From: Maribacter halichondriae
Lineage (GTDB): Bacteria > Bacteroidota > Bacteroidia > Flavobacteriales > Flavobacteriaceae
Direction of reading: 5' to 3'
Assembly: GCF_027474825.1 (NCBI RefSeq)
Contig: NZ_CP107030.1
Location: 1,047,001 to 1,111,000 of the forward strand
DNA length: 64,000 nucleotides
Shown here one piece after another: positions 1-64,000 of this stretch; position 1 is the stretch's first letter, and every line of letters starts with the position of its first letter. Below the pieces are notes generated by a model. That model did no database searches and was not told where the DNA came from. It was given only the letters and a program-made list of their open reading frames with translations. The translations under genes and the position numbers were made by a program.

Positions 1-1248
1 AATTTGGTTTTCGAGATACCTTTTATAGGGTTCCCGAACATATTGCGGCAGATTACAGAAAAAGGCAAATTGCGGATAGGGCGTCGGTAGTTGTGTACAA
101 AATTTAATTTTGACATGCTTGCCCTTGTAAGCAGGCGGTGAATAACTTTCGATTAGCGGCAACATCACATCGTTGAACTTTCGGGTCACGATTTTTTTAC
201 TTCTGTTTTCATATACCATAACCGCCGTCTCAATGGCCTTAAAAATGCGTTGCTTAGTCAGTACTGAAATAAAGAGAATCGGCACATCGGTAAAGGGTTC
301 GATGGCCTCTTTTATTTTTTTGGTGTACTGTTTCATGGTATTGGTCTCTTTATCCTCGACCAAATCCCATTTATTTACCAAGATTACGATACCCTTATTG
401 TTGCGATGTGCAAGCCAAAAAATATTGGCTACTTGGCCATCAAATCCACGTTCGGCATCGAGTACCAAAAGCACTACATCGCAGTGTTCAATGGCCCGAA
501 CGGAGCGCATGACTGAATAAAACTCAAGATCTTCTTTTACCTTGGCCTTTCTTCGTATTCCGGCCGTGTCCACCAAATTGAATTCAAATCCGAATCTGTT
601 GTATTTGGTATCAATGCTATCTCGGGTGGTTCCGGCGATATCGGTAACGATGTACCGCTCTTCCCCTATCAAAGCATTTATGAAGGAGGATTTTCCCGCA
701 TTGGGCCTACCGACCACAGCGAAACGAGGAAGTTCATCTTCTACTTTCTCATCTTCAGGAAGCATTTCTACCAAGGCATCCAACAATTCTCCGGTACCAC
801 TACCATTGATACTCGACAGGTTGTAATATTCCCCTAATCCCAAAGCGTAGAATTCAACGGCATCTGCAGCTCGCTGTGCGTTATCAACTTTGTTTACGGC
901 CAAGAATACAGGTTTGTTGACCCTACGCAAAAGCTTTGCCACATCTTCGTCCATTCCCGTTACACCAGCTTCTACATCGACCATGAAAATAATGGCATCT
1001 GCTTCATCTATGGCCAGTTCTACTTGTTTGTCTATCTCTTGTTCAAATATATCGTCGCTACCTTTCACGTAACCGCCCGTATCGATTAAAGAAAAGTTTT
1101 TACCGTTCCAGTCGCTCATTCCATAATGACGATCACGGGTTACACCGCTAATGGCATCTACAATGGCTTCCCTTCTTTGGATCAATCGGTTAAAAAAAGT
1201 AGATTTTCCGACATTAGGCCTCCCCACAATGGCTACTATAGCACTCAT
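1..1248 (-). CDS. der: Ribosome biogenesis GTPase Der (3' end outside window)
   Basis: This is the double-GTPase-domain protein EngA/Der, which acts in 50S ribosomal subunit assembly. The reverse strand opens with [17 protein letters not shown], a perfect P-loop of the first G domain, and the frame stays open to the window edge (416 codons). The last readable residues ([19 protein letters not shown]) belong to the C-terminal KH-like domain, so only about 20 residues are missing. A possible -7 element (TATTTTTG on the reverse strand) lies at 1266-1273. It is co-oriented with era, separated by a small divergent membrane-protein gene. Identity is secure. Confidence 0.95.
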
Positions 1249-1327
1249 ACCTCTCAAATTTGCTGCAAAAATACTATTAATAATCGAGCAAATAATGGTA
1301 TCTTTTACTTTGGAAAAATGACAGGAC

Positions 1328-1819
1328 ATGAAACCGCTTTCCAACGATATCGTTCTTAGACCCCGTTTTCAATTGGATCTCCCAGAACCCAAGGAAGCTG
1401 CGCTGGAAGCTTTTGAAACCCATCGAAAAAATCCTTTTACCGTAAAAAGGATGGATGATCATGTCTTTATCAAGTTCAATGCGGAACAGCTGCATTTCTG
1501 GTCGCCCCAATTACATCTTGAAATCAACGAAACTGACGAAAAGAACAGCAAGTTGTATGGGCTTTTCGGTCCGAACCCTACTTTATGGACATTTTTTATG
1601 TTCCTCCATTTCGGGGTGGCGACTATCTTTATCGTGCTCGGAGTCTGGGCTTATTCAAGTGCGTCACTCGACCGCCCTTACGGACTTCAAGTAGGGCTGA
1701 TGGTGGCCATGGTAGTGCTCTGGTTCGCCTTATATGCGTTTGGAAGGGCGGGCAGACATAAGGGGAAACCCCAGATGCGGGAATTATATGGATTTATGAT
1801 GGAAACCTTGGATAAATAA
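1328..1819 (+). CDS. Small two-span membrane protein, function unknown
   Basis: A 163-residue protein. The first ~80 residues are soluble and charged, followed by two strong hydrophobic segments (about residues 84-109 and 118-140) and a short basic tail. No catalytic motif is seen. It lies between der (divergent) and era (convergent), and I infer that this position is conserved among flavobacteria. I do not recognise a function; its place beside two ribosome-assembly GTPases is suggestive only. The ATG was chosen as the first in a clean open frame. Confidence 0.75.
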
Positions 1820-1833
1820 GTTCAGAATTAATT

Positions 1834-2715
1834 CTAGTTGTAACCGAACCGTTTCAACTGTCTGGCATCACTGCGCCAATTTTTATTCACTTTAACATAC
1901 AGTTCAATATGCACCTGTTTGCCAAAGAATTTTTCCAAGTCTTTTCGCGCTTCGACCCCTACCCTTTTTAATGCGCTACCCTTGTGACCAATAATAATTC
2001 CTTTCTGGGAATCACGCTCGACCATGATGACCGAACGCATACGGATGATGTCTTCATCTTCAAAAAACTCTTCCGTTTCGATTTCTACGGAATAGGGAAT
2101 TTCTTTTTTATAATGGATAAGAATTTTTTCACGGATGGTCTCGTTCACAAAAAAACGTTCAGGTTTATCGGTAATCTGATCTTTGGGGTAATAGGCCGGA
2201 CCTACTGGAAGCAGTTCGATAATACGTTCGAATACATTCTTGATATTGAAGTTCGTCAGTGCTGAAATAGGATGCAACTCTACCGAAGGTAACTGTTCTT
2301 GCCAATATTGAACCTGTTCTTCCAACAATTCTTGAGTCGCGGTATCGACTTTGTTCAATAGTAGTAAAACCGGAACTTTGCTGTTCTTAATAATTTCGAA
2401 GAATTTTTCGTCTTTTAAGGCTTTTTCACCGATTTCGACCATATAGAGGAGTACATCGGCATCCTCAAAGGCAGATTTTACGAAGCCCATCATACTTTCC
2501 TGAAGTTCGTATGCAGGCTTTATAATTCCAGGCGTGTCGGAAAGTATCATTTGAAATCCATCCCCACTAACGATACCTAGAATGCGATGTCTTGTGGTCT
2601 GTGCCTTTGAGGTTATTATGGAAAGTTTCTCACCCACAAAGGCATTCATCAAAGTAGATTTGCCCACATTGGGGTTTCCTATAATGTTTACAAAGCCTGA
2701 TTTATGCACAGCCAT
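1834..2715 (-). CDS. era: GTPase Era
   Basis: Era binds the 3' end of 16S rRNA and helps mature the 30S subunit. The 293-residue length is normal. The G domain carries G1 (GNPNVGKST, residues 12-20), G3 (DTPG) and G4 (NKVD). The C-terminal KH domain includes a GHKGSALKRVG stretch in the RNA-binding loop. The stop lies 15 bp from the end of the convergent upstream gene. A -7 promoter element, TACCTTTG on the reverse strand, lies 17 bp before the start codon. Confidence 0.97.
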   Translation of the reverse strand: MAVHKSGFVNIIGNPNVGKSTLMNAFVGEKLSIITSKAQTTRHRILGIVSGDGFQMILSDTPGIIKPAYELQESMMGFVKSAFEDADVLLYMVEIGEKALKDEKFFEIIKNSKVPVLLLLNKVDTATQELLEEQVQYWQEQLPSVELHPISALTNFNIKNVFERIIELLPVGPAYYPKDQITDKPERFFVNETIREKILIHYKKEIPYSVEIETEEFFEDEDIIRMRSVIMVERDSQKGIIIGHKGSALKRVGVEARKDLEKFFGKQVHIELYVKVNKNWRSDARQLKRFGYN

Positions 2716-2731
2716 TATCTTGATTTTTACA

Positions 2732-2739
2732 CAAAGGTA
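2732..2739 (-). promoter_or_regulatory. Flavobacterial -7 element of era
   Basis: Read on the reverse strand this is TACCTTTG, an exact match to the Bacteroidota -7 consensus TAnnTTTG, 17 bp before the era ATG. No good -33 TTTG at the usual distance was found, so this is a partial promoter call. Confidence 0.5.
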
Positions 2740-2770
2740 CGATTAACATCGTATCGTTATTAAATAACAA

Positions 2771-2886
2771 AGACCGGTGAGTACCGGTCTCTGTCCTGCA
2801 TCACTTTTCCCCCGAACAAGTGATGCCTTTAATCTCTATATCGAACCGTATTCAAAATGTCATCAGGAATTTAATTTGATGACATT
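2771..2886. repeat. Three consecutive inverted repeats upstream of the serine hydrolase
   Basis: Three perfect dyads lie between era and the forward lipoprotein gene. 2771-2790 has an 8-bp stem (AGACCGGT/ACCGGTCT, 4-nt loop). 2799-2825 has an 8-bp stem (CATCACTT/AAGTGATG). 2856-2886 has a 10-bp stem (AATGTCATCA/TGATGACATT). None is followed by a clear T-run, so they may be operators or 5' leader structures of the gene at 2931. The third dyad recurs in the terminator at 4189. Confidence 0.5.
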
Positions 2887-2930
2887 ATGAAAAACTTTCG
2901 ATATCTATTTAGAACCTTAAAAAAATAATA

Positions 2931-4160
2931 ATGAAAGCAACAAGCCTTAAACTAGGTCTAGTACTACTAACGATTTTCTTCCTTTCCTGTAGCAAAGATG
3001 AACCCAGCACGACGCCAGAACCTATTTCAGACCCTATTGAAAATCCAATTCCTGATCCTACTCCAGACCCCACTCCCGACCCAGACCCGGAACCAATCAC
3101 CCAAAGCGATATCTCTACTATAGATGACGCGGTCTTGGCATTCATGCAGAAATATGATGTGCCCGGTGCAGCAATTGCAGTGAGTGTTGACGAGAAGATG
3201 GTCTACACCAAAGGTTATGGCCAATCAAATTTGGAGAACAACACTGACACCCAAGCCGATGACGTTTTTCGGGTAGCAAGTCTATCAAAACCATTCACCG
3301 CAACAGCAATAATGAAATTAATAGATGAAGACAAATTGGAGCTTTCTGACAAGGTTTTCGGCCCTAACGGTGTCTTAGGAGATGATTTTGGCACTGCAGT
3401 ACTAAGTGCCAATGAGCTTGAAATAACCGTCGATCATCTACTTGTTCATGGTTCGGGCGGTTGGGGAAACGTATCTGGTGATCCGATTGGCCATGAACCA
3501 CAATTAGATACTAATGGATTTATTGAGTACATACTTAATAATTGGAATTTGCCAAATGCCCCTGGTACGAGCTTTGAATACAGTAATACCGGCTATTGGT
3601 TTCTGGCAAGAATCATAGAAAAAGTATCAGGTCAATCCTATGAAGATTATTTGAAAAGTATGGTCGCACCAACTGGTATTTCTTCTTTGAAAACAACCAC
3701 CTTCCGGCAAGAAGATAGGGCGGAAAACGAAGTTGAGTACTACGGTACACAACAAGACATGCAATGGATATACACCATCGCTTCGCGTAGGGACGGCGAT
3801 GGAGGTGTAGTAATCAGTGCTCCGGATATGTTGCGTTTCATGTGTGCCGTCGATGGAAGGCCAAACCGTACGGATATCGTTAGTTCAAGTTCTCAAAGTC
3901 TGATGGCAGCGCCATCTGAAATATCTCATTTAGGTAGAGGCCTAGGAACATGGGAAGCTCAAGATTTGTTGTTTTTTACAGGAAGTCTTCCAGGCACTCG
4001 CACTTGGTTCTATATGAACGGCAACGGGGTAAGTGCCGTAGTGTTGCTAAATTATCGACGTACCGATGTAGCCGATTTCGACAATGACTTGAATACGTTG
4101 GTTTATAATATGGTCAAAGATGGTTCCATCAGTTGGCAAACTGATTTAGATCAATTTTAA
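2931..4160 (+). CDS. Lipoprotein serine hydrolase, beta-lactamase/DD-peptidase family
   Basis: A 409-residue secreted lipoprotein: signal peptide with lipobox ending at C20 (FFLSC-SKDE), then a Pro/Asp-rich spacer (about residues 29-56, with repeated P-D-P-T units), then a class C beta-lactamase-like hydrolase domain. Catalytic motifs are visible: S117-L-S-K120 (SxxK) and Y217-S-N (YxN). Proteins of this family include esterases, D-aminopeptidases and penicillin-binding-like enzymes, and the substrate cannot be told from sequence. The spacer suggests display away from the outer membrane. A terminator follows at 4189. Confidence 0.88.
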   Translation: MKATSLKLGLVLLTIFFLSCSKDEPSTTPEPISDPIENPIPDPTPDPTPDPDPEPITQSDISTIDDAVLAFMQKYDVPGAAIAVSVDEKMVYTKGYGQSNLENNTDTQADDVFRVASLSKPFTATAIMKLIDEDKLELSDKVFGPNGVLGDDFGTAVLSANELEITVDHLLVHGSGGWGNVSGDPIGHEPQLDTNGFIEYILNNWNLPNAPGTSFEYSNTGYWFLARIIEKVSGQSYEDYLKSMVAPTGISSLKTTTFRQEDRAENEVEYYGTQQDMQWIYTIASRRDGDGGVVISAPDMLRFMCAVDGRPNRTDIVSSSSQSLMAAPSEISHLGRGLGTWEAQDLLFFTGSLPGTRTWFYMNGNGVSAVVLLNYRRTDVADFDNDLNTLVYNMVKDGSISWQTDLDQF

Positions 4161-4188
4161 AAGGCTTAGTAAGATTTTTAACCCTTAA

Positions 4189-4226
4189 AAATGTCATCAA
4201 TAAATTTTCTTGATGACATTTTTTCT
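4189..4226 (+). terminator. Intrinsic terminator after the serine hydrolase
   Basis: A 12-bp stem (AAATGTCATCAA / TTGATGACATTT) closes a 9-nt AT-rich loop and runs into a T-stretch. It separates the hydrolase gene from the next lipoprotein. A possible earlier start codon for that lipoprotein (4191) lies inside this hairpin and is therefore rejected. Confidence 0.75.
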
Positions 4227-4265
4227 TTAGTACGATATCCTATTGTAAACCATAAAAGCATATCC

Positions 4266-5438
4266 ATGAAAACGTTCAAATTCATACTGTTATTTGCTAT
4301 GGCAATCATATTAAATGCCTGCGGCACCGACAGCAAAAAAACTACAGATACAACTTCTAGCTCTTCTTTTTCCTTTTTCGGGGATTCTGAAAAAACATAT
4401 GAATTCAAAGATTCTAAATCAGGGCTGCTCGTATCGACAGCAAAATATCCTTCAGATTGGGAAGTCATTACAAAAGCAGAATACAAAATAGACCCCGTCA
4501 TTCCGGCTTTCCGATATCAAATCAAAGATCAAGCTGGCATGCAAGCTTTCAATACGCCGCTGAAAATGCATTATGCAAGCACAAATCCGCAGTTTGAGCA
4601 AATGATGCGCAATTCCGGTCTAAAAAATGTAAAAAGCCTAATGACGCCACAGCAATTGGTACAGGGTGAAGTCGCTCCGAAACTACAAAGTAAAGGATTC
4701 TCATTCAGCAACTCAAGGGAGTTTCCTGAATTGGAACAAAAGGCACTCAAAGAAGCTCGCAAGAACACTACAGGGCCAATGGAAATAAGTATAAACGGTA
4801 CCATTTGGCACGGTAATAATGGTCAAAAGGCGCTAGTGATTCTCAACTATGGAAAATTATCGCAGCCCACCGCCAACGGGCAAACCATGATGGTATGGAT
4901 GTACTCCACCGATGTGCTTATCTCAAATGAAATTGATTTTGAAACCAATGTAGCAGATTTCGTAAAGGCCAATCTAGAAAGTGAACCGACTACTGAATGG
5001 GATAACTACATGGCGCAACTTACTACCAAACGACAAGAGGATAATAGACGGCAAGCCCAAGCATCGCAAGCACGGATGCAACAGTCAGCCATTGCCCACC
5101 AACAGCGAATGGCACAAAGACAAGCAAGTTTTAATGCACACCAGCAAAAAATGGCCGGTATATCAGCAAGTATGGATGCGAGCCATGCCTCTTTCATGAA
5201 CAACAATTTTGGAAGCGAGAGTTCTACCAGCCAACAAAACTTTGTCAACATGATACATGGCGAAGAAACAGTTTATAATCCAGGAAACGGAAACAGCTAT
5301 CAAATAGAATCGGGTGCCAAAGAAACTTGGATGGACAATAATGGCAACGCAATATACAGTGATGACCTATTCTTTGACCCGAATGCCAACAACTCTTTGA
5401 ACAACACAGAATGGAGCAAAGTATGGGAAGACTATTAA
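4266..5438 (+). CDS. Lipoprotein with Gln/Met-rich helical C-terminal half, function unknown
   Basis: A 390-residue lipoprotein. ATG 4266 was chosen because it gives a clean signal peptide with a lipobox (ILNAC-G), whereas the in-frame start at 4191 lies within the upstream terminator. The N-terminal ~250 residues form a mixed alpha/beta region without recognisable motifs. Around residues 255-315 there is a low-complexity stretch rich in Q, A, M and R, probably a long helix or coiled coil. The C-terminus is Asn-rich. I do not recognise a family. It is the second of three consecutive lipoprotein genes. Confidence 0.75.
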   Translation: MKTFKFILLFAMAIILNACGTDSKKTTDTTSSSSFSFFGDSEKTYEFKDSKSGLLVSTAKYPSDWEVITKAEYKIDPVIPAFRYQIKDQAGMQAFNTPLKMHYASTNPQFEQMMRNSGLKNVKSLMTPQQLVQGEVAPKLQSKGFSFSNSREFPELEQKALKEARKNTTGPMEISINGTIWHGNNGQKALVILNYGKLSQPTANGQTMMVWMYSTDVLISNEIDFETNVADFVKANLESEPTTEWDNYMAQLTTKRQEDNRRQAQASQARMQQSAIAHQQRMAQRQASFNAHQQKMAGISASMDASHASFMNNNFGSESSTSQQNFVNMIHGEETVYNPGNGNSYQIESGAKETWMDNNGNAIYSDDLFFDPNANNSLNNTEWSKVWEDY

Positions 5439-5500
5439 GAAATTGATGACATACTAAAAAGGATACGATTCATAGATACATAAACTATAAAAAAGACCAA

Positions 5501-8040
5501 ATGAAAAAGGTACGACTAATCTTGACCCTTATATTTACTGCTGTCATCTTGATAATAAGTTGCAGCAAGGATGAAGAATCCCCAAAACCAAAAGATATCG
5601 TTCAACAGCAGGATCCCAGCGATCCTGAGAAGCCTGATGAACAGGATCCTCCTACCGAGGGCCAGGTGCAAATGGTAGATGTTCAAGTGAACTTGCCAGC
5701 AGACTCGAACTTGGACTTATCCACCACCACAATCGTTACCTTAGCCAGCCCAGGAGAGGTAAAAGAAAATGGGGTAGGAAGTGTTCCCTTTAATCCTGGA
5801 AGTTTTGAGCTTGCCTATCTTTTTGATGCCAGTGATAAATTACTTCTTTCAGGTTTCATCAGCGATGATAGAAAGGAAATTTCCGTTGCTACAACAACTG
5901 AGGTTATGTTGTACTTTGGTCTTGGCTCTTATTTGCAACCCAGTGAGTTTAAAAAGGGTTATTTACAAGGAGTACAAGGAATAAACGGTTTTCAAGAATT
6001 GAAAAATTCAATTGAGGCTCTTTTTGTTGAAGACCCCTATATGTATGAAAAAGGAAGTTATCTCGCTGTAATTGATGCCAAAATTGCTGAACTTTCAACT
6101 ATTGAATATTCGGATTTGGCCGCACGGGTCGCTGTTGACTCAAAAGACCTAAGAAGTGGCATACAATTATCTGATGTTGATGATTCTTCTATGAAAATCA
6201 CAAATTGGTATCCAAGGCGTGGCCATGCCTTCGTATACAAAAAATCTTTCAAGGATGAAGATGGCAACGAAACCGTTTTGAATTCCTCTATTGAAGGAAA
6301 CGATATGGCAGATATAGAAGTAGCACTTGAACCTGCCAAAGCGATATTCACAGATGGCTCCAATAACAAATATGTGCAATGCAATCAAGCCAACCAATTT
6401 AGCAACACAGTCACGGAACCCATAGACCTAAATCTCTTAGAATCACAATCATCTGCTGAATACGAAGTGGTAGTTGTCGGTCCAGGTGGAAAAGCAAATC
6501 TTGGTAGAACACCAACGAATGCCGAACAGGCCAAAATTGATGAGCTCAACAAGGAATCTTTCGTTTTAGACTATTTCTTGCCCACGTTATTGGATATTGG
6601 AGGAAATAAAGACCTGCTTCCTGAATTTGGAGATGCTAAAGAGCAAGAATTGGTGAATGCGGTTTTACCGTTTTTAGAAGCAAATCCTGATGTTACATCC
6701 GATGTTTTAGATAATAATTATCAAGAAGCGCTTGAAGAATTTCTACCTGCACTGTATGGTGACATTCGTCAATCCGATGATCTTAGAGAACTACTAAAAG
6801 GAGTGTATGGAGTGCTTTCCAAGACTGGAAATAGTCCAGAAACTTTTGTGCAAGGCAACGAACTGATCGAAACGGGGTATCCCAGAGAGAAATATATCAT
6901 ATCCGTTATTGATAAAAACATAAAGTCAAGTAGCACAACTTGTGTCAATAAAAGAATCGGTGATTCCAGACCAATGGAAACATGGGACGTTTCTGTTTCT
7001 GAAGGCAAGGTAAAACTCAGTGCCAAAAATGGGTGTATGCAACTGCGTGGTTATGTTGATATTACCGCTCGGGTTACTACAGAACTTGAAGAAGGGGACG
7101 AATTGGAATATGAATGGTCCACAACGACACAATTTGGCGGCAATGTCAATGATTTTCAAACGAACGGCGCAAACATTACCTCCACAAAGGAAACAGTCAC
7201 CTTTTCAAGTACAGCTTTAAACTCAGAGCTTTCAGATGGCAATAACATTGAAACGGTGACAGTAAAAGCTTTTGTAAAAAATGCCAATGGAAGATCAGAA
7301 GTAGGTTCTGACGAAATACAAGTCTGCATTTTAAAAGACAAGTTCATCATTAAACCCAATGGAATCTGCATCAAGGGTAACTCTGGGGCCGTTCTACGGT
7401 TGATCCATAATAATGGTGCGACTACCATCCCAAATAATGAAACCGACTACAAAGTGGTTTGGACTACTAGCGGGACCTACGGCAACTTTTTAGATGGGAA
7501 TAGCGTCGCCACAACGTACAATACAAATGCAATGTCTTATCAAAGTTTTGATACCAAGGTCAAAAAGGGCATTGATACCTTTACTGCGATTATATATGGA
7601 AAACCTAAAGGAAGCAGTGAAGCTTATCAGCAAATAGATGAAGCCGAAGGCGCTATCTGCGTCAATAACGAACCTAAGGAATTAGTTACAATTATCGATA
7701 GTCAGTTTTTTGTTATAGAAGGTGATGTTGAAAACAATGGAGGAACAAGAATGTCTCATTTCAATACCTTCAGGGTTTTCCCCAATCCTGATGCGGTCAG
7801 TTATAAAATTGAGGTGCTAGACTATAAATACCAAGGTGTTTCCCAACCTTCTCAAATAACATCTCGTTCATGGCAGGCAGATAATGAGACATTTCTCAGA
7901 ACAGTAAATGGAGAAACTTTTTCTGGCCAATAGACGGCTTTCAAAATAGCATTAATTCTGCTCAACCTACTTATGGGGCGGCAAGGAGTGTTATAGAAGG
8001 TATAAAAGGCCAAGCAATACTAACCATAACTTTAGAATAG
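5501..8040 (+). CDS. Large lipoprotein with putative beta-sandwich repeats; frameshifted near the 3' end
   Basis: Begins with a lipoprotein signal (VILIISC-SKDEE) and a Pro/Asp/Gln-rich spacer. The middle is an alpha-helical region. The last ~300 residues alternate Cys-containing beta-rich stretches resembling Ig/PKD-like surface modules. The frame is interrupted at 7918-7922 (run of five T): frame 1 stops at 7933, but adding one T continues as ...GETFFWPIDGFQ... to a TAG at 8038-8040, giving about 846 residues. The extension reads like real protein and ends with a beta-strand-like ILTITLE. No function is recognised; a surface or adhesin role is an inference. Confidence 0.7.
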
Positions 8041-8208
8041 TTTTATGATCAAGAAACCCAAGGGAGCCCAAAATGACTTTTGCTTTTGAAATAAAAATTC
8101 AACCATGAGAAACAACGTCGACATGTCCTAAAATAAAGACCTTTTAACCGGCTATCTTTCGTGCGATTGTTAAAAACGCTAAATTGCAGGTGCCTTAAAA
8201 GCCTTGTA

Positions 8209-8808
8209 ATGCAGACCAAACCCATTACCAACCACAAACCGTTTTCTCAAAAAGAGCTCGTCGCCGGCGTAAAGACCAACAACCAACAAGTACTTCAGTG
8301 CCTCTATGAATTGGTATTTCCGAAAGTAAGGTCGTTAGTCTTAAAAAACAATGGTGATGATGCCCAGGCAAAAGATATTTTTCAAGAAGCTTTTGTAAGC
8401 ACTTGGAGAAACATCAAAGATGGGAGATTAGATGATGACGAAAATGTCAATGTAGAGGGATATCTATTTCGGATCGCAAAAAACAAATGGATGGATCATT
8501 TACGATCTGCGAACTATAAAAAAACAATTTCGCATAACACGTCTATTCAGATTGAAAATCCATCGGAGGATGAGATTGTTGAAAACTTTGAAAAAGAAGA
8601 TCAACGTAAAAGAATGGCCCTCAGACAAGCTTTGGACAGATTGGGAAGTGAGTGCAAAACAGTTTTACAACTCTTTTATTTTGAGCGAAAATCAATGGAT
8701 GTCATTTCAAAAGAGTTGAATATTGCCTCCGCATCAGCACGAAATAAAAAGTACCGCTGTATGGAGAAATTGAGAACATTGAGTTTAGAAATCAAAAACA
8801 ATGGATAA
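8209..8808 (+). CDS. ECF-type RNA polymerase sigma factor
   Basis: A sigma-70 family factor of about 199 residues. Region 2 is seen as AKDIFQEAFVSTWRNI and GYLFRIAKNKWMDHLR, and region 4 as SMDVISKELNIASASARNKKYRCMEKLR (helix-turn-helix). ATG 8209 was preferred over the GTG at 8161, which adds a sequence atypical of sigma N-termini. It overlaps the next gene by 8 bp, so sigma, TPR membrane protein and CHAT protease form one transcription unit. A weak -7-like TATCTTTC lies at 8153-8160. It probably autoregulates this operon under control of the next protein. Confidence 0.9.
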   Translation: MQTKPITNHKPFSQKELVAGVKTNNQQVLQCLYELVFPKVRSLVLKNNGDDAQAKDIFQEAFVSTWRNIKDGRLDDDENVNVEGYLFRIAKNKWMDHLRSANYKKTISHNTSIQIENPSEDEIVENFEKEDQRKRMALRQALDRLGSECKTVLQLFYFERKSMDVISKELNIASASARNKKYRCMEKLRTLSLEIKNNG

Positions 8809-9559
8809 GAACCCCAAATACATATCACAAGAACAACAAGAGCTTTTTGAGCGCTATCTCATGGGTGAAATGCCTATTGCCGAACAGCTATCATTTAAAG
8901 CGCGCCTTGCCGATAATGATGACCTAAGTAAATCATTTGAGGAATTCAAAGCTCTTTTTGAAACAGTTGAGGAAGCAGCGCTATGCGAAAAACTGGAAGA
9001 TTTTCATAGTAGCGTTATTGAACAGAAAGAGGAAACTCCAACAAAAACGTTAAACATCTCAAAGTTTCGATTCAACTATCGTATTGCCGCTTCAGTTACG
9101 ATTTTATTGGCAATCGGTGGCTTTTGGTTTTTCAATAGCCAAAACTCCAATGAAAAACTTTTCAATGAATATTATAGCCCCGATCCGGGATTACCAACCG
9201 TCATGGGAGCTAACGATAATTATGCCTTTTATGAGGCAATGGTTGACTACAAACAAGGGAATTATGACATTGCCATTGCCAAATGGGAAAAGTTATTGGT
9301 CTCAAAACCTGAAAATGATACGTTGAACTATTTTTTGGGGTCAGCATATTTGGCAATTGAAGAACCCACTAGAGCAGTTTCATTTTTAGAAAAAGCAATT
9401 CAAGCAAAGTCGTCAAGTTTTAGGAATGAAGCACACTATTACGTCGGTTTAATATATTTGAAATCAGGGAAACAACAGAAAGCAGTAGAGGCACTTAACT
9501 CAAGTGAGCTGCAAAAAGCCGCGGAACTTCATCAAAAATTAACAGCATCACAAAAATGA
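8801..9559 (+). CDS. Single-span membrane protein with TPR domain, probable anti-sigma partner
   Basis: A 252-residue protein. The acidic N-terminal cytoplasmic part (FERYLMGEMPIAEQLSFKARLADND) resembles the short helical zinc-less anti-sigma segment common in Bacteroidota. One transmembrane helix lies at about 94-109 (IAASVTILLAIGGFWF), and two to three tetratricopeptide repeats (about 145-245) are exported. Translational overlap with the sigma factor (8 bp) and the CHAT gene (4 bp) supports a signalling unit spanning the inner membrane. The anti-sigma role is inferred from topology and gene order. Confidence 0.75.
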   Translation: MDKNPKYISQEQQELFERYLMGEMPIAEQLSFKARLADNDDLSKSFEEFKALFETVEEAALCEKLEDFHSSVIEQKEETPTKTLNISKFRFNYRIAASVTILLAIGGFWFFNSQNSNEKLFNEYYSPDPGLPTVMGANDNYAFYEAMVDYKQGNYDIAIAKWEKLLVSKPENDTLNYFLGSAYLAIEEPTRAVSFLEKAIQAKSSSFRNEAHYYVGLIYLKSGKQQKAVEALNSSELQKAAELHQKLTASQK

Positions 9560-12500
9560 GCGGAATCCACAAAATTTGGTTTTTACTCTTAATAGTTGTG
9601 TACCCCATAAAGGGCAGTTCCCAAGAAAAAGAAGCCGAATTTGAAATGGTCATTGAACGTCTTATCACACAAGACAGTATTCAAAAGGCAGAAGAACTGG
9701 TTATTGAAAAAATTGCGCATGCTAAACCGCAAGAAGATTATGAGACCCTATCAAGATTGGTGTATTGGCTTGGGAAAATCGAAATAACTACGAACTCTGA
9801 AAAACTGTTTCCGCAGGCTACAAAATTATTTCAAGAAATCACTCGAGCTTCAAGTGCTTCAAGTGTACTGTTCCACGCCCATCTAGGAATATCAAAACTT
9901 TACAACGAAAAAGGAAACGCTGGCAAAGCCTATGAAGTAGCAAGCACGGCCAAAAAAATTGCGTTATCTCTAAATGATACCGAAAGTGAAGCTGACATTT
10001 TTTTCTATTTAGGAGAATACGGACTGCGATCCGGCAACATCAATACTTTTGAAGAGAATATGAGAAAAGCACATGCAGTTCTAAAAGCAAATGTTGGACA
10101 AGAATTTAAACTCTCTCCCCGTATTCTAAACTATATGGGTGCGCTCATGTACCTAACATCAAAACCAGATAGTGCACTTTATTTCTATAATAAGGCGCTT
10201 ACCAAAATTGATGTTATGGAGAAAAACAGTGGAAACCAACTTTATTTTCCAGCTGCAATAAAAGCTAATATAGTGCTTTTGAAACAAGCCCAAAACCAGT
10301 ATGACGAAGCGTTAGAACTTGCAAAAGAGTGCGTTTTTTTGAACAATCGTTTCTTGAAATCGGAGAAAAAACATCCTTTAAGATATCGATCGCAACGTAA
10401 TCTATCACTTGCCTATCGCAATCTGGTTTCTCTATACGAACAAGTTGGTGATTATGAAAAAGCCAATAGAATTGCGGAGTTGGCTTACAACCATGCGAAA
10501 GCCAACTTTGAACCGCAACTATTAGAAAATTTCTCTGCTGTCACCTTATTAGCAGAGGCAAAAATTGCAAACAAGGATTTTGACAGGGCCATTGAAATAT
10601 GTGGGGAGGCTGAAACGTCGTTAGCGCTTATGCAAGGGGAGAATCCGTTATTGAAAGCAAATCTTTATACCATTTTGGGAGGCGCTTTTTACGGAAAGAA
10701 AAACTACTCAGAGGCCATGAAATATTATGAACTCGGAAATGAATTTCATGGAATGGCTCAGGAAGGCACCTATAGTAGTGACCGCCTTTTTGCAATGATG
10801 AACCTTGCACTTTGTTATGCACATCTTGAGAAAAACGAAAAGGCCAATTCCATTTTAGAAGATGCCTTCGCCGCAACTGGGGAGAACGGGAGACTGAAAA
10901 ATTCGGTCGTGATTGCTCAAGCGAGGGTCGCTAATATTCTTAGAAATTACGAGCACCTGCAATCATCTACGAATAAATTTCTAAAGGAGGATTTAGATGT
11001 GAATAACCCAGCCACCAATGCCTACCGAGCCGAAATGATTGCAATGAACGCAAAAGCCATCTATCATTTGAACACTACGAATGATGTAGAATCACTTAAG
11101 AAAATAGCCGTCTCATTACAAGAAGCCGTTCAAATACTGGAAGACAGAAAATCATCCATCTTTACTCAAAATAACATTAGCGAGCTTATACAAGACCATG
11201 AGCAGGTTTTTGATTTTGGGAAAAGAATTAATCTTGAGCTCTACAATCGTACAAGAAGCCCATCAGATTTGAAAAATGTATTAAGTTTTCATGAGTCGTC
11301 TATTTATAGCCGCATTCGGTCGCGGTTAGATCTTAAGGAGAATGGATCTACATTCAAGCTTGCGGAAGAAACCGCTCTGCGTGAAAAGGAACTAAAGCAA
11401 AAAGTTAATTCTGAAATTGAAGATGCCACTACTTACTTGAAAAATGTGGACGAATGGAATCTCTTTCTCGATTCTTTAAAAGTCTCTAATCCGAAATACT
11501 ACAAAATGCGCTATGCAACAATAGCGGTACCCTTGTCCGATTTAAAAAAACAGATTCCTAAGAATACAACTTTGGTCCGTTATTTTTTTATTGATGATAC
11601 ATTACATGCCTATGTGGTAAATTCTTCGCTTGAAAAATTAATACCTTTAAAATCGAATGACATTGAATTTCATATCAGGAAATTATCTGACTATCAAACA
11701 GATGTTTCAAACCTATCAAACTCCGCCAATAAACTTTATGAACAACTTTGGAAACCGATCGCTTCATCCATCAGCACAGAGAAGGTCATCATCTTTCCCG
11801 ATAAGGAATTGTTCAATCTTAACTTTGAATTGTTGACCCAGGAAAATATAACCTCATTTGAAGAACTCAGCCAGAAAAGTTTGTTGTCAAAATTTTCCAT
11901 TTCTTATAATTACAGTCTTTTACTACTTGATAAAAAAAGAAAGACCATTGATTACAATGAGGACTTTATCGCATTTGCGCCAGAATTCAATAAAAAAATG
12001 AAGGATGATTATCAGATTGCGATTTCCGATTCCATTGATTTGGACAAAACTTACTTAAGACTTTTGCCTCAGCCTTTCAGTTCAGAACTGGTAAATAAAT
12101 TCACGAAAAGATTCCGTGGTCAATCCTTTTTAAATGAGAAAGCTTCGAAACAATTATTTTCTAAAACCGCCAGGGAACACAAAATCATTCACATAGGCAC
12201 CCATGCCGAATCGAATAACATTAGTCCGGAGTTATCTAGATTGGTTTTCGCCAAAAACGTTTCCGATTCGCTCAACTTGAATGACAACTACCTTTACACC
12301 TACGAAATTTACAATCAAGACTTGAGCTCAAATTTGGCCATTTTGACGGCTTGTGAAACGGGTAAACCAACGTACCAACCAGGTGAGGGTATGATATCAC
12401 TGGCGCATGCTTTCAACTATGCTGGCAGTGAAAGCATTTTAACCAGTTTATGGCAAATTGATGAGCGATCGAGTACCCAAATATTGGATTATTTTTATAC

Positions 12501-12735
12501 TTACCTTGAACAAGGATTACCAAAGGATGTAGCATTACGGCAAGCCAAACTGGATTATTTGGCCACTGCAAAAGGAAGAACGTTGCACCCTCAATATTGG
12601 GCCGGACTGGTTTTAATGGGTGATACTTCACCCATAGAACTTTCAGGGTCGAACCTATGGCATTGGATAAGTATTGGGCTTGCGTTAATAGTACTACTTG
12701 TTTTTGTTCTTTTCAAAAGAAAAAGCCTTCATTAA
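9556..12735 (+). CDS. TPR-CHAT caspase-like peptidase, exported and membrane-anchored
   Basis: A 1059-residue protein. It has a signal peptide (residues 1-23), a long tetratricopeptide array (about 40-560), a coiled linker, a C-terminal CHAT domain (about 690-1030) and a final transmembrane helix (about 1034-1052) with a basic tail. The caspase-type dyad is present: H883 in HIGTHAES and C933 in LTACETG, followed by the G-E-G and SLWQID signatures. It should be a cysteine endopeptidase facing the periplasm, with TPRs for partner recognition. It is third in the sigma/TPR/CHAT operon and overlaps it by 4 bp. Substrate unknown. Confidence 0.9.
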   Translation: MSGIHKIWFLLLIVVYPIKGSSQEKEAEFEMVIERLITQDSIQKAEELVIEKIAHAKPQEDYETLSRLVYWLGKIEITTNSEKLFPQATKLFQEITRASSASSVLFHAHLGISKLYNEKGNAGKAYEVASTAKKIALSLNDTESEADIFFYLGEYGLRSGNINTFEENMRKAHAVLKANVGQEFKLSPRILNYMGALMYLTSKPDSALYFYNKALTKIDVMEKNSGNQLYFPAAIKANIVLLKQAQNQYDEALELAKECVFLNNRFLKSEKKHPLRYRSQRNLSLAYRNLVSLYEQVGDYEKANRIAELAYNHAKANFEPQLLENFSAVTLLAEAKIANKDFDRAIEICGEAETSLALMQGENPLLKANLYTILGGAFYGKKNYSEAMKYYELGNEFHGMAQEGTYSSDRLFAMMNLALCYAHLEKNEKANSILEDAFAATGENGRLKNSVVIAQARVANILRNYEHLQSSTNKFLKEDLDVNNPATNAYRAEMIAMNAKAIYHLNTTNDVESLKKIAVSLQEAVQILEDRKSSIFTQNNISELIQDHEQVFDFGKRINLELYNRTRSPSDLKNVLSFHESSIYSRIRSRLDLKENGSTFKLAEETALREKELKQKVNSEIEDATTYLKNVDEWNLFLDSLKVSNPKYYKMRYATIAVPLSDLKKQIPKNTTLVRYFFIDDTLHAYVVNSSLEKLIPLKSNDIEFHIRKLSDYQTDVSNLSNSANKLYEQLWKPIASSISTEKVIIFPDKELFNLNFELLTQENITSFEELSQKSLLSKFSISYNYSLLLLDKKRKTIDYNEDFIAFAPEFNKKMKDDYQIAISDSIDLDKTYLRLLPQPFSSELVNKFTKRFRGQSFLNEKASKQLFSKTAREHKIIHIGTHAESNNISPELSRLVFAKNVSDSLNLNDNYLYTYEIYNQDLSSNLAILTACETGKPTYQPGEGMISLAHAFNYAGSESILTSLWQIDERSSTQILDYFYTYLEQGLPKDVALRQAKLDYLATAKGRTLHPQYWAGLVLMGDTSPIELSGSNLWHWISIGLALIVLLVFVLFKRKSLH

Positions 12736-12748
12736 GTGAAGACCTTTT
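12721..12748. terminator. Probable bidirectional terminator
   Basis: An imperfect hairpin (AAAAG + CTTCA paired with TGAAG + CTTTT, with a small internal bulge) flanked by A- and T-runs. It sits between the converging CHAT gene and the reverse-strand lipoprotein gene, and could stop transcription both ways. Confidence 0.45.
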
Positions 12749-12776
12749 CTAACTACTAACTAAATCAAATTTTGTT

Positions 12777-13555
12777 TTATCCCCTTACATTGGGATCATT
12801 ATCATCTGGGTCTAAATGAGCAGGTGAACCATCCCCATCTTCATCGATAAATCCACCTCCATCAGGTCTTACATGCAATTGAAAATTGAAAGGCAAAAAA
12901 GTATCTAGGGTTCTAGCATCGAATTCCGCTGTTGGTGCAGCCGATATTTGAATTGCAGAATTAACAGAGCCTAGACCAGGCACCAAAACAGAACGCACCC
13001 AAACCAAACCTGTGAAATCACCGAACCGTAATAGCCTTGCATTGAAATTTACCAAGAGACTTTCAAACTGTTGACTTTCATTTCTGGAACAGATTACCTC
13101 AAACCCTTGACTATGGCCATACACAGAAAACATAGTATTGATTTCCCTCGCCATAATGGCATCAAAATCGGACAAACCGAAAACTGATGAATTTGGAATC
13201 CATCTAAAAAAAACGGCGTTGTCATTTCTTAGAATATCCAATCCTAGTGTTGCGGTTTGAGAATCGGTAATTTGAGAACCAGTGTACCCTTGCGGATATT
13301 CCAAACTTAATAAGGGTTGTAAATTATGGGTTACTCGCCCACCAGAATTTTTAATTATTGGAAATTCTGGGAGAGGTAAGAAAATTCCATTGGCCATATT
13401 CCAATAGGCCGCAGCGGGGCCTTGAAAGTTGTTACAAAACTGTGCTTGAACCGCTTGTAAATTATTCTCCGTCTGACCCGGACTTTCATCCTTACTGCAA
13501 GAACCTAGCAAAGAAATTACCAGAATACCAACAAGCCTTAAATCTCTTTTTTCAT
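12777..13555 (-). CDS. Lipoprotein of unknown function with Asp-rich tail; frameshift at codon 3
   Basis: In the uninterrupted frame the protein begins only at L-L-G-S-C. Adding one A to the reverse-strand run of six A (plus strand T-run 13547-13552) restores ATG 13555 and gives M-K-K-R-D-L-R-L-V-G-I-L-V-I-S-L-L-G-S-C-S-K-D-E, a textbook lipoprotein signal. The repaired length is about 259 residues. The C-terminus (DEDGDGSPAHLDPDDNDPN) resembles a Ca-binding thrombospondin type 3-like Asp repeat. No enzyme motif is seen. Confidence 0.7.
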
Positions 13556-13596
13556 GATGTCGTTTTCTTTACTATCGAATAGAAAAGAAAATGTCA

Positions 13597-14958
13597 TCAA
13601 TTTGATTTCTTCAAATTTGAAAAATACTCCTTTGCCGCTACATTTACCTTGGGCGCCAATAGGAGAACGGCAATCATATTCGGTATCACCATTAATGCAT
13701 AGGATAAATCGATGAGGTAAGTTACCAGCTCTACAGAAGCTACTGCTGCAAAAACAATCGTAATTATAAAGTATACATTGTATAACTTACCGATTTTAGC
13801 GTTCGTTAAAAAAGATAAACTTTTGACACCGTAATAAGAATAAGTAAATAAAGTAGATAAAGCGAAAGCCGTCACTATGATCATCAATAAATCATCTCCA
13901 TATCCGAAGAGGGTGCTCTCAAAAGCGGAAAGCGTCATTACAATTCCATTAGAATCTTCCAAATAAGCACCGCTCAAAATAATGACGACGGCAGTCATGG
14001 TGCATACCAAAATGGTGTCTATAAAGGGGCCCAAACTCGCCACCAAGCCTTCTTTTATGGGATTATCCGTCTTCGACTGCCCGTGGTACATCGGCGCGCT
14101 ACCCAAACCGGCTTCGTTAGAAAACATGGCCCTCCGTACCCCAATGATGACCAAACCCCAAAAACCTCCCGTTACGATGGTATCAAAATTCCAAGCCTCG
14201 GAAATGATCATTTTTAAGGAAGGAAGTATTTGCGCCGCGTTCAGCACCATCACCGCGATTACCGCAACCAGATATACCAAAACCATAAAGGGTACAATCG
14301 CAGAAGCCACCTTGGCGATTTTGGTCAAACCACCAAAAATCACAAAGGAAGTGATGACGGCCAAAACAATTCCAACGGTCAACTTCCAATTAAATTCGCT
14401 CATCTCAAAAATCGTATTTGATGGCTCAACAACACTCATAAAGGTTTCCGTGAATTGATTTGCCGTAAATACTCCGAGGAAACCAAATAGTCCGCACACT
14501 GCAAAGAACATAGCCAAAGGCCGCCACTTCTCCCCTAGTCCTTTTGTGATGTAGTACATTGGCCCGCCTTGCAATTTCCCTTCGGAATCAACACCACGGT
14601 ACATTATCGAAAGGCTACAGGAATAAAATTTAATACACATACCTATTAATGCGGTCATCCATATCCAGAAAACCACTCCAGGGCCACCATAATGAATGGC
14701 TATCGCAACGCCAGAAATATTTCCCAGACCTACTGTAGCCGCAACCGCGGCCGAAAGCGCTTGAAACGAACTAACGTCTCCTTTGGCATTTTTATCATCA
14801 TACTTGCCAGCGGTAATCGCAATGGCGTGGCCAAAAAAGCGATAGGGCAAAAACTTGGAGTAAAAAACAAGAAATAGTCCGCCAACTATCAATAACAAAA
14901 ACATAGGCCATTCGGTAAACGGAATGGCTTTTGAAAGAAAATCGTTGATCGCATCCAT
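13597..14958 (-). CDS. Sodium:alanine/amino-acid symporter (AGCS family)
   Basis: A 453-residue inner-membrane transporter with about 10-11 hydrophobic helices. Signatures of the AGCS (AlsT/DagA) family are visible: GLGNISGVAIAIHYGGPGVVFWIW, the LQGGPMYYI loop and RRAMFSNEAGLGSAPM. It should import alanine or glycine with Na+. Length is complete. A near-consensus -7 (TACCTTCG on the reverse strand) lies just upstream of the ATG. It appears monocistronic; the convergent tRNA follows in the other direction. Confidence 0.93.
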   Translation of the reverse strand: MDAINDFLSKAIPFTEWPMFLLLIVGGLFLVFYSKFLPYRFFGHAIAITAGKYDDKNAKGDVSSFQALSAAVAATVGLGNISGVAIAIHYGGPGVVFWIWMTALIGMCIKFYSCSLSIMYRGVDSEGKLQGGPMYYITKGLGEKWRPLAMFFAVCGLFGFLGVFTANQFTETFMSVVEPSNTIFEMSEFNWKLTVGIVLAVITSFVIFGGLTKIAKVASAIVPFMVLVYLVAVIAVMVLNAAQILPSLKMIISEAWNFDTIVTGGFWGLVIIGVRRAMFSNEAGLGSAPMYHGQSKTDNPIKEGLVASLGPFIDTILVCTMTAVVIILSGAYLEDSNGIVMTLSAFESTLFGYGDDLLMIIVTAFALSTLFTYSYYGVKSLSFLTNAKIGKLYNVYFIITIVFAAVASVELVTYLIDLSYALMVIPNMIAVLLLAPKVNVAAKEYFSNLKKSN

Positions 14959-15025
14959 ACATTCGAAGGTATGGATTTTATGAATTTTTTAGGTAGCTGC
15001 TTGAAAAAAGATTCTCTTCACAAGT

Positions 15026-15057
15026 TTTGATAATGACAAGAAACCGTTGTATATTTG
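15026..15057 (+). promoter_or_regulatory. Promoter of the initiator tRNA
   Basis: A TTTG at 15026-15029 (-33) and an exact TATATTTG at 15050-15057 (-7, TAnnTTTG) are separated by 20 bp, the normal Bacteroidota spacing, about 87 bp upstream of the tRNA. Confidence 0.65.
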
Positions 15058-15143
15058 TCGCCCGTTAACGTAAATAACGTTTTCGACTTTCTCGTCGGGT
15101 TTTATGCCCCGAAGTTGCAAAACAAGTGAGATAAAACCCATAT

Positions 15144-15217
<74 letters not shown>

Positions 15218-15219
15218 TA

Positions 15220-15838
15220 GCAAACAAAGGGCTTTCAAGATATTGGGAGCCTTTTTTTATTGATTGGGTAAAACATAGGTAAAACAAAAATCGGGTTAAG
15301 CGCCTATTAAATATACTTGGTTGATAAACGAACCCGCTCTCTCCTTGCACATTCCCCCCAAATCTTACCATGACTTACCTGCGCGTGGATCCTGCTGAGT
15401 TTCTTTAGCGTCCCGACAGGTAAGCGTTAAGAAGAAACTTTGTAGGGCGCAACCGTACCTTTGCTCGGCACACCATACTTTTCCTCTCCCTAACCACAAA
15501 AGCACCCGTAGGGTGTTAGATTCTATAGCAAAGCTCAAGTTGATTTTTTGGATAATTTTAGTCCCGTAAAAGATTAATTAACGAGAACACTAAAAAAGAT
15601 TAGAGCTATGAACCTCATGAATTATGATGTGTCTATTTTTTTTCACAATACTTTCCTATAAGGCATTCCTTTTTATTAGTCTTAAATATGCCTTTATATT
15701 GCTTTTCAGTGTGACATCAAACTGAGCCTATAATATCCAAATTCAAGCAAAACGAAAAAAGAATTAGAAAATATTTTCTATAATAAATACGTCATTTCAT
15801 TGAGAATTTAGAAGTGTTTATCCTAATTTTATGGAGAT
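15220..15838. other. Gene-free region between tRNA-fMet and the hydrogenase operon
   Basis: About 620 bp without a credible ORF. It contains a weak terminator-like hairpin after the tRNA, a perfect 8-bp inverted repeat (CTTACCTG at 15374-15381 / CAGGTAAG at 15417-15424), a small hairpin GCACCC-GTA-GGGTGT near 15507, and an AT-rich leader (15540-15838) that must carry the hydrogenase promoter. A GGAG ribosome-binding site lies just before 15839. No tRNA-3'-end direct repeat or integrase was seen. Confidence 0.6.
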
Positions 15839-16993
15839 ATGACACAGGATCTAGCTAAACAATTTCAAGGCCCAATATCCAATGTTTTTGACGAGGTGCA
15901 CGCTTTTTGGATTGCTGGCGGCAGCTGTGATGGGTGTTCTATCGCAACTGTTGGCGCCAGCAGTCCATCTGTGGAAAACCTATTAAATGGAACTATTCCA
16001 GGGGCGGCAAAAGTAATTCTACACCATCCGGTGTTAGCAGTTAATGCAGGTGAAGAATTTATAAAACCTTTCAGACTAGCTGCTAAAGGGGAGCTAGGCG
16101 CTCCATTTGTGGTGTTGTGCGAAGGCTCCATAATGGACGAAAGTTTGGCGGCCGAAACCGGGGGCTATTGGTCAGGGCTTGGCGCGGATGAAGATGAAAA
16201 TGGAGATCCTCAACCTATTCCTTCCTCCAGTTGGGTTACCAGAATGTCAGAACATGCTGCTGCGGTAATAGCGGTAGGTACCTGTGCAACCTGGGGCGGT
16301 GTTCCGGCAGCGGCCAATAATCCCACCAACGCGGCTAGCGTGATGGACTTACTGGGCGAGGACTATAGAAGTGTCTTAGGATTGCCAGTTGTCAATATAC
16401 CGGGCTGCGCACCACAGGGGGATAATATTACCGAGACTATAGTAGCAGTATTAATGTTTTTGAATGGATTGACTCCGTTACCCGAGTTTGATGAATTAGG
16501 CCGGCCGTCTTGGCTGTTTGATGAAACTGTACATAGAGGATGTACTAGGGCGGGATTTTACGAAGAAGGTAATTTTGCAGATGAACATGGGGATAAGGAA
16601 TGCCTTGTTGAAATTGGTTGTTGGGGCCCTGTTGTACAATGTAACATTAATAAAAGGGGCGCTATTAACAATGCGGGTGGATGCATGAATGTTGGTGCAC
16701 CTTGTATCGGATGTACGATGCCAGGTTTTCCTGATAGCTTCGCGCCATTTTATAAAACGGCACCGGGTACAATGGTTTCATCTAATATTTCTAGAGTAAC
16801 CGGTACAGTAATCCGCAATCTCCGGGAAATGACGATGACTTTTCATAATCGAACAGATAGGTGGAATAAGAATGGGAAGGTTCCTTCGGGTTGGGGCCAT
16901 GTTAAGGAACCCAATCTATTAAAGAAAGTAATGCATTATACCTATGAAAAAATGCAATTTAGTGATAGCCCAAAACCTGGTTCTAAAAAATAA
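15839..16993 (+). CDS. [NiFe]-hydrogenase small subunit
   Basis: The 384-residue electron-transfer subunit carrying three Fe-S clusters. Proximal cluster: C30-x-x-C33, C149 (GTCATWGG) and C190 (PGCAPQG). Distal: H232-x-x-C235, C255, C261. Medial: C268, C289, C292, plus an extra C282 seven residues before C289, where classical enzymes have Pro. No twin-arginine signal and no C-terminal anchor are present, so the enzyme faces the cytoplasm. These traits resemble group 1h/1l uptake hydrogenases (family knowledge) rather than periplasmic HyaA. The first gene of a 13-gene operon; RBS GGAG precedes the ATG. Exact subgroup is an inference. Confidence 0.93.
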   Translation: MTQDLAKQFQGPISNVFDEVHAFWIAGGSCDGCSIATVGASSPSVENLLNGTIPGAAKVILHHPVLAVNAGEEFIKPFRLAAKGELGAPFVVLCEGSIMDESLAAETGGYWSGLGADEDENGDPQPIPSSSWVTRMSEHAAAVIAVGTCATWGGVPAAANNPTNAASVMDLLGEDYRSVLGLPVVNIPGCAPQGDNITETIVAVLMFLNGLTPLPEFDELGRPSWLFDETVHRGCTRAGFYEEGNFADEHGDKECLVEIGCWGPVVQCNINKRGAINNAGGCMNVGAPCIGCTMPGFPDSFAPFYKTAPGTMVSSNISRVTGTVIRNLREMTMTFHNRTDRWNKNGKVPSGWGHVKEPNLLKKVMHYTYEKMQFSDSPKPGSKK

Positions 16994-17001
16994 TCACTTC
17001 A

Positions 17002-17277
17002 ATGGAGAATGAAACACTTTTTAACGAATGGTTAATCGGACTAGGATTGGTCTCCTTAATTGTCGTGATTGCCGCAGTACTTTTGATTTTAGTATTCTTA
17101 GCGGCAAAACGAATCTTAAGATTGGCCGGAGCGGCATTGGAAATTGTCACTCAAATAAAAAATAATACTTCAAGCATTTGGGAATTGGAAACTACCAATA
17201 AGGTAGCTGTTGATATTCAAAATGAAGCGGAAGCAATTGAAGCACATGCTACATTGGTAGCTGAAGCTTTGGAATAA
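17002..17277 (+). CDS. Hydrogenase-associated membrane microprotein 1
   Basis: A 91-residue protein: one N-terminal transmembrane helix (about residues 11-34), a basic stop (AAKRILR), then a long amphipathic helix ending in a highly acidic tail (EAEAIEAHATLVAEALE). It starts 9 bp after the small subunit stop. It shares its design (one span plus cytoplasmic helix) with the next four genes. It is probably one part of a scaffold that ties the soluble hydrogenase to the membrane. The role is inferred from position and topology. Confidence 0.8.
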   Translation: MENETLFNEWLIGLGLVSLIVVIAAVLLILVFLAAKRILRLAGAALEIVTQIKNNTSSIWELETTNKVAVDIQNEAEAIEAHATLVAEALE

Positions 17278-17292
17278 TAAGGAAATAAAAGT

Positions 17293-17619
17293 ATGAGCAC
17301 GGGAATTCAATTATGGATAATATCATTGGTCATTGGCCTTGTAGTCATTGGCGTAGTGGCATTTCTTCTCAATTTAGTAAAGAAAACCGCCGTTAAGATC
17401 GACGATACCGCTGCAGATATTTGGACTCAAGGAAAACTTACAGCAAACAACACGATTCATATTCCTTTGTTTTTAACTAAAACGAACCAAGTGGCGGGCA
17501 AAATCCTAAAAGCAGCAGTAGCTATTGTGGGAGGTTCAAAGGCCATTACGCAACATATTGAAGGTTGTCCGGGCTGTCCTTATTGTATCTTGCAATCCTC
17601 TAAAAATAATGTCCTATGA
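17293..17619 (+). CDS. Hydrogenase-associated membrane microprotein 2, with C-P-G-C-P-Y-C motif
   Basis: A 108-residue protein with one transmembrane helix (about 8-29, ISLVIGLVVIGVVAFLL), a basic flank (KKTAVK), a central amphipathic helix and, unlike its neighbours, a C-terminal cysteine cluster C-x2-C-x2-C (IEGCPGCPYCIL, about residues 92-98). The three closely spaced Cys could bind a metal or an Fe-S cluster, or form a disulfide. It overlaps the next gene by 4 bp, indicating translational coupling. Confidence 0.8.
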   Translation: MSTGIQLWIISLVIGLVVIGVVAFLLNLVKKTAVKIDDTAADIWTQGKLTANNTIHIPLFLTKTNQVAGKILKAAVAIVGGSKAITQHIEGCPGCPYCILQSSKNNVL

Positions 17620-17906
17620 GTGTATTGTTAATGGTCATTACAATTCTGGCGGTACTTCTTTTGGTGTATGTTTTGGTGCATTATCTAAGAGGAATTATCA
17701 AACTACTAACCAGCATCGGAGGTAGTGGTTCTAGTTATTTGGCTAAATTGAGGCTAGGTCTTAGGGCAATTGAAACTGAAACAGGGCATCTTCCTACTCA
17801 AGTTACCAAGTTGAATGGAGCCCTGACGGAAGTAGCAGGGGGACTAAAAGTGGTTGACGATGAATTAGAGGCATCTATAAACGCCGCGGTAAAACAAAAA
17901 GTGTAG
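17616..17906 (+). CDS. Hydrogenase-associated membrane microprotein 3
   Basis: 96 residues: an N-terminal transmembrane helix (about 3-22), a Gly/Ser turn (GGSGSS) and a predicted helix with heptad-like hydrophobics (LTEVAGGLKVVDDELEASI). Microproteins 3, 4 and 5 share a similar soluble half, suggesting duplication. No enzymatic motif. It sits 1 bp before the next gene. Confidence 0.78.
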   Translation: MSVLLMVITILAVLLLVYVLVHYLRGIIKLLTSIGGSGSSYLAKLRLGLRAIETETGHLPTQVTKLNGALTEVAGGLKVVDDELEASINAAVKQKV

Positions 17907-17907
17907 T

Positions 17908-18198
17908 ATGGAAACTGTAAACATTTTATGGTTGATATTATTAATAGTTACGGTACTTGTATTACCATACCTAATCCATTTGTTGCACAAGACATGGCAG
18001 GCGGCAAGGTCCATCGAACGTTATTTTAAAGAAATGAAGGAAGCTGGAATTGGAATTGCAAACAATACGGAACATGTTAAAGCTTTGGATGATACTATTG
18101 GTGTCGCGTCGGGCATTTTGGGAGTTGCAGGGTCTATAAATGAACATTCGGACACCTTAAAAACAACCTTGGCGGCCAGAGCGGAAAAAATAAATTAG
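17908..18198 (+). CDS. Hydrogenase-associated membrane microprotein 4
   Basis: 96 residues: a strongly hydrophobic N-terminal helix (LWLILLIVTVLVLPYLIHLL), a basic/aromatic flank (HKTWQAARSIERYFKEMKEAG), then a Gly/Ala-rich segment (IGVASGILGVAGSI) and a basic tail. Tightly packed in the operon between microproteins 3 and 5. Probably oligomerises with them. No known family recognised by eye. Confidence 0.78.
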   Translation: METVNILWLILLIVTVLVLPYLIHLLHKTWQAARSIERYFKEMKEAGIGIANNTEHVKALDDTIGVASGILGVAGSINEHSDTLKTTLAARAEKIN

Positions 18199-18205
18199 AA
18201 ATTCA

Positions 18206-18481
18206 ATGAATACAACAACACTATTTGTAGCTACACTTATTATCGTTACCCTTTTGGTGTTGGTATTGGTTATATATCTTATATTGATTATAGTTGCGCT
18301 ACGAAGAGCCGGAACCCACCTAGAAGGTCTGGCCGGAGGGTTGAAAAAAATACAAGATGATACCGGACCATTGGGAGAGAAGGTAGGAGTCATTAATGGT
18401 GCACTACAACAACTCCACAGTGGATTATCCTCCGTAGATTCGCATCTAGTCGCTATAGCAAAAGTTTTAAAACTAGTCTGA
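18206..18481 (+). CDS. Hydrogenase-associated membrane microprotein 5
   Basis: 91 residues: a long hydrophobic N-terminus (about 5-31) and an amphipathic soluble half (AGGLKKIQDDTGPLGEKVGVINGALQQLHSGLSSVDSHL) resembling microprotein 3 (GLKVVDDE..., NGAL). It lies 29 bp before the large subunit. The shared N-G-A-L and G-G-L-K signatures support common ancestry of microproteins 3 and 5. Confidence 0.78.
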   Translation: MNTTTLFVATLIIVTLLVLVLVIYLILIIVALRRAGTHLEGLAGGLKKIQDDTGPLGEKVGVINGALQQLHSGLSSVDSHLVAIAKVLKLV

Positions 18482-18510
18482 TTAAAATAATTTAAATAAT
18501 AATATCGCCT

Positions 18511-20385
18511 ATGTGCTTTAAAAATTTACCGATTGCATTTGATGAAGATGGAAACGCCTATTTAAAAGAAGGTCTCAAAGATCCCTATGAGCATAAAGTA
18601 GTCGATTTAGGTGAGGAGCAGGAAGTTTTAAAAGGCTTGTTGGAACGCAACGGATTTATCAGAAATATAGATTATGACCCAGTAACCCGTGTTGCCGGTG
18701 CGCTCGCTTTTCACAGCGTAGTTGACTTGGAAAAAAGGAAGGTATTGTCTACAAACTCAATGGCTACGCTGTTTCGTGGCTATGAAGTGATTCTAAAGGG
18801 TAGAGACCCTAGGGATGCAGCTTATATTAGTAGTAGAGCTTGCGGAGTTTGTGGTGGCGTACACGCTACAACCGCGGCCTTGGCCATTGAAATGGCCTTA
18901 GACATCAAGCCACCACCATTGGGCATTGTTATGCGTAATATTCTATTGGCCATTGAATACCTCTACGATCATCCATTGCACCTTTTCTTGTTGGCCGGTC
19001 CTGACTATTCAGAAGAATTGGTTCGTGAGACCAATCCTGAACTCATAGATAAGGCGGCAGCTACTAAAGCAAAGCATAAAGATGTTCATGATTATGAAAC
19101 CGTTTTGGATATCATGAAAGATTTGAACCCCCTAAAAGGTAAATTATATCTCGAGGCATTGTCAATGACCCGTGTAGCTAGAGAAGCATACGTTTTTATC
19201 GGGGGTAAATATCCCCATCCTCAGTCTGTCGTGCCAGGCGGACTTTCGGTCACTGTGACTGCTTCTGTTCTTAATGAAGTCTACAGTAGATTGATTAAGT
19301 TTTTCGATTATAGCCAAAAAGTAACAGGAATCTGGGATGATGTTTTTGATTTCTTTTTGGAAAGCAACCCAGAATATGCAAAGTGCGGTATTCGACCGGC
19401 GACCATGATGGATACGGGGGTTTGGGATAGGCCAGACCATTATGACGCTTCTTTTGAAAATTGTGATAAATGGGGCGAAGCACGATGGTCTACACCGGGA
19501 GTTTTGGTAGATGGCGAGGTGGTTACCACGAAGCTTACCGAATTGAATGCAGGTTTAGAAGAATTTGTAGAACATTCCTATTACGAAAAATGGGACGGAC
19601 ATCGTTTTAAAGAAGATCCCAATGGGATGCCTTTAAGCCCAAACCATCCCTGGAACAAGGAGACCATTCCGAAACCCGGAAAGCAAAGCTGGAAAGACCG
19701 TTATAGCTGGGATACTGCCCCTACGTGGGACAGAATGCCGATGGAGGCTGGTGCGTATACCAGAATGTATATGACCGCAAAAGCGCAAAAAGCCCCTGCA
19801 AGTCAATTTTTGGAAAATACGGGAACCAGTATGAAAATTCATGTGCCCAAACATTTTCTCCCAGAAAAAACCTTAGAATGGAAAATTCCGGAACATTGGA
19901 ATGCCTTTGAACGTAACAGAGCAAGAGCGTATTGTATACCCTATTCGGCCATGGTCGCTATGGAGAATTGGCTGCTTGCAATGGATCTTATCAAAAACGG
20001 AGAAACAAAAGTAAGTGTGCCATACGAGATTCCTAAAAAAGGAACACATATCGGTTTTGGAGCATGGGGTGCCGGCAGAGGTTTCCTAACACACCATCTC
20101 ATTGTGGAGAATGGTGTTATTGAAAATTATCAAATTATTACCCCGTCCACACTTAATGCAGCACCAAGAACTCCTTGGGGTGAAATGGGCCCTTATGAAG
20201 AGGCGGTACTAAATACACCCATTCTTGAAAAATTCGATAAACCAGAAGACTATAAGGGCATCGACATTTTAAGAGCTATCCGTAGTTTTGATCCTTGTAT
20301 GCCTTGTACCACACATATCATGGCCAAGGATTCTGATCATATGGTAACAAGAGAGGTAACAACCTGTGCATGTGGTATTGAATAA
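18511..20385 (+). CDS. [NiFe]-hydrogenase large (catalytic) subunit
   Basis: The 624-residue catalytic subunit that splits H2. The Ni-Fe site ligands are all present: L1 motif C111-G-V-C114-G-G-V-H and L2 motif D-P-C596-M-P-C599-T-T-H602. A 22-residue C-terminal extension (603-624, with two further Cys near the end) follows H602 and should be removed by an endopeptidase after Ni insertion. It overlaps the next gene by 20 bp. With the small subunit and no cytochrome b gene, electrons probably go to quinone by another route, such as the microprotein scaffold (inference). Confidence 0.96.
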   Translation: MCFKNLPIAFDEDGNAYLKEGLKDPYEHKVVDLGEEQEVLKGLLERNGFIRNIDYDPVTRVAGALAFHSVVDLEKRKVLSTNSMATLFRGYEVILKGRDPRDAAYISSRACGVCGGVHATTAALAIEMALDIKPPPLGIVMRNILLAIEYLYDHPLHLFLLAGPDYSEELVRETNPELIDKAAATKAKHKDVHDYETVLDIMKDLNPLKGKLYLEALSMTRVAREAYVFIGGKYPHPQSVVPGGLSVTVTASVLNEVYSRLIKFFDYSQKVTGIWDDVFDFFLESNPEYAKCGIRPATMMDTGVWDRPDHYDASFENCDKWGEARWSTPGVLVDGEVVTTKLTELNAGLEEFVEHSYYEKWDGHRFKEDPNGMPLSPNHPWNKETIPKPGKQSWKDRYSWDTAPTWDRMPMEAGAYTRMYMTAKAQKAPASQFLENTGTSMKIHVPKHFLPEKTLEWKIPEHWNAFERNRARAYCIPYSAMVAMENWLLAMDLIKNGETKVSVPYEIPKKGTHIGFGAWGAGRGFLTHHLIVENGVIENYQIITPSTLNAAPRTPWGEMGPYEEAVLNTPILEKFDKPEDYKGIDILRAIRSFDPCMPCTTHIMAKDSDHMVTREVTTCACGIE

Positions 20386-20917
20386 TATCCTAATAGGTAC
20401 GGTTGGTTATCACCTATTACGTAATCATTCTGTAGGCCCTATTTTGCTTCCGCAACTAAATGCGGAGGCTTGGAATGACAAAGTGACCATTGAAGAAATG
20501 AACTGGGGTCCTATTGCCATTGTTCAATATTTTCAAACACTTAAGATTCCGTTTGACCGCGTTATTTTTTTAGTGGCTATAGAGAGAGCAGAGCGGAAAA
20601 TTGGTGATATCTCCGTTTATCAATGGTTGGGAAAACTGCCTGACGAAAAACAAATTCAAGCTTGTGTTGGTGATGCGGCGACTGGTGTGATTTCGGTTGA
20701 AAACCTCCTTGTGATAGGTGAGTTCTTCAAAATTTGGCCCAAGGAAGTATTTTTGGTTGATGTTGAACCGGGAGAAGAGCAGGCCGGTGAGCACCTCACT
20801 GAGGAGGTAAAAGATAAGATTCCTGAAATTTTACGTATTTTAGAAGAGCTGACCCAGGATGGAGCGGTTTTGATGGAAACTAAAAAGCTGCAAGGGGACA
20901 CACTATTCGAAGAGTAA
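20366..20917 (+). CDS. Divergent HycI/HupD-fold protein, protease-like but lacking the usual acidic metal ligand
   Basis: 183 residues. The overall pattern follows hydrogenase maturation endopeptidases: N-terminal strand-Gly loop (ILIGTVGYHLLRNHSVGP), a middle strand (FDRVIFLVAI) and a late strand (KEVFLVDVEP). The G-N-x-L-x-x-D-D-G signature is replaced by G-T-V-G-Y-H-L-L-R-N-H, so the first metal-binding Asp is missing. It may be a chaperone for the large subunit rather than a protease; the operon carries a second, canonical protease at 22438. It overlaps the large subunit by 20 bp. Confidence 0.6.
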   Translation: MHVVLNNILIGTVGYHLLRNHSVGPILLPQLNAEAWNDKVTIEEMNWGPIAIVQYFQTLKIPFDRVIFLVAIERAERKIGDISVYQWLGKLPDEKQIQACVGDAATGVISVENLLVIGEFFKIWPKEVFLVDVEPGEEQAGEHLTEEVKDKIPEILRILEELTQDGAVLMETKKLQGDTLFEE

Positions 20918-20921
20918 GAAT

Positions 20922-21317
20922 ATGAATGATAAAATAGAAGACAGCCCATTACGTTCCCTTTTTTGGAAGGATGAGATTCTGCAGGTATTATACTGGATGC
21001 ACGGTGAAGGTATGGGGTCAGAGGTAAGTCTGCCTCAAATGCTTCCCTTTTTAAATACTTCTTATCAAAATTTAGAATATCATCTTCAAAAAATAACTGA
21101 TGCAGGTTTGCTTGTCGGTGATAAGAAAGAAGGTGTCATCTATTACAAATTATCTGAATCTGGCAAAAAAGAAGGAGGTCGGCAGTTTGCCGAGGCATTT
21201 CAAGGTATGCAAAAAGCTGGGCATGGAGAATGCGGTCCTGATTGCGAATTTTGTTACGGTTCTGACGGGGTAAAGCTTGAAAACTGTGTTCATAACTGTG
21301 CTAGCGGCTCCCACTAA
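20922..21317 (+). CDS. Winged-helix protein with C-terminal Cys cluster
   Basis: 131 residues. Residues about 15-85 look like a winged helix (KDEILQVLYWM..., NTSYQNLEYHLQKITDAGLL, then a beta-wing GVIYYKLSESGKK). The last 30 residues carry five Cys in C-x3/4-C-x2-C...C-x3-C (ECGPDCEFCYG, ENCVHNC) plus His. It could be a redox-, nickel- or iron-sensing regulator of the hydrogenase operon, or an Fe-S protein. Starts 4 bp after the previous stop. No known family assigned. Confidence 0.7.
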   Translation: MNDKIEDSPLRSLFWKDEILQVLYWMHGEGMGSEVSLPQMLPFLNTSYQNLEYHLQKITDAGLLVGDKKEGVIYYKLSESGKKEGGRQFAEAFQGMQKAGHGECGPDCEFCYGSDGVKLENCVHNCASGSH

Positions 21318-21318
21318 T

Positions 21319-21612
21319 ATGAAACCTATACTTTTTAACAATGTAGAGTTCAAGGAAATCATGCAGTATATGCAAGAATTGGTCAAACAATCAGCGACTA
21401 TTGAAGATGAGCAAACAAAGGAATTTATTTCGGAAATACTCAAGTATTATGACTTAATGCATCGCGAGCCTCTTTCAAGAATGCTTCAAGCTATTGAAAG
21501 TAGCTACCCTGATTTAAAAGATACCCTAAAACAAGACTATACAATAAATACACTTTTAGAGCTTTATGATTTTGAAAGCACCAACCTCCCTAATATTCAA
21601 AAAAAGACCTAG
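21319..21612 (+). CDS. Small helical protein of the hydrogenase operon, function unknown
   Basis: 97 residues, acidic and predicted all-helical (VEFKEIMQYMQELVKQSATIEDEQTKEFISEILKYYDLMH). ATG 21319 was chosen because the in-frame start at 21277 would overlap the previous gene. It overlaps the lipoprotein gene that follows by 47 bp. Possibly a hydrogenase assembly factor; the function is not recognised. Confidence 0.65.
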   Translation: MKPILFNNVEFKEIMQYMQELVKQSATIEDEQTKEFISEILKYYDLMHREPLSRMLQAIESSYPDLKDTLKQDYTINTLLELYDFESTNLPNIQKKT

Positions 21613-22423
21613 TTTTCTGCTTATTTTGCTGACTGTTTTGCTGGGTATGGGATGCAAAGATGATTCTAAAAAGGATAGTACAGCAGTACAAATTGAGGCT
21701 GCCAATCAAGACTTGAGCGAGGCGGAGAAATTGGTAGATGAAGCCATAAATCACTCCGGAGGCATGAGCAATTGGGCCGCTAAAAAAACCTTGTCCTATA
21801 CAAAAAACATTCAAAGTTATGATTCCACAGGTACTTTACTTCGAACCGTAGCACAAGCGCATAAGTATCGGTTAAAACCTTCCTTCAAGGCAAATATCAG
21901 TTGGGAGCAAGATGGAATCAAACACGAAATAATCAATAACGGAGGGCAAGCCTGGAAATTGGTCAACGGAAAAATTCAGGATGACGAAGCCTCTGTAAAT
22001 ACCGCTTGGAATTCTTCATTCGGTTCTCAGTATATGGTAAGTATGCCATTTAAATTAAAGGCCCCCGGAACCATACTAAACTATGAAGGTATTGATACCC
22101 TATCCAATAATAGAAAAGTACATAAGCTTAAAGTTACTTATGAAAAGGGTGCTGGAAGTTCAGGAGGAATGCATACCTGGCATTATTTTTTAAACATGGA
22201 TAACTATCAATTTGAGGCTAATTTTTTAGACCATGGTAAGGGATTCTCCTATACCGATTATGAAACCTTTGTAGAGGTTGATGGCATAGCTGTTACCAAG
22301 GAAAGAAAAAGTTATGGTTCGAATGAAAACATGGAAACTACCTACCTTAAAACTATATATAGCAATTCCGATATTCAATTTGATGTAGAATTGCCGGAAG
22401 AATTGTTTAAAGTAAACAACTAA
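21566..22423 (+). CDS. Hydrogenase-locus lipoprotein, LolA/LolB-like beta fold (DUF6503-like)
   Basis: 285 residues with a lipoprotein signal (LTVLLGMGC-KDD). The mature part has a pattern seen in outer-membrane lipoprotein-sorting-like beta barrels: VDEAINHSGGMSNWAAKKTLSYTKNIQ, then many antiparallel strands. It resembles the membrane protein at 23015 in several places: VDEAI..SGGM..W and VDDIVDAAGGLDTW, SMPFKLK in both, and a terminal ELPEELF/ELPDGFF. The two are paralogues inside the hydrogenase operon. Their role could be scaffold or lipid/quinone handling at the cell envelope (inference). Confidence 0.7.
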   Translation: MILKAPTSLIFKKRPSFLLILLTVLLGMGCKDDSKKDSTAVQIEAANQDLSEAEKLVDEAINHSGGMSNWAAKKTLSYTKNIQSYDSTGTLLRTVAQAHKYRLKPSFKANISWEQDGIKHEIINNGGQAWKLVNGKIQDDEASVNTAWNSSFGSQYMVSMPFKLKAPGTILNYEGIDTLSNNRKVHKLKVTYEKGAGSSGGMHTWHYFLNMDNYQFEANFLDHGKGFSYTDYETFVEVDGIAVTKERKSYGSNENMETTYLKTIYSNSDIQFDVELPEELFKVNN

Positions 22424-22437
22424 ACTATTGGGCTACT

Positions 22438-22949
22438 GTGCTGAAAAAAATCCTAATTGCCGGAGTTGGTAATGAATTAAAGCAGGATGATGCCTTCGGT
22501 ATTGAATTCGCCAAAAAATTTCGGGATGTTGTTTCTCATTTAGGCCATATTATGGTAATGGAAGTGGGTATCGGAGGTATTCATTTAGTACAAGAGTTAC
22601 ACGCAGAGTATGATATTTTGGTATTAGTAGATGCCGTGGCGTGGGGCGAAGAGGCAGGCCATATTTATTTTCGGGAAATGGAAAAAGTGTCCGATATTGA
22701 GGAAATGCCCGTTTTTGAAAAAGAACGTTTCTTGCCGACATGCACTATACCAACCCTATCAGAGCCTTGATGTTGGCCAAGGCATTGAAAGTCTTGCCCA
22801 ATGAAGTATATATCTTGGGTTGTGAGGCTGCAGAACACAATGACTTTGCTATCGGAATGACCACTGTGGTTGAAAATGCGATACCTCGAGCGATCGGCCA
22901 GTTGCAAAGCTGGCTGAGCACTAAAAAACTGGCAAATTTTGAATTGTGA
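22438..22949 (+). CDS. [NiFe]-hydrogenase maturation endopeptidase, frameshifted
   Basis: The specific protease that trims the large-subunit C-terminus. It starts with GTG. The first part has the nickel-binding signature (GVGNELKQDDAFG, then DILVLVDAV) and the second part reads M-H-Y-T-N-P-I-R-A-L-M-L-A. The frames are joined by adding one T at 22728-22730, giving ...KERFLADMHYTNP..., total about 170 residues, the usual size. The catalytic Asp and His are all present after repair. As read, the protein would end early at 22770. Either assembly error or a recent mutation that would block maturation. Confidence 0.85.
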
Positions 22950-23014
22950 CAGGTATATAAAATTATTTCTTTTTAAGTAGGATTTTTGTAACTTTATAAG
23001 ACAAATAGCATATT

Positions 23015-24001
23015 ATGAATCAGGACATTAAGCCAAATCAAAGCCCCAAAAAGGTTCAGAAACAATCCGAGGAAAAAATCCCTTGGTGGTTTAACATGCA
23101 TGTAAAAGACTTGGTAAAACCCATTACCATAAAACGCATACAATTAGTATCTGCAGGAGCACTTTTACTTGCTTTAATTGCTGGTGGATCATATGCATGG
23201 GAAAATTTTTTAAGGGAGCCCACGGGTGCTGAATTTGTTGATGATATCGTTGATGCAGCCGGTGGTCTTGATACCTGGAATAGCATTGAACATGGGCAGT
23301 TTACACGTACCCATAATTTGTACGATGATACTGGTGAATTATTAAAGTCTACCGAAGAGACTTTTTATTTCAAAAGAGGAAAGGAAGGCCTAAAGTTGCA
23401 GGTTAAGTCTGTTGGAAATGATAATAGTGAAGTGGTGGTTGGAAAGGATGACGAAGGATTTTGGGCAACCAAAGACAATCAAACGGTAGACCCAATGGTT
23501 GCAGCCAAGGATGAAGGAATGATGTGCGATTCTAAATTTTGTGACCCTCAATGTGCTTCTTCGATGGCATTCTTTCGGTTTTCAATGCCGTTTAAACTAA
23601 AAGATAGGGGAGTGAATGCGAGTTTGGCATCAACGGGATTCAATATTGCGGAGTTGAATTTGCTGGGAGGTTCTGGTAAAGAACCGACTTTGCTTGATAT
23701 TTCTTATGACCCCAAAGTGGGAAAGGATAGCTGGCGGTTTTATGTAGACCCTCAGGATAAATTGATTCACAAAGTTGAATATTATAACAAGTCTGATAAA
23801 GGGGAAACCCGCCCCGAAGAAATTTATTGGACAGATCACAAAAACGTTGATGGCATAACTTTTAGCCATCGATGGACAAGGTATTGGCCCAATGGCAAGG
23901 TCATGGACGAATATGTGTATTCAGACGTGAACTTGGACAGCGAATTACCTGACGGATTTTTCAATAGAAGAAATTCTTCGTCAATTGCTGCAAATCGATA
24001 G
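23015..24001 (+). CDS. Membrane-anchored paralogue of the 21566 lipoprotein, function unknown
   Basis: 328 residues: a cytoplasmic basic N-terminus (about 1-45), one transmembrane helix (about 47-66), and an exported domain resembling the 21566 lipoprotein. A distinctive Cys group, MMCDSKFCDPQCASS (about residues 169-183), could bind metal or form disulfides. It has no frameshift. It is the last gene of the forward hydrogenase operon, 65 bp after the protease gene, possibly with its own promoter, and converges on the reverse-strand cooC-like gene. Function not recognised. Confidence 0.72.
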   Translation: MNQDIKPNQSPKKVQKQSEEKIPWWFNMHVKDLVKPITIKRIQLVSAGALLLALIAGGSYAWENFLREPTGAEFVDDIVDAAGGLDTWNSIEHGQFTRTHNLYDDTGELLKSTEETFYFKRGKEGLKLQVKSVGNDNSEVVVGKDDEGFWATKDNQTVDPMVAAKDEGMMCDSKFCDPQCASSMAFFRFSMPFKLKDRGVNASLASTGFNIAELNLLGGSGKEPTLLDISYDPKVGKDSWRFYVDPQDKLIHKVEYYNKSDKGETRPEEIYWTDHKNVDGITFSHRWTRYWPNGKVMDEYVYSDVNLDSELPDGFFNRRNSSSIAANR

Positions 24002-24012
24002 ACTAGGTTTAG

Positions 24013-24783
24013 CTACCCGGCTAGAATAGAATCGCATAATTTTTCTAAGGCTTTTACTACTTTGGCCTCAGGGTCAAAATCGATAACGGACATCCCTTTC
24101 AGGTCTGCAGCCATGACCTGTTCGTCAAACGGAACGAATGCCGCAATCGGAAGGTTGATTTTAGCGCAGTACTCGCGTATGGCCATTTCATCTTCTTTCG
24201 TGCGTACCTTATTGGCAATGGCCTCAACTTGACCAATACCCAATTGTTCCGCCATTTCAGCAAATCGCGATGCCGCCTCTAAGGATCTGTAATAGGGTTC
24301 GACCACCGTATATATTTTATCAACATATTTAGAGGTTCCCCGTTTCATATGTTCTAGCGATGCCTCTGTATCCAAAACCATAATTTGGCCTTGTTCAGAG
24401 GTTAAGGCCGCATTTACCAATTCGCGAACAACGGTATGTGAACCACACATACATCCAGTTCCAGCCTTTTCAGGTTTCCCTACCTTTAGCAAGGTCACAT
24501 TATCTGTCACCTTTTGCCCATACGTATCCAAAACTTCTTGAAAGGGCATTTTGACCTGAAATTTCCATTTCCCATCTTCGGTCTCCACTCTTTCAATAAT
24601 ATCGGTGCTTAAATTAGGCGGTCCCACATCAGATTTGTCAATACCCAGAACAATAGAGAGGTTGGGGTTGGGGTCGCCATCGATAGCAAGTACAGTATCA
24701 CCTTTGGCTCCGAAAATACGGCAAAGCGTTCCACTAATAGTGGTTTTACCCACTCCACCTTTACCTGCTATTGCTATCTTCAT
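24013..24783 (-). CDS. CooC-like MinD-family ATPase, probable nickel-insertion factor
   Basis: 256 residues with a deviant Walker A (GKGGVGKTT, residues 7-15), IDGDPNPNLS, a C-M-C motif (TGCMCGSH) of the CooC type, and a VLDTEA Walker B region. CooC proteins load Ni into CO dehydrogenase. No CODH is in this window, and hypA and hypB are missing from the cluster, so this ATPase may take the HypB role, as MinD-family HypB does in some archaea (established for Thermococcus; the transfer to this organism is inference). It is the last gene of the reverse hyp operon. Confidence 0.8.
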   Translation of the reverse strand: MKIAIAGKGGVGKTTISGTLCRIFGAKGDTVLAIDGDPNPNLSIVLGIDKSDVGPPNLSTDIIERVETEDGKWKFQVKMPFQEVLDTYGQKVTDNVTLLKVGKPEKAGTGCMCGSHTVVRELVNAALTSEQGQIMVLDTEASLEHMKRGTSKYVDKIYTVVEPYYRSLEAASRFAEMAEQLGIGQVEAIANKVRTKEDEMAIREYCAKINLPIAAFVPFDEQVMAADLKGMSVIDFDPEAKVVKALEKLCDSILAG

Positions 24784-24804
24784 TACAATTTGAGTTTGGT
24801 ACTA

Positions 24805-25062
24805 TTATTGGTCGTCTGGCCGTATATCATCAAGTTCATCGGTTCCCAGTAGAAAATCCATAGTACGTTTTGCTTCTGCCTCATCCACTACACTCATGGC
24901 TACACCAACATGAACCAGCACATAGTCGCCTTCCACGGCCTCTGGAACGAGGCCTAGATTGATTTTTTTTACAATACCATCGAAGGATACTTTGCCTATT
25001 CTGAAAACACTTTCTATTTTATCCTCAAAACCTATAATTTTTCCGGGTACAGCCAAACACAT
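24805..25062 (-). CDS. hypC: Hydrogenase maturation chaperone HypC
   Basis: 85 residues, starting M-C-L-A-V-P-G with the essential Cys2 that holds the Fe(CN)2CO precursor with HypD. The small OB-fold core (VSFDGIVKKINLGLVPEAVEGDYVLVHVGVA) is intact. It lies 21 bp before the CooC-like gene and 16 bp after the TetR gene. Confidence 0.95.
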   Translation of the reverse strand: MCLAVPGKIIGFEDKIESVFRIGKVSFDGIVKKINLGLVPEAVEGDYVLVHVGVAMSVVDEAEAKRTMDFLLGTDELDDIRPDDQ

Positions 25063-25078
25063 GAATATGGATTTAATA

Positions 25079-25744
25079 TCAGGTTAATTTACGGAAATCA
25101 AGCGAGATAGATTCATCCAAATAAAATTTTAATTGAGGCAGTATCACAGCTTCAAATTCCATCCACCCGGCTTCGGTAAGCAAAGGAACCAATTGATTCC
25201 AAATAAATTCTTTAAAATGCCCCTCACCAATTTCACTTTTACCACGCACCTGACGTTGCGTAAGCCAAAATGTAATAATCATCCAAATTGATTCTGCAGT
25301 ATGTAGGTATTGCCTATCTAATTGTTCAGGTTTTATGATGCCTTTTTCCGAATTCAACCGCAACCATTCTTCTATTTGTACAATCATTTTCTCCAAATAT
25401 GTCACACGTTTTGCGTGCATTTTTGGGTAGGCCCTTTCCATTTCAAGGAGATCCAAGAAATAAAAGGAATACTGATTGAGCACAAAAAAATAGCGTCCCA
25501 AATGATTGTCAAAGTCAATGAGGGATGGAAAATTTTGGTCAACGGATAATAACAACTCCAGTTCATTTCCCAATTCTGCGTCTATAGCTTGAATTATAGC
25601 TTTTTTGCTGTAATAATGGTACGCAAGATTTCCCACGCTAATACCCGATTCGTCGGCGATTTGTTGCAGGCGAATATTGACCAATCCCTTTTCATTAAAG
25701 AGTTTGATAGCAGCGTTTAATATTTTTTGCTTCGTACCGCTCAT
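25079..25744 (-). CDS. TetR-family transcriptional regulator
   Basis: 221 residues. The N-terminal helix-turn-helix is clear (LNAAIKLFNEKGLVNIRLQQIADESGISVGNLAYHYYSKKAII). The C-terminal ligand domain is large and Leu/Tyr-rich. It is embedded between the TonB receptor (9 bp) and hypC, so it probably regulates the hydrogenase/nickel locus; the ligand is unknown. Confidence 0.85.
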   Translation of the reverse strand: MSGTKQKILNAAIKLFNEKGLVNIRLQQIADESGISVGNLAYHYYSKKAIIQAIDAELGNELELLLSVDQNFPSLIDFDNHLGRYFFVLNQYSFYFLDLLEMERAYPKMHAKRVTYLEKMIVQIEEWLRLNSEKGIIKPEQLDRQYLHTAESIWMIITFWLTQRQVRGKSEIGEGHFKEFIWNQLVPLLTEAGWMEFEAVILPQLKFYLDESISLDFRKLT

Positions 25745-25753
25745 TGAATTTGT

Positions 25754-27874
25754 CTAATGCTTTCCGGCAACTCCCAGTCGAACTATTAGCTGCGCGTTAA
25801 TACTGCGACCAGGCGCAAAAAAGCGCGTTTGATTTCCCGGCGTACCTCTGAATACATGACTTTGATATTCTTTGTCGGTCAAGTTGTCCACAGATAGCAC
25901 AAACTTTGAATACGGAAATTTCGGGAAGGCCTTATGTAGATTAACCCCTGCGCTTATATTAAATAAAGAATAGGCATCTGTCTCTCTTTCAGTCGGAGCA
26001 GGCCGAGACTGTTTGGAGGTAATAATACTCTCCACACGTCCGAAAAAGGTATCGCTATAATTTCGAATTTGAAAACCTATTATATTTTGGTCGGCTGGCA
26101 TAAAAGCCAAATCATCATCTGTAATCTCATTTTTACCTCTGATGTAGGATCCACTCCAGAAGATATTGGACAATTTCCCGATGGAGTAGCTCAATTGATA
26201 CTCAAAGCCGGTTAACCGTGCTTCTCCCACAGCTTGATTTTGGATATTAGGCGTACCCTGGAAATCGACGCTTACCGGCACGTACAGATCGTTTACGAAG
26301 TTTTGGTAAAAATTTAGATTAAGGTCGAACTTGTCACTATCGAACGCATAACCCAATTCGTAAAACACTCCTTTTTCTGGTCCAAGATCAGGATTAGGTA
26401 TTACGCCGTCGGCAAAATTGTACTTAGAAAATAAGTCAGGGCCTCTAAAGGAATTCGCTAAATTGATAGAGAAATCTGATTTTTCAGAGGCATGGATTTT
26501 GGCACCAATGTTTCCTGTGAGAGCACTATTATTATCCGAAATGTTATCGTCATTATATAAGTCTGCTATCTCAGGAATAAAAAACGGCTCACGTTCAATT
26601 TCGTTCTTTACATTGTCATACCGCAAGGCGATTAACAAATCAAATGCATCACTGACCTTCCATTCTTCTACGGCAAAAACTCCAATGGAGGTAGCATAAC
26701 TATCGGGTTGAATTTGACCCGGTGGCGGAGCTACTTGATTTACCTGTACCCCCATTGGATTAAAAATATCCACTACCAATTCCCTTTTAGTTCCAAAACG
26801 ATGCTCCCTCAGGTAATCTGCGCCGATAGTCAACTTGGAGTTTTCCGCTAAACGAAGTGCGGTAAAGGCTTTAAAGCCACCAAAATCGACATCTACATCC
26901 AAATTGGCATCAATTCTTCGATTAATGTTCATGGTCTCTGGAAAAAACACATTCGTCACCTGTTCTATATGTAAACGTTGCTGTTTGAAGTAGGCGCTAA
27001 ATCCAACTTCTTCGATAATCCCTGAAAACTCTTTTCCGCTATAGTTAAAATTATAATCCGTCTGTTCATCGGGTGAAAATAGTCGTACAAGTACCGGTGG
27101 TCCGGGTGCCCCAAGCCCTCCGGGAAAACCGACATCGTCATTTTTAAAAAATTTACCACTAAATTCAAATCGATGCTTTTCCGCTGGAGAATATCCAATG
27201 TTCCAATCGAAGTAGTTTGATTTGAATTGACTGTTAGGTACCTCACCTCCGGGTGTATCTGTATTATCCGCATCGCGCAGACCGCCACCAATTAAAAAAT
27301 CAAAGCCCTTACCACGGCCCTCGACCTCGAGCCTGCCGCGCGAATAGGAATTCACAGATTGGTAACCGCCATATAAACTTGCACCTACTTGAAAGTCTTT
27401 ACCATAGCCATTTTCCGCCTTTCGGGTAATCACATTAACAAGTCCGCTTACAGCATCACTCCCCCAAAAGGCTGAGGCCGGACCCTTGATTACTTCAACA
27501 CGTTCGACTTGCCAAGGATCTATCAAGGCGTAACTTCTTATACGACCACCTACAAAGGAATTGCCGTCAATCAATATAGGCGCTCTTTCTCTCGATAACC
27601 CTCTAATTATCGGTGTGCTGGTAATGCCACCATCATTCTGAATTACTACGCCGGGTACGTATTTCAAAATTTCCGTTGCCGAAGGCGGTTGGTTTTCAAG
27701 GATTGCGCGTTGTTCGATTAGGGCCACATTGACGGGTAGATTCTTAAGGGGAGAGGAAGACCTTGTTGCAGTGACTTCAACGGGGTCTATTTGTATCGTA
27801 TCCTGAGCTTGTTCTTGCCCATAAAATAAAGTGTGTACAAATACAAAAATGAGGGTAATAAAGTAGTTTTTCAT
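25754..27874 (-). CDS. TonB-dependent outer-membrane receptor, probable nickel/metal uptake
   Basis: 706 residues: signal peptide (1-19), TonB box-like DTIQIDPVEVTATR, plug domain (SATEILKYVPGVVIQNDGG...RGLSRERAPILIDG), and a C-terminal beta barrel ending with conserved strands (FFAPGRSINAQLIVRLG). It lies inside the hyp operon, between hypE and the TetR gene. I infer nickel, or a nickel chelate, as cargo because the operon matures a Ni enzyme. Sequence alone does not fix the ligand. Confidence 0.9.
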   Translation of the reverse strand: MKNYFITLIFVFVHTLFYGQEQAQDTIQIDPVEVTATRSSSPLKNLPVNVALIEQRAILENQPPSATEILKYVPGVVIQNDGGITSTPIIRGLSRERAPILIDGNSFVGGRIRSYALIDPWQVERVEVIKGPASAFWGSDAVSGLVNVITRKAENGYGKDFQVGASLYGGYQSVNSYSRGRLEVEGRGKGFDFLIGGGLRDADNTDTPGGEVPNSQFKSNYFDWNIGYSPAEKHRFEFSGKFFKNDDVGFPGGLGAPGPPVLVRLFSPDEQTDYNFNYSGKEFSGIIEEVGFSAYFKQQRLHIEQVTNVFFPETMNINRRIDANLDVDVDFGGFKAFTALRLAENSKLTIGADYLREHRFGTKRELVVDIFNPMGVQVNQVAPPPGQIQPDSYATSIGVFAVEEWKVSDAFDLLIALRYDNVKNEIEREPFFIPEIADLYNDDNISDNNSALTGNIGAKIHASEKSDFSINLANSFRGPDLFSKYNFADGVIPNPDLGPEKGVFYELGYAFDSDKFDLNLNFYQNFVNDLYVPVSVDFQGTPNIQNQAVGEARLTGFEYQLSYSIGKLSNIFWSGSYIRGKNEITDDDLAFMPADQNIIGFQIRNYSDTFFGRVESIITSKQSRPAPTERETDAYSLFNISAGVNLHKAFPKFPYSKFVLSVDNLTDKEYQSHVFRGTPGNQTRFFAPGRSINAQLIVRLGVAGKH

Positions 27875-27927
27875 GTGTTTTCGTGTTAGTTAGGCAGAAC
27901 AAAATAGGAAAAAAACTAATACGGGAT

Positions 27928-28986
27928 TTAACAGATACGAGGCAGCTGCTCCCCAACTAACATATTTACAATGCGTTTACCGCCTATAGAACTTGTGAGA
28001 ACTACTTGTTTTGGATGGGTTTCTGTCACTTCCCCTATGATGGCAGCATGTTTTCCAAATTCCATAGATTGAAGCTTTTTGACAACCTCTTCGGAGATTT
28101 TATCAGTGACCACCGCAATGAAGATTCCCTCATTGGCTACATAAAGTGGATCCAAACCAAGGATTTCACAGAGCGCACTTACTTCATTTTGTAACGGGAG
28201 CTTTTTTTGCAAGATTTCTACGCCTAGATTTCTATCCCTTGCAATTTCATTTAATACTGTTGCCACACCACCTCGGGTCGGGTCTTTTAGTAAATGGATA
28301 TCTTCTCCGAATTCATCGAGTAGTTCGGCAACTATATAATTTAAACCTCTGGTATCACTTTTTACAGCGGTTTCAAATTCTAAGCCCTCGCGTACCGACA
28401 TGATGGCCACCCCATGGGTAGCGATTGAATCACTTACAATAATTTTATCGCCAGGTTTTACATTTTGGGTTGAAATTTGAGCGCGTGCATGTATTTGCCC
28501 AACGCCACTAGTGTTTATGAATATTTTATCACCTTTTCCTTTTTCAACCACCTTGGTATCTCCGGTCACTATTTGTACACCAGCTTGCTCCGCAGCCGAT
28601 TTAATAGCCACCAGTATATCCCAGAACTCGGTCATTTTTAAACCTTCTTCCAGGATAAAACTTAAAGAAAGGTATTTAGGGATGGCCCCGCACATGGCCA
28701 AATCATTCACAGTGCCGTTCACTGCTAACTCGCCAATATTACTATCAGGGAAAAAAATAGGAGAGATGACAAAACTATCTGTAGTAAACGCTGTTTTACC
28801 TTTTAATTGTAATACAGCCCCATCATGGCGCTGTCGTAAATGTTCGTTGTCGAAAAGATGAAAAACGCCAGAATCAAGTAATTTATTAGTTAAAAGACCA
28901 CCACTACCATGACCAAGAGTTATTATATCGAAGTCCAATTCAGGCATCGGACATTGCAGTTTCATTTTCAAGTTTTTTTCTGACAT
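27928..28986 (-). CDS. hypE: Hydrogenase maturation protein HypE
   Basis: 352 residues. HypE dehydrates the carbamoylated C-terminal Cys to thiocyanate, giving the CN ligands. The PurM-like ATP-binding domain shows LGHGSGG, FTTDSFVISPIFFPD and DLAMCGA. The C-terminus ends in P-R-I-C, the acceptor Cys. It follows hypD by 18 bp. Confidence 0.96.
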   Translation of the reverse strand: MSEKNLKMKLQCPMPELDFDIITLGHGSGGLLTNKLLDSGVFHLFDNEHLRQRHDGAVLQLKGKTAFTTDSFVISPIFFPDSNIGELAVNGTVNDLAMCGAIPKYLSLSFILEEGLKMTEFWDILVAIKSAAEQAGVQIVTGDTKVVEKGKGDKIFINTSGVGQIHARAQISTQNVKPGDKIIVSDSIATHGVAIMSVREGLEFETAVKSDTRGLNYIVAELLDEFGEDIHLLKDPTRGGVATVLNEIARDRNLGVEILQKKLPLQNEVSALCEILGLDPLYVANEGIFIAVVTDKISEEVVKKLQSMEFGKHAAIIGEVTETHPKQVVLTSSIGGKRIVNMLVGEQLPRIC

Positions 28987-29004
28987 GAATTGTATCGGAT
29001 AATA

Positions 29005-30105
29005 TTAGGCAAGGGTTTCTGCCGCTCCACTGAAGTGATAATATGCGGCACAGGCTCCTTCTGAACTGACCATAGGAGCTCCCATCGGATTTTGAGGAGT
29101 ACATTTTTTGCCGAACTGTGAGCACTGCATAGGTTTTTTAATTCCTTTTAAAACCAAACCTGCAATACATTCTTTGGGTTCTTCAACTTTTTCGATATGA
29201 ATATTGAACTTTAAATTGGCATCGAAAGATGCATATTCAGGTCTTAATTCGAAACCACTCTTAGGAATATTTCCAATACCCCGCCACTCCCTATCGGAAA
29301 CCTTAAAAATTTTATGAATGAGTTCCTGTGCTTTGAGATTGCCTTTGGGTTTAACAACACGACTATATTGATTTTGAAGAACTGCTTCTCCTTTTTCCAA
29401 TTGTTGAACGGTAAGTAGTACGCCCTGTAAAAGGTCTACGGGTTCAAAACCCGTGACTACCATCGGAATTTTATATTTGGTCACTAAAGGATAGTAGTCA
29501 TCCATACCCATAATTGTACATACATGACCTGCAGCTAAAAACGCATCTATCTTACTTTCTTCGTCTTCAATTACCGCTTCCATGGCTGGTGGCACCAGTA
29601 CCTGAGAAGCTAAAATGGAAAAGTTGGTAAGACCCATATCATGCGCCTTGTCAATTGAAAGTGCATTCGCAGGTGCCGTGGTCTCAAAACCAACTGCAAA
29701 AAAGACCACTTCTTTGCTGGGATTATCACTTGCAATTTGAACGGCTTCCAAAGGAGAGTATAAAATGCGAATGTCTGCACCTGCGGCTTTCGCCTGTAAC
29801 AAACTCTTTTCTGATCCGGGTACTCGTAACATATCTCCAAAAGAACAAAGAATAACGTGTTCTTCCTCGGCTAGATGGATGGCCTTGTCAATTAAATGCA
29901 GCGGAGTAACACAAACCGGACATCCCGGTCCGTGAATCATTTGGACTTCTTTGGGCAACAAATCCATAATTCCGTTTTTAACCAGACTATGGGTCTGTCC
30001 ACCACATACTTCCATGATATTCCATGGTTGTGTAACGGTGGCATGTATTCCATCTAAATATTTTTTTGCCAAATCGGCATCACGGTATTCGCTTAGAAAT
30101 TTCAT
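29005..30105 (-). CDS. hypD: Hydrogenase maturation protein HypD
   Basis: 366 residues. Motifs: MEVCGGQTHSL, GPGCPVCVTP, FFAVGFETTAPANA, EPVDLLQG, ECIAGLVLKGIKKPMQCSQFGKKCTP (Fe-S cluster Cys). HypD with HypC builds the Fe(CN)2CO unit. It overlaps hypF by 4 bp (ATGA). Confidence 0.97.
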   Translation of the reverse strand: MKFLSEYRDADLAKKYLDGIHATVTQPWNIMEVCGGQTHSLVKNGIMDLLPKEVQMIHGPGCPVCVTPLHLIDKAIHLAEEEHVILCSFGDMLRVPGSEKSLLQAKAAGADIRILYSPLEAVQIASDNPSKEVVFFAVGFETTAPANALSIDKAHDMGLTNFSILASQVLVPPAMEAVIEDEESKIDAFLAAGHVCTIMGMDDYYPLVTKYKIPMVVTGFEPVDLLQGVLLTVQQLEKGEAVLQNQYSRVVKPKGNLKAQELIHKIFKVSDREWRGIGNIPKSGFELRPEYASFDANLKFNIHIEKVEEPKECIAGLVLKGIKKPMQCSQFGKKCTPQNPMGAPMVSSEGACAAYYHFSGAAETLA

Positions 30106-32388
30106 CCTTCAATAGTTTGATAATATGCTAATTGGCCCAAAGCGATGTTTTCGTCATTGGACGATACTTCTTGATGAAAATAGAGTTGAAAATTAGCCTT
30201 TAGGTGAATCATCATCAAATCTACCAATAGTCCGTTCTGAAAAACACCGCCACTAAAGGCTATTTTTTCCATGTTGTTTGCAAAAGCAACTGCCTCAACC
30301 ATCTTCACTAAAGAATAATGGAACTTAAATGCAATTTTATTTTTGTCAATTCCTTTGTGCAAATCGCAAACCACTCCTTCTAGAATAGTTGTGGTTGATA
30401 TTTCTTCAAGATACGATATTTGAGAAATATAATTCGAATCTGTAATATCTTCATTTTTATTAACGTAGGTTTGAGCTAGTGTTTCAAGTTGAAGGGCCGC
30501 TTCTCCCTCATAGGTTTGTGTATCCATAACACCCAACAGGCAGGCAATAGCATCGAATAAACGACCCATACTCGATGTTTTTAAAGGTGGGTCAGTATTT
30601 AATAGTTTTTGATACAATTCCCATTCTTGGGCATTAAACTTGTCTTTAAGCATACCTAGGGCATCGGAATTCTGCCAAGAATGTGCTAGTGCCGAAATAC
30701 GGGGTTCAAGGGCCATTTTATCACCTAAGATGGAAGGCGCGTATGAAAGGTGTGCAAGTCTACTGAACGCTGCATTTTCAAACTTTAAAAACTCACCGCC
30801 CCAGCTATTCCCATCAGTACCATAACCAGTGCCATCCCATATGACTCCCAAGACCTTTTCCGGTTTTGTCAGCAATGAATGTTCTGATAAAACTCCGGCG
30901 AAATGGGCCAAGTGATGTTGTATGTAAACGAGTTTTGCACCATATGTAGCGGCTAACTGTTTTCCATATTCGGTTGAAAAATAGTTAGGATGCTTATCGA
31001 CTAAAATGATTTCAGGTCGACAATTCAACAGATTTATGAAATGTGCAATAGTTCTTTTATAGTTTTCGGCACTTTCAAAATATGCCAAATCACCAAGGTA
31101 TTGACTTAAATAAAACAAGTCTTGGCTAAGCAAACCGAAAGCACTTTTTTGAGATGCCCCCATTGCTAATAGTACAGCTGCTTTTTTATTTGAAACCGGT
31201 CCGAAATAGTTGGGCGCCAAACCACGGGACCTGCGAATAAGTATTTGTTTTTTTCAAGGGACTAAAACGAACTACGCTATCATCTTGGGATGTTATAATC
31301 TCACGGTCATTGGTTAGCACATAATCCCAAATTCCGGCTAGTTCGGAAAATACCTTTCTATCTTCAAACACAATAGAAGCATTACTTAGGTTTCCACTTG
31401 TTGCAACTATTGGTTTTCCATATGCCTGTAATAGGAGTTCATATAATGGAGTGTAAGGTAACATTACCCCTATTTGGTCTAGACCAGGCACTACTTCATT
31501 TACCGCAATGCTGGCTCGTTTCTTTTTTAACCGTAATAATACAATTGGAGCTACTTCCCCCGATAACATTTCAAGCTCAGAAACGTGTGTTTGAAATTCT
31601 CGTTGTACCAATTCGACATTGGGGTACATACAAGCAAATGGCTTTGATGGCCTGTGTTTCCTTTTTCTGAGTGTATTTACCGCGTTGGAACTGGTAGCAT
31701 CACAGGTCAATAGGTATCCTCCTATGCCTTTGATCGCAACAATTTTTCCTTTCTCCCATAAAGCCACAACTTTTTTAATAGCCAAGTCTGAATTGCTTTC
31801 AAATTCTTCCCCCAAAGTGTTTGCCAGACTTAATCGGACACCACAATCAGAGCAAGAATTGGTTTGGGAATGGTATCTGTGATTTTCCGGGTTTGTATAC
31901 TCTTCATTACAAGTTGTGCACATTTTGAATTCGTTCATTGCGGTGAATTCCCTTTCGAATGGCAGATTGTTAATCAATGAAAAGCGTGGCCCACATTGGG
32001 TGCAGGTAGTGAAAGGGTATAGTGCCCGACGGTTATCGCTTGATTGAATCTCTGTTCTACAGTTTTCGCACATCGCAAAATCGGGAGGAAGCATCAATGC
32101 AGCAGTTTTGACTTCCTGATTTTGTAGAATTTGAAAATCTTGAAAACTTTGGTCTTTGACTTTGAAAATGGTATGTCCCGTAATTTTTGCCAAGCTAGGT
32201 GCACCCTTAAGTACAGACTTATAAAAAGGAATTGCAGTTTCTTCTTTGGCCACAAATTGAATATGAAGACCATCCAGGTCGTTGTAAACAATCCCATTTA
32301 GTTTTTGTTTGGCAGCTAATCGGTATACATAAGGCCGAAACCCTACCCCTTGCACTCTTCCAGTAATATGTATGTGCCAAGTTTTCAT
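30102..32388 (-). CDS. hypF: Carbamoyltransferase HypF, split by a +1 frameshift
   Basis: HypF makes the CN ligand from carbamoyl phosphate. N-terminal acylphosphatase domain (GRVQGVGFRPYVYRL), two zinc fingers (CENCR...CTQCG, CTTCN...CSDCG), YrdC domain, then a C-terminal Kae1-like domain (CDLHKGID, FSGGVFQNGLL, SNDENIALGQ). As read, the first ORF ends at 31186 and the second starts at 31220. Removing one A from the seven-A run (plus T-run 31248-31254) restores ...SPLKKQILIRRSRGLAPNYFGPV..., a 761-residue HypF, the normal length. Start ATG 32388 is preferred over 32415. Confidence 0.92.
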
Positions 32389-32606
32389 TAGCCTACCAAT
32401 ATAGGAAATTATCATGCGGTTAGCGATCTCTTAATTGAGATAAAGAAGTTGGGGTAATGTTGGTGAGAAAAAGAAATTCCCAATCAAGATTTTGACACTT
32501 ATACTTTCTGGCTAATTGGGAGCATTTAGATTATCCACTTCAACTACTTGTCCCATAAAACGAACTTTTTGGTGCTAAGGATAGACTCTAGAAAATATTA
32601 TCAGAT

Positions 32607-34892
32607 TTACATCCAAAGCCCCCTACCCTTATATTTTGAGTAATCGGTCAATTCATCCTTAAAGCCGTTAAACATTTCTTCCTCTATATAACTGTTGCTT
32701 CCCAACATATTGCCAAGGGCGTAAACTCCCTTTCGAAGTAGACGCGCCTGTTTCCTGTTCACTTGCTTTTGGGAAACGGTAACTAGGGCTTCCTTCAACC
32801 CGTTCTGCATATAATGTTCCACTATTTGTAATGGGAGATTCGGTCTTACCCCATCCAATACGAAGAGATAGGCCGCCTTCCTGTATTGCCCGGTGTCCAC
32901 CAAATGACCCGCCCAAAGACTTTTCAGATTGTTCCGTCCGGATGTTTCGATGTTCGCCAAGATTTTTGTTTGCCCGTCCAAAATCGTATTCAAGTCGGGC
33001 GATGATTCGAAATAGGCCTGTGTTTTTGGTGCGATCGGAACGCTTCCCGGATACTTGGAATATATAGAACCGATGAACAGCTTTCCTTCCTTCTTTTCAA
33101 ATTTGAATCCTTTTTCATTAAAGAACTTTATATAGTCCTTCGGGGATTTCTCGAAAGATACCTGTGTGCGTTCTGCATGTTTGTGGTAGGACTTCAAGCT
33201 CAACTGCTCGAACCGTCGCCTATATTTTTGTGTCATGGCCGCGTAAACGTTCGGGAACATCAGCGGCAGGAATATTGCCGTCGGGCTTGGGCGGATTTCT
33301 TTTTCGGTTTTGTCGTTTAGAAGTCCTTCCAATATTTTTTCGTTTTCCCTGATAAAGCTTGGGGAAGCGTAAAAGTCGATTTCCTTCGGCAACGGTATTT
33401 GGCCCAAGTTCAATTTGACCTGATGTCGACGGGAATTCGAAAATCGGAGCATGCCCCTACCGTAATCGGTGCCGAGGCTTCTAACAAGCTCGAAGAGGAT
33501 TCCCCTTTGTCTCGGTGTATCGAATAATCGTTTCTCGCTTGCCTGTCGTATAAGTTCGGCCTTCCCTATTAATTGCCGTTCTTCCTTAACCGACTCCGCA
33601 ATGTAAAGCTTGTCCTTTGCAATACCGAATTGTTCCTGTAGCATATTGCCCATTCTTCTGTTATCGATATGTAGGTACTTTTTTAGAAATAGAAAACGTT
33701 CCGATCTTGTTATTTCCTTGACCAATGGTTTTACACTTAGCCTATCGATATGTTCGGAGAAAAGTAGTTTTCTTCCCGAATTTTGATAGGTCTCTTCATA
33801 GGCTTCCTTGATGCACTTTTGAAGTTCCAGTTTTAGCTGCTTGCTTTCCCCGTTCATCTGGGTGTGTCCGGTCTTAAAGAGTTGAAGGTTTTGGCGGATT
33901 CCGATAGTAGGAGCTATTTCTTCGGCTCTGAAGACATATCCCGATTTGTCATAAATGGTAAAATCAACGGACTTGTCTTCTTCATCACATTCAATTTTGC
34001 AATCGAGTTTTTGATAGGAATGCAGAATGTTGGACAGATGTTCGGGGTCTATCGTCTTGAATAGTCCGTAAGTGGTCTGTATTTGTTTTTCCAGCCGTTT
34101 TTTGACCATCGGTAACAGTTTCGAGCTTTGGTTCTGCTCGAAGACCTTCTGCAATTTTGGGCCGCTTAATTGGGGATGGACGGTGTAGCCGTTGATGAAC
34201 CTTGACTTGTAGCCATCTTTTATGGCAACACCATAGGAAACTGCTATCCTACCGTTTCGCTCTATAGTCCTCAGCTCGATGTGGTGGTCTTTGAGGTATC
34301 CGGCCAGTTCTGTAAAACTGCGCACCTTGTACTTTTGCAAAGCGATGTTCACGATGTCCTGTATATAGAACCTGACCCCGTTGATGTCCCGGTTGCGGAA
34401 TTCTGGCAATTCGTATTTCGGTAGTTCCTTGGTCTGTTTCGTATCGGGAGATGGGGAAAGTCCGAACTCTTTTTCAAGGTATTTCTGGATAGCAATACTC
34501 CTTCTGATATCATTGGAAAGGTTGATCTGCAAGCAGTCTTCCTTTATGGTGGACGAGACGATATGCACATGTTCATGCTTGGTATCATGATGTCTTATGA
34601 CCACATAGGGCTGTTCACCATAGCCCATATGGTTCATATAATTTTTGGAAAGTTCGAAAAAGTCGGTGTCGTTCAGGTGCTCGCCACGGGGAAGGTTCAA
34701 TGAGATATGCGCATACCTTTTTTCGGAGTCGTGGCGATTGCCCAGATGGTAGAGTACCCTCCCGAAAAACTTCATATCGGTATCTTTATCGGAATAGGTA
34801 TTTTGAAAGCCGAGTATGGTACTTTGGGATTTGCCCGATACATAGTTCAATACGCCCTGAACATTTTGCCGATAAAGGATCCTAGCTATCAT
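32607..34892 (-). CDS. mobB: Relaxase/mobilisation nuclease MobB type
   Basis: 761 residues. The N-terminal relaxase domain carries a three-His metal motif, HDTKHEHVHIVSS (about residues 104-116), with an upstream candidate nicking Tyr near Y101/Y106; active-site assignment is uncertain. The middle and C-terminus are helical. It is characteristic of Bacteroidota mobilisable elements. It overlaps mobC by 4 bp. The 190 bp between it and hypF has no gene. It probably marks a mobilised segment joining the hydrogenase and stress regions; no integrase or transfer genes are nearby. Confidence 0.85.
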   Translation of the reverse strand: MIARILYRQNVQGVLNYVSGKSQSTILGFQNTYSDKDTDMKFFGRVLYHLGNRHDSEKRYAHISLNLPRGEHLNDTDFFELSKNYMNHMGYGEQPYVVIRHHDTKHEHVHIVSSTIKEDCLQINLSNDIRRSIAIQKYLEKEFGLSPSPDTKQTKELPKYELPEFRNRDINGVRFYIQDIVNIALQKYKVRSFTELAGYLKDHHIELRTIERNGRIAVSYGVAIKDGYKSRFINGYTVHPQLSGPKLQKVFEQNQSSKLLPMVKKRLEKQIQTTYGLFKTIDPEHLSNILHSYQKLDCKIECDEEDKSVDFTIYDKSGYVFRAEEIAPTIGIRQNLQLFKTGHTQMNGESKQLKLELQKCIKEAYEETYQNSGRKLLFSEHIDRLSVKPLVKEITRSERFLFLKKYLHIDNRRMGNMLQEQFGIAKDKLYIAESVKEERQLIGKAELIRQASEKRLFDTPRQRGILFELVRSLGTDYGRGMLRFSNSRRHQVKLNLGQIPLPKEIDFYASPSFIRENEKILEGLLNDKTEKEIRPSPTAIFLPLMFPNVYAAMTQKYRRRFEQLSLKSYHKHAERTQVSFEKSPKDYIKFFNEKGFKFEKKEGKLFIGSIYSKYPGSVPIAPKTQAYFESSPDLNTILDGQTKILANIETSGRNNLKSLWAGHLVDTGQYRKAAYLFVLDGVRPNLPLQIVEHYMQNGLKEALVTVSQKQVNRKQARLLRKGVYALGNMLGSNSYIEEEMFNGFKDELTDYSKYKGRGLWM

Positions 34893-35278
34893 TCTTGGCT
34901 TTTGGCGTTTATGGTTTCTATCAGTTCGAGCATGAGTTCGCTGGCCTTTTGCACTTCCCTTATGAGGTTCGAATTCGGGCTTCGCATGTTCTTATAATTT
35001 GCCACCTTGACGAGCTGGTTGATGTTGGTGCCTATCTTATTGATCTGGTAACTGAGGTTGGAAAGGCCATCGGGAATTCGTTTTTCCTTCGTGGTTTTTT
35101 TATTCAGGATCAGCTTTCTGAGGTAAGGGCCGACCGTTCCCCTTTTCCCGAAATCAAGATTGTAGGATTGCAATATGGACTTGACTTTTTCCAGTTCCGT
35201 ACCGTTGAACCTTAGCGTTATGGCATGCATCCTTTTCCTGTCCCCCAAACGTTTTCTACCGCCTTTGTTGATTGCCAT
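34889..35278 (-). CDS. mobC: Relaxosome protein MobC/MobA-like
   Basis: 129 residues, basic N-terminus (GGRKRLGDRKRMHAITLRFNGTELEKV), ribbon-helix-helix-like start, C-terminal helix with the NQINKIGTNINQLVK-type motif (here NLSYQINKIGTNINQLVKVA) characteristic of plasmid mobilisation relaxosome proteins. It should bind oriT next to the relaxase. Overlaps the relaxase by 4 bp. The hairpin cluster upstream (35305-35368) is the natural target. Confidence 0.88.
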   Translation of the reverse strand: MAINKGGRKRLGDRKRMHAITLRFNGTELEKVKSILQSYNLDFGKRGTVGPYLRKLILNKKTTKEKRIPDGLSNLSYQINKIGTNINQLVKVANYKNMRSPNSNLIREVQKASELMLELIETINAKSQE

Positions 35279-35304
35279 TTTATATCTCGATTTTATCGAT
35301 TTTC

Positions 35305-35368
35305 ACTTCGTAGAAGTAGGCGGTTTCGCGGTGCGCGAAACATCACTTGCTATCCACCTTCGTGGATA
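35305..35368. repeat. Cluster of three hairpins, candidate oriT
   Basis: Three consecutive perfect stems lie just upstream of mobC: 35305-35317 (ACTTC/GAAGT), 35323-35341 (GTTTCGCG-GTG-CGCGAAAC) and 35351-35368 (TATCCAC/GTGGATA). Tight, spaced inverted repeats beside mobC and a relaxase are typical of transfer origins. They could also be attenuators. No nic site was identified. Confidence 0.45.
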
Positions 35369-35712
35369 AATATAACACATCAAATTTAATTATAATAATC
35401 TAATTATCAGTTTTTTATGTCGTAAAAACATATAGAACCATATGAGATTATATGGGTACAGATTGGAGGTTTATCTGGTCTAATATGGCGTTGAAAAAAT
35501 GGAAAGAAATACGGAAATTTTCAATTTTTTTATGGGTGGGGAGAGGAAAGGGCAAGCGGCTTTTCCGCCGCTTGTGCTTTCGCGCGGTTTCGAGGGGGTT
35601 CGAAAATCTGGAAGGGAAAGACCCCGAGTGCTAACCAGCGCAGTGGTTCGCTGGGGAAGTCTTGAAAAGGAAGATTTTTGAACTTCCGCAGGAACATGGC
35701 GAAACAAAAAAC
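35369..35712. other. Gene-free, locally GC-rich block upstream of the mobilisation genes
   Basis: 35369-35460 is AT-rich. 35525-35680 is GC-rich and unlike its neighbours, with an 8-bp hairpin CAAGCGGC-TTTTCC-GCCGCTTG at 35553-35574. No ORF is credible. Together with the preceding three hairpins, this looks like the control/oriT region of a mobilisable element, or a remnant of its edge. Confidence 0.5.
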
Positions 35713-36438
35713 TCAGACCATCCTATCTTCCACCTTTCCCCAATTAATGATCTTCAGGATATTTTGAAGATACTCCACTCTTTTGTTCTGATATTTAAGA
35801 TAATAAGCGTGCTCCCAAACATCGATTCCCAAAATGGGAGTGCCTTGCAGCTCGGCTACTTTCATCAAAGGGTTATCTTGATTAGGAGTGGAAAAAATAT
35901 GCAATTTTTTATCATCAACTTGCACGACCCAAGCCCAGCCTGAACCAAAACGATTTGCCGCAGCATCGGATAATTGGTTCATAAAAGCTTCCTGTGACCC
36001 AAAATCTTCTACAATCTTGGCCTTAAAACTTTCGCTCATTTTTCCGCCGGGCGTTAATATATCCCAATATAACGAATGGTTAAAAAACCCACCGCCATTA
36101 TTACGTATCGCGGTAGGAAGGTCGTCCATACTTAAGATTTCCTCAATCGTCTTTCCTGAAATATTGACTTCTTTCAAAGCTGCATTAAGTTTATCAGTGT
36201 AGCCCTGATGGTGTTTGGTATGGTGTATTTCCATAGTCCTGACATCGATGACTTCTGGAAATGCATCATATCCATACGGAATTTCAGTTAGTTCAAAAGT
36301 ATTTGTAGAAACTGTTGCTGTTTTCATGTTTTCTTCTTTTTTAGGTTTTGATTTGCAAGCCGTTAACAATACGGAAGGCGCAATGGAAACCCCTGCGGAT
36401 ACCAATGCGGTCTGCTTTAAAAATTTACGTTTGTTCAT
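35713..36438 (-). CDS. Exported Fe/Mn superoxide dismutase, lipoprotein-type signal
   Basis: 241 residues. The N-terminal signal has a Lys-Arg motif, hydrophobic core and lipobox (VLLTAC-KSK), so the enzyme is probably tethered outside the cytoplasm. Metal ligands are visible: HHTKHHQGY (first His), FNHSLYW (second His) and DVWEHAYYL (Asp and His). The metal (Fe or Mn) cannot be fixed by eye. Located 23 bp after the gene at 36462, probably in one operon with it. Confidence 0.92.
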   Translation of the reverse strand: MNKRKFLKQTALVSAGVSIAPSVLLTACKSKPKKEENMKTATVSTNTFELTEIPYGYDAFPEVIDVRTMEIHHTKHHQGYTDKLNAALKEVNISGKTIEEILSMDDLPTAIRNNGGGFFNHSLYWDILTPGGKMSESFKAKIVEDFGSQEAFMNQLSDAAANRFGSGWAWVVQVDDKKLHIFSTPNQDNPLMKVAELQGTPILGIDVWEHAYYLKYQNKRVEYLQNILKIINWGKVEDRMV

Positions 36439-36461
36439 AATAACATTGTTATGACTACTCT

Positions 36462-36884
36462 CTATTTAATAAGCACAGCCTTAAGAATACCTCCCGTATA
36501 GTTGAATACACTTGTTTTGTAATCGTTGAAATTCTCATAGAACTTTTCGAAACGATCTTTTAGGTCCTGATGGTTTTCTAAATAATAGGTATCACAAGAA
36601 ATATCTTCACATTCCAAAATTCCCTTTAATTTGTTTTCATAATTTTCGATCTCTTTCTTGAAGTTTCTTGTTTCACGTGTTTTGGTGGCTATTTCATGCT
36701 TGAATTGTTGTAACCGCTCAAAAAGATTGGGCATGTTTTCTTTAAAGGCATTGGAATTCAATAGTCGATCGATAAATTGAGTATCGGTTTCAATAAATCC
36801 GATAATCGATTTCCACCATTGTGCATCTCGGTGAAAGGCAGTCAGTAATTCTTCCTGCGTGTTTTGTTCGCCTAACATCTTCAA
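36462..36884 (-). CDS. Coiled-coil protein of unknown function
   Basis: 140 residues. Helical, with a Trp-containing N-terminus (AFHRDAQWWKSIIGFIETDTQFIDRLLNS), a coiled coil (TRETRNFKKEIENYENKLKGIL), one C-x5-C and a Phe-rich tail. It looks like one of a family of small redox/stress helical proteins in Bacteroidota, and may be a homologue of the N-terminal remnant at 41690-41770. A Crp/Fnr-like site lies 50 bp upstream. Likely first gene of an operon with superoxide dismutase. Confidence 0.65.
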   Translation of the reverse strand: MKMLGEQNTQEELLTAFHRDAQWWKSIIGFIETDTQFIDRLLNSNAFKENMPNLFERLQQFKHEIATKTRETRNFKKEIENYENKLKGILECEDISCDTYYLENHQDLKDRFEKFYENFNDYKTSVFNYTGGILKAVLIK

Positions 36885-36933
36885 GTGTTTGATAATTTAG
36901 GGGAAAGTTAATTCTGTTGATAAATCTTATCAA

Positions 36934-36945
36934 TGATGCTTATCA
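36934..36945 (-). promoter_or_regulatory. Crp/Fnr-like operator (TGAT-N4-ATCA)
   Basis: Exact dyad TGAT-GCTT-ATCA, 50 bp before the 36884 start. It overlaps no gene. A second dyad with N7 spacing (TTGATAA-ATC-TTATCAA, 36917-36933) abuts it. Confidence 0.55.
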
Positions 36946-36951
36946 GTTTTA

Positions 36952-37992
36952 CTATTTTTTATCCCATCTGTAATACCTTTGCTCCCCTAATTTTTGCTCT
37001 TTTAGTTCTAACAAGGCCTTATTCGCTTCCTCCAAGGTATATAGCTGGACTTCAGGTCGTATGGATGCCTGAGAGGCCAGTTGCAAAAAATCGACTACAT
37101 CTTTACTGGTTACGTTCGCGACCGACTTAATTTCCTTCTCAAGCCATAGATGCTCTGGATAAGAAAGGTTTTGAAGATAATTTTTATCGGCATCCTCTTT
37201 CCTAATGGCATTGATGACCAATCTACCACCCTTTTCCAAGTTCTTCAGTGCTTCGACAATCGGTGCCCAAGCCGGGGTGGTGTCTATAATAGCATCTAGT
37301 TTTTCGGGGGTGATATCCGCTGTATCTCCCGCCCATACGGCACCCAACTCTTTGGCGAATTTCCGCTCCTCTTCTTTTCTGGCGAACACATAAACGGGAG
37401 TAGTGGGATAGCGAAATTGTACCATTTTTAACACCAAATGTGCCGAGGCTCCAAAACCTGTAAGTCCCAACTTTTGTCCATCTCGTAGTTCGGTCAACTG
37501 AATAGATCGATAACCGATTGCTCCCGCACAAAGCAAAGGTGCGGCTTCTACATCGGTAAAGAAATCTGGGATAAGATGAGCATATTTTTCCGGAGCGGTC
37601 ATGTATTCGGCATAGCCTCCATTTCTGTCTCTTCCAGTAGCCATAAATTGGTCGCAGAGATTCTCGTGGCCTTGTGAACAAAACTTGCATTGCCCACATG
37701 TGGAAAATATCCAAGCTACCCCTATCCTTTCCCCAATTTTATATTTCGAAGCACCAAAGCCCAGTTTTACCACGGTGCCCACTACCTGATGTCCTAAAAC
37801 CATAGGTAGTTTGGTCGGCGGAGTTCTTCCCTCGATTTCATCCAGTTCGGTATGGCAGACCCCACAGACCGAAATTTTAATCAATACTTCGTTGTCCAGC
37901 GGTTCTGGAATGGCAATATCGACCAATTCAAGAGGGTGTTTGTTTTCTTTCAACGATATTATCTTTTTTAGGATCATTGCTTTCATAATCAT
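36952..37992 (-). CDS. Zinc-dependent alcohol dehydrogenase (NAD(P)-dependent, AdhP-like)
   Basis: 346 residues, medium-chain dehydrogenase/reductase. Catalytic Zn: GVCHTELD and GHQVVG. Structural Zn: C-G-Q-C-K-F-C...C (CGQCKFCSQGHENLC). The coenzyme domain has GLTGFGASAHLVLK. It converts small alcohols and aldehydes. It lacks the usual AdhP N-terminal extension. Followed by the short SOD/coiled-coil group on the same strand; the intergenic space carries the operator at 36934. Confidence 0.93.
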   Translation of the reverse strand: MIMKAMILKKIISLKENKHPLELVDIAIPEPLDNEVLIKISVCGVCHTELDEIEGRTPPTKLPMVLGHQVVGTVVKLGFGASKYKIGERIGVAWIFSTCGQCKFCSQGHENLCDQFMATGRDRNGGYAEYMTAPEKYAHLIPDFFTDVEAAPLLCAGAIGYRSIQLTELRDGQKLGLTGFGASAHLVLKMVQFRYPTTPVYVFARKEEERKFAKELGAVWAGDTADITPEKLDAIIDTTPAWAPIVEALKNLEKGGRLVINAIRKEDADKNYLQNLSYPEHLWLEKEIKSVANVTSKDVVDFLQLASQASIRPEVQLYTLEEANKALLELKEQKLGEQRYYRWDKK

Positions 37993-38050
37993 AGTTTTAA
38001 TTAACCACCCTTAGAGCCTGTTTTGAATATCATTCAATACGCTAGCCTAC

Positions 38051-39375
38051 TTAATTTGCTCGTATCGCTAGAAACCGTTCCACATAATAGATAGCATTAT
38101 GTGCCGAGGGTGATATTTTTGGCAGAATTAAGTCAAACGCATGGTCGGTCTGTGGTACGATATGCATTACCACGGGAACATCATTTTCAGTTAAACGGGC
38201 ATGCAGTTGGCGTATTGCTTTCGCCGAGACAAGTATATCATGTTTCCCATTCAAAAGTAAAGTAGGCGGACAGCCCTTGTGAACGTAGGTGATAGGCGAA
38301 AACAGGGAATAGGCTTCCGGTCTTTCAGTGGGGTTTCCTCCAAGTATGGGCACAAAATTCCTGGCTCCTCCTTTTTATCAAATCCAAGACGGTGGTAGTT
38401 CTCGCCCATGCTCTTCTGTAGCCATTTTGGCATGCTGGCAGATTCGTCTTTTTTCGCATCGTTTATAGTTCTAGGCTTAATCAAATGCTGACCTGCATGA
38501 TAATACGTAGCCTCTAGATCACTGGGACCGTACCATGAAACCACGCCTTGTACACTTGTATCAAAACCTTCCAAATCATTGGGCATAAACTTCCAATTTT
38601 CATGGGTATATGCGGCAAGCAACGCAATATGTCCTCCAGCAGAACCACCACCTATTACAATTCTATTAGGATTCACGCTATAAACCTCGGCATTAGCTCT
38701 CATCCAAGCGATAGCATGTTTGGCGTCGTGAACCATGCCCATAAAATCGGTTTCGGGAAAAAGCCGGTACGCCACATCCATTATCACATGCCCCTGTTTG
38801 GCCAGATGCCTGAAAAAAGTCCTTGTGCCGCGATCTTTGTCCCAAATAGTCCATGCACTGTCATGTAGATAAATAAAAGCCAATCCGGAATGTTGTACTT
38901 TTTTGGGCGGTTGCCAGATATCGCACAAGAGTCGACGATCCGTATCTGGAATGGTATAAAAAGAAATGTTCTGGTCAAAAATATGGTCTGGGGACTTGGG
39001 CAATTTAAACACGTAACGTTTGGGAAGAAAGCTGGTTTTATGTTCTGGTGGAATACTACTTTCCCACCCCGGACCAAACGCTTGCCCAAAACTTGTAGCG
39101 CGTTTCGGTGGTCGAGTTATTTTACCGATGTGGATCCCATATAGTAAGGCATTCAAAAATCCCAAAACGATTAGGAGCACGGAGTGCACGGCAAATCCTA
39201 ACAGTGCAGTAAGTAGCGCAAAAAGGAAAAGTAAAGGGGAAAGTGCGGAAACAAATACCTTGACCAGCCAAAGCGCAAACGAAGTGGGTTGGCGCAACCT
39301 GAAATAAAGCAGATAGGTCATCAACAGCGTGATGGATAACAGAAAAACGATGCTATTTTGTATGATGGGATTCAT
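38051..39375 (-). CDS. Membrane-anchored alpha/beta hydrolase (HSL/carboxylesterase type), frameshifted
   Basis: Two hydrophobic N-terminal helices, then a hydrolase domain with oxyanion motif HDSAW, nucleophile elbow GGGSAGGH and, after the shift, LLLNGKHDILV (acid) and DHAFDLI (His). As read, the first ORF ends at 38251 and the last 100 residues lie in another frame from 38353. Adding one base near 38361-38365 restores ...EEPRNFVPILGGNP... and a 441-residue protein with the full triad. It is the last gene of a four-gene reverse operon starting at 41505. Confidence 0.85.
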
Positions 39376-40001
39376 TGGTTTTGTACATTTTTCTTAAACC
39401 ACAAAGCAAGGAACAACATCATCAAAGGAGCCGTAATCGTCCAAGGAATGGCCAAAAGCAGTATCGTTTCTGAAAACTCGGGATAGAAATAAACAAATGC
39501 AATTAAGGGAGTTACCAAAACATTTGCCAAAAATGCGATTCGCACCCATTTTTCAAATCCTTGCTTTTTAAATAATGGCAATACAAAAACCGATGCCAAC
39601 CCCATACAGATATATCCTATCGCATCAAAATCCCAAAACATTGAGTGTGGGGTCTGTCTCAGGACTTCGATTCCGTCGGCTGTTCCTTGAAGTGTCATGG
39701 GGATTACGGTTGCTAATTGCACCACGTAGTTCGCCGTAACGAATATGGCATAGATAACCGTAAAAATCAGTGCCGCATGGCTCCAGAATTTTTTATCTTC
39801 TGGTGTTACGTAATGGAGTGCCAATATTTCAAGAATAAAAGGAATGACGATACAGAGGGAAAACCCATAGATAAAAATTTCATCGTAGGGATACTTCAAA
39901 ATTCCAACAAGCTGCAATGTTTGGGTAATTACAAACAATGCATTTGCACCGAACGCTATCAATCCAGAGCAAAATCCGATTTTGTAGGTGCCAATGTTCA
40001 T
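39372..40001 (-). CDS. Multispan membrane protein, function unknown
   Basis: 209 residues with about six hydrophobic helices and few charges. No motif recognised. It overlaps the hydrolase gene by 4 bp and the 39998 gene by 4 bp, so it is co-translated with them. It may be part of a lipid-associated module with the membrane hydrolase (inference). Confidence 0.75.
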   Translation of the reverse strand: MNIGTYKIGFCSGLIAFGANALFVITQTLQLVGILKYPYDEIFIYGFSLCIVIPFILEILALHYVTPEDKKFWSHAALIFTVIYAIFVTANYVVQLATVIPMTLQGTADGIEVLRQTPHSMFWDFDAIGYICMGLASVFVLPLFKKQGFEKWVRIAFLANVLVTPLIAFVYFYPEFSETILLLAIPWTITAPLMMLFLALWFKKNVQNQ

Positions 40002-41086
40002 TGCAATTCGGTTACATTATATTCTACGCTTTTCAAGTTAAATCTTCCATATATAAATTCCCCATCGGGATAATGCCAAATGGCTTCCCCATAAGTTGGC
40101 AATTTGTAGCCGTTGACGTTTTTATAATTTTTAATGGGAGTTGAAAACGGAAAGGTTGTCATCTCCGAAACTGAGATACGGTCTTCAGAAACGAAGTTGA
40201 CCAGTTGGCCTTTTTGATTGAAATGTAGGATGGCGGAAATACTCGTGCCGTTTGTGGTAAAAGTTGCCTTGGCCGAAATGTCGTCAATCGCTTCCCAGAC
40301 AATCCGGTCGTCGATTAGAGCGGCAGGAGCGAACAGACAGAGATCATTAAAAAAGGTAACGGTCTCCGTCGCGAAAAGCTCTTGACTATCAATGTTGACT
40401 ACGGGAAAAAGGGATAGGAGCTTTATGAGCATGCCGACATGCCGCCTTTTATAGGCATGATAGCCCGCCGTAGGCAAACCCTTGACCTTCGCTTTCATAA
40501 AGAACAAACGGGCGGGAGACGCAATAAAATTGTACTGTTCCGAGGTAAATTGAAACCAATCCTTCCCTTTATCGCGCATTGCACCTTCAAAACGAATTTT
40601 GAAATTATACACTCTAGGTTTGCCTAAAACCCCCACGTATCGTAGATTGTTTTGAACGGGAAAGGGAAGATGACTTAGGTCGTTTTCAGTAATTCGTTCG
40701 TCAAATAAAGTCGCGGATTCCATAGCTGAAACCACATCCTTTTTATATCCATTTTCAAAGCGTTCCGTTCCGAGACCGACAATCGCCACAATCAGTAGCA
40801 TTACGTTGGCGATCGTACCATATTTGGCATCCGCCCAGACTGTCAAAATCAAAAACTGTGATACGATGGCCGCCATAAAGACGAACCAATGCCAGCCTTC
40901 TTTTCTGAAAAGTATCATAAGCGCCGAAAGCACAAATAGCAAGCCCGTCAACAGCCATAACAGCCCAACGGGTTTTGAAAACTCTTTGGTAAACTCGGCC
41001 ATACTTCCAATGGCGAAGGCCCTGACAAAACCAAGAAAATGTAGCAGGCCATGAAAAAACAAAAATAAGGTCAGAACTATTCTCAT
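39998..41086 (-). CDS. Membrane protein with C-terminal DUF6544-like domain
   Basis: 362 residues. Four transmembrane helices in the first ~115 residues, then a soluble domain of about 240 residues (FPVQNNLRYVGVLGKPRV, FTSEQYNFIASPARLFFMKA, YGEAIWHYPDGEFIYGRF) that I recognise as resembling the DUF6544 family of unknown function. Overlaps the next gene by 4 bp and the previous by 4 bp. Confidence 0.75.
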   Translation of the reverse strand: MRIVLTLFLFFHGLLHFLGFVRAFAIGSMAEFTKEFSKPVGLLWLLTGLLFVLSALMILFRKEGWHWFVFMAAIVSQFLILTVWADAKYGTIANVMLLIVAIVGLGTERFENGYKKDVVSAMESATLFDERITENDLSHLPFPVQNNLRYVGVLGKPRVYNFKIRFEGAMRDKGKDWFQFTSEQYNFIASPARLFFMKAKVKGLPTAGYHAYKRRHVGMLIKLLSLFPVVNIDSQELFATETVTFFNDLCLFAPAALIDDRIVWEAIDDISAKATFTTNGTSISAILHFNQKGQLVNFVSEDRISVSEMTTFPFSTPIKNYKNVNGYKLPTYGEAIWHYPDGEFIYGRFNLKSVEYNVTELQ

Positions 41087-41505
41087 CGCATGTCGATCTG
41101 TTGTTTAGGATTAACTACCCCAAGCCAAGTCCCGAGCACAATAAGCGCAATACCCACTAAATAATAGGTAATGTGAAGGGGGGCATAAAAGAAGCCCAGA
41201 TTTATAAGGAGTTCAACGGCAAGCCAGCCTAAAAGCACAATACCCTGCAAGACTATTAATACAGAGTACTTCGATGCCTTTTTCACTACAAAAAAGGCAA
41301 TGACAAGGCTTGATATGCCATTGGAAAGAAATAGGATAATCCCGGGCAACAAATAATTATCGAATATGGTGGATTCCAACAGTTTTGCTGGAATACCGAT
41401 GGCTGCTCCGGTGGGGTCTCCCATTAATCCCAAGCCTCCTAAAATTGAAGTTACACCTAAGAAGATCAGAAGTATCACTGCCAGTATATGAAGTGTTTTA
41501 TCCAT
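41083..41505 (-). CDS. Small four-span membrane protein
   Basis: 140 residues, four hydrophobic helices, first gene of the 41505-38051 operon. N-terminal helix ILAVILLIFLGVTSILGGLG. No motif; a DoxX-like membrane fold is possible but unproven. Confidence 0.7.
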   Translation of the reverse strand: MDKTLHILAVILLIFLGVTSILGGLGLMGDPTGAAIGIPAKLLESTIFDNYLLPGIILFLSNGISSLVIAFFVVKKASKYSVLIVLQGIVLLGWLAVELLINLGFFYAPLHITYYLVGIALIVLGTWLGVVNPKQQIDMR

Positions 41506-41525
41506 ATTCAGATTGCCAACATTTT

Positions 41526-41770
41526 TTAGAATAGCTTAGCGATTCCGATTCCAAAGCCTATATAGTTCAAGTCAACATCTGTCGAAGTATTTCCAATTTC
41601 GGGCTTCCTAGAAAGGGAACGATAGCCCATTTTCGGGCGAAGGTTCCAGTTGCTTCCCAAGTCTATTTGAAGACCCGCCCCGATTTCCCGTGTTGCGTCA
41701 GAACGTACAATTCGTCCCATGGGCCGTCTTTTAGGAAATCCGGATCCGGGTCTTTTGTTATATTATCCAT
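41526..41770 (-). pseudogene. Deletion scar: N-terminus of one gene fused out of frame to the C-terminus of an outer-membrane protein
   Basis: From ATG 41770 one frame reads M-D-N-I-T-K-D-P-D-P-D-F-L-K-D-G-P-W-D-E, then loses sense near codon 25. Another frame gives the end of a beta-barrel protein (GAGLQIDLGSNWNLRPKMGYRSLSR ... LNYIGFGIGIAKLF, stop 41526). The fused parts belong to different gene types, so an internal deletion is the simplest explanation. The N-terminal piece resembles the small helical protein family seen at 36462. Confidence 0.5.
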
Positions 41771-41829
41771 GGCAAAAGAATCTAAAAAGTTGCTTGACCA
41801 AAAGTAATATGTCGACTAGGCTTTCGAAA

Positions 41830-41841
41830 TGACCGAAGTCA
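41830..41841. promoter_or_regulatory. Crp/Fnr-like operator (TGAC-N4-GTCA)
   Basis: Exact dyad TGAC-CGAA-GTCA in the 257-bp space before the forward hydrolase gene (187 bp from its ATG). Confidence 0.5.
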
Positions 41842-42027
41842 TATAAAAAATACCCTGAATGACCAATATCATTTTACCAGTACGTGTACCCTTCTATTTT
41901 TACGGGGAGTACTATAGAAGACCTATGGCTCGGTAATCTTGCTAAAGGTATTAATGGTAAAGGCCAATTTCCGTTGTTCGGTTTCAACAGGAAGAAAATT
42001 ACATCATAGAAAGTTAAAACAAACGTT

Positions 42028-42693
42028 ATGTCAGCATCGATAAATGAGTCATTAGCCATCCAATTAGACGGACTTGTCCTAAAGGGCGACCTAATTATCC
42101 CAGAAAATGCCTTTGGGCTGGTTGTCTTTTCTCATGGCAGTGGCAGTAGTCGTCTAAGCCCTAGAAATAAGTATGTAGCGCAAATGTTGCAACAAAGGGG
42201 CTTGGCCACTTTGCTATTTGATCTGTTGACCGTAGATGAAGACCGCATTTATGAAAATAGATTTAATATCGATTTGCTCTCAATGCGCCTAATCGATGTA
42301 ACCCAATGGATGCAAAATCAAAAAGAGATCAAGCGTCTTCCCATCGGCTATTTTGGTGCCAGTACAGGAGCGGCCTCGGCATTACGTGCCGCAGCGTTTT
42401 TTGGGGATGAAATTAAGGCCGTAATCTCTAGGGGCGGAAGGCCTGATTTAGCCCTTTCCGAACTGCACAAGGTAACGGCACCCACACTTTTTATCGTTGG
42501 CGGGTGGGACGATGTGGTAATCGAATTGAACCAAAAAGCATATGACAAATTGAAATGTGAGCGAAAATTGGAAATCGTTCCCCACGCGACCCATCTTTTC
42601 GAAGAACAGGGTAAACTGGAAGAAGTAGCCAGACTATCGGCCGATTGGTTCGTGACCCATTTGTTACCCCAAAAAATAGAAAACAATGTTTGA
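42028..42693 (+). CDS. Dienelactone hydrolase-like alpha/beta hydrolase
   Basis: 221 residues. Nucleophile elbow GYFGASTGAA, acid in FIVGGWDDVV, His in VPHATHLF. The family cleaves esters or lactones; here it is joined to a phosphoribosyltransferase gene (8-bp overlap), a pairing I associate with bacterial stress islands. Substrate unknown. Confidence 0.88.
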   Translation: MSASINESLAIQLDGLVLKGDLIIPENAFGLVVFSHGSGSSRLSPRNKYVAQMLQQRGLATLLFDLLTVDEDRIYENRFNIDLLSMRLIDVTQWMQNQKEIKRLPIGYFGASTGAASALRAAAFFGDEIKAVISRGGRPDLALSELHKVTAPTLFIVGGWDDVVIELNQKAYDKLKCERKLEIVPHATHLFEEQGKLEEVARLSADWFVTHLLPQKIENNV

Positions 42694-43327
42694 GGACAGA
42701 ATCGATGCAGGAACGCAACTGGCAGATAAACTAATGAAATTCAAGGATGAAAATGTTGTGGTTTTGGCAATACCAAGGGGCGGATTGCCTTTGGGTTCCA
42801 TTGTAGCCAAGGCACTGGATGCACCCTTGGATGTAGCCCTATCCAAGAAAATCGGGTCTCCATTTAACAAGGAATACGCAATTGGAGCGGTAAGCATGGA
42901 AAATATAGTACTGAGTGATGCCGGTAGGGTCGATAAAAGGTATATCATGAAAGAAACGAACCGTATTCGAAAAAAGTTAAAGGAACGGCAGGATCAATAC
43001 TATAAAAACAGATCTCCCAAAGATCTAAAAGATAAGATTGTTGTCATCGTTGATGACGGAATTGCAACAGGCAATACCATCTTGGTCACCGTGGAATTAG
43101 TGGACATGCAAAAACCTTCCAAAATTGTGGTGGCGGTACCAGTTGCCCCTCCTTCAACTATGGCCAAACTTAAAGATTCACCTCTTGTGGATGAAGTGGT
43201 TTGTTTACAAACTCCATACAATTTTCGGGCAGTGGGACAATTTTACGAAGAATTTTATCAGGTTTCCGATCAGGAAGCGATACGATTATTGGAGGAAAGC
43301 AATGCAGCAAGCAAGTCTAGCCTTTGA
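42686..43327 (+). CDS. Type I phosphoribosyltransferase-family protein
   Basis: 213 residues. PRPP-binding loop VVIVDDGIATGNTI is intact, with AIPRGGLPLGSIVA before it. It may act on a base or be a regulatory PRTase. The stop overlaps the end of rtcB (convergent, 11 bp). Confidence 0.88.
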   Translation: MFEDRIDAGTQLADKLMKFKDENVVVLAIPRGGLPLGSIVAKALDAPLDVALSKKIGSPFNKEYAIGAVSMENIVLSDAGRVDKRYIMKETNRIRKKLKERQDQYYKNRSPKDLKDKIVVIVDDGIATGNTILVTVELVDMQKPSKIVVAVPVAPPSTMAKLKDSPLVDEVVCLQTPYNFRAVGQFYEEFYQVSDQEAIRLLEESNAASKSSL

Positions 43328-44765
43328 CTACAGCTACGGGCCTCAATTTTGCTATTTTCTTGGCAATGCCAGAATCGTTCACGGTATCTACCACCAAATT
43401 GACGTCTTTGTACGCAATAGGTGCTTCTTCCGCTATTCCTTTGAACGAACCCGCTTCCACAAAAATACCTTTTTCCCTAAGTTTCTCTTTCAACACAGGT
43501 GCGTTTACCTGCTTCTTGGCCGCGGTACGGGATAATCGCCTTCCGGCACCGTGGCAACATGAACCAAAAGTAATTTCGTGGCTTTTGGCGGCACCGGCCA
43601 TGACATAGGAACAGGTGCCCATGCTTCCGGGAATGATCACAGGTTGCCCAACGGCTTTGTAATTCTCCGGCAGTTCTTCGAATCCAGGGCCAAAGGCCCT
43701 TGTAGCTCCTTTGCGGTGTACGATCATTTGTACTTCTTTCCCATCGGCTAAATGTGTCTCGACCTTGGCAATATTGTGTGCCACATCGTACATCAGCTTC
43801 AAGGGTTCAACGGTCGGCCCAAAAATGTTCGCCCATGCGGTTCGCGCCTCCCAAGAGATCACTTCCCGGTTACACCAGGCATAGTTGGCCGCAGCGCACA
43901 TGGCCTTATAATAGTTTTGTCCTTCTTTGGAGTTGAAAGGCACACAGGCCAACTCCCTATCGGGCACTTCGATATTGTAATCCGGCATTGCCGACATGAT
44001 TTGACGGATATAGTCCGTAGCGACCTGATGCCCCAATCCTCTAGACCCCGTATGGATCAGTACGACAACTTGGCCTTTGTAAAGGCCATATGCCTTGGCA
44101 ATATCATCCTCATAGATTTCCTCCACGTAATCGACCTCTACAAAATGGTTTCCTGAACCTATGGTGCCCAATTGATCTGTACCCCTTTTCTTTGCCATCT
44201 CGGAGACCAATAAGGGATCCGCATTTTCCAACTTCCCATTACTTTCTATAAAAGCAAGGTCATCTTTAATCCCATAACCATTTTCTACGGCCCACTCCGC
44301 ACCCCTTAGTAGCACTTCGTCCATTTCTTGGGAAGAAAGTTTGATTTGTCCTCCTTTCCCCATTCCAGAGGGAATTTGGGCGTACAATTCTTTGGATAAA
44401 GCTTCCACTTTATCTTTGATATCCGTTATTTTTTGGTCAGAAGTCAATAATCGCACCCCACAGTTGATGTCATATCCAATACCACCGGGGGAAATGGCCC
44501 CATCCGGGTATAGAGTAGCGGCAACCCCACCAATAGGAAAACCATAACCTTCATGAACATCGGGCATTACAAGGGAAGCTCCCTGGATACCCGGCAAAGA
44601 GGCCACATTGACCAATTGTACCAAAGATCGATCTTCCATAATGGCATCGAGCAAAGGTTCGGATGCCAGAACCCTGGCGGGTACCCGCATTTTGGGGTGG
44701 AACGTTTTGGGAATCTCCCATAAAAAGTCCTCGATTTTATGGATATCTTCTTTTTTGATTTTCAT
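43317..44765 (-). CDS. rtcB: RNA ligase RtcB
   Basis: 482 residues. The 3'-phosphate RNA ligase joins 3'-P or 2',3'-cyclic-P ends to 5'-OH using GTP and Mn. Motifs: GYDINCGVR, GTIGSGNHFVEVDYV, HTGSRGLGHQ, and GSCCHGAGRRLSR with the guanylylated His. Intact. It follows archease by 3 bp, the expected activator pair. Confidence 0.95.
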   Translation of the reverse strand: MKIKKEDIHKIEDFLWEIPKTFHPKMRVPARVLASEPLLDAIMEDRSLVQLVNVASLPGIQGASLVMPDVHEGYGFPIGGVAATLYPDGAISPGGIGYDINCGVRLLTSDQKITDIKDKVEALSKELYAQIPSGMGKGGQIKLSSQEMDEVLLRGAEWAVENGYGIKDDLAFIESNGKLENADPLLVSEMAKKRGTDQLGTIGSGNHFVEVDYVEEIYEDDIAKAYGLYKGQVVVLIHTGSRGLGHQVATDYIRQIMSAMPDYNIEVPDRELACVPFNSKEGQNYYKAMCAAANYAWCNREVISWEARTAWANIFGPTVEPLKLMYDVAHNIAKVETHLADGKEVQMIVHRKGATRAFGPGFEELPENYKAVGQPVIIPGSMGTCSYVMAGAAKSHEITFGSCCHGAGRRLSRTAAKKQVNAPVLKEKLREKGIFVEAGSFKGIAEEAPIAYKDVNLVVDTVNDSGIAKKIAKLRPVAVVKG

Positions 44766-44768
44766 ATT

Positions 44769-45182
44769 TCATATATCAAAAATTACCAAGGTTTCCCAAT
44801 TCCCATGGTTATCCTTATGCACGTTGGCCTCATGGTAGGTTACCGCCTTGATTTCCTCATTAAAGCCCTCTACTCTTGTACCGTAAATCTCCACTACTGC
44901 TTTTGTTCGGGTAAATTTTGTAAAAAGTACTTTGCAAAAAATTGATTTTTCCGAATATGAAGTACTGAGTACTTCTGATAATAAATCGATGAGTAGGCAG
45001 GTCTGGTCCAATGCCACGATTTCTATTTTGGACTTAATATTGGATGATTTGTTTTTATCGCAAAAACCTTCCTTTAAAATATTGCCCATACCTATTACAC
45101 CTGCCTGAAACAATTCCTCTACACTGGAACCCCCAATTTTCATCCGGATATCTGCCGTATGGGGAAGGTATTCAATGGTCAT
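44769..45182 (-). CDS. Archease
   Basis: 137 residues. N-terminal MTIEYLPHTADIRMKIGGSSVEELF and C-terminal GNWETLVIFDI match the archease family, which helps RtcB reload GMP. Overlaps the methyltransferase by 4 bp. Adjacent to rtcB. Confidence 0.92.
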   Translation of the reverse strand: MTIEYLPHTADIRMKIGGSSVEELFQAGVIGMGNILKEGFCDKNKSSNIKSKIEIVALDQTCLLIDLLSEVLSTSYSEKSIFCKVLFTKFTRTKAVVEIYGTRVEGFNEEIKAVTYHEANVHKDNHGNWETLVIFDI

Positions 45183-45823
45183 TTTTTCGTTGCTTTCACA
45201 ACCACAAAAGAGCCTTTACCAACACCTGATTTGGGTAGTTGTACTTCTTTGATTTCGTCCAAAGCGCCAAACAAGGTCTGATTGAATTCTAAATTCTTGA
45301 ATCCGCATTCTTCTAGTAATTTCTCAATTCGGTCAACGGAATAGAAAGTTGCCTTGGCGAAGAAGGTGCTGCGGTGGCGTTTTTCCCAATATTGTTTTGC
45401 TACGCTTTGATCCTTATCCAAAAAACCGATGAGGACGGCACCCTTGTGTTTTAATACCCTATGTGCCTCTACCAGGGCATGCTTAATATTGGCCAAGTGA
45501 CATACGGTCACAAAAAGCACAAAATCGAATTGCAGATCACCATAGGGAAGACTTTCCGCAACCCCATCAATAACCTCGATTCCTCTGTCAATTGCCTTTT
45601 TGGACATGGCCTCCGAAGGTTCTACACCTTCCTTAATCCCCAAAGGAAGGGCAAACCTTCCCGTACCCAGCCCCACTTCGATACCTCGTAAGTTTTCGGG
45701 CAATTTCTGTAACTGTTCCCTTATGGCCGCTATCTCCGATTGATAGACCTCGGGATACTCTTCATACCATTTCTCGTATGCTTCAACATTTTTGTCGAAT
45801 ATTTCTGTCTGTAACATAATCAT
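45179..45823 (-). CDS. Class I SAM-dependent methyltransferase
   Basis: 214 residues. Motif I reads GIEVGLGTGRFA, followed by PSEAMSKKAIDRG and PYGDLQFDFVLFVTVCHL. Substrate not predictable. First gene of the methyltransferase-archease-rtcB operon, with a Crp/Fnr-like box 48 bp upstream. Confidence 0.88.
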   Translation of the reverse strand: MIMLQTEIFDKNVEAYEKWYEEYPEVYQSEIAAIREQLQKLPENLRGIEVGLGTGRFALPLGIKEGVEPSEAMSKKAIDRGIEVIDGVAESLPYGDLQFDFVLFVTVCHLANIKHALVEAHRVLKHKGAVLIGFLDKDQSVAKQYWEKRHRSTFFAKATFYSVDRIEKLLEECGFKNLEFNQTLFGALDEIKEVQLPKSGVGKGSFVVVKATKK

Positions 45824-45870
45824 CTTGTTTTAATCTTTCTTAATATCCCAACAAATTTGGCAATTGGCAA

Positions 45871-45882
45871 TGACCTATGTCA
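45871..45882 (-). promoter_or_regulatory. Crp/Fnr-like operator upstream of the rtcB operon
   Basis: TGAC-CTAT-GTCA. With flanks the reverse strand reads TTGAC-ATAG-GTCAT. The context GGCAATGACCT-TGTCAA is nearly identical to the site at 47498. Confidence 0.65.
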
Positions 45883-45999
45883 ACCAAAGCAATATTCATG
45901 AGTGATTCCACCTTAAATGCGGATAATGCATCATGCGAAAGTTTATGTTACCTCTTGCATAATGCCATACCTTACTAACCAAAAAATGGGCAAAGCGCC

Positions 46000-46206
46000 T
46001 TACTTTTCCAAGATTTCAAAAGTCACTTTGGCATTTACCCTGTACTCCGAAATCTTATTGTCCACTACGGTTACCTGCATGTCTTGCACGTAGACCGATT
46101 TGATATCCTTAATGGTCTTGGAAGCCTCAGTAATAACTTGCTGAACAGCATCCTCAAAACTTTCCTTGGAATTTCCCAATAACTCTACAACTTTTAATAC
46201 TGACAT
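46000..46206 (-). CDS. Dodecin (flavin-binding storage protein)
   Basis: 68 residues, V-L-K-V-V-E-L-L-G-N-S-K-E-S-F-E-D-A (residues 3-20), then AKVTFEILEK at the end, the usual dodecin pattern. Forms a dodecameric flavin/CoA-binding shell. It has its own start, 53 bp from the PepSY-like gene. Confidence 0.9.
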   Translation of the reverse strand: MSVLKVVELLGNSKESFEDAVQQVITEASKTIKDIKSVYVQDMQVTVVDNKISEYRVNAKVTFEILEK

Positions 46207-46269
46207 GATTACTTGTTTTAATGATTAAGTGACTGTCTTGAAAATTAGGCAAGGCTATACCGCCTTCAA

Positions 46270-46778
46270 TCAAAGAAAATTGCCTTTTTCATCGGTTTTT
46301 ATCCTTAATATCTTATCCCCGTTTTCCAATTTGATTTTGTACTTCTTGGTTACGCCTTTATCTTCATGATAGTTGACCAAATAAACATCTTTGGAAATAG
46401 CCCAGTTTGGAAATCTATTTGCTATCGCTTGTATGACACTAGGGGTAAATTTATGTCCTTGAACTTTTCCGCCGTCCTTAGAATTTTACCGTCCTTATCA
46501 TAAGCGGCAAGTATTTTACCTTCAGGAATGTAAAAGGTAATATGATACAGATCGTAGTCATCCTGATAATATTCCGAGCTTTTCACGTCATAGGCCGCCA
46601 CTTTTCGTTCCAATAATTTTACAGGTAACGCTACAGGTTCTTCCGGGCTCAAGCTATGCAAATACTTATAGTTGGTCGCATAAACTACAACCTCAGACAG
46701 TTCTTCTGTTTTTATGATTTGGGCACTGACCGGGATGGTCAAGCCCAAGGCTAATAGACCTAATAATATTCTTTTCAT
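46270..46778 (-). CDS. Small secreted protein, PepSY-like, frameshifted
   Basis: Signal peptide (MKRILLGLLALGLTIPVSAQ). As read it stops at 46422. Adding one C (plus G-run 46442-46445) continues ...KFKDINLPPSVIQAIANRFPNWAISKDVYLVNYHED to a TGA at 46270, about 169 residues. The C-terminal part resembles a PepSY-like / putative periplasmic nuclease-type beta domain. Crp/Fnr-like site 91 bp upstream. Confidence 0.75.
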
Positions 46779-46868
46779 GATTATAGATTTAAATTACTAT
46801 TTGAGTGAATTCTTGATGACATAATAATTCATCGCTTCAAAACTAGAATATTGCCCCGCCCATCACAA

Positions 46869-46880
46869 TGACTTGGGTCA
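46869..46880 (-). promoter_or_regulatory. Crp/Fnr-like operator (TGAC-N4-GTCA)
   Basis: TGAC-TTGG-GTCA, 91 bp upstream of the 46778 start. Flank on the reverse strand: CTGACCCAAGTCATTG. Confidence 0.6.
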
Positions 46881-46961
46881 GTCCGAGAAGTGTTAAAAAC
46901 AATGCATTAATCTGTATTGCAAGTGCCGTTGGTTTCTGTTATGAAGTAGAAATCGGATTTT

Positions 46962-47444
46962 TTAAATCCCACATTCGAAGACAATAGAACTTGTATAAGA
47001 GAAGTCCTCGTTTCTTTTGACCGAGCATTTTAATCCATCAATAGATTTTATTGCTGCATCAAAATTCTTGAACCAACAAGTACCGAAAATTTGTCCGACA
47101 AATTTCTTTTCTGTAATTTCTTCCACGTCCATAATACAAAAAATGGCCTGGTGTCTATGAGTGAATTCCAATACCTTGGTCAAAAAGTCGACCAGCAAAG
47201 TAGCAGGATTATCCGCCGATATACGAACTATCATAATGCAATTATAATGCGTAACAGAGCTACATGATCCGGGACTCAACAGATGGCCCAAACCCCTGAG
47301 GCTATTTTTAAAAAGATGCTGCAGCGAGCTTCCCTCGACTTTTATTTGTGTATTCGAAGTTTGCAGTGCTCTTTCAACAGGCCTCCTTTTCCGTTTCTTG
47401 CGTTGTTCAATTTCTAAGTGCATAATCATTTTATTTTGATCCAA
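46962..47444 (-). CDS. Second, divergent archease-like protein
   Basis: 160 residues. The C-terminal ~110 residues follow the archease pattern (GSSLQHLFKNSLRGLGHLL, then DNPATLLVDFLTKVLEFTHRHQAIFCIMDVEEI, ending SSIVFECGI), parallel to the 44769 archease (LLIDLLSEVLS...IFCKVLF). The N-terminal H-T-A-D-I metal motif of true archease is missing. Probably a paralogue with changed function, perhaps regulatory. Crp/Fnr-like site 54 bp upstream. Confidence 0.7.
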   Translation of the reverse strand: MDQNKMIMHLEIEQRKKRKRRPVERALQTSNTQIKVEGSSLQHLFKNSLRGLGHLLSPGSCSSVTHYNCIMIVRISADNPATLLVDFLTKVLEFTHRHQAIFCIMDVEEITEKKFVGQIFGTCWFKNFDAAIKSIDGLKCSVKRNEDFSYTSSIVFECGI

Positions 47445-47497
47445 ATTTCTTATGAATTTACCTCACTAAATTTAAAAGAGATTGCGCCTTATGGCAA

Positions 47498-47509
47498 TGA
47501 CCTGTGTCA
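47498..47509 (-). promoter_or_regulatory. Crp/Fnr-like operator (TGAC-N4-GTCA)
   Basis: TGAC-CTGT-GTCA; reverse strand TTGACACAGGTCATT, 54 bp upstream of the second archease. Confidence 0.65.
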
Positions 47510-47560
47510 ATCTTGGCATCATCCAATTGTTCAATTTCGAATGAATTCCTCAGTAGACCA

Positions 47561-48753
47561 TCAATACCTAAAAATAGCGTTCATGGAACTTTCTTTTACC
47601 GGCATTTCATTTGAGGGCAAAGAATAAACCTTACCTCCTTGTCTAAAGGTTTCCATGGCGGCCAAGTTGGTCAATGAGGTATTGTTCAACTCATGTTTAT
47701 AATCAATTATAACTTCATTGTTTTCCATTTCATACCTACCAAAGATATCGTCTCCGTCAGCGATGAAGAGGGTATCAACCCTTCCGTTCAAGGCGGCGTG
47801 GAGAATGTCATCGATTTCATAGGAGGTCTTTTGGGTATGATACAACTCGGTAAATTGTAGTGCCTTCTCAGTTTGGGACTTTGTGAAATAGCTTTCCATC
47901 AAATCCCAAGATGCTTGGTGCAAACTTGTTTTCACTTTAAATTCTGGATCGCCCCCTACATTTTCATGGTAAAGTTCAGGATACGTACTCGCCTCCTTAT
48001 AGACTTCAACTAAATGGTCTACACAAGCTAATACCAATGGCACATTTTTATGAGTAATAGCCTTTTTCACACCTTTGTCAACTGCCCTGAAGAAGGTCAA
48101 AAGTTCTTTTTTATTATCATCCTTACCTTCGCCATGGCCGTGAAAAGAACCTGCGCCATGCACATTTTGACCGCTTCTAAACTGTAACATTTTTGGCTTA
48201 TGGTCAAAACCCACCGCTTCTTCCAAGCGATCAGGTGCAAAGTCTTCCACATATAAATCTTTAAAATTGTACCTGGATGCCTCATAAAGTTTTACATAGT
48301 CTTGGCTCAGCTCCAAAAGATAATAGAATCCATCATTTTGATAGAGGGGCAGCAAAGGTTTTAGATAAAAGTGGCCCGACACATAGGTACTGGCCTCAAA
48401 AGAAATCGGGACTTTAAAATATTGCATCCCATCTTCAGGATCTAAAAAATGGCGAGTCCATCAGAAGGATTTCGCCAAAGATCGACCTTGTCGAGTAGTT
48501 GCTCCAACGGTCTGAGATAATCGGCTATTTCGCTGTCATGCATTTGGTACTCGGACAACTCGTTCTTTACTTGATTAATGCATTGTTTGAGTAGGGCCTG
48601 CGCCAAGTGCAGATTTTGTTCCTTTCCTTTTTTATCCATAGGAAGGTAGATGGAAACACAATGGAGCGCGCGCTTTTCCATCAAAGATTCAAAGCTCTCT
48701 TTTGGTAATGGATTTATTTCAGCAGTATTCATGGCCAACCTATTTTTGGTCAA
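47561..48753 (-). CDS. baeRF-type (eRF1-like) protein, frameshifted
   Basis: As read there are two pieces: 103 residues ending WRNPSDGLAIF, and a 288-residue ORF starting MQYFKVPISFEA. Adding one base to the run at 48444-48449 joins them as ...DGLAIFLDPEDGMQYFKV..., a 397-residue protein. The VSIYLP start, LEQLLDK.DLWRNPSDGLAIF and the C-terminal dinucleotide-like part are characteristic of the bacterial archaeo-eukaryotic release factor (baeRF) group, thought to act at stalled ribosomes. ATG 48732 is an alternative start. Confidence 0.8.
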
Positions 48754-48780
48754 TGTACCTATTAGATAGGAAACTTAAAA

Positions 48781-48792
48781 TGATTTGAATCA
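48781..48792 (-). promoter_or_regulatory. Crp/Fnr-like operator (TGAT-N4-ATCA)
   Basis: TGAT-TTGA-ATCA, only 28 bp upstream of the baeRF start, so the position is unusual for an activator. Confidence 0.45.
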
Positions 48793-48869
48793 GTGAGGAA
48801 GTATTAGTAATAAAAAATATGGTCAAAGATTTAGAAAGCAAAACTATTTCCTTAATAGGAAGTGATGGT

Positions 48870-49247
48870 CTATAAGGGATCTTTCTTGGGAAGACACTTT
48901 TCAATAGCGTTTAAAAGATCCGGCAAATCAAAGGGTTTGGTCAGGTAACCGTCTGCGCCAGCATCCATTCCAATCTTGACTTCTGATTTTTCAGTTTTGG
49001 CGGTAAAGAATATGAACGGTATTCTTTTCAAATCTCGGTGTTTCCCAAGATACCCAAGTACAGCAAAGCCATCCATTTCTGGCATACGCAGATCACATAA
49101 TATCACGTCTGGTGGATGTAGTTTAATAACTTCCAAACCTTTCTTTCCGTTCGAAGCGGTCAAAGCGATATAGCCTTCCAACTCCAATAGTTCTGCTGTA
49201 TTTTCCCGAATAGTATTATTATCTTCTATTATCAAAATTCGAGGCAT
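48870..49247 (-). CDS. Single-domain response regulator
   Basis: 125 residues, one receiver domain only: IIEDN (acid pocket), VILCDLRMPEMDG with phosphoacceptor Asp, FFTAKTEKS and TKPFDLPDL. No output domain, so it signals by protein contact, or as a shuttle. No kinase is adjacent. Confidence 0.93.
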   Translation of the reverse strand: MPRILIIEDNNTIRENTAELLELEGYIALTASNGKKGLEVIKLHPPDVILCDLRMPEMDGFAVLGYLGKHRDLKRIPFIFFTAKTEKSEVKIGMDAGADGYLTKPFDLPDLLNAIEKCLPKKDPL

Positions 49248-49687
49248 AAGAAAAATGGGTTAGCGTGAAATTTAGGGAATAAAAAGATAAGGAAATTTAT
49301 CTTAAATGAAGGAAAATTCTTAAGCTTAATAATTTAATAACCTTTTATGTTTTAAAATCTCATGGATTAAATGGCCTTCATGTCGCTATTTCTGAATGTA
49401 TCATGAACATCTGTTTTACAGTTTGTTCTAATTATTCTCTTCTTATCAACCTAGTTTTTTCTTACCCCCCAACCATATTATATAGAATGAAAGCTTAAAG
49501 GATGTAATTCCTTAAGCTAATTATATTAAGCAATATAGTATCGAGAATATTGGCAGTACTTGAGTTGGATTTACCTTCCGGTCGGCGGAATACTGGATGT
49601 GACACCATGCATGATGTATATCATTTTAAAGTTAAGCACAGGGATTTACCTTGCACTTATATAAGGTGTAAAATAAAATAACAAAAA
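49248..49687. other. Gene-free 440-bp region upstream of the OmpA operon
   Basis: No ORF of note. It contains the Crp/Fnr-like dyad TGAT-GTAT-ATCA at 49612-49623 (65 bp before the OmpA ATG). The rest is AT-rich without clear hairpins. Confidence 0.55.
49612..49623 (+). promoter_or_regulatory. Crp/Fnr-like operator (TGAT-N4-ATCA)
   Basis: TGAT-GTAT-ATCA, 65 bp upstream of the OmpA-HtrA-PfkB operon. Confidence 0.6.
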
Positions 49688-50544
49688 ATGAATACAACAA
49701 AACTAGTTGGTGTTAGCTTTATCCTGTTATTGACCTCATGTGTCAGTCAAAAAAAATATACTGCTCTGCAGGACAGGGCAAATCTTTGTGAAAACAGCTT
49801 GAACAATAGTCGGAACGAGGTCACTTTGCTGGAAAACAGTCTGGCCAACGAGAAAAACAGGGCCAAATCGTTGGAGCAACAAATGGAGTACTTTAAAAGT
49901 ACGAACACTGATCTGTTGGCGCGATTATCGATCTTTCAGTGGTCAGTAAATCTGGTGCGGAGAGCATTAAACAATCCTTGGAGGCATTGAACGAACAGAA
50001 TAAGTACATCAAGGATCTTACGACATCTATGCAACGCAAAGACTCCATCAACTTGGTCTTGGTCATGAACTTAAAACGTTCTTTGGACGACTTTGACGAT
50101 GAGGACATTAACATTGAAGTAAAAAAAGGGGTAGTCTATGTTTCCATTTCTGATAAGATGTTGTTCCGTTCAGGAAGCTATCAGATCAGTAATCGTGCCG
50201 AAGAAGTCATTGGGAAGATCGCAAAAATCGTGAACGATCATAAAGAATTGGACATTCTTGTGGAAGGCCATACAGATAATGTACCCATCGCCAATGAATG
50301 CATGGTGGATAATTGGGATTTGAGTGTAAAACGGGCCACATCAATAGTCAGGTTGATGCAAAATAAATTCGGGGTACAGCCCCAAAGGATGACCGCTGGC
50401 GGCCGTTCGGAATACTTGCCCAAGACTACCAACGAATCCGTGGAAGGAAGGGCAAAAAACCGCAGAACTGAAATCGTAATCCTACCGAAGCTCGATCAAT
50501 TTTTTGAGTTGTTGGAACCCCCTATGACGAGCGCCGAAAATTAA
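49688..50544 (+). CDS. OmpA-family lipoprotein with coiled coil, frameshifted
   Basis: Lipobox (LLTSC-VSQKK), a long coiled coil (residues 24-130), then an OmpA C-like peptidoglycan-binding domain (ILVEGHTDNVPI, MTAGGRSEYLP, NRRTEIVILP). As read, frame 1 stops at 49990. Adding one G after 49930 joins ...LLARLSDLSVVSKSGAESI..., about 285 residues, the normal length. First gene of an operon with htrA and pfkB. Confidence 0.85.
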
Positions 50545-50575
50545 TTGATCATTAAACCATTGTCGCAAAGAAATA

Positions 50576-51604
50576 ATGAAAAAGATCCCAGTAGTATTCG
50601 CCTTTTTGTGGATGACGTTCAGTTTTGCCCAAAGTATCAGCAAATTGTATGAAAAGGCCAATACATCGGTAGTATTGATCAAGACCTGGCAACCGGAAAT
50701 ATTCGGTAAGGGTCAATTGAAGACAATGGTATCGCTCGAAGGCATCGGTTCCGGTTTCGTGGTTTCCGAAGAAGGCGATATTATGACGGCCTCACATATA
50801 GTACAGACCGCGGCATTGATCCGGGTAGTCTTTTCGGACGGTGAGGAAGTACCTGCCAAAGTGTTGTACTCCTATCCCATGGCCGATGTAGCCCTTATTA
50901 GACTCACTGAACAAAAAAGTACTCCGCTATCGGTAGTTACAATGGCCGATTCCGATAAAGTCAAAATTGGCGACCAGGTCTTTGTCATCGGTTCGCCTTT
51001 TGGTTTGGGACATTCCCTTTCGGTAGGATATGTTAGTGGAAAGTATTCCAGAAAAGATGTGTCCAGCGGGTTCATGACCACCGAGTTTATCCAAACCGAT
51101 GCGTCAGTTAACGAAGGTAGTTCTGGCGGACCCTTATTTAATATGAATGGCGAAGTAATCGGGATAGCAAGTTTTATCCTTAGCCATTCCGAGGGATTTC
51201 AGGGCATATCGTTTGCCGCTACTTCAAACATTGCCCAAGAATTGTTATGTGAAGGGCATCCTATCTGGGTAGGAATAGAGGCTCATTTTGTTTCAGCACC
51301 TTTGGCAGAAATATTCAATCTACCTCAAAGTGGTGGTTTATTGGTAGAGAAAGTAGCCCCCCTTTCGTTAGGCGATAAATTAGGGTTGCGAGGGGGGTTC
51401 TATCGTATGAGTATTGAGGGTGATGAACTATTGGCCGGAGGCGATATCTTGCTCATGATGGAAAACATTTCTTTGACCAATGAAGAAAATCTTATTAAAG
51501 CCTGGGGATATGTGCAGAGGCTGAAAGAAGGGGATTCCATTTCGGCCAAAATTATAAGGGAAGGGGAGGTAATGAAAGTATCGGCAAGAATTCCTAAAAG
51601 GTAA
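50576..51604 (+). CDS. Trypsin-like HtrA/DegP-type serine protease with PDZ
   Basis: 342 residues, Sec signal (1-18). Catalytic triad H74 (TASHIV), D104 (MADVALIR), S183 (NEGSSGGPLF); the usual GNSGGP is GSSGGP here. A C-terminal PDZ-like domain (about 240-340) is shorter than in DegP. Periplasmic quality control. 31 bp after the OmpA gene. Confidence 0.9.
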   Translation: MKKIPVVFAFLWMTFSFAQSISKLYEKANTSVVLIKTWQPEIFGKGQLKTMVSLEGIGSGFVVSEEGDIMTASHIVQTAALIRVVFSDGEEVPAKVLYSYPMADVALIRLTEQKSTPLSVVTMADSDKVKIGDQVFVIGSPFGLGHSLSVGYVSGKYSRKDVSSGFMTTEFIQTDASVNEGSSGGPLFNMNGEVIGIASFILSHSEGFQGISFAATSNIAQELLCEGHPIWVGIEAHFVSAPLAEIFNLPQSGGLLVEKVAPLSLGDKLGLRGGFYRMSIEGDELLAGGDILLMMENISLTNEENLIKAWGYVQRLKEGDSISAKIIREGEVMKVSARIPKR

Positions 51605-51641
51605 AATGGCGATGCGAAATGTGTTTTACCAAAACTAACCT

Positions 51642-52604
51642 ATGCAAAAAATAATCACACTTACCATGAACCCTGTTCTTGAAAAAGAAACCTCTGTGGC
51701 GGGCATCAGGCCCAATACCAAATTAAGGTGTGCTTCGCCGATATATTATGCCGGCGGCGGAGGTATCAATGTATCACGCGCTCTAAAGAATTTGGGTGCG
51801 AAATCACTATGCATTTATTTGGCGGGCGGGTCTACAGGCAATCATCTAGAACAATTGGTATCAAATGAAGGCATATCACAAAAGGTGATTTCGGTCAGAG
51901 GTCGCACCCGGGATAATCTTTCCGTAACAGATACCGTTACCAACTTACACTACCAGTTCAGAGTACCAGGACCCCGCGTGGAGAAAAAAGAATGGGAACA
52001 GGTACTGAAGCTACTGGAAGAACTTCTAACCAAAGATGATTATTTGGTAGCCAGCGGTAAATTGCCTCCGGGAGTTCCTCCTGATTTTTATGTAATGGTC
52101 TCGAAAATAACGGATGAAAAGGAAGCGAAACTAGTGTTGGACACTTCCGGAAAAGCATTGTTACCCAGCATGAAGGCCAATATTTTCATGATGAAACCAA
52201 ATTTGGCAGAGCTCAGCATCTTAAGTGGTGTAGAATCAATCTCGGCCTCAGAGTTGGAATTTTCGGCAAAAAGGTTTTTAAAAAATTACTCATGCCAAGT
52301 GTTAGTGATTTCATTGGGTGCAAGAGGGGCCCTACTCGCCACAAAAAATAAAATGGAGCATATTTCTGCCCCGACGGTATACCAAAAAAGCACTATAGGT
52401 GCCGGGGATAGTATGGTGGCAGGAATGGTACTAAGCCTAGTTCAAGGCAAATCCTTAAGTGAAATGTTACTATACGGTGTGGCCTGCGGTGCCGCAGCTA
52501 CCATACGCCCTGGTACACAGCTATGCAATAAAAATGATGTGGATGATTTGTATGATTGGATAAAAAATAAAAATGTTAAAAGGGCAAAAAAACGCTTAAA
52601 CTGA
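51642..52604 (+). CDS. PfkB-family sugar kinase (1-phosphofructokinase/6-phosphofructokinase II-like)
   Basis: 320 residues. Substrate motif GGGGINVSRALKNLG, ATP/Mg motif STIGAGDSMVAGMVL with catalytic Asp, and MNPVLEKE start typical of the tagatose-6-P/fructose-1-P kinase subgroup. It phosphorylates a phosphosugar. Operon with OmpA and HtrA genes. Confidence 0.9.
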   Translation: MQKIITLTMNPVLEKETSVAGIRPNTKLRCASPIYYAGGGGINVSRALKNLGAKSLCIYLAGGSTGNHLEQLVSNEGISQKVISVRGRTRDNLSVTDTVTNLHYQFRVPGPRVEKKEWEQVLKLLEELLTKDDYLVASGKLPPGVPPDFYVMVSKITDEKEAKLVLDTSGKALLPSMKANIFMMKPNLAELSILSGVESISASELEFSAKRFLKNYSCQVLVISLGARGALLATKNKMEHISAPTVYQKSTIGAGDSMVAGMVLSLVQGKSLSEMLLYGVACGAAATIRPGTQLCNKNDVDDLYDWIKNKNVKRAKKRLN

Positions 52605-52613
52605 TCTAGGTCA
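52602..52613 (+). promoter_or_regulatory. Crp/Fnr-like operator at the start of the sRNA region
   Basis: TGAT-CTAG-GTCA; its context (AAACTGATCTAGGTCATTTTGAAA) matches the site at 58065 over about 24 bases. It lies before a gene-free region, so it may control a small RNA. Confidence 0.6.
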
Positions 52614-52840
52614 TTTTGAAAGTGAATCCAACTATCTATTTTGGCATCATGTTTAAAAAACATATAGTTCTTTGAAAACAATAGCATAAGGCTTTTTTGA
52701 TCTTCAAGAGAGATAAGGCCAAGATAAAGAAGAGGTTACAGATACCCTTTTATACCATTTGAATCGTGAACGGATTTAGCGATAAATCTCAGTAATGATC
52801 AGTATAAGTGGCAATCGGGTTGAATAACGTCTTCTAAGAG

Positions 52841-52868
52841 ACCGGAACGTTTCGGCGTTCCGGTTTCT
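52841..52868 (+). terminator. Intrinsic terminator
   Basis: Nine-bp stem ACCGGAACG / CGTTCCGGT, loop TTTCGG, then TTTCTTTT. Ends the first candidate sRNA after the operator at 52602. Confidence 0.7.
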
Positions 52869-53032
52869 TTTAAAAAATAGTAAGGTATTGGTCGGTACGG
52901 TCGCAAGACGGTAGCGGTCATAGTAAAGGAAAGGATGCTGTTGGTGCCCAAGTCGATCAGTTAGTTCATTTTAGCAATAAGGTGGTTTAAAAGATTGATG
53001 AACGGTAAAAATGAATTCCATTTCTTTATGGA

Positions 53033-53063
53033 AAACAGGAAGTTTCGGCTTCCTGTTTTTTTC
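53033..53063 (+). terminator. Intrinsic terminator
   Basis: Ten-bp stem AAACAGGAAG / CTTCCTGTTT with the same TTTCGG loop as the previous hairpin, followed by a T-run. Confidence 0.75.
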
Positions 53064-53123
53064 TTTGAAAATATATACAAATGATAAAGGCTTCTAAGCA
53101 GCAATGCCTTAGCGGCCATAAAA

Positions 53124-53265
53124 TGGTATCGCAACGAGTTCTTTAATCTTGAAATTCAAGTTTATGCCCAGCTAGTGCATTCCAGCTTGATGTGCATTCA
53201 AAAATTAAAGCAAAGCGATACCAGAAAAAAGGACTGGGATATTCCGGTATTCGCGTCCTTTTTAA
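53124..53265 (+). ncRNA. Structured RNA candidate ending in a terminator
   Basis: Nine-base complementarity TGGTATCGC (53124-53132) with GCGATACCA (53215-53223) closes a domain containing a small stem near CTTGAAATTCAAG (53148-53160). It is followed by AAAAAGGAC...GTCCTTTTT, a terminator. No protein is encoded. Family unknown. Confidence 0.45.
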
Positions 53266-53417
53266 AAATACATATGGAAAGGCCAATATCATCGCAAGGG
53301 GATAAAGGCCAGAAAGGGTTTGGATTATTTTTTCGCCGAGATCGCCCCTATATCATTTTAGCAATAAGATGACTCAAGGATAGATTGACAGTAAAGAATA
53401 AAACGAACACTTCAAAG

Positions 53418-53450
53418 GAAACAGGAGACCTCGGGCCTCCTGTTTCTGTT
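53418..53450 (+). terminator. Intrinsic terminator
   Basis: Ten-bp stem GAAACAGGAG / CTCCTGTTTC with a C/G-rich loop, then TGTTT. Homologous in sequence to the 53033 hairpin. Confidence 0.6.
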
Positions 53451-53616
53451 TATAATAAATCCGAAAGTTCCATACAATAGATTTTGAAGGCAACCATCCC
53501 AAAGGCAGCACTTCGGAAATTTTAATTTGTCCCTTAAATTTGTCGCTCAACAGATGATGCATGTCATTGTCGTCAAGACATCTGAACTATACTTTTATCC
53601 TTTAAATAGTTACATC

Positions 53617-54252
53617 ATGAAAAAAATAGCGTTTGTACTCGTAATATTTACATTGATGGCATGTTCCTCGACACGATTTGTGGATAGCTGGAAAAACAGG
53701 GAAATAGCTGTGTTCAGTCCCCAAAAGCTTTTGGTCATGGGCATGACCGAAAACCTTACGGCACGAAAGATTTTTGAGGAAGAACTCAAAGAGCAGTTCA
53801 TAAATCGCGGAATCAATGCTTATGAAAGTAGTGTGGCCATAGATCAATCTTTCACGACTTCAAAAAGAAGCGAGGAAGAAATAGAGTCCATGAAGGAAAA
53901 ACTTTTGCAAGAAGGATTTGATGCCGTTGTGATTACTGCGGTTGTAGGTATCGATGATAAAACGATACGTAGGTCAGGGTATTACACTTTCGGGTATAAT
54001 TGGTGGTATCGGTTCGGACCTTATTTTTTCAGATTTCAGGATGTTTACTACACTCCCGACTATTATGAAGATTATAAGGTTTTTCATATAGAGACTTCTA
54101 TCTATAACATCAAAGGCGATGAGGACAAATCGTTAGTCTGGGTTGGCACTTTTGATATAACAGACCCAGTAAACATCACCTCGACCGTTGATGATTACGT
54201 AGCCCGAATCGTCAAGCAATTGGAGCGGGAGCAGTTGATTTCCAGTTTATAA
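53617..54252 (+). CDS. Lipoprotein, function unknown
   Basis: 211 residues. ATG 53617 chosen for its lipobox (FTLMAC-SST); the in-frame start at 53527 adds a non-signal peptide. It has a DUF4136-like pattern (STRFVDSWKNREIAVFSPQKLLVMGMTENLTARKIFEEEL..., then KQLEREQ) found in Bacteroidota surface lipoproteins. A Tyr/Trp-rich stretch (GYNWWYRFGPYFFRFQDVYYTPDYYED) lies at about residues 127-155. Confidence 0.75.
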   Translation: MKKIAFVLVIFTLMACSSTRFVDSWKNREIAVFSPQKLLVMGMTENLTARKIFEEELKEQFINRGINAYESSVAIDQSFTTSKRSEEEIESMKEKLLQEGFDAVVITAVVGIDDKTIRRSGYYTFGYNWWYRFGPYFFRFQDVYYTPDYYEDYKVFHIETSIYNIKGDEDKSLVWVGTFDITDPVNITSTVDDYVARIVKQLEREQLISSL

Positions 54253-54359
54253 AATCTTGGCAAGCCCTTTACGGAGGTCTTCTCTATGGCCGAAGGAAAA
54301 GCAATTTCTGAAATAGACAAAGGTAGTTTCGAAATACTATTAGAATAGTAGGGTCGAAA

Positions 54360-56123
54360 ATGATAGAGCAAATTCTACCGGTCAAGATCGGATTTAATAA
54401 TAAAAACAAGATGTTGACTGACAACGCACTACAGATTCTAAAAGCTCGTTATTTGCATAGGGATGCAAATGGCGAGGTTAGTGAATCTCCAGATCAGCTT
54501 TTTAAAAGAGTAGCCAAGTACATCGCCAGTGCCGAAGAGGTGAACCGGAACATTTGGGAAACCCGATTTTATGAATTAATGGCTTCCCTACAATTTCTAC
54601 CTAATTCCCCGACCTTAATGAATGCAGGCCTCCCGAACGGACAGTTGAGTGCCTGTTTTGTACTGCCTATTGAAGATAGTTTGGATGAGATTTTCACGAC
54701 CCTCAAAAATGCGGCCTTAATCCATCAGAGCGGGGGAGGAACAGGTTTTGATTTCTCAAAACTTCGTCCGAAGGACGACCAAGTCAGCTCGTCTGGTGGG
54801 AAATCCTCAGGTCCCATTGCTTTTATGAAGCTCTACGATGCCGCGACAGAATATGTAAAACAAGGGGGTAAACGCCGAGGGGCCAATATGGGAATTTTCC
54901 ATGTTGACCATCCAGATATTCTGGAATTCATCATTGCAAAGACAAATGGAAACACCCTACAGAATTTTAATATCTCCGTAGGTATCACACGAGACTTCAT
55001 GCATGCCCTCGAAAAACAAGAAGATTGGAAATTAATAAACCCCAGAACGGGTAAAGTTCAAAAAATAGTAAAGGCGGCATACATCTGGAACTCCATCGTG
55101 AAAGAAGCTTGGAAGACCGGAGATCCGGGACTCGTTTTTTTGGACTCCATCAATAAAAATAACCCTATTTCGAAACAGGGCTACCTCCAATGCACCAATC
55201 CTTGTGGAGAGGTGCCATTGCTCGATTTCGAAAGCTGCAATTTGGGATCCTTGAACCTTACCAGAGTATTAATCAAGGAAGGAGCAAAAACTAAAATTGA
55301 CTGGCCAAAACTCGAAACCAATATTCAAATTGCAATGCGGTTTCTGGACAACGTAATCACCGTTAACCATTATTTACTGCCACAAATAAAAAAAATAAGT
55401 ACAACTAATCGTAAAGTGGGATTGGGTGTGATGGGTTGGGCAGAATTATTGTTATCACTTGGAATCCCTTATGCATCTGAAGAAGCTGTGAACCTGGGCG
55501 AACAATTGATGGAATTCATCAAAACCAAAAGTCACGAATCCTCAAGGGACCTTGCTCAGGAACGGAGTGTTTTTCCTTCCTGGAAAGAAAGCAGCTATGC
55601 TCCTCATAAACCTATGCGGAACGCTACCTGTAACAGTATCGCCCCCACAGGTACGATCTCCGTCATTGCGGACACCTCTTACTCCATTGAACCTTTATAT
55701 GCACTGGCCTATAGACGAGTCGGGGTTTTGCAAGACAAAACCCAAACCGAAATAAATTCCGTTTTCTTGGAAAAAATGAAAAGGCTTGGATTGTGGAACG
55801 AAAAAGTAAAAGCGGAAGTTTTGCAATCTGGAAGCATACAGCACATGCCATCGATCCCAAAAGAAATCAAGAAGCTGTTCGAAACCAGTTTAGAGATTCC
55901 TTGGGAGTATCATTTGTTGCACCAAAGAGCGTTTCAAAAATATACCGACAATGCGGTATCAAAAACCATCAACTTGCCAGAAAAGACTACTGTAAAAGAG
56001 ATTTCGGAAATCTATAAAAAAGCTTGGGAATACGGATTAAAAGGCATTACTATCTATAGAAATAAAAGCAGAACCCGACAGGTATTGCAAAAATGTAATT
56101 TCAACAATACTGCGGAGTGTTAG
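54360..56123 (+). CDS. nrdJ: Adenosylcobalamin-dependent ribonucleotide reductase (class II)
   Basis: 587 residues. Oxygen-independent reductase that makes dNTPs with B12. Motifs: ACFVLPIEDSLDEIF, HQSGGGTGFDF, GGKRRGANM, NPCGEVPLLDFESCNLGS (active-site Cys), NATCNSIAPTGTISVIADTS. It lacks an N-terminal ATP-cone and ends soon after a short tail with K-C-x7-C instead of the long Cys-rich zinc tail of many NrdJ. No other nrd genes seen. Confidence 0.93.
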   Translation: MIEQILPVKIGFNNKNKMLTDNALQILKARYLHRDANGEVSESPDQLFKRVAKYIASAEEVNRNIWETRFYELMASLQFLPNSPTLMNAGLPNGQLSACFVLPIEDSLDEIFTTLKNAALIHQSGGGTGFDFSKLRPKDDQVSSSGGKSSGPIAFMKLYDAATEYVKQGGKRRGANMGIFHVDHPDILEFIIAKTNGNTLQNFNISVGITRDFMHALEKQEDWKLINPRTGKVQKIVKAAYIWNSIVKEAWKTGDPGLVFLDSINKNNPISKQGYLQCTNPCGEVPLLDFESCNLGSLNLTRVLIKEGAKTKIDWPKLETNIQIAMRFLDNVITVNHYLLPQIKKISTTNRKVGLGVMGWAELLLSLGIPYASEEAVNLGEQLMEFIKTKSHESSRDLAQERSVFPSWKESSYAPHKPMRNATCNSIAPTGTISVIADTSYSIEPLYALAYRRVGVLQDKTQTEINSVFLEKMKRLGLWNEKVKAEVLQSGSIQHMPSIPKEIKKLFETSLEIPWEYHLLHQRAFQKYTDNAVSKTINLPEKTTVKEISEIYKKAWEYGLKGITIYRNKSRTRQVLQKCNFNNTAEC

Positions 56124-56146
56124 CAGGAGATTACACAAGCCTCCAA

Positions 56147-56839
56147 ATGAACACTCCTGAAGTAATTAAAAAAATGGAAAAAATAAAAGCTGCTTTTATA
56201 CCCAAAAATACAAAACCAAATATGTTGTTGCTGCCCTTGGGCGGAATGGGCTTGTTTGTTATTTTGTATATCATGGCTGCCGTGAATTATCCAGGCGGTT
56301 CTTGGATATTGCCAGATCAGGATGGATTTAGTTTCTGGCACAATTATTTGTGTGATTTGTTGGACGTTTATGCAATCAATGATGAAGTTAATTCGGGGCG
56401 ATTTTATGCGATAGCAGCATTAGGCTTACTTTGCACAGGTTTGTTTTGGTTATGGTCCTATTTGCCCAGATTATTCGAGACAAAAAATCTCAATCAAAAA
56501 GTTATGAAAATCTCGGGGCTCCTTTCACTTCTAACAATATTTTTACTTGCTTTTGGCAACCATGATGAAGTTGTACGAATTGCAGGTATTTTTGGTGTGA
56601 TCGCCTTTATAACTTGCTCGGTAGAGCTTTTTAAAGCGTACCATAAAAACCTATTTCTATTGGGCGTACTCTGCATTTTGGTCTTTCTGATCAATTATTA
56701 TATCTATGAGACCGGACTATTCATTAAATCACTTCCCGTCATACAAAAGATTACGTTCATATTATTTATAAGCTGGTTTATTGGTTTGGATGTGGCGTTG
56801 TATAGGAAAGTAAGGTTGCCTGTTAAAAAACCCGCTTGA
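56147..56839 (+). CDS. Six-span membrane protein
   Basis: About 230 residues from ATG 56147 (the upstream GTG at 56117 overlaps nrdJ). Six hydrophobic helices are visible. No family is recognised. Co-directional with nrdJ, so probably the same transcript. Confidence 0.65.
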   Translation: MNTPEVIKKMEKIKAAFIPKNTKPNMLLLPLGGMGLFVILYIMAAVNYPGGSWILPDQDGFSFWHNYLCDLLDVYAINDEVNSGRFYAIAALGLLCTGLFWLWSYLPRLFETKNLNQKVMKISGLLSLLTIFLLAFGNHDEVVRIAGIFGVIAFITCSVELFKAYHKNLFLLGVLCILVFLINYYIYETGLFIKSLPVIQKITFILFISWFIGLDVALYRKVRLPVKKPA

Positions 56840-56957
56840 GTTTATCAAAGACGAAATTCTAATCATTCCCGCCATTCTTCAAAAAAAGATGAAAAAAACG
56901 GTACTTTTCGTTATCAAACCGTTCAAGAAAAACATCTCTTTTTCGGGCAAGTCCATC
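56840..56957. other. Short gene-free segment before the AI-2E remnant
   Basis: No gene seen. A weak AACGGT/ACCGTT 6-bp stem spans about 56897-56922. Confidence 0.3.
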
Positions 56958-57193
56958 TTACATAAGATAACTCAAGGGTGCCAAAAGATAGGATGTTAAT
57001 ATGGCCAATATCCTATAACGTAGCTTACGTTCAAAGAAACCAACTATGGGCTTTAACATCAAGGCAAAAAAACTAAATAGCAAGGGAACACTAGTGATCT
57101 TAGCTACTATCAAAATCTAGATAAGTGCGGTAACGCTAAAAACAAAGTAAAAAGTGTTGGCCAGATTGATTGTATATTTCTTCTTGGGCTCCA
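56958..57193 (-). pseudogene. Remnant of an AI-2E family transporter N-terminus
   Basis: On the reverse strand one frame reads KKKYTINLANTFYFVFSVTALI-stop-ILIVAKITSVPLLF, then SFFALMLKPIVGFFERKLRYRILAILTSYLLA, ending at 56958. The VPLLF...KP..GFFERK pattern is that of AI-2E permeases (normally ~350 residues). The in-frame TAG and the absence of the remaining helices mark a decayed gene. Confidence 0.55.
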
Positions 57194-57206
57194 AAATCTG
57201 TTTCGA

Positions 57207-57899
57207 CTATAATAATCTAAACCGTTCTTTTACCTTAAATATGATCCTATTAATAACATTTTCGGGGACTTCCAATATTTCGGAAATCTCCAAAGTATCC
57301 TGATGTCCAAAGACAAGTAGCTCCACAACGGTCTTACTTCTTGCAGGTATAGTTGAGTAAAGTTGCCCCAGTAAACGTCTTTTTTCATCGGAAAGCAAGG
57401 CAGCTTCATGTAGGCCCAGCTTTTGGACCAGTTGCCGTTCCAGCGGTTCATCCAACCGAATCTCCAGTGACCATCCCTGTTTTTGCCGATATGAAATATC
57501 GTCCAATTCATCATACAGTATGCGATCTCCATCCCCATCTGTGGTGAAATCTTCGCTCAAGGTTTTCAATTCTTCTTTTAATAAGGCATGAGTATTGACC
57601 TCATCTGGAACTTCCTGTGCCTTTTTCTCCTCTATTTTATTTATGGCCTTTTTAAAGAGTGATCGTCTCAGTTTCGTCACAACTGTTTCAGATGAAAAAG
57701 CCTTAAAAGCTTCTAAATAGACTTCATCCAGCATTTCATCTGCATCATGAAATCCCCTGTCCAGCATACCCTGGTTTTCCGCGGCTTTTAGACTTCCGGT
57801 CATGAATTTTTTTAATTCGGGGACAAGAGTTTCAATTTTTTTATAAAACTGTTCAAAGTCGTTTTCTTGCTTATACTTATATAATTCTTTGGTCGACAT
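57207..57899 (-). CDS. Sigma-70-like factor
   Basis: 230 residues. The C-terminal helix-turn-helix (SKTVVELLVFGHQDTLEISEILEVPENVINRIIFKVKERF) looks like sigma region 4. The N-terminal half (FHDADEMLDEVYLEAFKAF) matches region 2 loosely. A long acidic linker separates them. It is divergent from the acs-PDH operon, with operators at 57993 and 58065 between. It could direct stress transcription of this island. Confidence 0.75.
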   Translation of the reverse strand: MSTKELYKYKQENDFEQFYKKIETLVPELKKFMTGSLKAAENQGMLDRGFHDADEMLDEVYLEAFKAFSSETVVTKLRRSLFKKAINKIEEKKAQEVPDEVNTHALLKEELKTLSEDFTTDGDGDRILYDELDDISYRQKQGWSLEIRLDEPLERQLVQKLGLHEAALLSDEKRRLLGQLYSTIPARSKTVVELLVFGHQDTLEISEILEVPENVINRIIFKVKERFRLL

Positions 57900-57992
57900 G
57901 ATATTTGAATTTAAATGATTAGTGACGACCTATTTGATGGCCATTTTAAAACATTTTGGCATAAAACTAGGGTTAAACCAACTGGATAAAAA

Positions 57993-58004
57993 TGATATGC
58001 GTCA
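57993..58004 (-). promoter_or_regulatory. Crp/Fnr-like operator (TGAT-N4-GTCA)
   Basis: TGAT-ATGC-GTCA, 94 bp upstream of the sigma-like gene. Confidence 0.55.
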
Positions 58005-58064
58005 GTCCTTTATTGGTATATAGATAAATTGTCTAGAATCAAGTTCACGAATCACACACTAAAC

Positions 58065-58076
58065 TGACCAGGGTCA
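58065..58076 (+). promoter_or_regulatory. Crp/Fnr-like operator (TGAC-N4-GTCA)
   Basis: TGAC-CAGG-GTCA, 136 bp before the acs-like gene; 24-base context matches the site at 52602. Confidence 0.65.
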
Positions 58077-58211
58077 TTTCGAAATTGCCGGGTTATGGCC
58101 AATTTTAGAAACTAGTGATTACAAAATCTAAGAATTGAACACGGAGTCCATTTTACATTTTAATTAAAAAATAAGAGCGTTCAAAACTACTATCCATACC
58201 CAAGATCTGTC

Positions 58212-59945
58212 ATGAAAGATAATCTACACAAAGTAAACCGGACAATTTCAAATATGCCAGATTACGATTCTTTCTATAGTAAGTTTAGTTGGGAAAAGGA
58301 ATATGAAAGTTTAGACGGACTTCCAGAAGGTGGAATCAATATCGCCCATGAAGCGGTCGACAGGCATGCCAATAGTAATAGAAGGGATACCGTTGCTTTA
58401 AAATGGATGCGAAATGACCGTTCAGTTGAAGACATTACCTATGCCGATTTAAAATTACGTACCTCACGATTCGCCAATGTGCTGGAAAAATTGGAGATAA
58501 AAAAAGGAGATGGTGTGTTTACCCTTTTGGGGAGAATTCCTTTGTTATATGTCGCGGCCTTGGGAACACTCAAAGCCAGGGCCATATTTTGCCCGATGTT
58601 TTCCGTTTTTGGCCCCGAGCCTGCTTTCCAGCGTCTGAGCAAAGGCAAAGCCAAGGTATTGGTCTCGACGACAAAACTTTACGAGAAAAAGATAAAACCA
58701 TTGTTGGAGCGGCTTCCGCTGCTTCGCACTATTCTATTGGTGGATGTGGATCAGCATGTAGACGATAAGGTAAAGTCCTTATCACTATTGATGCGCGAAG
58801 TTACCGATCATTATTCCATTAAGGATACACAGCCGGAGGACCCCGCACTGCTACATTTTACAAGCGGTACAACGGGCATGCCTAAAGGTGCCTTGCATGT
58901 CCACCGCGCGGTCCTTACTCATTATGTTACTGGTAAATACGTGCTTGATCTTCATCCCGGGGATGTGTTCTGGTGCACGGCCGATCCCGGATGGGTAACC
59001 GGTACGTCCTATGGCATTATTGCGCCCTTGGTCAATGGGGTTACCAACATTGTTGATGAAGAAGAGTTCGATGCCACTCGGTGGTATTCCATTCTTGAAG
59101 AACATCGAGTGAATGTTTGGTATACGGCCCCAACGGCCATCCGGAGATTAATGCGGCTGGAACTTAAGCCACTCGATAGCTATGATCTATCCAACTTACG
59201 CCTGATTCATAGTGTTGGGGAACCCCTTCAGGCAGAAGAAGTGGTTTGGGGTAAAAAGACATTTGGAATGCCCATATGTGATAACTGGTGGCAGACCGAG
59301 ACTGGTGGCATCATGATCAGCAACTATGCCTCGATGGAAGTTCGGCCGGGATCTATGGGGAAACCGCTACCGGGAATCGAAGCTTCCATTGGATCTATTG
59401 AAGGAGAAAAAGTACAGCTCTTGACAAAACCCTTGGAACAGGGCCATCTTTTGCTAAAAGCCGGATGGCCATCGATGTTCCGAGCCTATCTGGACGAAGA
59501 GGAACGTTATAAAAAGTGCTTTAAAGGGGAATGGTATATCACAGGCGACCTGGCCAAAAAGGATGCCGAAGGCTACTACTGGTTCGTGGGCAGGGCCGAT
59601 GATATCATCAAAACCTCTGGTCATATGGTCGGGCCTTTCGAGGTGGAAAGTGCATTGATGGAACATCCTGCCGTGGCCGAAGCGGCTATTATAGGAAAAC
59701 CGGATGCTATGATCGGTGAATTGGTTAAGGCCTTTGTGGTTTTGGAACCCGGATTCGAAGCGGACGAGGCGACCAAGTTGGATATCAAAGGATTTTCTAG
59801 AAAAAAACTGGGTCCCGCGATAGCACCCAAGGAAATTGAATTTATCGACAGTCTACCAAAAACCAAAAGCGGTAAGATCTTGAGACGGCTTTTGAAAGCA
59901 CGCGAATTGGGATTACCGGAAGGGGACACCTCAACATTGGAATAA
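58212..59945 (+). CDS. Acetyl-CoA synthetase-like acyl-CoA ligase
   Basis: 577 residues, ANL family. P-loop-like A3 motif [24 protein letters not shown] core, and C-terminal [11 protein letters not shown] with the acetylatable Lys. It is shorter than typical AcsA (~650), suggesting a truncated N-terminus. It should make acetyl-CoA (or another acyl-CoA) from acid, ATP and CoA. One bp before E1 alpha. Confidence 0.9.
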
Positions 59946-59946
59946 G

Positions 59947-60935
59947 ATGGAAGAAAAAGAAATTCACGCAGGTCCGATAATTGACAAGAAAAAAGGTCTT
60001 GAGCTTTTGTACAAGATGATCTTGATCAGAAGGTTCGAAGAGAAGTCGGCCGAGTTATATACCAAAGAAAAAATCCGGGGCTTTCTGCACCTATATATCG
60101 GGGAAGAAGCCGTGGCCGTTGGTGTCATGGAGTCGTTGACGGAGGAGGACAATATCTTGAGTACCTACCGCGAACATGGTCATGCATTGGCTAGGGGAGT
60201 AGATCCAGGAAGTATCATGGCAGAAATGTACGGCAAAATGGAAGGATGCAGCAAGGGGCGTGGTGGTTCCATGCACTTGTTCGATACGAATAAAAAGTTT
60301 TATGGCGGAAATGCAATTGTCGGGGGGCATCTACCGCTGGCAGTAGGTATGGCATTGGCATCCAAAAAACAAAACCAGCCCAGTTTAACCTGTTGTTTTT
60401 TTGGAGAGGGGGCAATTGCCGAGGGGGAATTCCATGAATCGATGAACTTGGCGGCCTTGTGGAAGGTGCCAGTACTTTTCCTTTGTGAAAACAATCTATA
60501 CGGCATGGGGACGGCACTCCGTTTTTCTCATTCGGTCCCCGAAGTCGAAAAAAAGGAGCTGCATACGGTGTGGAATCAGCTGCTGTTAACGGAATGGACG
60601 TGTTGGAAGTACGGCAAGCCGCCAAGAAGGCTGTAGCTTATATTAGGTCAACAGGAAAACCCTATTTCTTGGTTTGCAATACCTATCGTTTCAGGGCGCA
60701 CTCGATGTTCGATGCCGAACTGTACCGGGAAAAAGCGGAAGTTGAAGTATGGAAAGAACGCGATCCTATTCCTGAATTGGCGAATGACCTATTAAAAAAA
60801 GGCCTGGTTGCCCAGACCGCTATCGATAACATTGAGAAAAAGGTAAAAGCCGAGGTACAAAAAGCCGTTGACTTCGCGGAAGCGGGAACCTTTGAACCCC
60901 TAGAAGATCTAACAAAATTCGTTTACAGCAAGTAG
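59947..60935 (+). CDS. Pyruvate dehydrogenase E1 component alpha subunit, frameshifted
   Basis: Thiamine-diphosphate enzyme. N-terminal [22 protein letters not shown], the ThDP motif [12 protein letters not shown]...LCENN, then [12 protein letters not shown]. Frame 1 stops at 60636 after [11 protein letters not shown]. One extra A in the seven-A run (60548-60554) restores ...[24 protein letters not shown]..., 329 residues, normal length. Confidence 0.92.
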
Positions 60936-60937
60936 CC

Positions 60938-61938
60938 ATGGAGAATACACAAACCTTAAGGATGACCTACAGGGAAGCACTAAAACAGGGGCTTCGCGAA
61001 GCCTTGATCAATGATGAAAAGGTTTTTTTGATGGGCGAGGATGTAGGACGTTATGGGGGAGCCTTCGCGGTAAGCAAAGGCTTTCTTGAGGAATTTGGGG
61101 AAGACCGAATTATGGACGTTCCCTTATCGGAATCTGGTTTTGTAGGCGCAGGTATAGGAGCTTCCCTAGGTGGAATGCGCCCAATCGTTGAAGTTATGAC
61201 GGTTAACTTTAGTTTACTCGCACTGGATCAGATTATAAACAATGCCGCTACGCTGTTACATATGTCCGGGGGCAGATCAACGTACCTGTGGTAATCCGAA
61301 TGAATTCCGGAATAGGCAACCAACTTGCGGCCCAGCATTCGCATAGTTGGGAACCTTTTTATGCACATGTTCCCGGATTAAAAGTAATTTCTGCCGGAAC
61401 ACATGAAGATGCCAGGGGAATGCTCGCGACCGCCCTTGAGAGCTCTGATCCCGTCATCATTTTCGAATATACCTCACTACTCAATACCCAATCGGAAATT
61501 CCATTGAACTCGGGTCCGGTGGATATTGACAAGGCCAAAATACGGAGAGCAGGAAAAGACCTATCGATCATAACCTATGGCCCCGGGGTATACAAAGCAT
61601 TGGCGGCGGCCAAAGAATTGGCCTCATCAGGAATTGATGTGGAAGTATTGGATCTTCGTGTGCTCAATCCTATCGATAATGAGACGATTATGGATTCCGT
61701 AGCTAAAACCCATCGGGTTTTGGTAGTGGAAGAAGCCTGGCGATCAGTCAGTATATCATCCGAAATCATCTCACGAATAATGGAACATTCCTTTTATGAA
61801 TTGGACATGCCCATACAGCGCCTTTGCGGCATAGAGGTGCCCATTCCGTACGCCAAACACATGGAGGATGCTTCGATTCCCCAACAGCAAGATATCGTCG
61901 ACACGATTTTAAAAATGATGCAGCATGATCGAGTTTAA
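60938..61938 (+). CDS. Pyruvate dehydrogenase E1 component beta subunit, frameshifted
   Basis: [29 protein letters not shown] and GSGVGAG-like core, C-terminal domain [12 protein letters not shown]...[10 protein letters not shown]. As read, it stops at 61294 after [11 protein letters not shown]. One added G in the five-G run (61268-61272) gives ...[31 protein letters not shown]..., 333 residues, the normal length. Confidence 0.92.
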
Positions 61939-63118
61939 TATGCCCAGTTTAGGTGCTGATATGGAAGATGGAACGCTTGTAGAATGGCGGGTTAAGCCCG
62001 GCGATAAAGTACAACGCGGAGATATCGTGGCAGATGTGGATACCCAAAAGGGATTGATTGAAATAGAGGTCTTCGATGAAGGAATCATTGAGGAACTGAT
62101 AATCAAGGAAGGGGAAAAAGTCCCTGTTGGTACCCTAATGGCACTGATTATTCCAGAAGGAGATTCCGAATCGAGCGAGGAGAAAACCGAAACAGCTGGG
62201 AAAAAGAAAAAATTGGTGGAAGTTGAAAGAGAAGCGGTCATCACACCGCCAAAAGAGAAGGTAAAGCAATCATCGGATCGAGTAAAAATTTCTCCCTTGG
62301 CAAGGAAAATGGCAGAGGAAAACGGAATTGACATATCAACCTTAAAAGGAACAGGACCAGAAGGGAGCATCACAAAAAAGGATGTTGAGGAGGCCGATGC
62401 CTTGAAAAAGACGCCGCAAGCGCAGAAAGCGATACACGAAAACAAGAAAGATACAATGCTCCATGGCGTACGCTCTGCCATTGCCTCGGCCATGAGCAAA
62501 TCGAACCGGGAGATTCCTCACTTTTATATGGAAACGAAAATCGACATGTCCAAAGCATTGGCGTGGTTACAAGAGACCAATAGGAAAAGGGAGGTAAAGG
62601 ATAGATTGCTATATGTTGTTCTGTTGATAAAAGCTATGGCAAAGGCCCTTGAGAAGGTGCCGGAAGTCAATGCTTATTGGGAAAACGGTCTGCATTTGAA
62701 GGAAGCGATAAACATTGGGTTTGCCGTTTCCCTGAGGAAAGGCGGTGTGGTTATTCCGGCGATACATGGTGCCAAAGAAAAAACATTGACCGAATTAATG
62801 ACGGTACTCAACGATTTGATCCCGCGCGCCAAAGCATTGAAATTACGGAGTTCAGAACTAAGCGAATCGACCATTACTCTGACCAATATCGGGGAAGGAA
62901 ATGTAGCCACTGTTTTTGGGGTAATTTATCCCCCACAAGTTGCCATAGTAGGATGCGGTTCGATAATCGACGAGGCATGGGCCGAAAATGGCTCGCTCAG
63001 TTCCCGTCCCGTTATTCATATTACCTTGGCCGCTGACCATAGGGCGATTGACGGTTATCTAGGGCGCCAATTTTTAACTGCAATGAAAGACCATCTTCAA
63101 AATCCTGAAATGCTATGA
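61925..63118 (+). CDS. Dihydrolipoamide acyltransferase E2
   Basis: 397 residues. One lipoyl domain (DTQKGLIE with K42), a subunit-binding domain (ISPLARKMAEENGIDISTLKGTGPEGSITKKDV, about 120-152) and a catalytic domain with AADHRAIDGYLG near the end. Overlaps E1 beta by 14 bp and the ACP gene by 4 bp. Confidence 0.95.
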   Translation: MIEFNMPSLGADMEDGTLVEWRVKPGDKVQRGDIVADVDTQKGLIEIEVFDEGIIEELIIKEGEKVPVGTLMALIIPEGDSESSEEKTETAGKKKKLVEVEREAVITPPKEKVKQSSDRVKISPLARKMAEENGIDISTLKGTGPEGSITKKDVEEADALKKTPQAQKAIHENKKDTMLHGVRSAIASAMSKSNREIPHFYMETKIDMSKALAWLQETNRKREVKDRLLYVVLLIKAMAKALEKVPEVNAYWENGLHLKEAINIGFAVSLRKGGVVIPAIHGAKEKTLTELMTVLNDLIPRAKALKLRSSELSESTITLTNIGEGNVATVFGVIYPPQVAIVGCGSIIDEAWAENGSLSSRPVIHITLAADHRAIDGYLGRQFLTAMKDHLQNPEML

Positions 63119-63372
63119 GAGAAGGGGAAATAAAAACCGTTATTTTTCAACTGCTGGCAAAAATAGCACCGGATGAAGACTCCGAAACATTGGAAATGAA
63201 CAGCAATATAAGGGATACGCTCGGTATCGACTCCTTTGATTTTTTGCAATTCATCATCGGTCTCGATGAGGAACTGGGGATCAAAACCCCTGAAGAGGAT
63301 TATGGTAAAATGACGACACTCGAAGCTTTGATTACCTACATTAAATCCGTAGAACAACAACAGTCAAAATAA
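63115..63372 (+). CDS. Acyl carrier protein
   Basis: 85 residues, acidic, with IDSFDFLQFIIGLDEELGI around the phosphopantetheine Ser (D-S motif). In place of an E3 gene, an ACP ends this operon, hinting at acyl transfer between E2 and ACP (inference). Confidence 0.85.
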   Translation: MREGEIKTVIFQLLAKIAPDEDSETLEMNSNIRDTLGIDSFDFLQFIIGLDEELGIKTPEEDYGKMTTLEALITYIKSVEQQQSK

Positions 63373-63744
63373 TTTACACTCTTACTAAGGTCATATCAAG
63401 TAGAAAATTGAAGAATAAAGAGATTCTCGTCGACCACAACTCAGTCTTAAATTATGGACAATGCACCATCCGATTCCCATCGGGCCTTAGTTCCAAACTG
63501 CGCACATTCCCTATTTAAAATCTGATACATCCAGTTATCATCCTTTTTATTCGGTAGTGATATTTGGAGTTTTTCATTTTGGTTGGGACCATTTTCAAAG
63601 AAACCATTTTTAAGTCCTCTACTATTCACTTTTTTTGTTTGACCAATGCGGCTCCCTTCATTTGTCCTTGATACTTGTAAAGATGCCAGTGTTTGTCGTA
63701 CAGTCAGAAGATATCCATTAAATGCGATGGTTTCTTCAATGAAG
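63373..63744. other. Gene-poor spacer before the VOC gene
   Basis: About 370 bp. One reverse-strand open frame here (63447-63842) has some protein-like text near its end (ECAQFGTKARWESDG), but no start in a plausible place and it overlaps the VOC gene. It may be a remnant. No hairpin stands out. Confidence 0.4.
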
Positions 63745-64000
63745 TTATTCTTTCTTAACCTCCATGATGCCGAACATGTTGCCTTCAGTATCCTTACATC
63801 CAGCGATAAACCCGATGTTGGGGATGGCCGACTTGGGCTCAACGATTTCCCCGCCGAGTTCCCTTACTTTGGCGATAGCCTCATCGATGGAATCCACCTC
63901 TATAAAATTGGTGATTTGTTGATAGGCCTTTTCCCTTTTGGCGATACCGCCGCCAATACCTTTTTTTCCAGTCTTTGCAAGAGTCTCAATAAGGTAGTAC
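63745..64000 (-). CDS. Glyoxalase/VOC family protein (5' end outside window)
   Basis: The reverse frame, open to the window edge, ends ...SAIPNIGFIAGCKDTEGNMFGIMEVKKE. IPxxGFIA.CxDTEGNMFGI is a VOC-domain signature; an upstream A-K-V-R-E-L-G-G-E also fits. The last ~84 residues are visible. Substrate unknown. Confidence 0.85.
   Translation of the reverse strand, partial: YYLIETLAKTGKKGIGGGIAKREKAYQQITNFIEVDSIDEAIAKVRELGGEIVEPKSAIPNIGFIAGCKDTEGNMFGIMEVKKE

What the first reader, a model, noticed from the sequence alone, without database searches (positions are those of the whole stretch)
15839..20385. [NiFe]-hydrogenase with five consecutive membrane microproteins between its small and large subunits
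Seen: the small subunit gene (no Tat signal), five 91-108-residue one-span proteins in a row with overlaps or tiny gaps, then the large subunit. Family knowledge: group 1h/1l uptake hydrogenases oxidise trace H2, and the mycobacterial enzyme Huc sits on a membrane-reaching HucM scaffold. Inference: these five proteins form a comparable membrane scaffold or quinone conduit, with microproteins 3 and 5 sharing GGLK/NGAL signatures that suggest duplication. No cytochrome b gene is present. This is the best candidate in the window for an undescribed architecture.
Basis: partly seen in the sequence, partly recalled or inferred. Interest (0 to 1): 0.86.

Follow-up and report, generated by a model that had tools for sequence, protein, structure and literature searches.

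The report
Five membrane microproteins inside a hydrogenase
Between the genes for the two halves of a hydrogenase this bacterium carries five small proteins, each with one predicted membrane span, an arrangement already in print for "group 1l" hydrogenases; the five fall into two related families and likely tether the enzyme to the membrane so that its electrons would reach the respiratory quinone pool.

Summary
In detail: small subunit, five 91-108-residue one-span proteins, large subunit, in that order at 15839-20385. The architecture is not undescribed. A 2022 paper states that group 1l [NiFe]-hydrogenase clusters carry five short transmembrane proteins (HylTM1-5) between the subunits, citing a 2021 study I could not read. 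The window's large subunit sits in that clade in a 60-row tree; the locus is a new member of a known kind.

Added here: HylTM1, 2 and 4 are one paralogous family (A), HylTM3 and 5 another (B). All five read N-out/C-in by charge. HylTM2 ends in H-x3-C-x2-C-x2-C in 32 of 35 five-gene hydrogenase loci and in none of 9 two- or four-gene loci. 1l small subunits have Cys33 (38 of 38) where 1h have Asp (14 of 14), and a tail mostly missing in 1h. None of 14 1h loci has such genes in the held flanks. Two genomes carry the collinear five-gene set away from any hydrogenase gene while holding a 1h-type large-subunit gene, or a piece of one, elsewhere. Function is inferred: a membrane stalk passing electrons to quinone, HylTM2 perhaps holding a metal centre.

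The parts
15839..16993 (+). hylS, [NiFe]-hydrogenase small subunit, no Tat motif; Cys at 30, 33, 149, 190 (proximal-cluster ligands by recalled family knowledge) and a 1l-type C-terminal tail
17002..17277 (+). HylTM1, family A, one predicted span, N-out/C-in by charge
17293..17619 (+). HylTM2, family A, ends in H-x3-C-x2-C-x2-C (HIEGCPGCPYC)
   Evidence: model (mean pLDDT 68, motif region about 50)
17616..17906 (+). HylTM3, family B; predicted helices 2-36, 41-56, 59-95
17908..18198 (+). HylTM4, family A
18206..18481 (+). HylTM5, family B
18511..20385 (+). hylL, [NiFe]-hydrogenase large subunit (RACGVC, DPCMPC)
20366..20917 (+). hydrogenase maturation protease-like protein (TIGR00072 below its cut-off, no Pfam family), hit in 39 of 40 1l loci and 0 of 14 1h loci
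20922..21317 (+). winged-helix-like protein (weak, below cut-offs) with three conserved Cys, hit in 38 of 40 1l loci, 0 of 14 1h loci
22438..22949 (+). second maturation protease (HycI family), reading frame interrupted near 22740 in the window
24013..24783 (-). CooC/MinD-like P-loop ATPase, hit in 35 of 40 1l loci, 0 of 14 1h loci
24805..25062 (-). HypC
27928..28986 (-). HypE (AIRS domains; name recalled)
29005..30105 (-). HypD
30102..31220 (-). HypF C-terminal part
31186..32415 (-). HypF N-terminal part

Best explanation
This is a group 1l [NiFe]-hydrogenase whose five one-span proteins (HylTM1-5), which belong to two paralogous families, likely form a mixed helical membrane stalk that would hold the cytosolic enzyme at the membrane and pass its electrons to menaquinone. 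Shown: the gene order, the clade, the two families, the one-sided charge pattern, the conserved His/Cys motif of HylTM2, and the absence of a PF01292 cytochrome b. Inferred: the five assemble with each other; the 1l-specific tail of the small subunit docks on them; quinone is reached through or beside the stalk; and in most lineages a metal centre (perhaps iron-sulphur) on HylTM2 adds a relay between the last cluster of the small subunit and the quinone. The A plus B pair would be the minimal unit, because two Chloroflexota-type loci (L033, L035) have only one of each.
For: Order S-TM1..TM5-L in 35 loci (Bacteroidota, SAR324, Pseudomonadota, and L081 and L125 from the phylum of L035), four-gene (7) or two-gene (2) versions in others, none in 14 1h loci. 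Profiles: A = TM1/2/4 (97-98% probability), B = TM3/5 (98%); parts after the span alone 91-96%; 20 reversed controls at most 17%. The B-family profile matches 1 of 395 Bacteroidota genomes, the window's own, also the only one with the large subunit at E<=1e-80, and 1 of 220 genomes of the class of Marinovum, the one used as centre. More K/R after the span than before it in 33/33, 35/35, 31/35, 32/32, 33/33 rows of TM1-5. Hydrophobic period 3.40-3.54 in all five tails; 0, 6, 16, 2, 0 of 500 shuffles reach it. Model of TM3: three helices, mean pLDDT 90. Hx3CxxCxxC in TM2 of 32 of 35 five-gene hydrogenase loci and in 120 of the 120 returned of 1667 database relatives (a list ranked by a profile holding the motif). 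No PF01292 cytochrome b. Small-subunit tail beyond residue 353 with Tyr369 in 38 of 38 1l rows, gap there in 14 of 14 1h rows.
Against: No complex was modelled and nothing is measured. Profiles of TM2 and TM3/5 find no solved relative beyond generic or designed coiled coils among the rows shown, and Foldseek finds nothing for the TM3 model; both models have low pTM (0.35, 0.39). The Cys motif is absent from two Roseomonas five-gene loci, the ORF stops inside it in a third (L125), and it is missing in all 9 two- and four-gene loci, so it cannot be essential to every 1l enzyme. Two genomes carry the five-gene set with no hydrogenase gene beside it. Robiginitalea biformata and Marinovum algicola, with 1l enzymes, did not substantially consume H2 in culture (PMC10305171, passages).
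Confidence: 0.55

Rival explanations
1. HylTM1-5 are only a membrane anchor; electrons leave HylS for a separate quinone reductase or diffusible carrier encoded elsewhere, and the motif of HylTM2 is structural (for example a zinc site).
For: Two-gene and four-gene loci and the Roseomonas five-gene loci do without the motif; no quinone-site motif was recognised.
Against: No PF01292 cytochrome b in the genome. Of the accompanying proteins found in at least half of the 40 1l loci, none shows a Pfam electron-carrier domain (the CooC-like ATPase also matches Fer4_NifH); the 183-, 131- and 111-aa ones have no Pfam family above cut-off, so a carrier among them is not excluded.
Confidence: 0.2
2. HylTM1-5 are assembly factors: they hold immature HylS or HylL at the membrane and HylTM2 hands over iron-sulphur clusters or nickel, leaving the mature enzyme without them.
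For: A second small protein of the locus, 20922-21317, has a Cys stretch conserved in 41 of 42 rows at each of C104, C108, C111, and the operon is rich in maturation genes.
Against: Five co-encoded spans between the structural genes are more than known maturation systems use (recalled); 14 of 14 1h loci have none nearby.
Confidence: 0.12
3. The block is a general membrane module unrelated in function to hydrogenase that was captured by the 1l operon.
For: Stand-alone collinear sets in L122 and L124 with no hydrogenase gene in 19.5 and 14.7 kb.
Against: Of the 12 of 350 genomes with B-family matches, one (G317) is a repeat artefact and the other 11 also hold a 1l or 1h-type large-subunit gene or piece of one.
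Confidence: 0.08

Closest known systems
Group 1l [NiFe]-hydrogenase with HylTM1-5 (PMC9561532, passages; Ortiz et al. 2021 cited there, not held)
   Same: Five short transmembrane proteins between small and large subunit; large subunit in one clade with Hymenobacter roseosalivarius (74%; tree; its role as 1l reference strain is recalled) and Marinovum algicola (66%), which PMC10305171 names as 1l (passages)
   Different: Nothing in kind; the two-family make-up, the HylTM2 motif, the two- and four-gene forms and the unlinked sets were not in the passages I saw
Group 1h (HofKG, 5aa5)
   Same: Closest solved structure for both subunits by sequence
   Different: Small and large genes with nothing between in 14 of 14 1h loci; Asp where 1l has Cys33 (14 of 14 against 38 of 38); no HylTM genes within the held flanks; 1l-type tail mostly missing
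Huc with HucM stalk (group 2a, PMC10017518, passages)
   Same: Works-like idea: helical stalk between a soluble uptake hydrogenase and the membrane, carrying menaquinone
   Different: HucM is one 188-residue protein in four copies, peripherally associated with the membrane; HylTM are five predicted one-span proteins of two families; no sequence match found
Group 1m (PMC9561532, passages)
   Same: Two single-span proteins of 82-92 residues in the cluster
   Different: Subunit genes adjacent; whether those two are A and B was not tested here

Membership tests
Group 1l [NiFe]-hydrogenase (Hyl) | Large subunit in the 1l clade, apart from 1h | tested here: met
   the 46 rows that are not 1h (three of them the odd L040-L042) lie on one side of a 100/100 branch against 14 1h rows; the window sits with Maribacter algarum among Bacteroidota. 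HydDB itself was not run, the 1h label rests on likeness to 5aa5 and gene order, and all 14 1h rows come from one phylum.
Group 1l [NiFe]-hydrogenase (Hyl) | Five short transmembrane proteins between the subunit genes | tested here: met
Group 1l [NiFe]-hydrogenase (Hyl) | Oxidises H2 down to atmospheric level | not testable with these tools
   Needs culture or purified enzyme
Group 1h [NiFe]-hydrogenase | Asp in place of one Cys in the CxxC of the small subunit (proximal-cluster ligand, recalled); adjacent subunit genes | tested here: not met
   the window has Cys33 and five genes between
HucM-type stalk | Sequence or fold relation to HucM | tested here: inconclusive
   Profiles A1 and A2 against PDB sequences at E<=5 list no hydrogenase chain among the rows shown: 8 of 8 for A1, best 60 of 101 for A2; Foldseek none for the TM3 model. 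Only residues 20-79 of HucM are modelled in the map, and no direct profile comparison with HucM was made.
HucM-type stalk | Forms a hydrophobic tube holding quinone | not testable with these tools
   No multimer prediction available

The most novel reading that the evidence does not exclude
HylTM1-5 is a portable redox module for cytosolic high-affinity hydrogenases: a mixed five-helix quinone stalk with an extra metal centre on HylTM2, encoded inside 1l operons and, in some Chloroflexota, as a separate locus that serves an unlinked group 1h enzyme.
Probability: 0.2. Interest if true: 0.75.

Novelty: new member of a known kind. Interest (0 to 1): 0.42.

Why it matters
How a cytosolic trace-gas hydrogenase without a cytochrome b hands electrons to the respiratory chain has been shown for Huc (PMC10017518, passages). 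My searches on group 1l showed no such answer for 1l; 1h was not searched. The conserved HylTM2 motif, the A plus B minimal pair and the unlinked five-gene sets give concrete residues, constructs and genomes with which to test it. The finding itself is a known architecture, so its interest lies in that question.

Tried and rejected
Foldseek of the TM3 model against the PDB gave no match. Profile searches against PDB sequences hit designed and generic coiled coils (A2 best E 9e-10); I take these as a sign of heptad-like composition only. Plasmid collection: the large subunit finds 12 records, all under 60% identity; HylTM3 finds none. A simple growth history A+B, ABAB, AABAB was considered and dropped: in the tree the four-gene loci branch first and the two-gene loci later, and the four-gene order is TM2-TM5-TM1-TM3, not a subset of the five-gene order. 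The idea that the window's cluster is a tRNA-inserted island (tRNA-Met 15144-15217 on one side, relaxase and MobC 32607-35278 on the other) found no exact repeat of 12 or more bases of 15131-15225 in 30000-42000 and no base-composition break, so it is not claimed. HucM as homologue: no support, weakly tested. Weak Pfam hits of HylTM4 to HemY_N (E 7e-4) and HylTM5 to DUF948 (E 1.4e-3) lie below the cut-offs and are not used.
Full report
OBSERVATION. The small subunit (15839-16993) and the large subunit (18511-20385) have hydrogenase domains, and five small ORFs lie between them on the same strand. The microproteins reach no curated cut-off. The small subunit has no RR pair in its first 60 residues and no span-like segment. 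In the whole genome, one contig of 4.53 Mb, the large subunit occurs once and PF01292 cytochrome b does not occur.

WHAT IT IS. The best solved relative of both subunits is 5aa5 HofK/HofG, called the group 1h enzyme of Cupriavidus in PMC9561532. A scan of named genomes gave 42 related loci, among them Hymenobacter roseosalivarius (74%) and Marinovum algicola (66%); the latter is named as group 1l in PMC10305171 (passages). A 60-row maximum-likelihood tree of large subunits (left out: L002, L003, L043) separates 14 1h rows from all others at 100/100. The label 1h for those rows rests on their likeness and gene order, not on HydDB. The window falls beside Maribacter algarum. [quoted passage not shown] The cited source, Ortiz et al. 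2021, is not held. The architecture is therefore known.

A WORD ON NAMES.

CONSERVATION. Ordering ORFs by their stop codons (67 sequences) gives: 35 loci with S-TM1-TM2-TM3-TM4-TM5-L (window, L004-L012, L014-L032, L034, L036, L038, L039, L081, L125; L004/L005 and L026/L027 have identical large subunits, so these are not all independent; L023 has a small subunit in two pieces and a shortened TM2); 6 loci with four genes (order TM2-TM5-TM1-TM3 in L037, L057, L083, L084, L085, where L057 is a contig end without the small subunit; L082 similar, its third gene only at 22 bits to family A); L123 with four genes upstream of the small subunit and a large subunit broken into several frames; 2 loci with two genes (L033, L035); 3 contig ends with a partial set (L002, L003, L013); 14 1h loci with S-L and no A or B protein in the held flanks, which are 2 to 8 kb; 4 with the large subunit alone (L040-L042, and the contig end L043); and two sets without hydrogenase (L122, L124).

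TWO FAMILIES. Profile-profile comparison groups TM1, TM2, TM4 (97.7, 97.5, 97.2%) and TM3, TM5 (98.1%). With the spans cut off the values are 91-95 and 96%; all other pairs of cut tails are at most 1.5%, and 20 comparisons with reversed profiles reach at most 17%. Full-length TM1 against TM5 gives 89% and TM2 against TM5 38%; these fall to 1.4 and 0.7% without the spans, so they reflect the hydrophobic segment.

TOPOLOGY AND SHAPE. Positive charges follow the span in every TM1, TM2, TM4 and TM5 row counted (33/33, 35/35, 32/32, 33/33) and in 31 of 35 TM3 rows, the other 4 being ties: N-out, C-in by the positive-inside rule. The cytosolic tails have a hydrophobic period of 3.40-3.54 residues; 0, 6, 16, 2 and 0 of 500 shuffles reach it for TM1-5. 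AlphaFold2 gives three helices for TM3 (mean pLDDT 90, pTM 0.39) and two long helices and a short third for TM2 with low confidence after residue 50.

HYLTM2 MOTIF. H-x3-C-x2-C-x2-C ends HylTM2 in 32 of 35 five-gene hydrogenase loci, in the partial set L002 and in both stand-alone sets. It is missing in Roseomonas L028 and L029; in L125 the ORF stops inside it (...HASECPG). None of the 9 two- and four-gene loci has it. All 120 proteins returned of 1667 database relatives carry it, but that list is ranked by a profile that contains the motif. The other microproteins are nearly free of Cys (0-10 in 34-37 rows each). One His and three Cys could bind an iron-sulphur cluster or zinc; which, if any, is unknown.

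SMALL SUBUNIT. Of 52 rows, 38 1l rows have Cys at position 33 and 14 1h rows have Asp; position 63 is His in 38 of 38 1l rows and Asn in 14 of 14 1h rows. That position 33 is a proximal-cluster ligand is recalled. The 1l tail past residue 353 holds an invariant Tyr369 and is mostly absent from 1h. It is a candidate docking piece.

GENOME SURVEYS. B-family profile: 1 of 395 Bacteroidota genomes (the window's own; the large subunit also 1 of 395), 1 of 220 of the class of Marinovum (the centre genome itself), 12 of 350 of the phylum of L035. Of these 12, eight have the large subunit at 58-65% identity, G105 has it broken (L123), G317 is a repeat artefact, and G062 and G239 have the five-gene set unlinked to any hydrogenase gene. 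G062 also has a large subunit 75-79% identical to the 1h rows at the edge of another contig, and G239 has a 1h-like C-terminal piece at contig edges. Of the 38 of 350 genomes with a large subunit at E<=1e-80, 30 match at only 38-44%, and one of those 30 (G062) has the B family. The association of unlinked sets with 1h is therefore two genomes, both in many contigs, and binning errors cannot be excluded. Family A alone was not surveyed in genomes.

NEIGHBOURS. Over 40 1l loci and 14 1h loci, phmmer with the window's proteins finds the 183-aa protease in 39 and 0, the 131-aa winged-helix-like Cys protein in 38 and 0, the CooC-like ATPase in 35 and 0, and the second protease in 36 and 13. The first three too mark the 1l system; flanks differ in length, so absences are soft.

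MECHANISM. By elimination and likeness of design, the five spans with cytosolic helical tails are likely the membrane device of an enzyme for which no other was found: they would form a stalk under HylSL as HucM does under Huc (PMC10017518, passages: tetrameric tube lined by hydrophobic residues, menaquinone moved 94 A). This is a works-like claim. Membership in the HucM family has no support. Whether quinone rises through the stalk or electrons descend through a HylTM2 centre cannot be told here; the motif's absence in nine two- or four-gene loci and in Roseomonas says that it is an addition rather than the core.

PRINT CHECK. Searches: 'HylTM' (1 paper), 'group 1l' with hydrogenase and Bacteroidota, transmembrane, or since 2024, hydrogenase/Hymenobacter/atmospheric H2/Hyl, 'Hymenobacter roseosalivarius' with hydrogenase, five hydrogenase terms; 'HucM' returned stem-cell papers among the 15 listed. 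The passages and listings seen mention none of the two families, the motif or the unlinked sets; subscription papers and preprints are not held, so this is not proof that they are unpublished. I saw passages of PMC11018855, PMC9561532, PMC10305171 and PMC10017518, and only listings of the others.

Noticed in passing
window 22438-22949 (+): The HycI-type maturation protease is split between two reading frames near 22740, while the six 1l copies that I looked at (L007, L008, L011, L015, L020, L024) are single ORFs. Real pseudogene or sequencing error; it bears on whether this strain's enzyme matures.
   Followed up: partly
window 20922-21317 (+): A 131-aa winged-helix-like protein with three Cys conserved in 41 of 42 rows each (HGEC-x3-C-x2-C in the window; spacing varies) accompanies 38 of 40 1l loci and 0 of 14 1h loci and has no Pfam family above cut-off; regulator or maturation factor.
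   Followed up: partly
L040 8245-10143, L041 9743-11704, L042 1998-3965: Hydrogenase large-subunit homologues (50-51% identity) without a small subunit in the fetched loci, with the first CxxC reading SGIC in place of CGVC; in L040 and L042 they lie beside HypF and YcaO genes (L041's neighbours were not read). They nest inside the proteobacterial 1l clade on a long branch: perhaps a repurposed large subunit.
   Followed up: partly
L122 8580-10276, L124 5127-9218: Collinear five-gene HylTM sets with the Cys motif and no hydrogenase gene in the 19.5 and 14.7 kb held; L124 goes on with four longer A/B proteins.
   Followed up: partly
window 15144-15217 and 32607-35278: tRNA-Met just upstream of the cluster and a relaxase/MobC pair just downstream of hypF; suggests a mobile island, but no flanking repeat was found.
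   Followed up: partly
window 21566-22423, 23015-24001, 25079-27874: Two DUF6503 proteins, a TetR regulator and a TonB-dependent receptor inside the cluster, found in 19, 18, 15 and 15 of 40 1l loci; the receptor could import nickel (guess).
   Followed up: no
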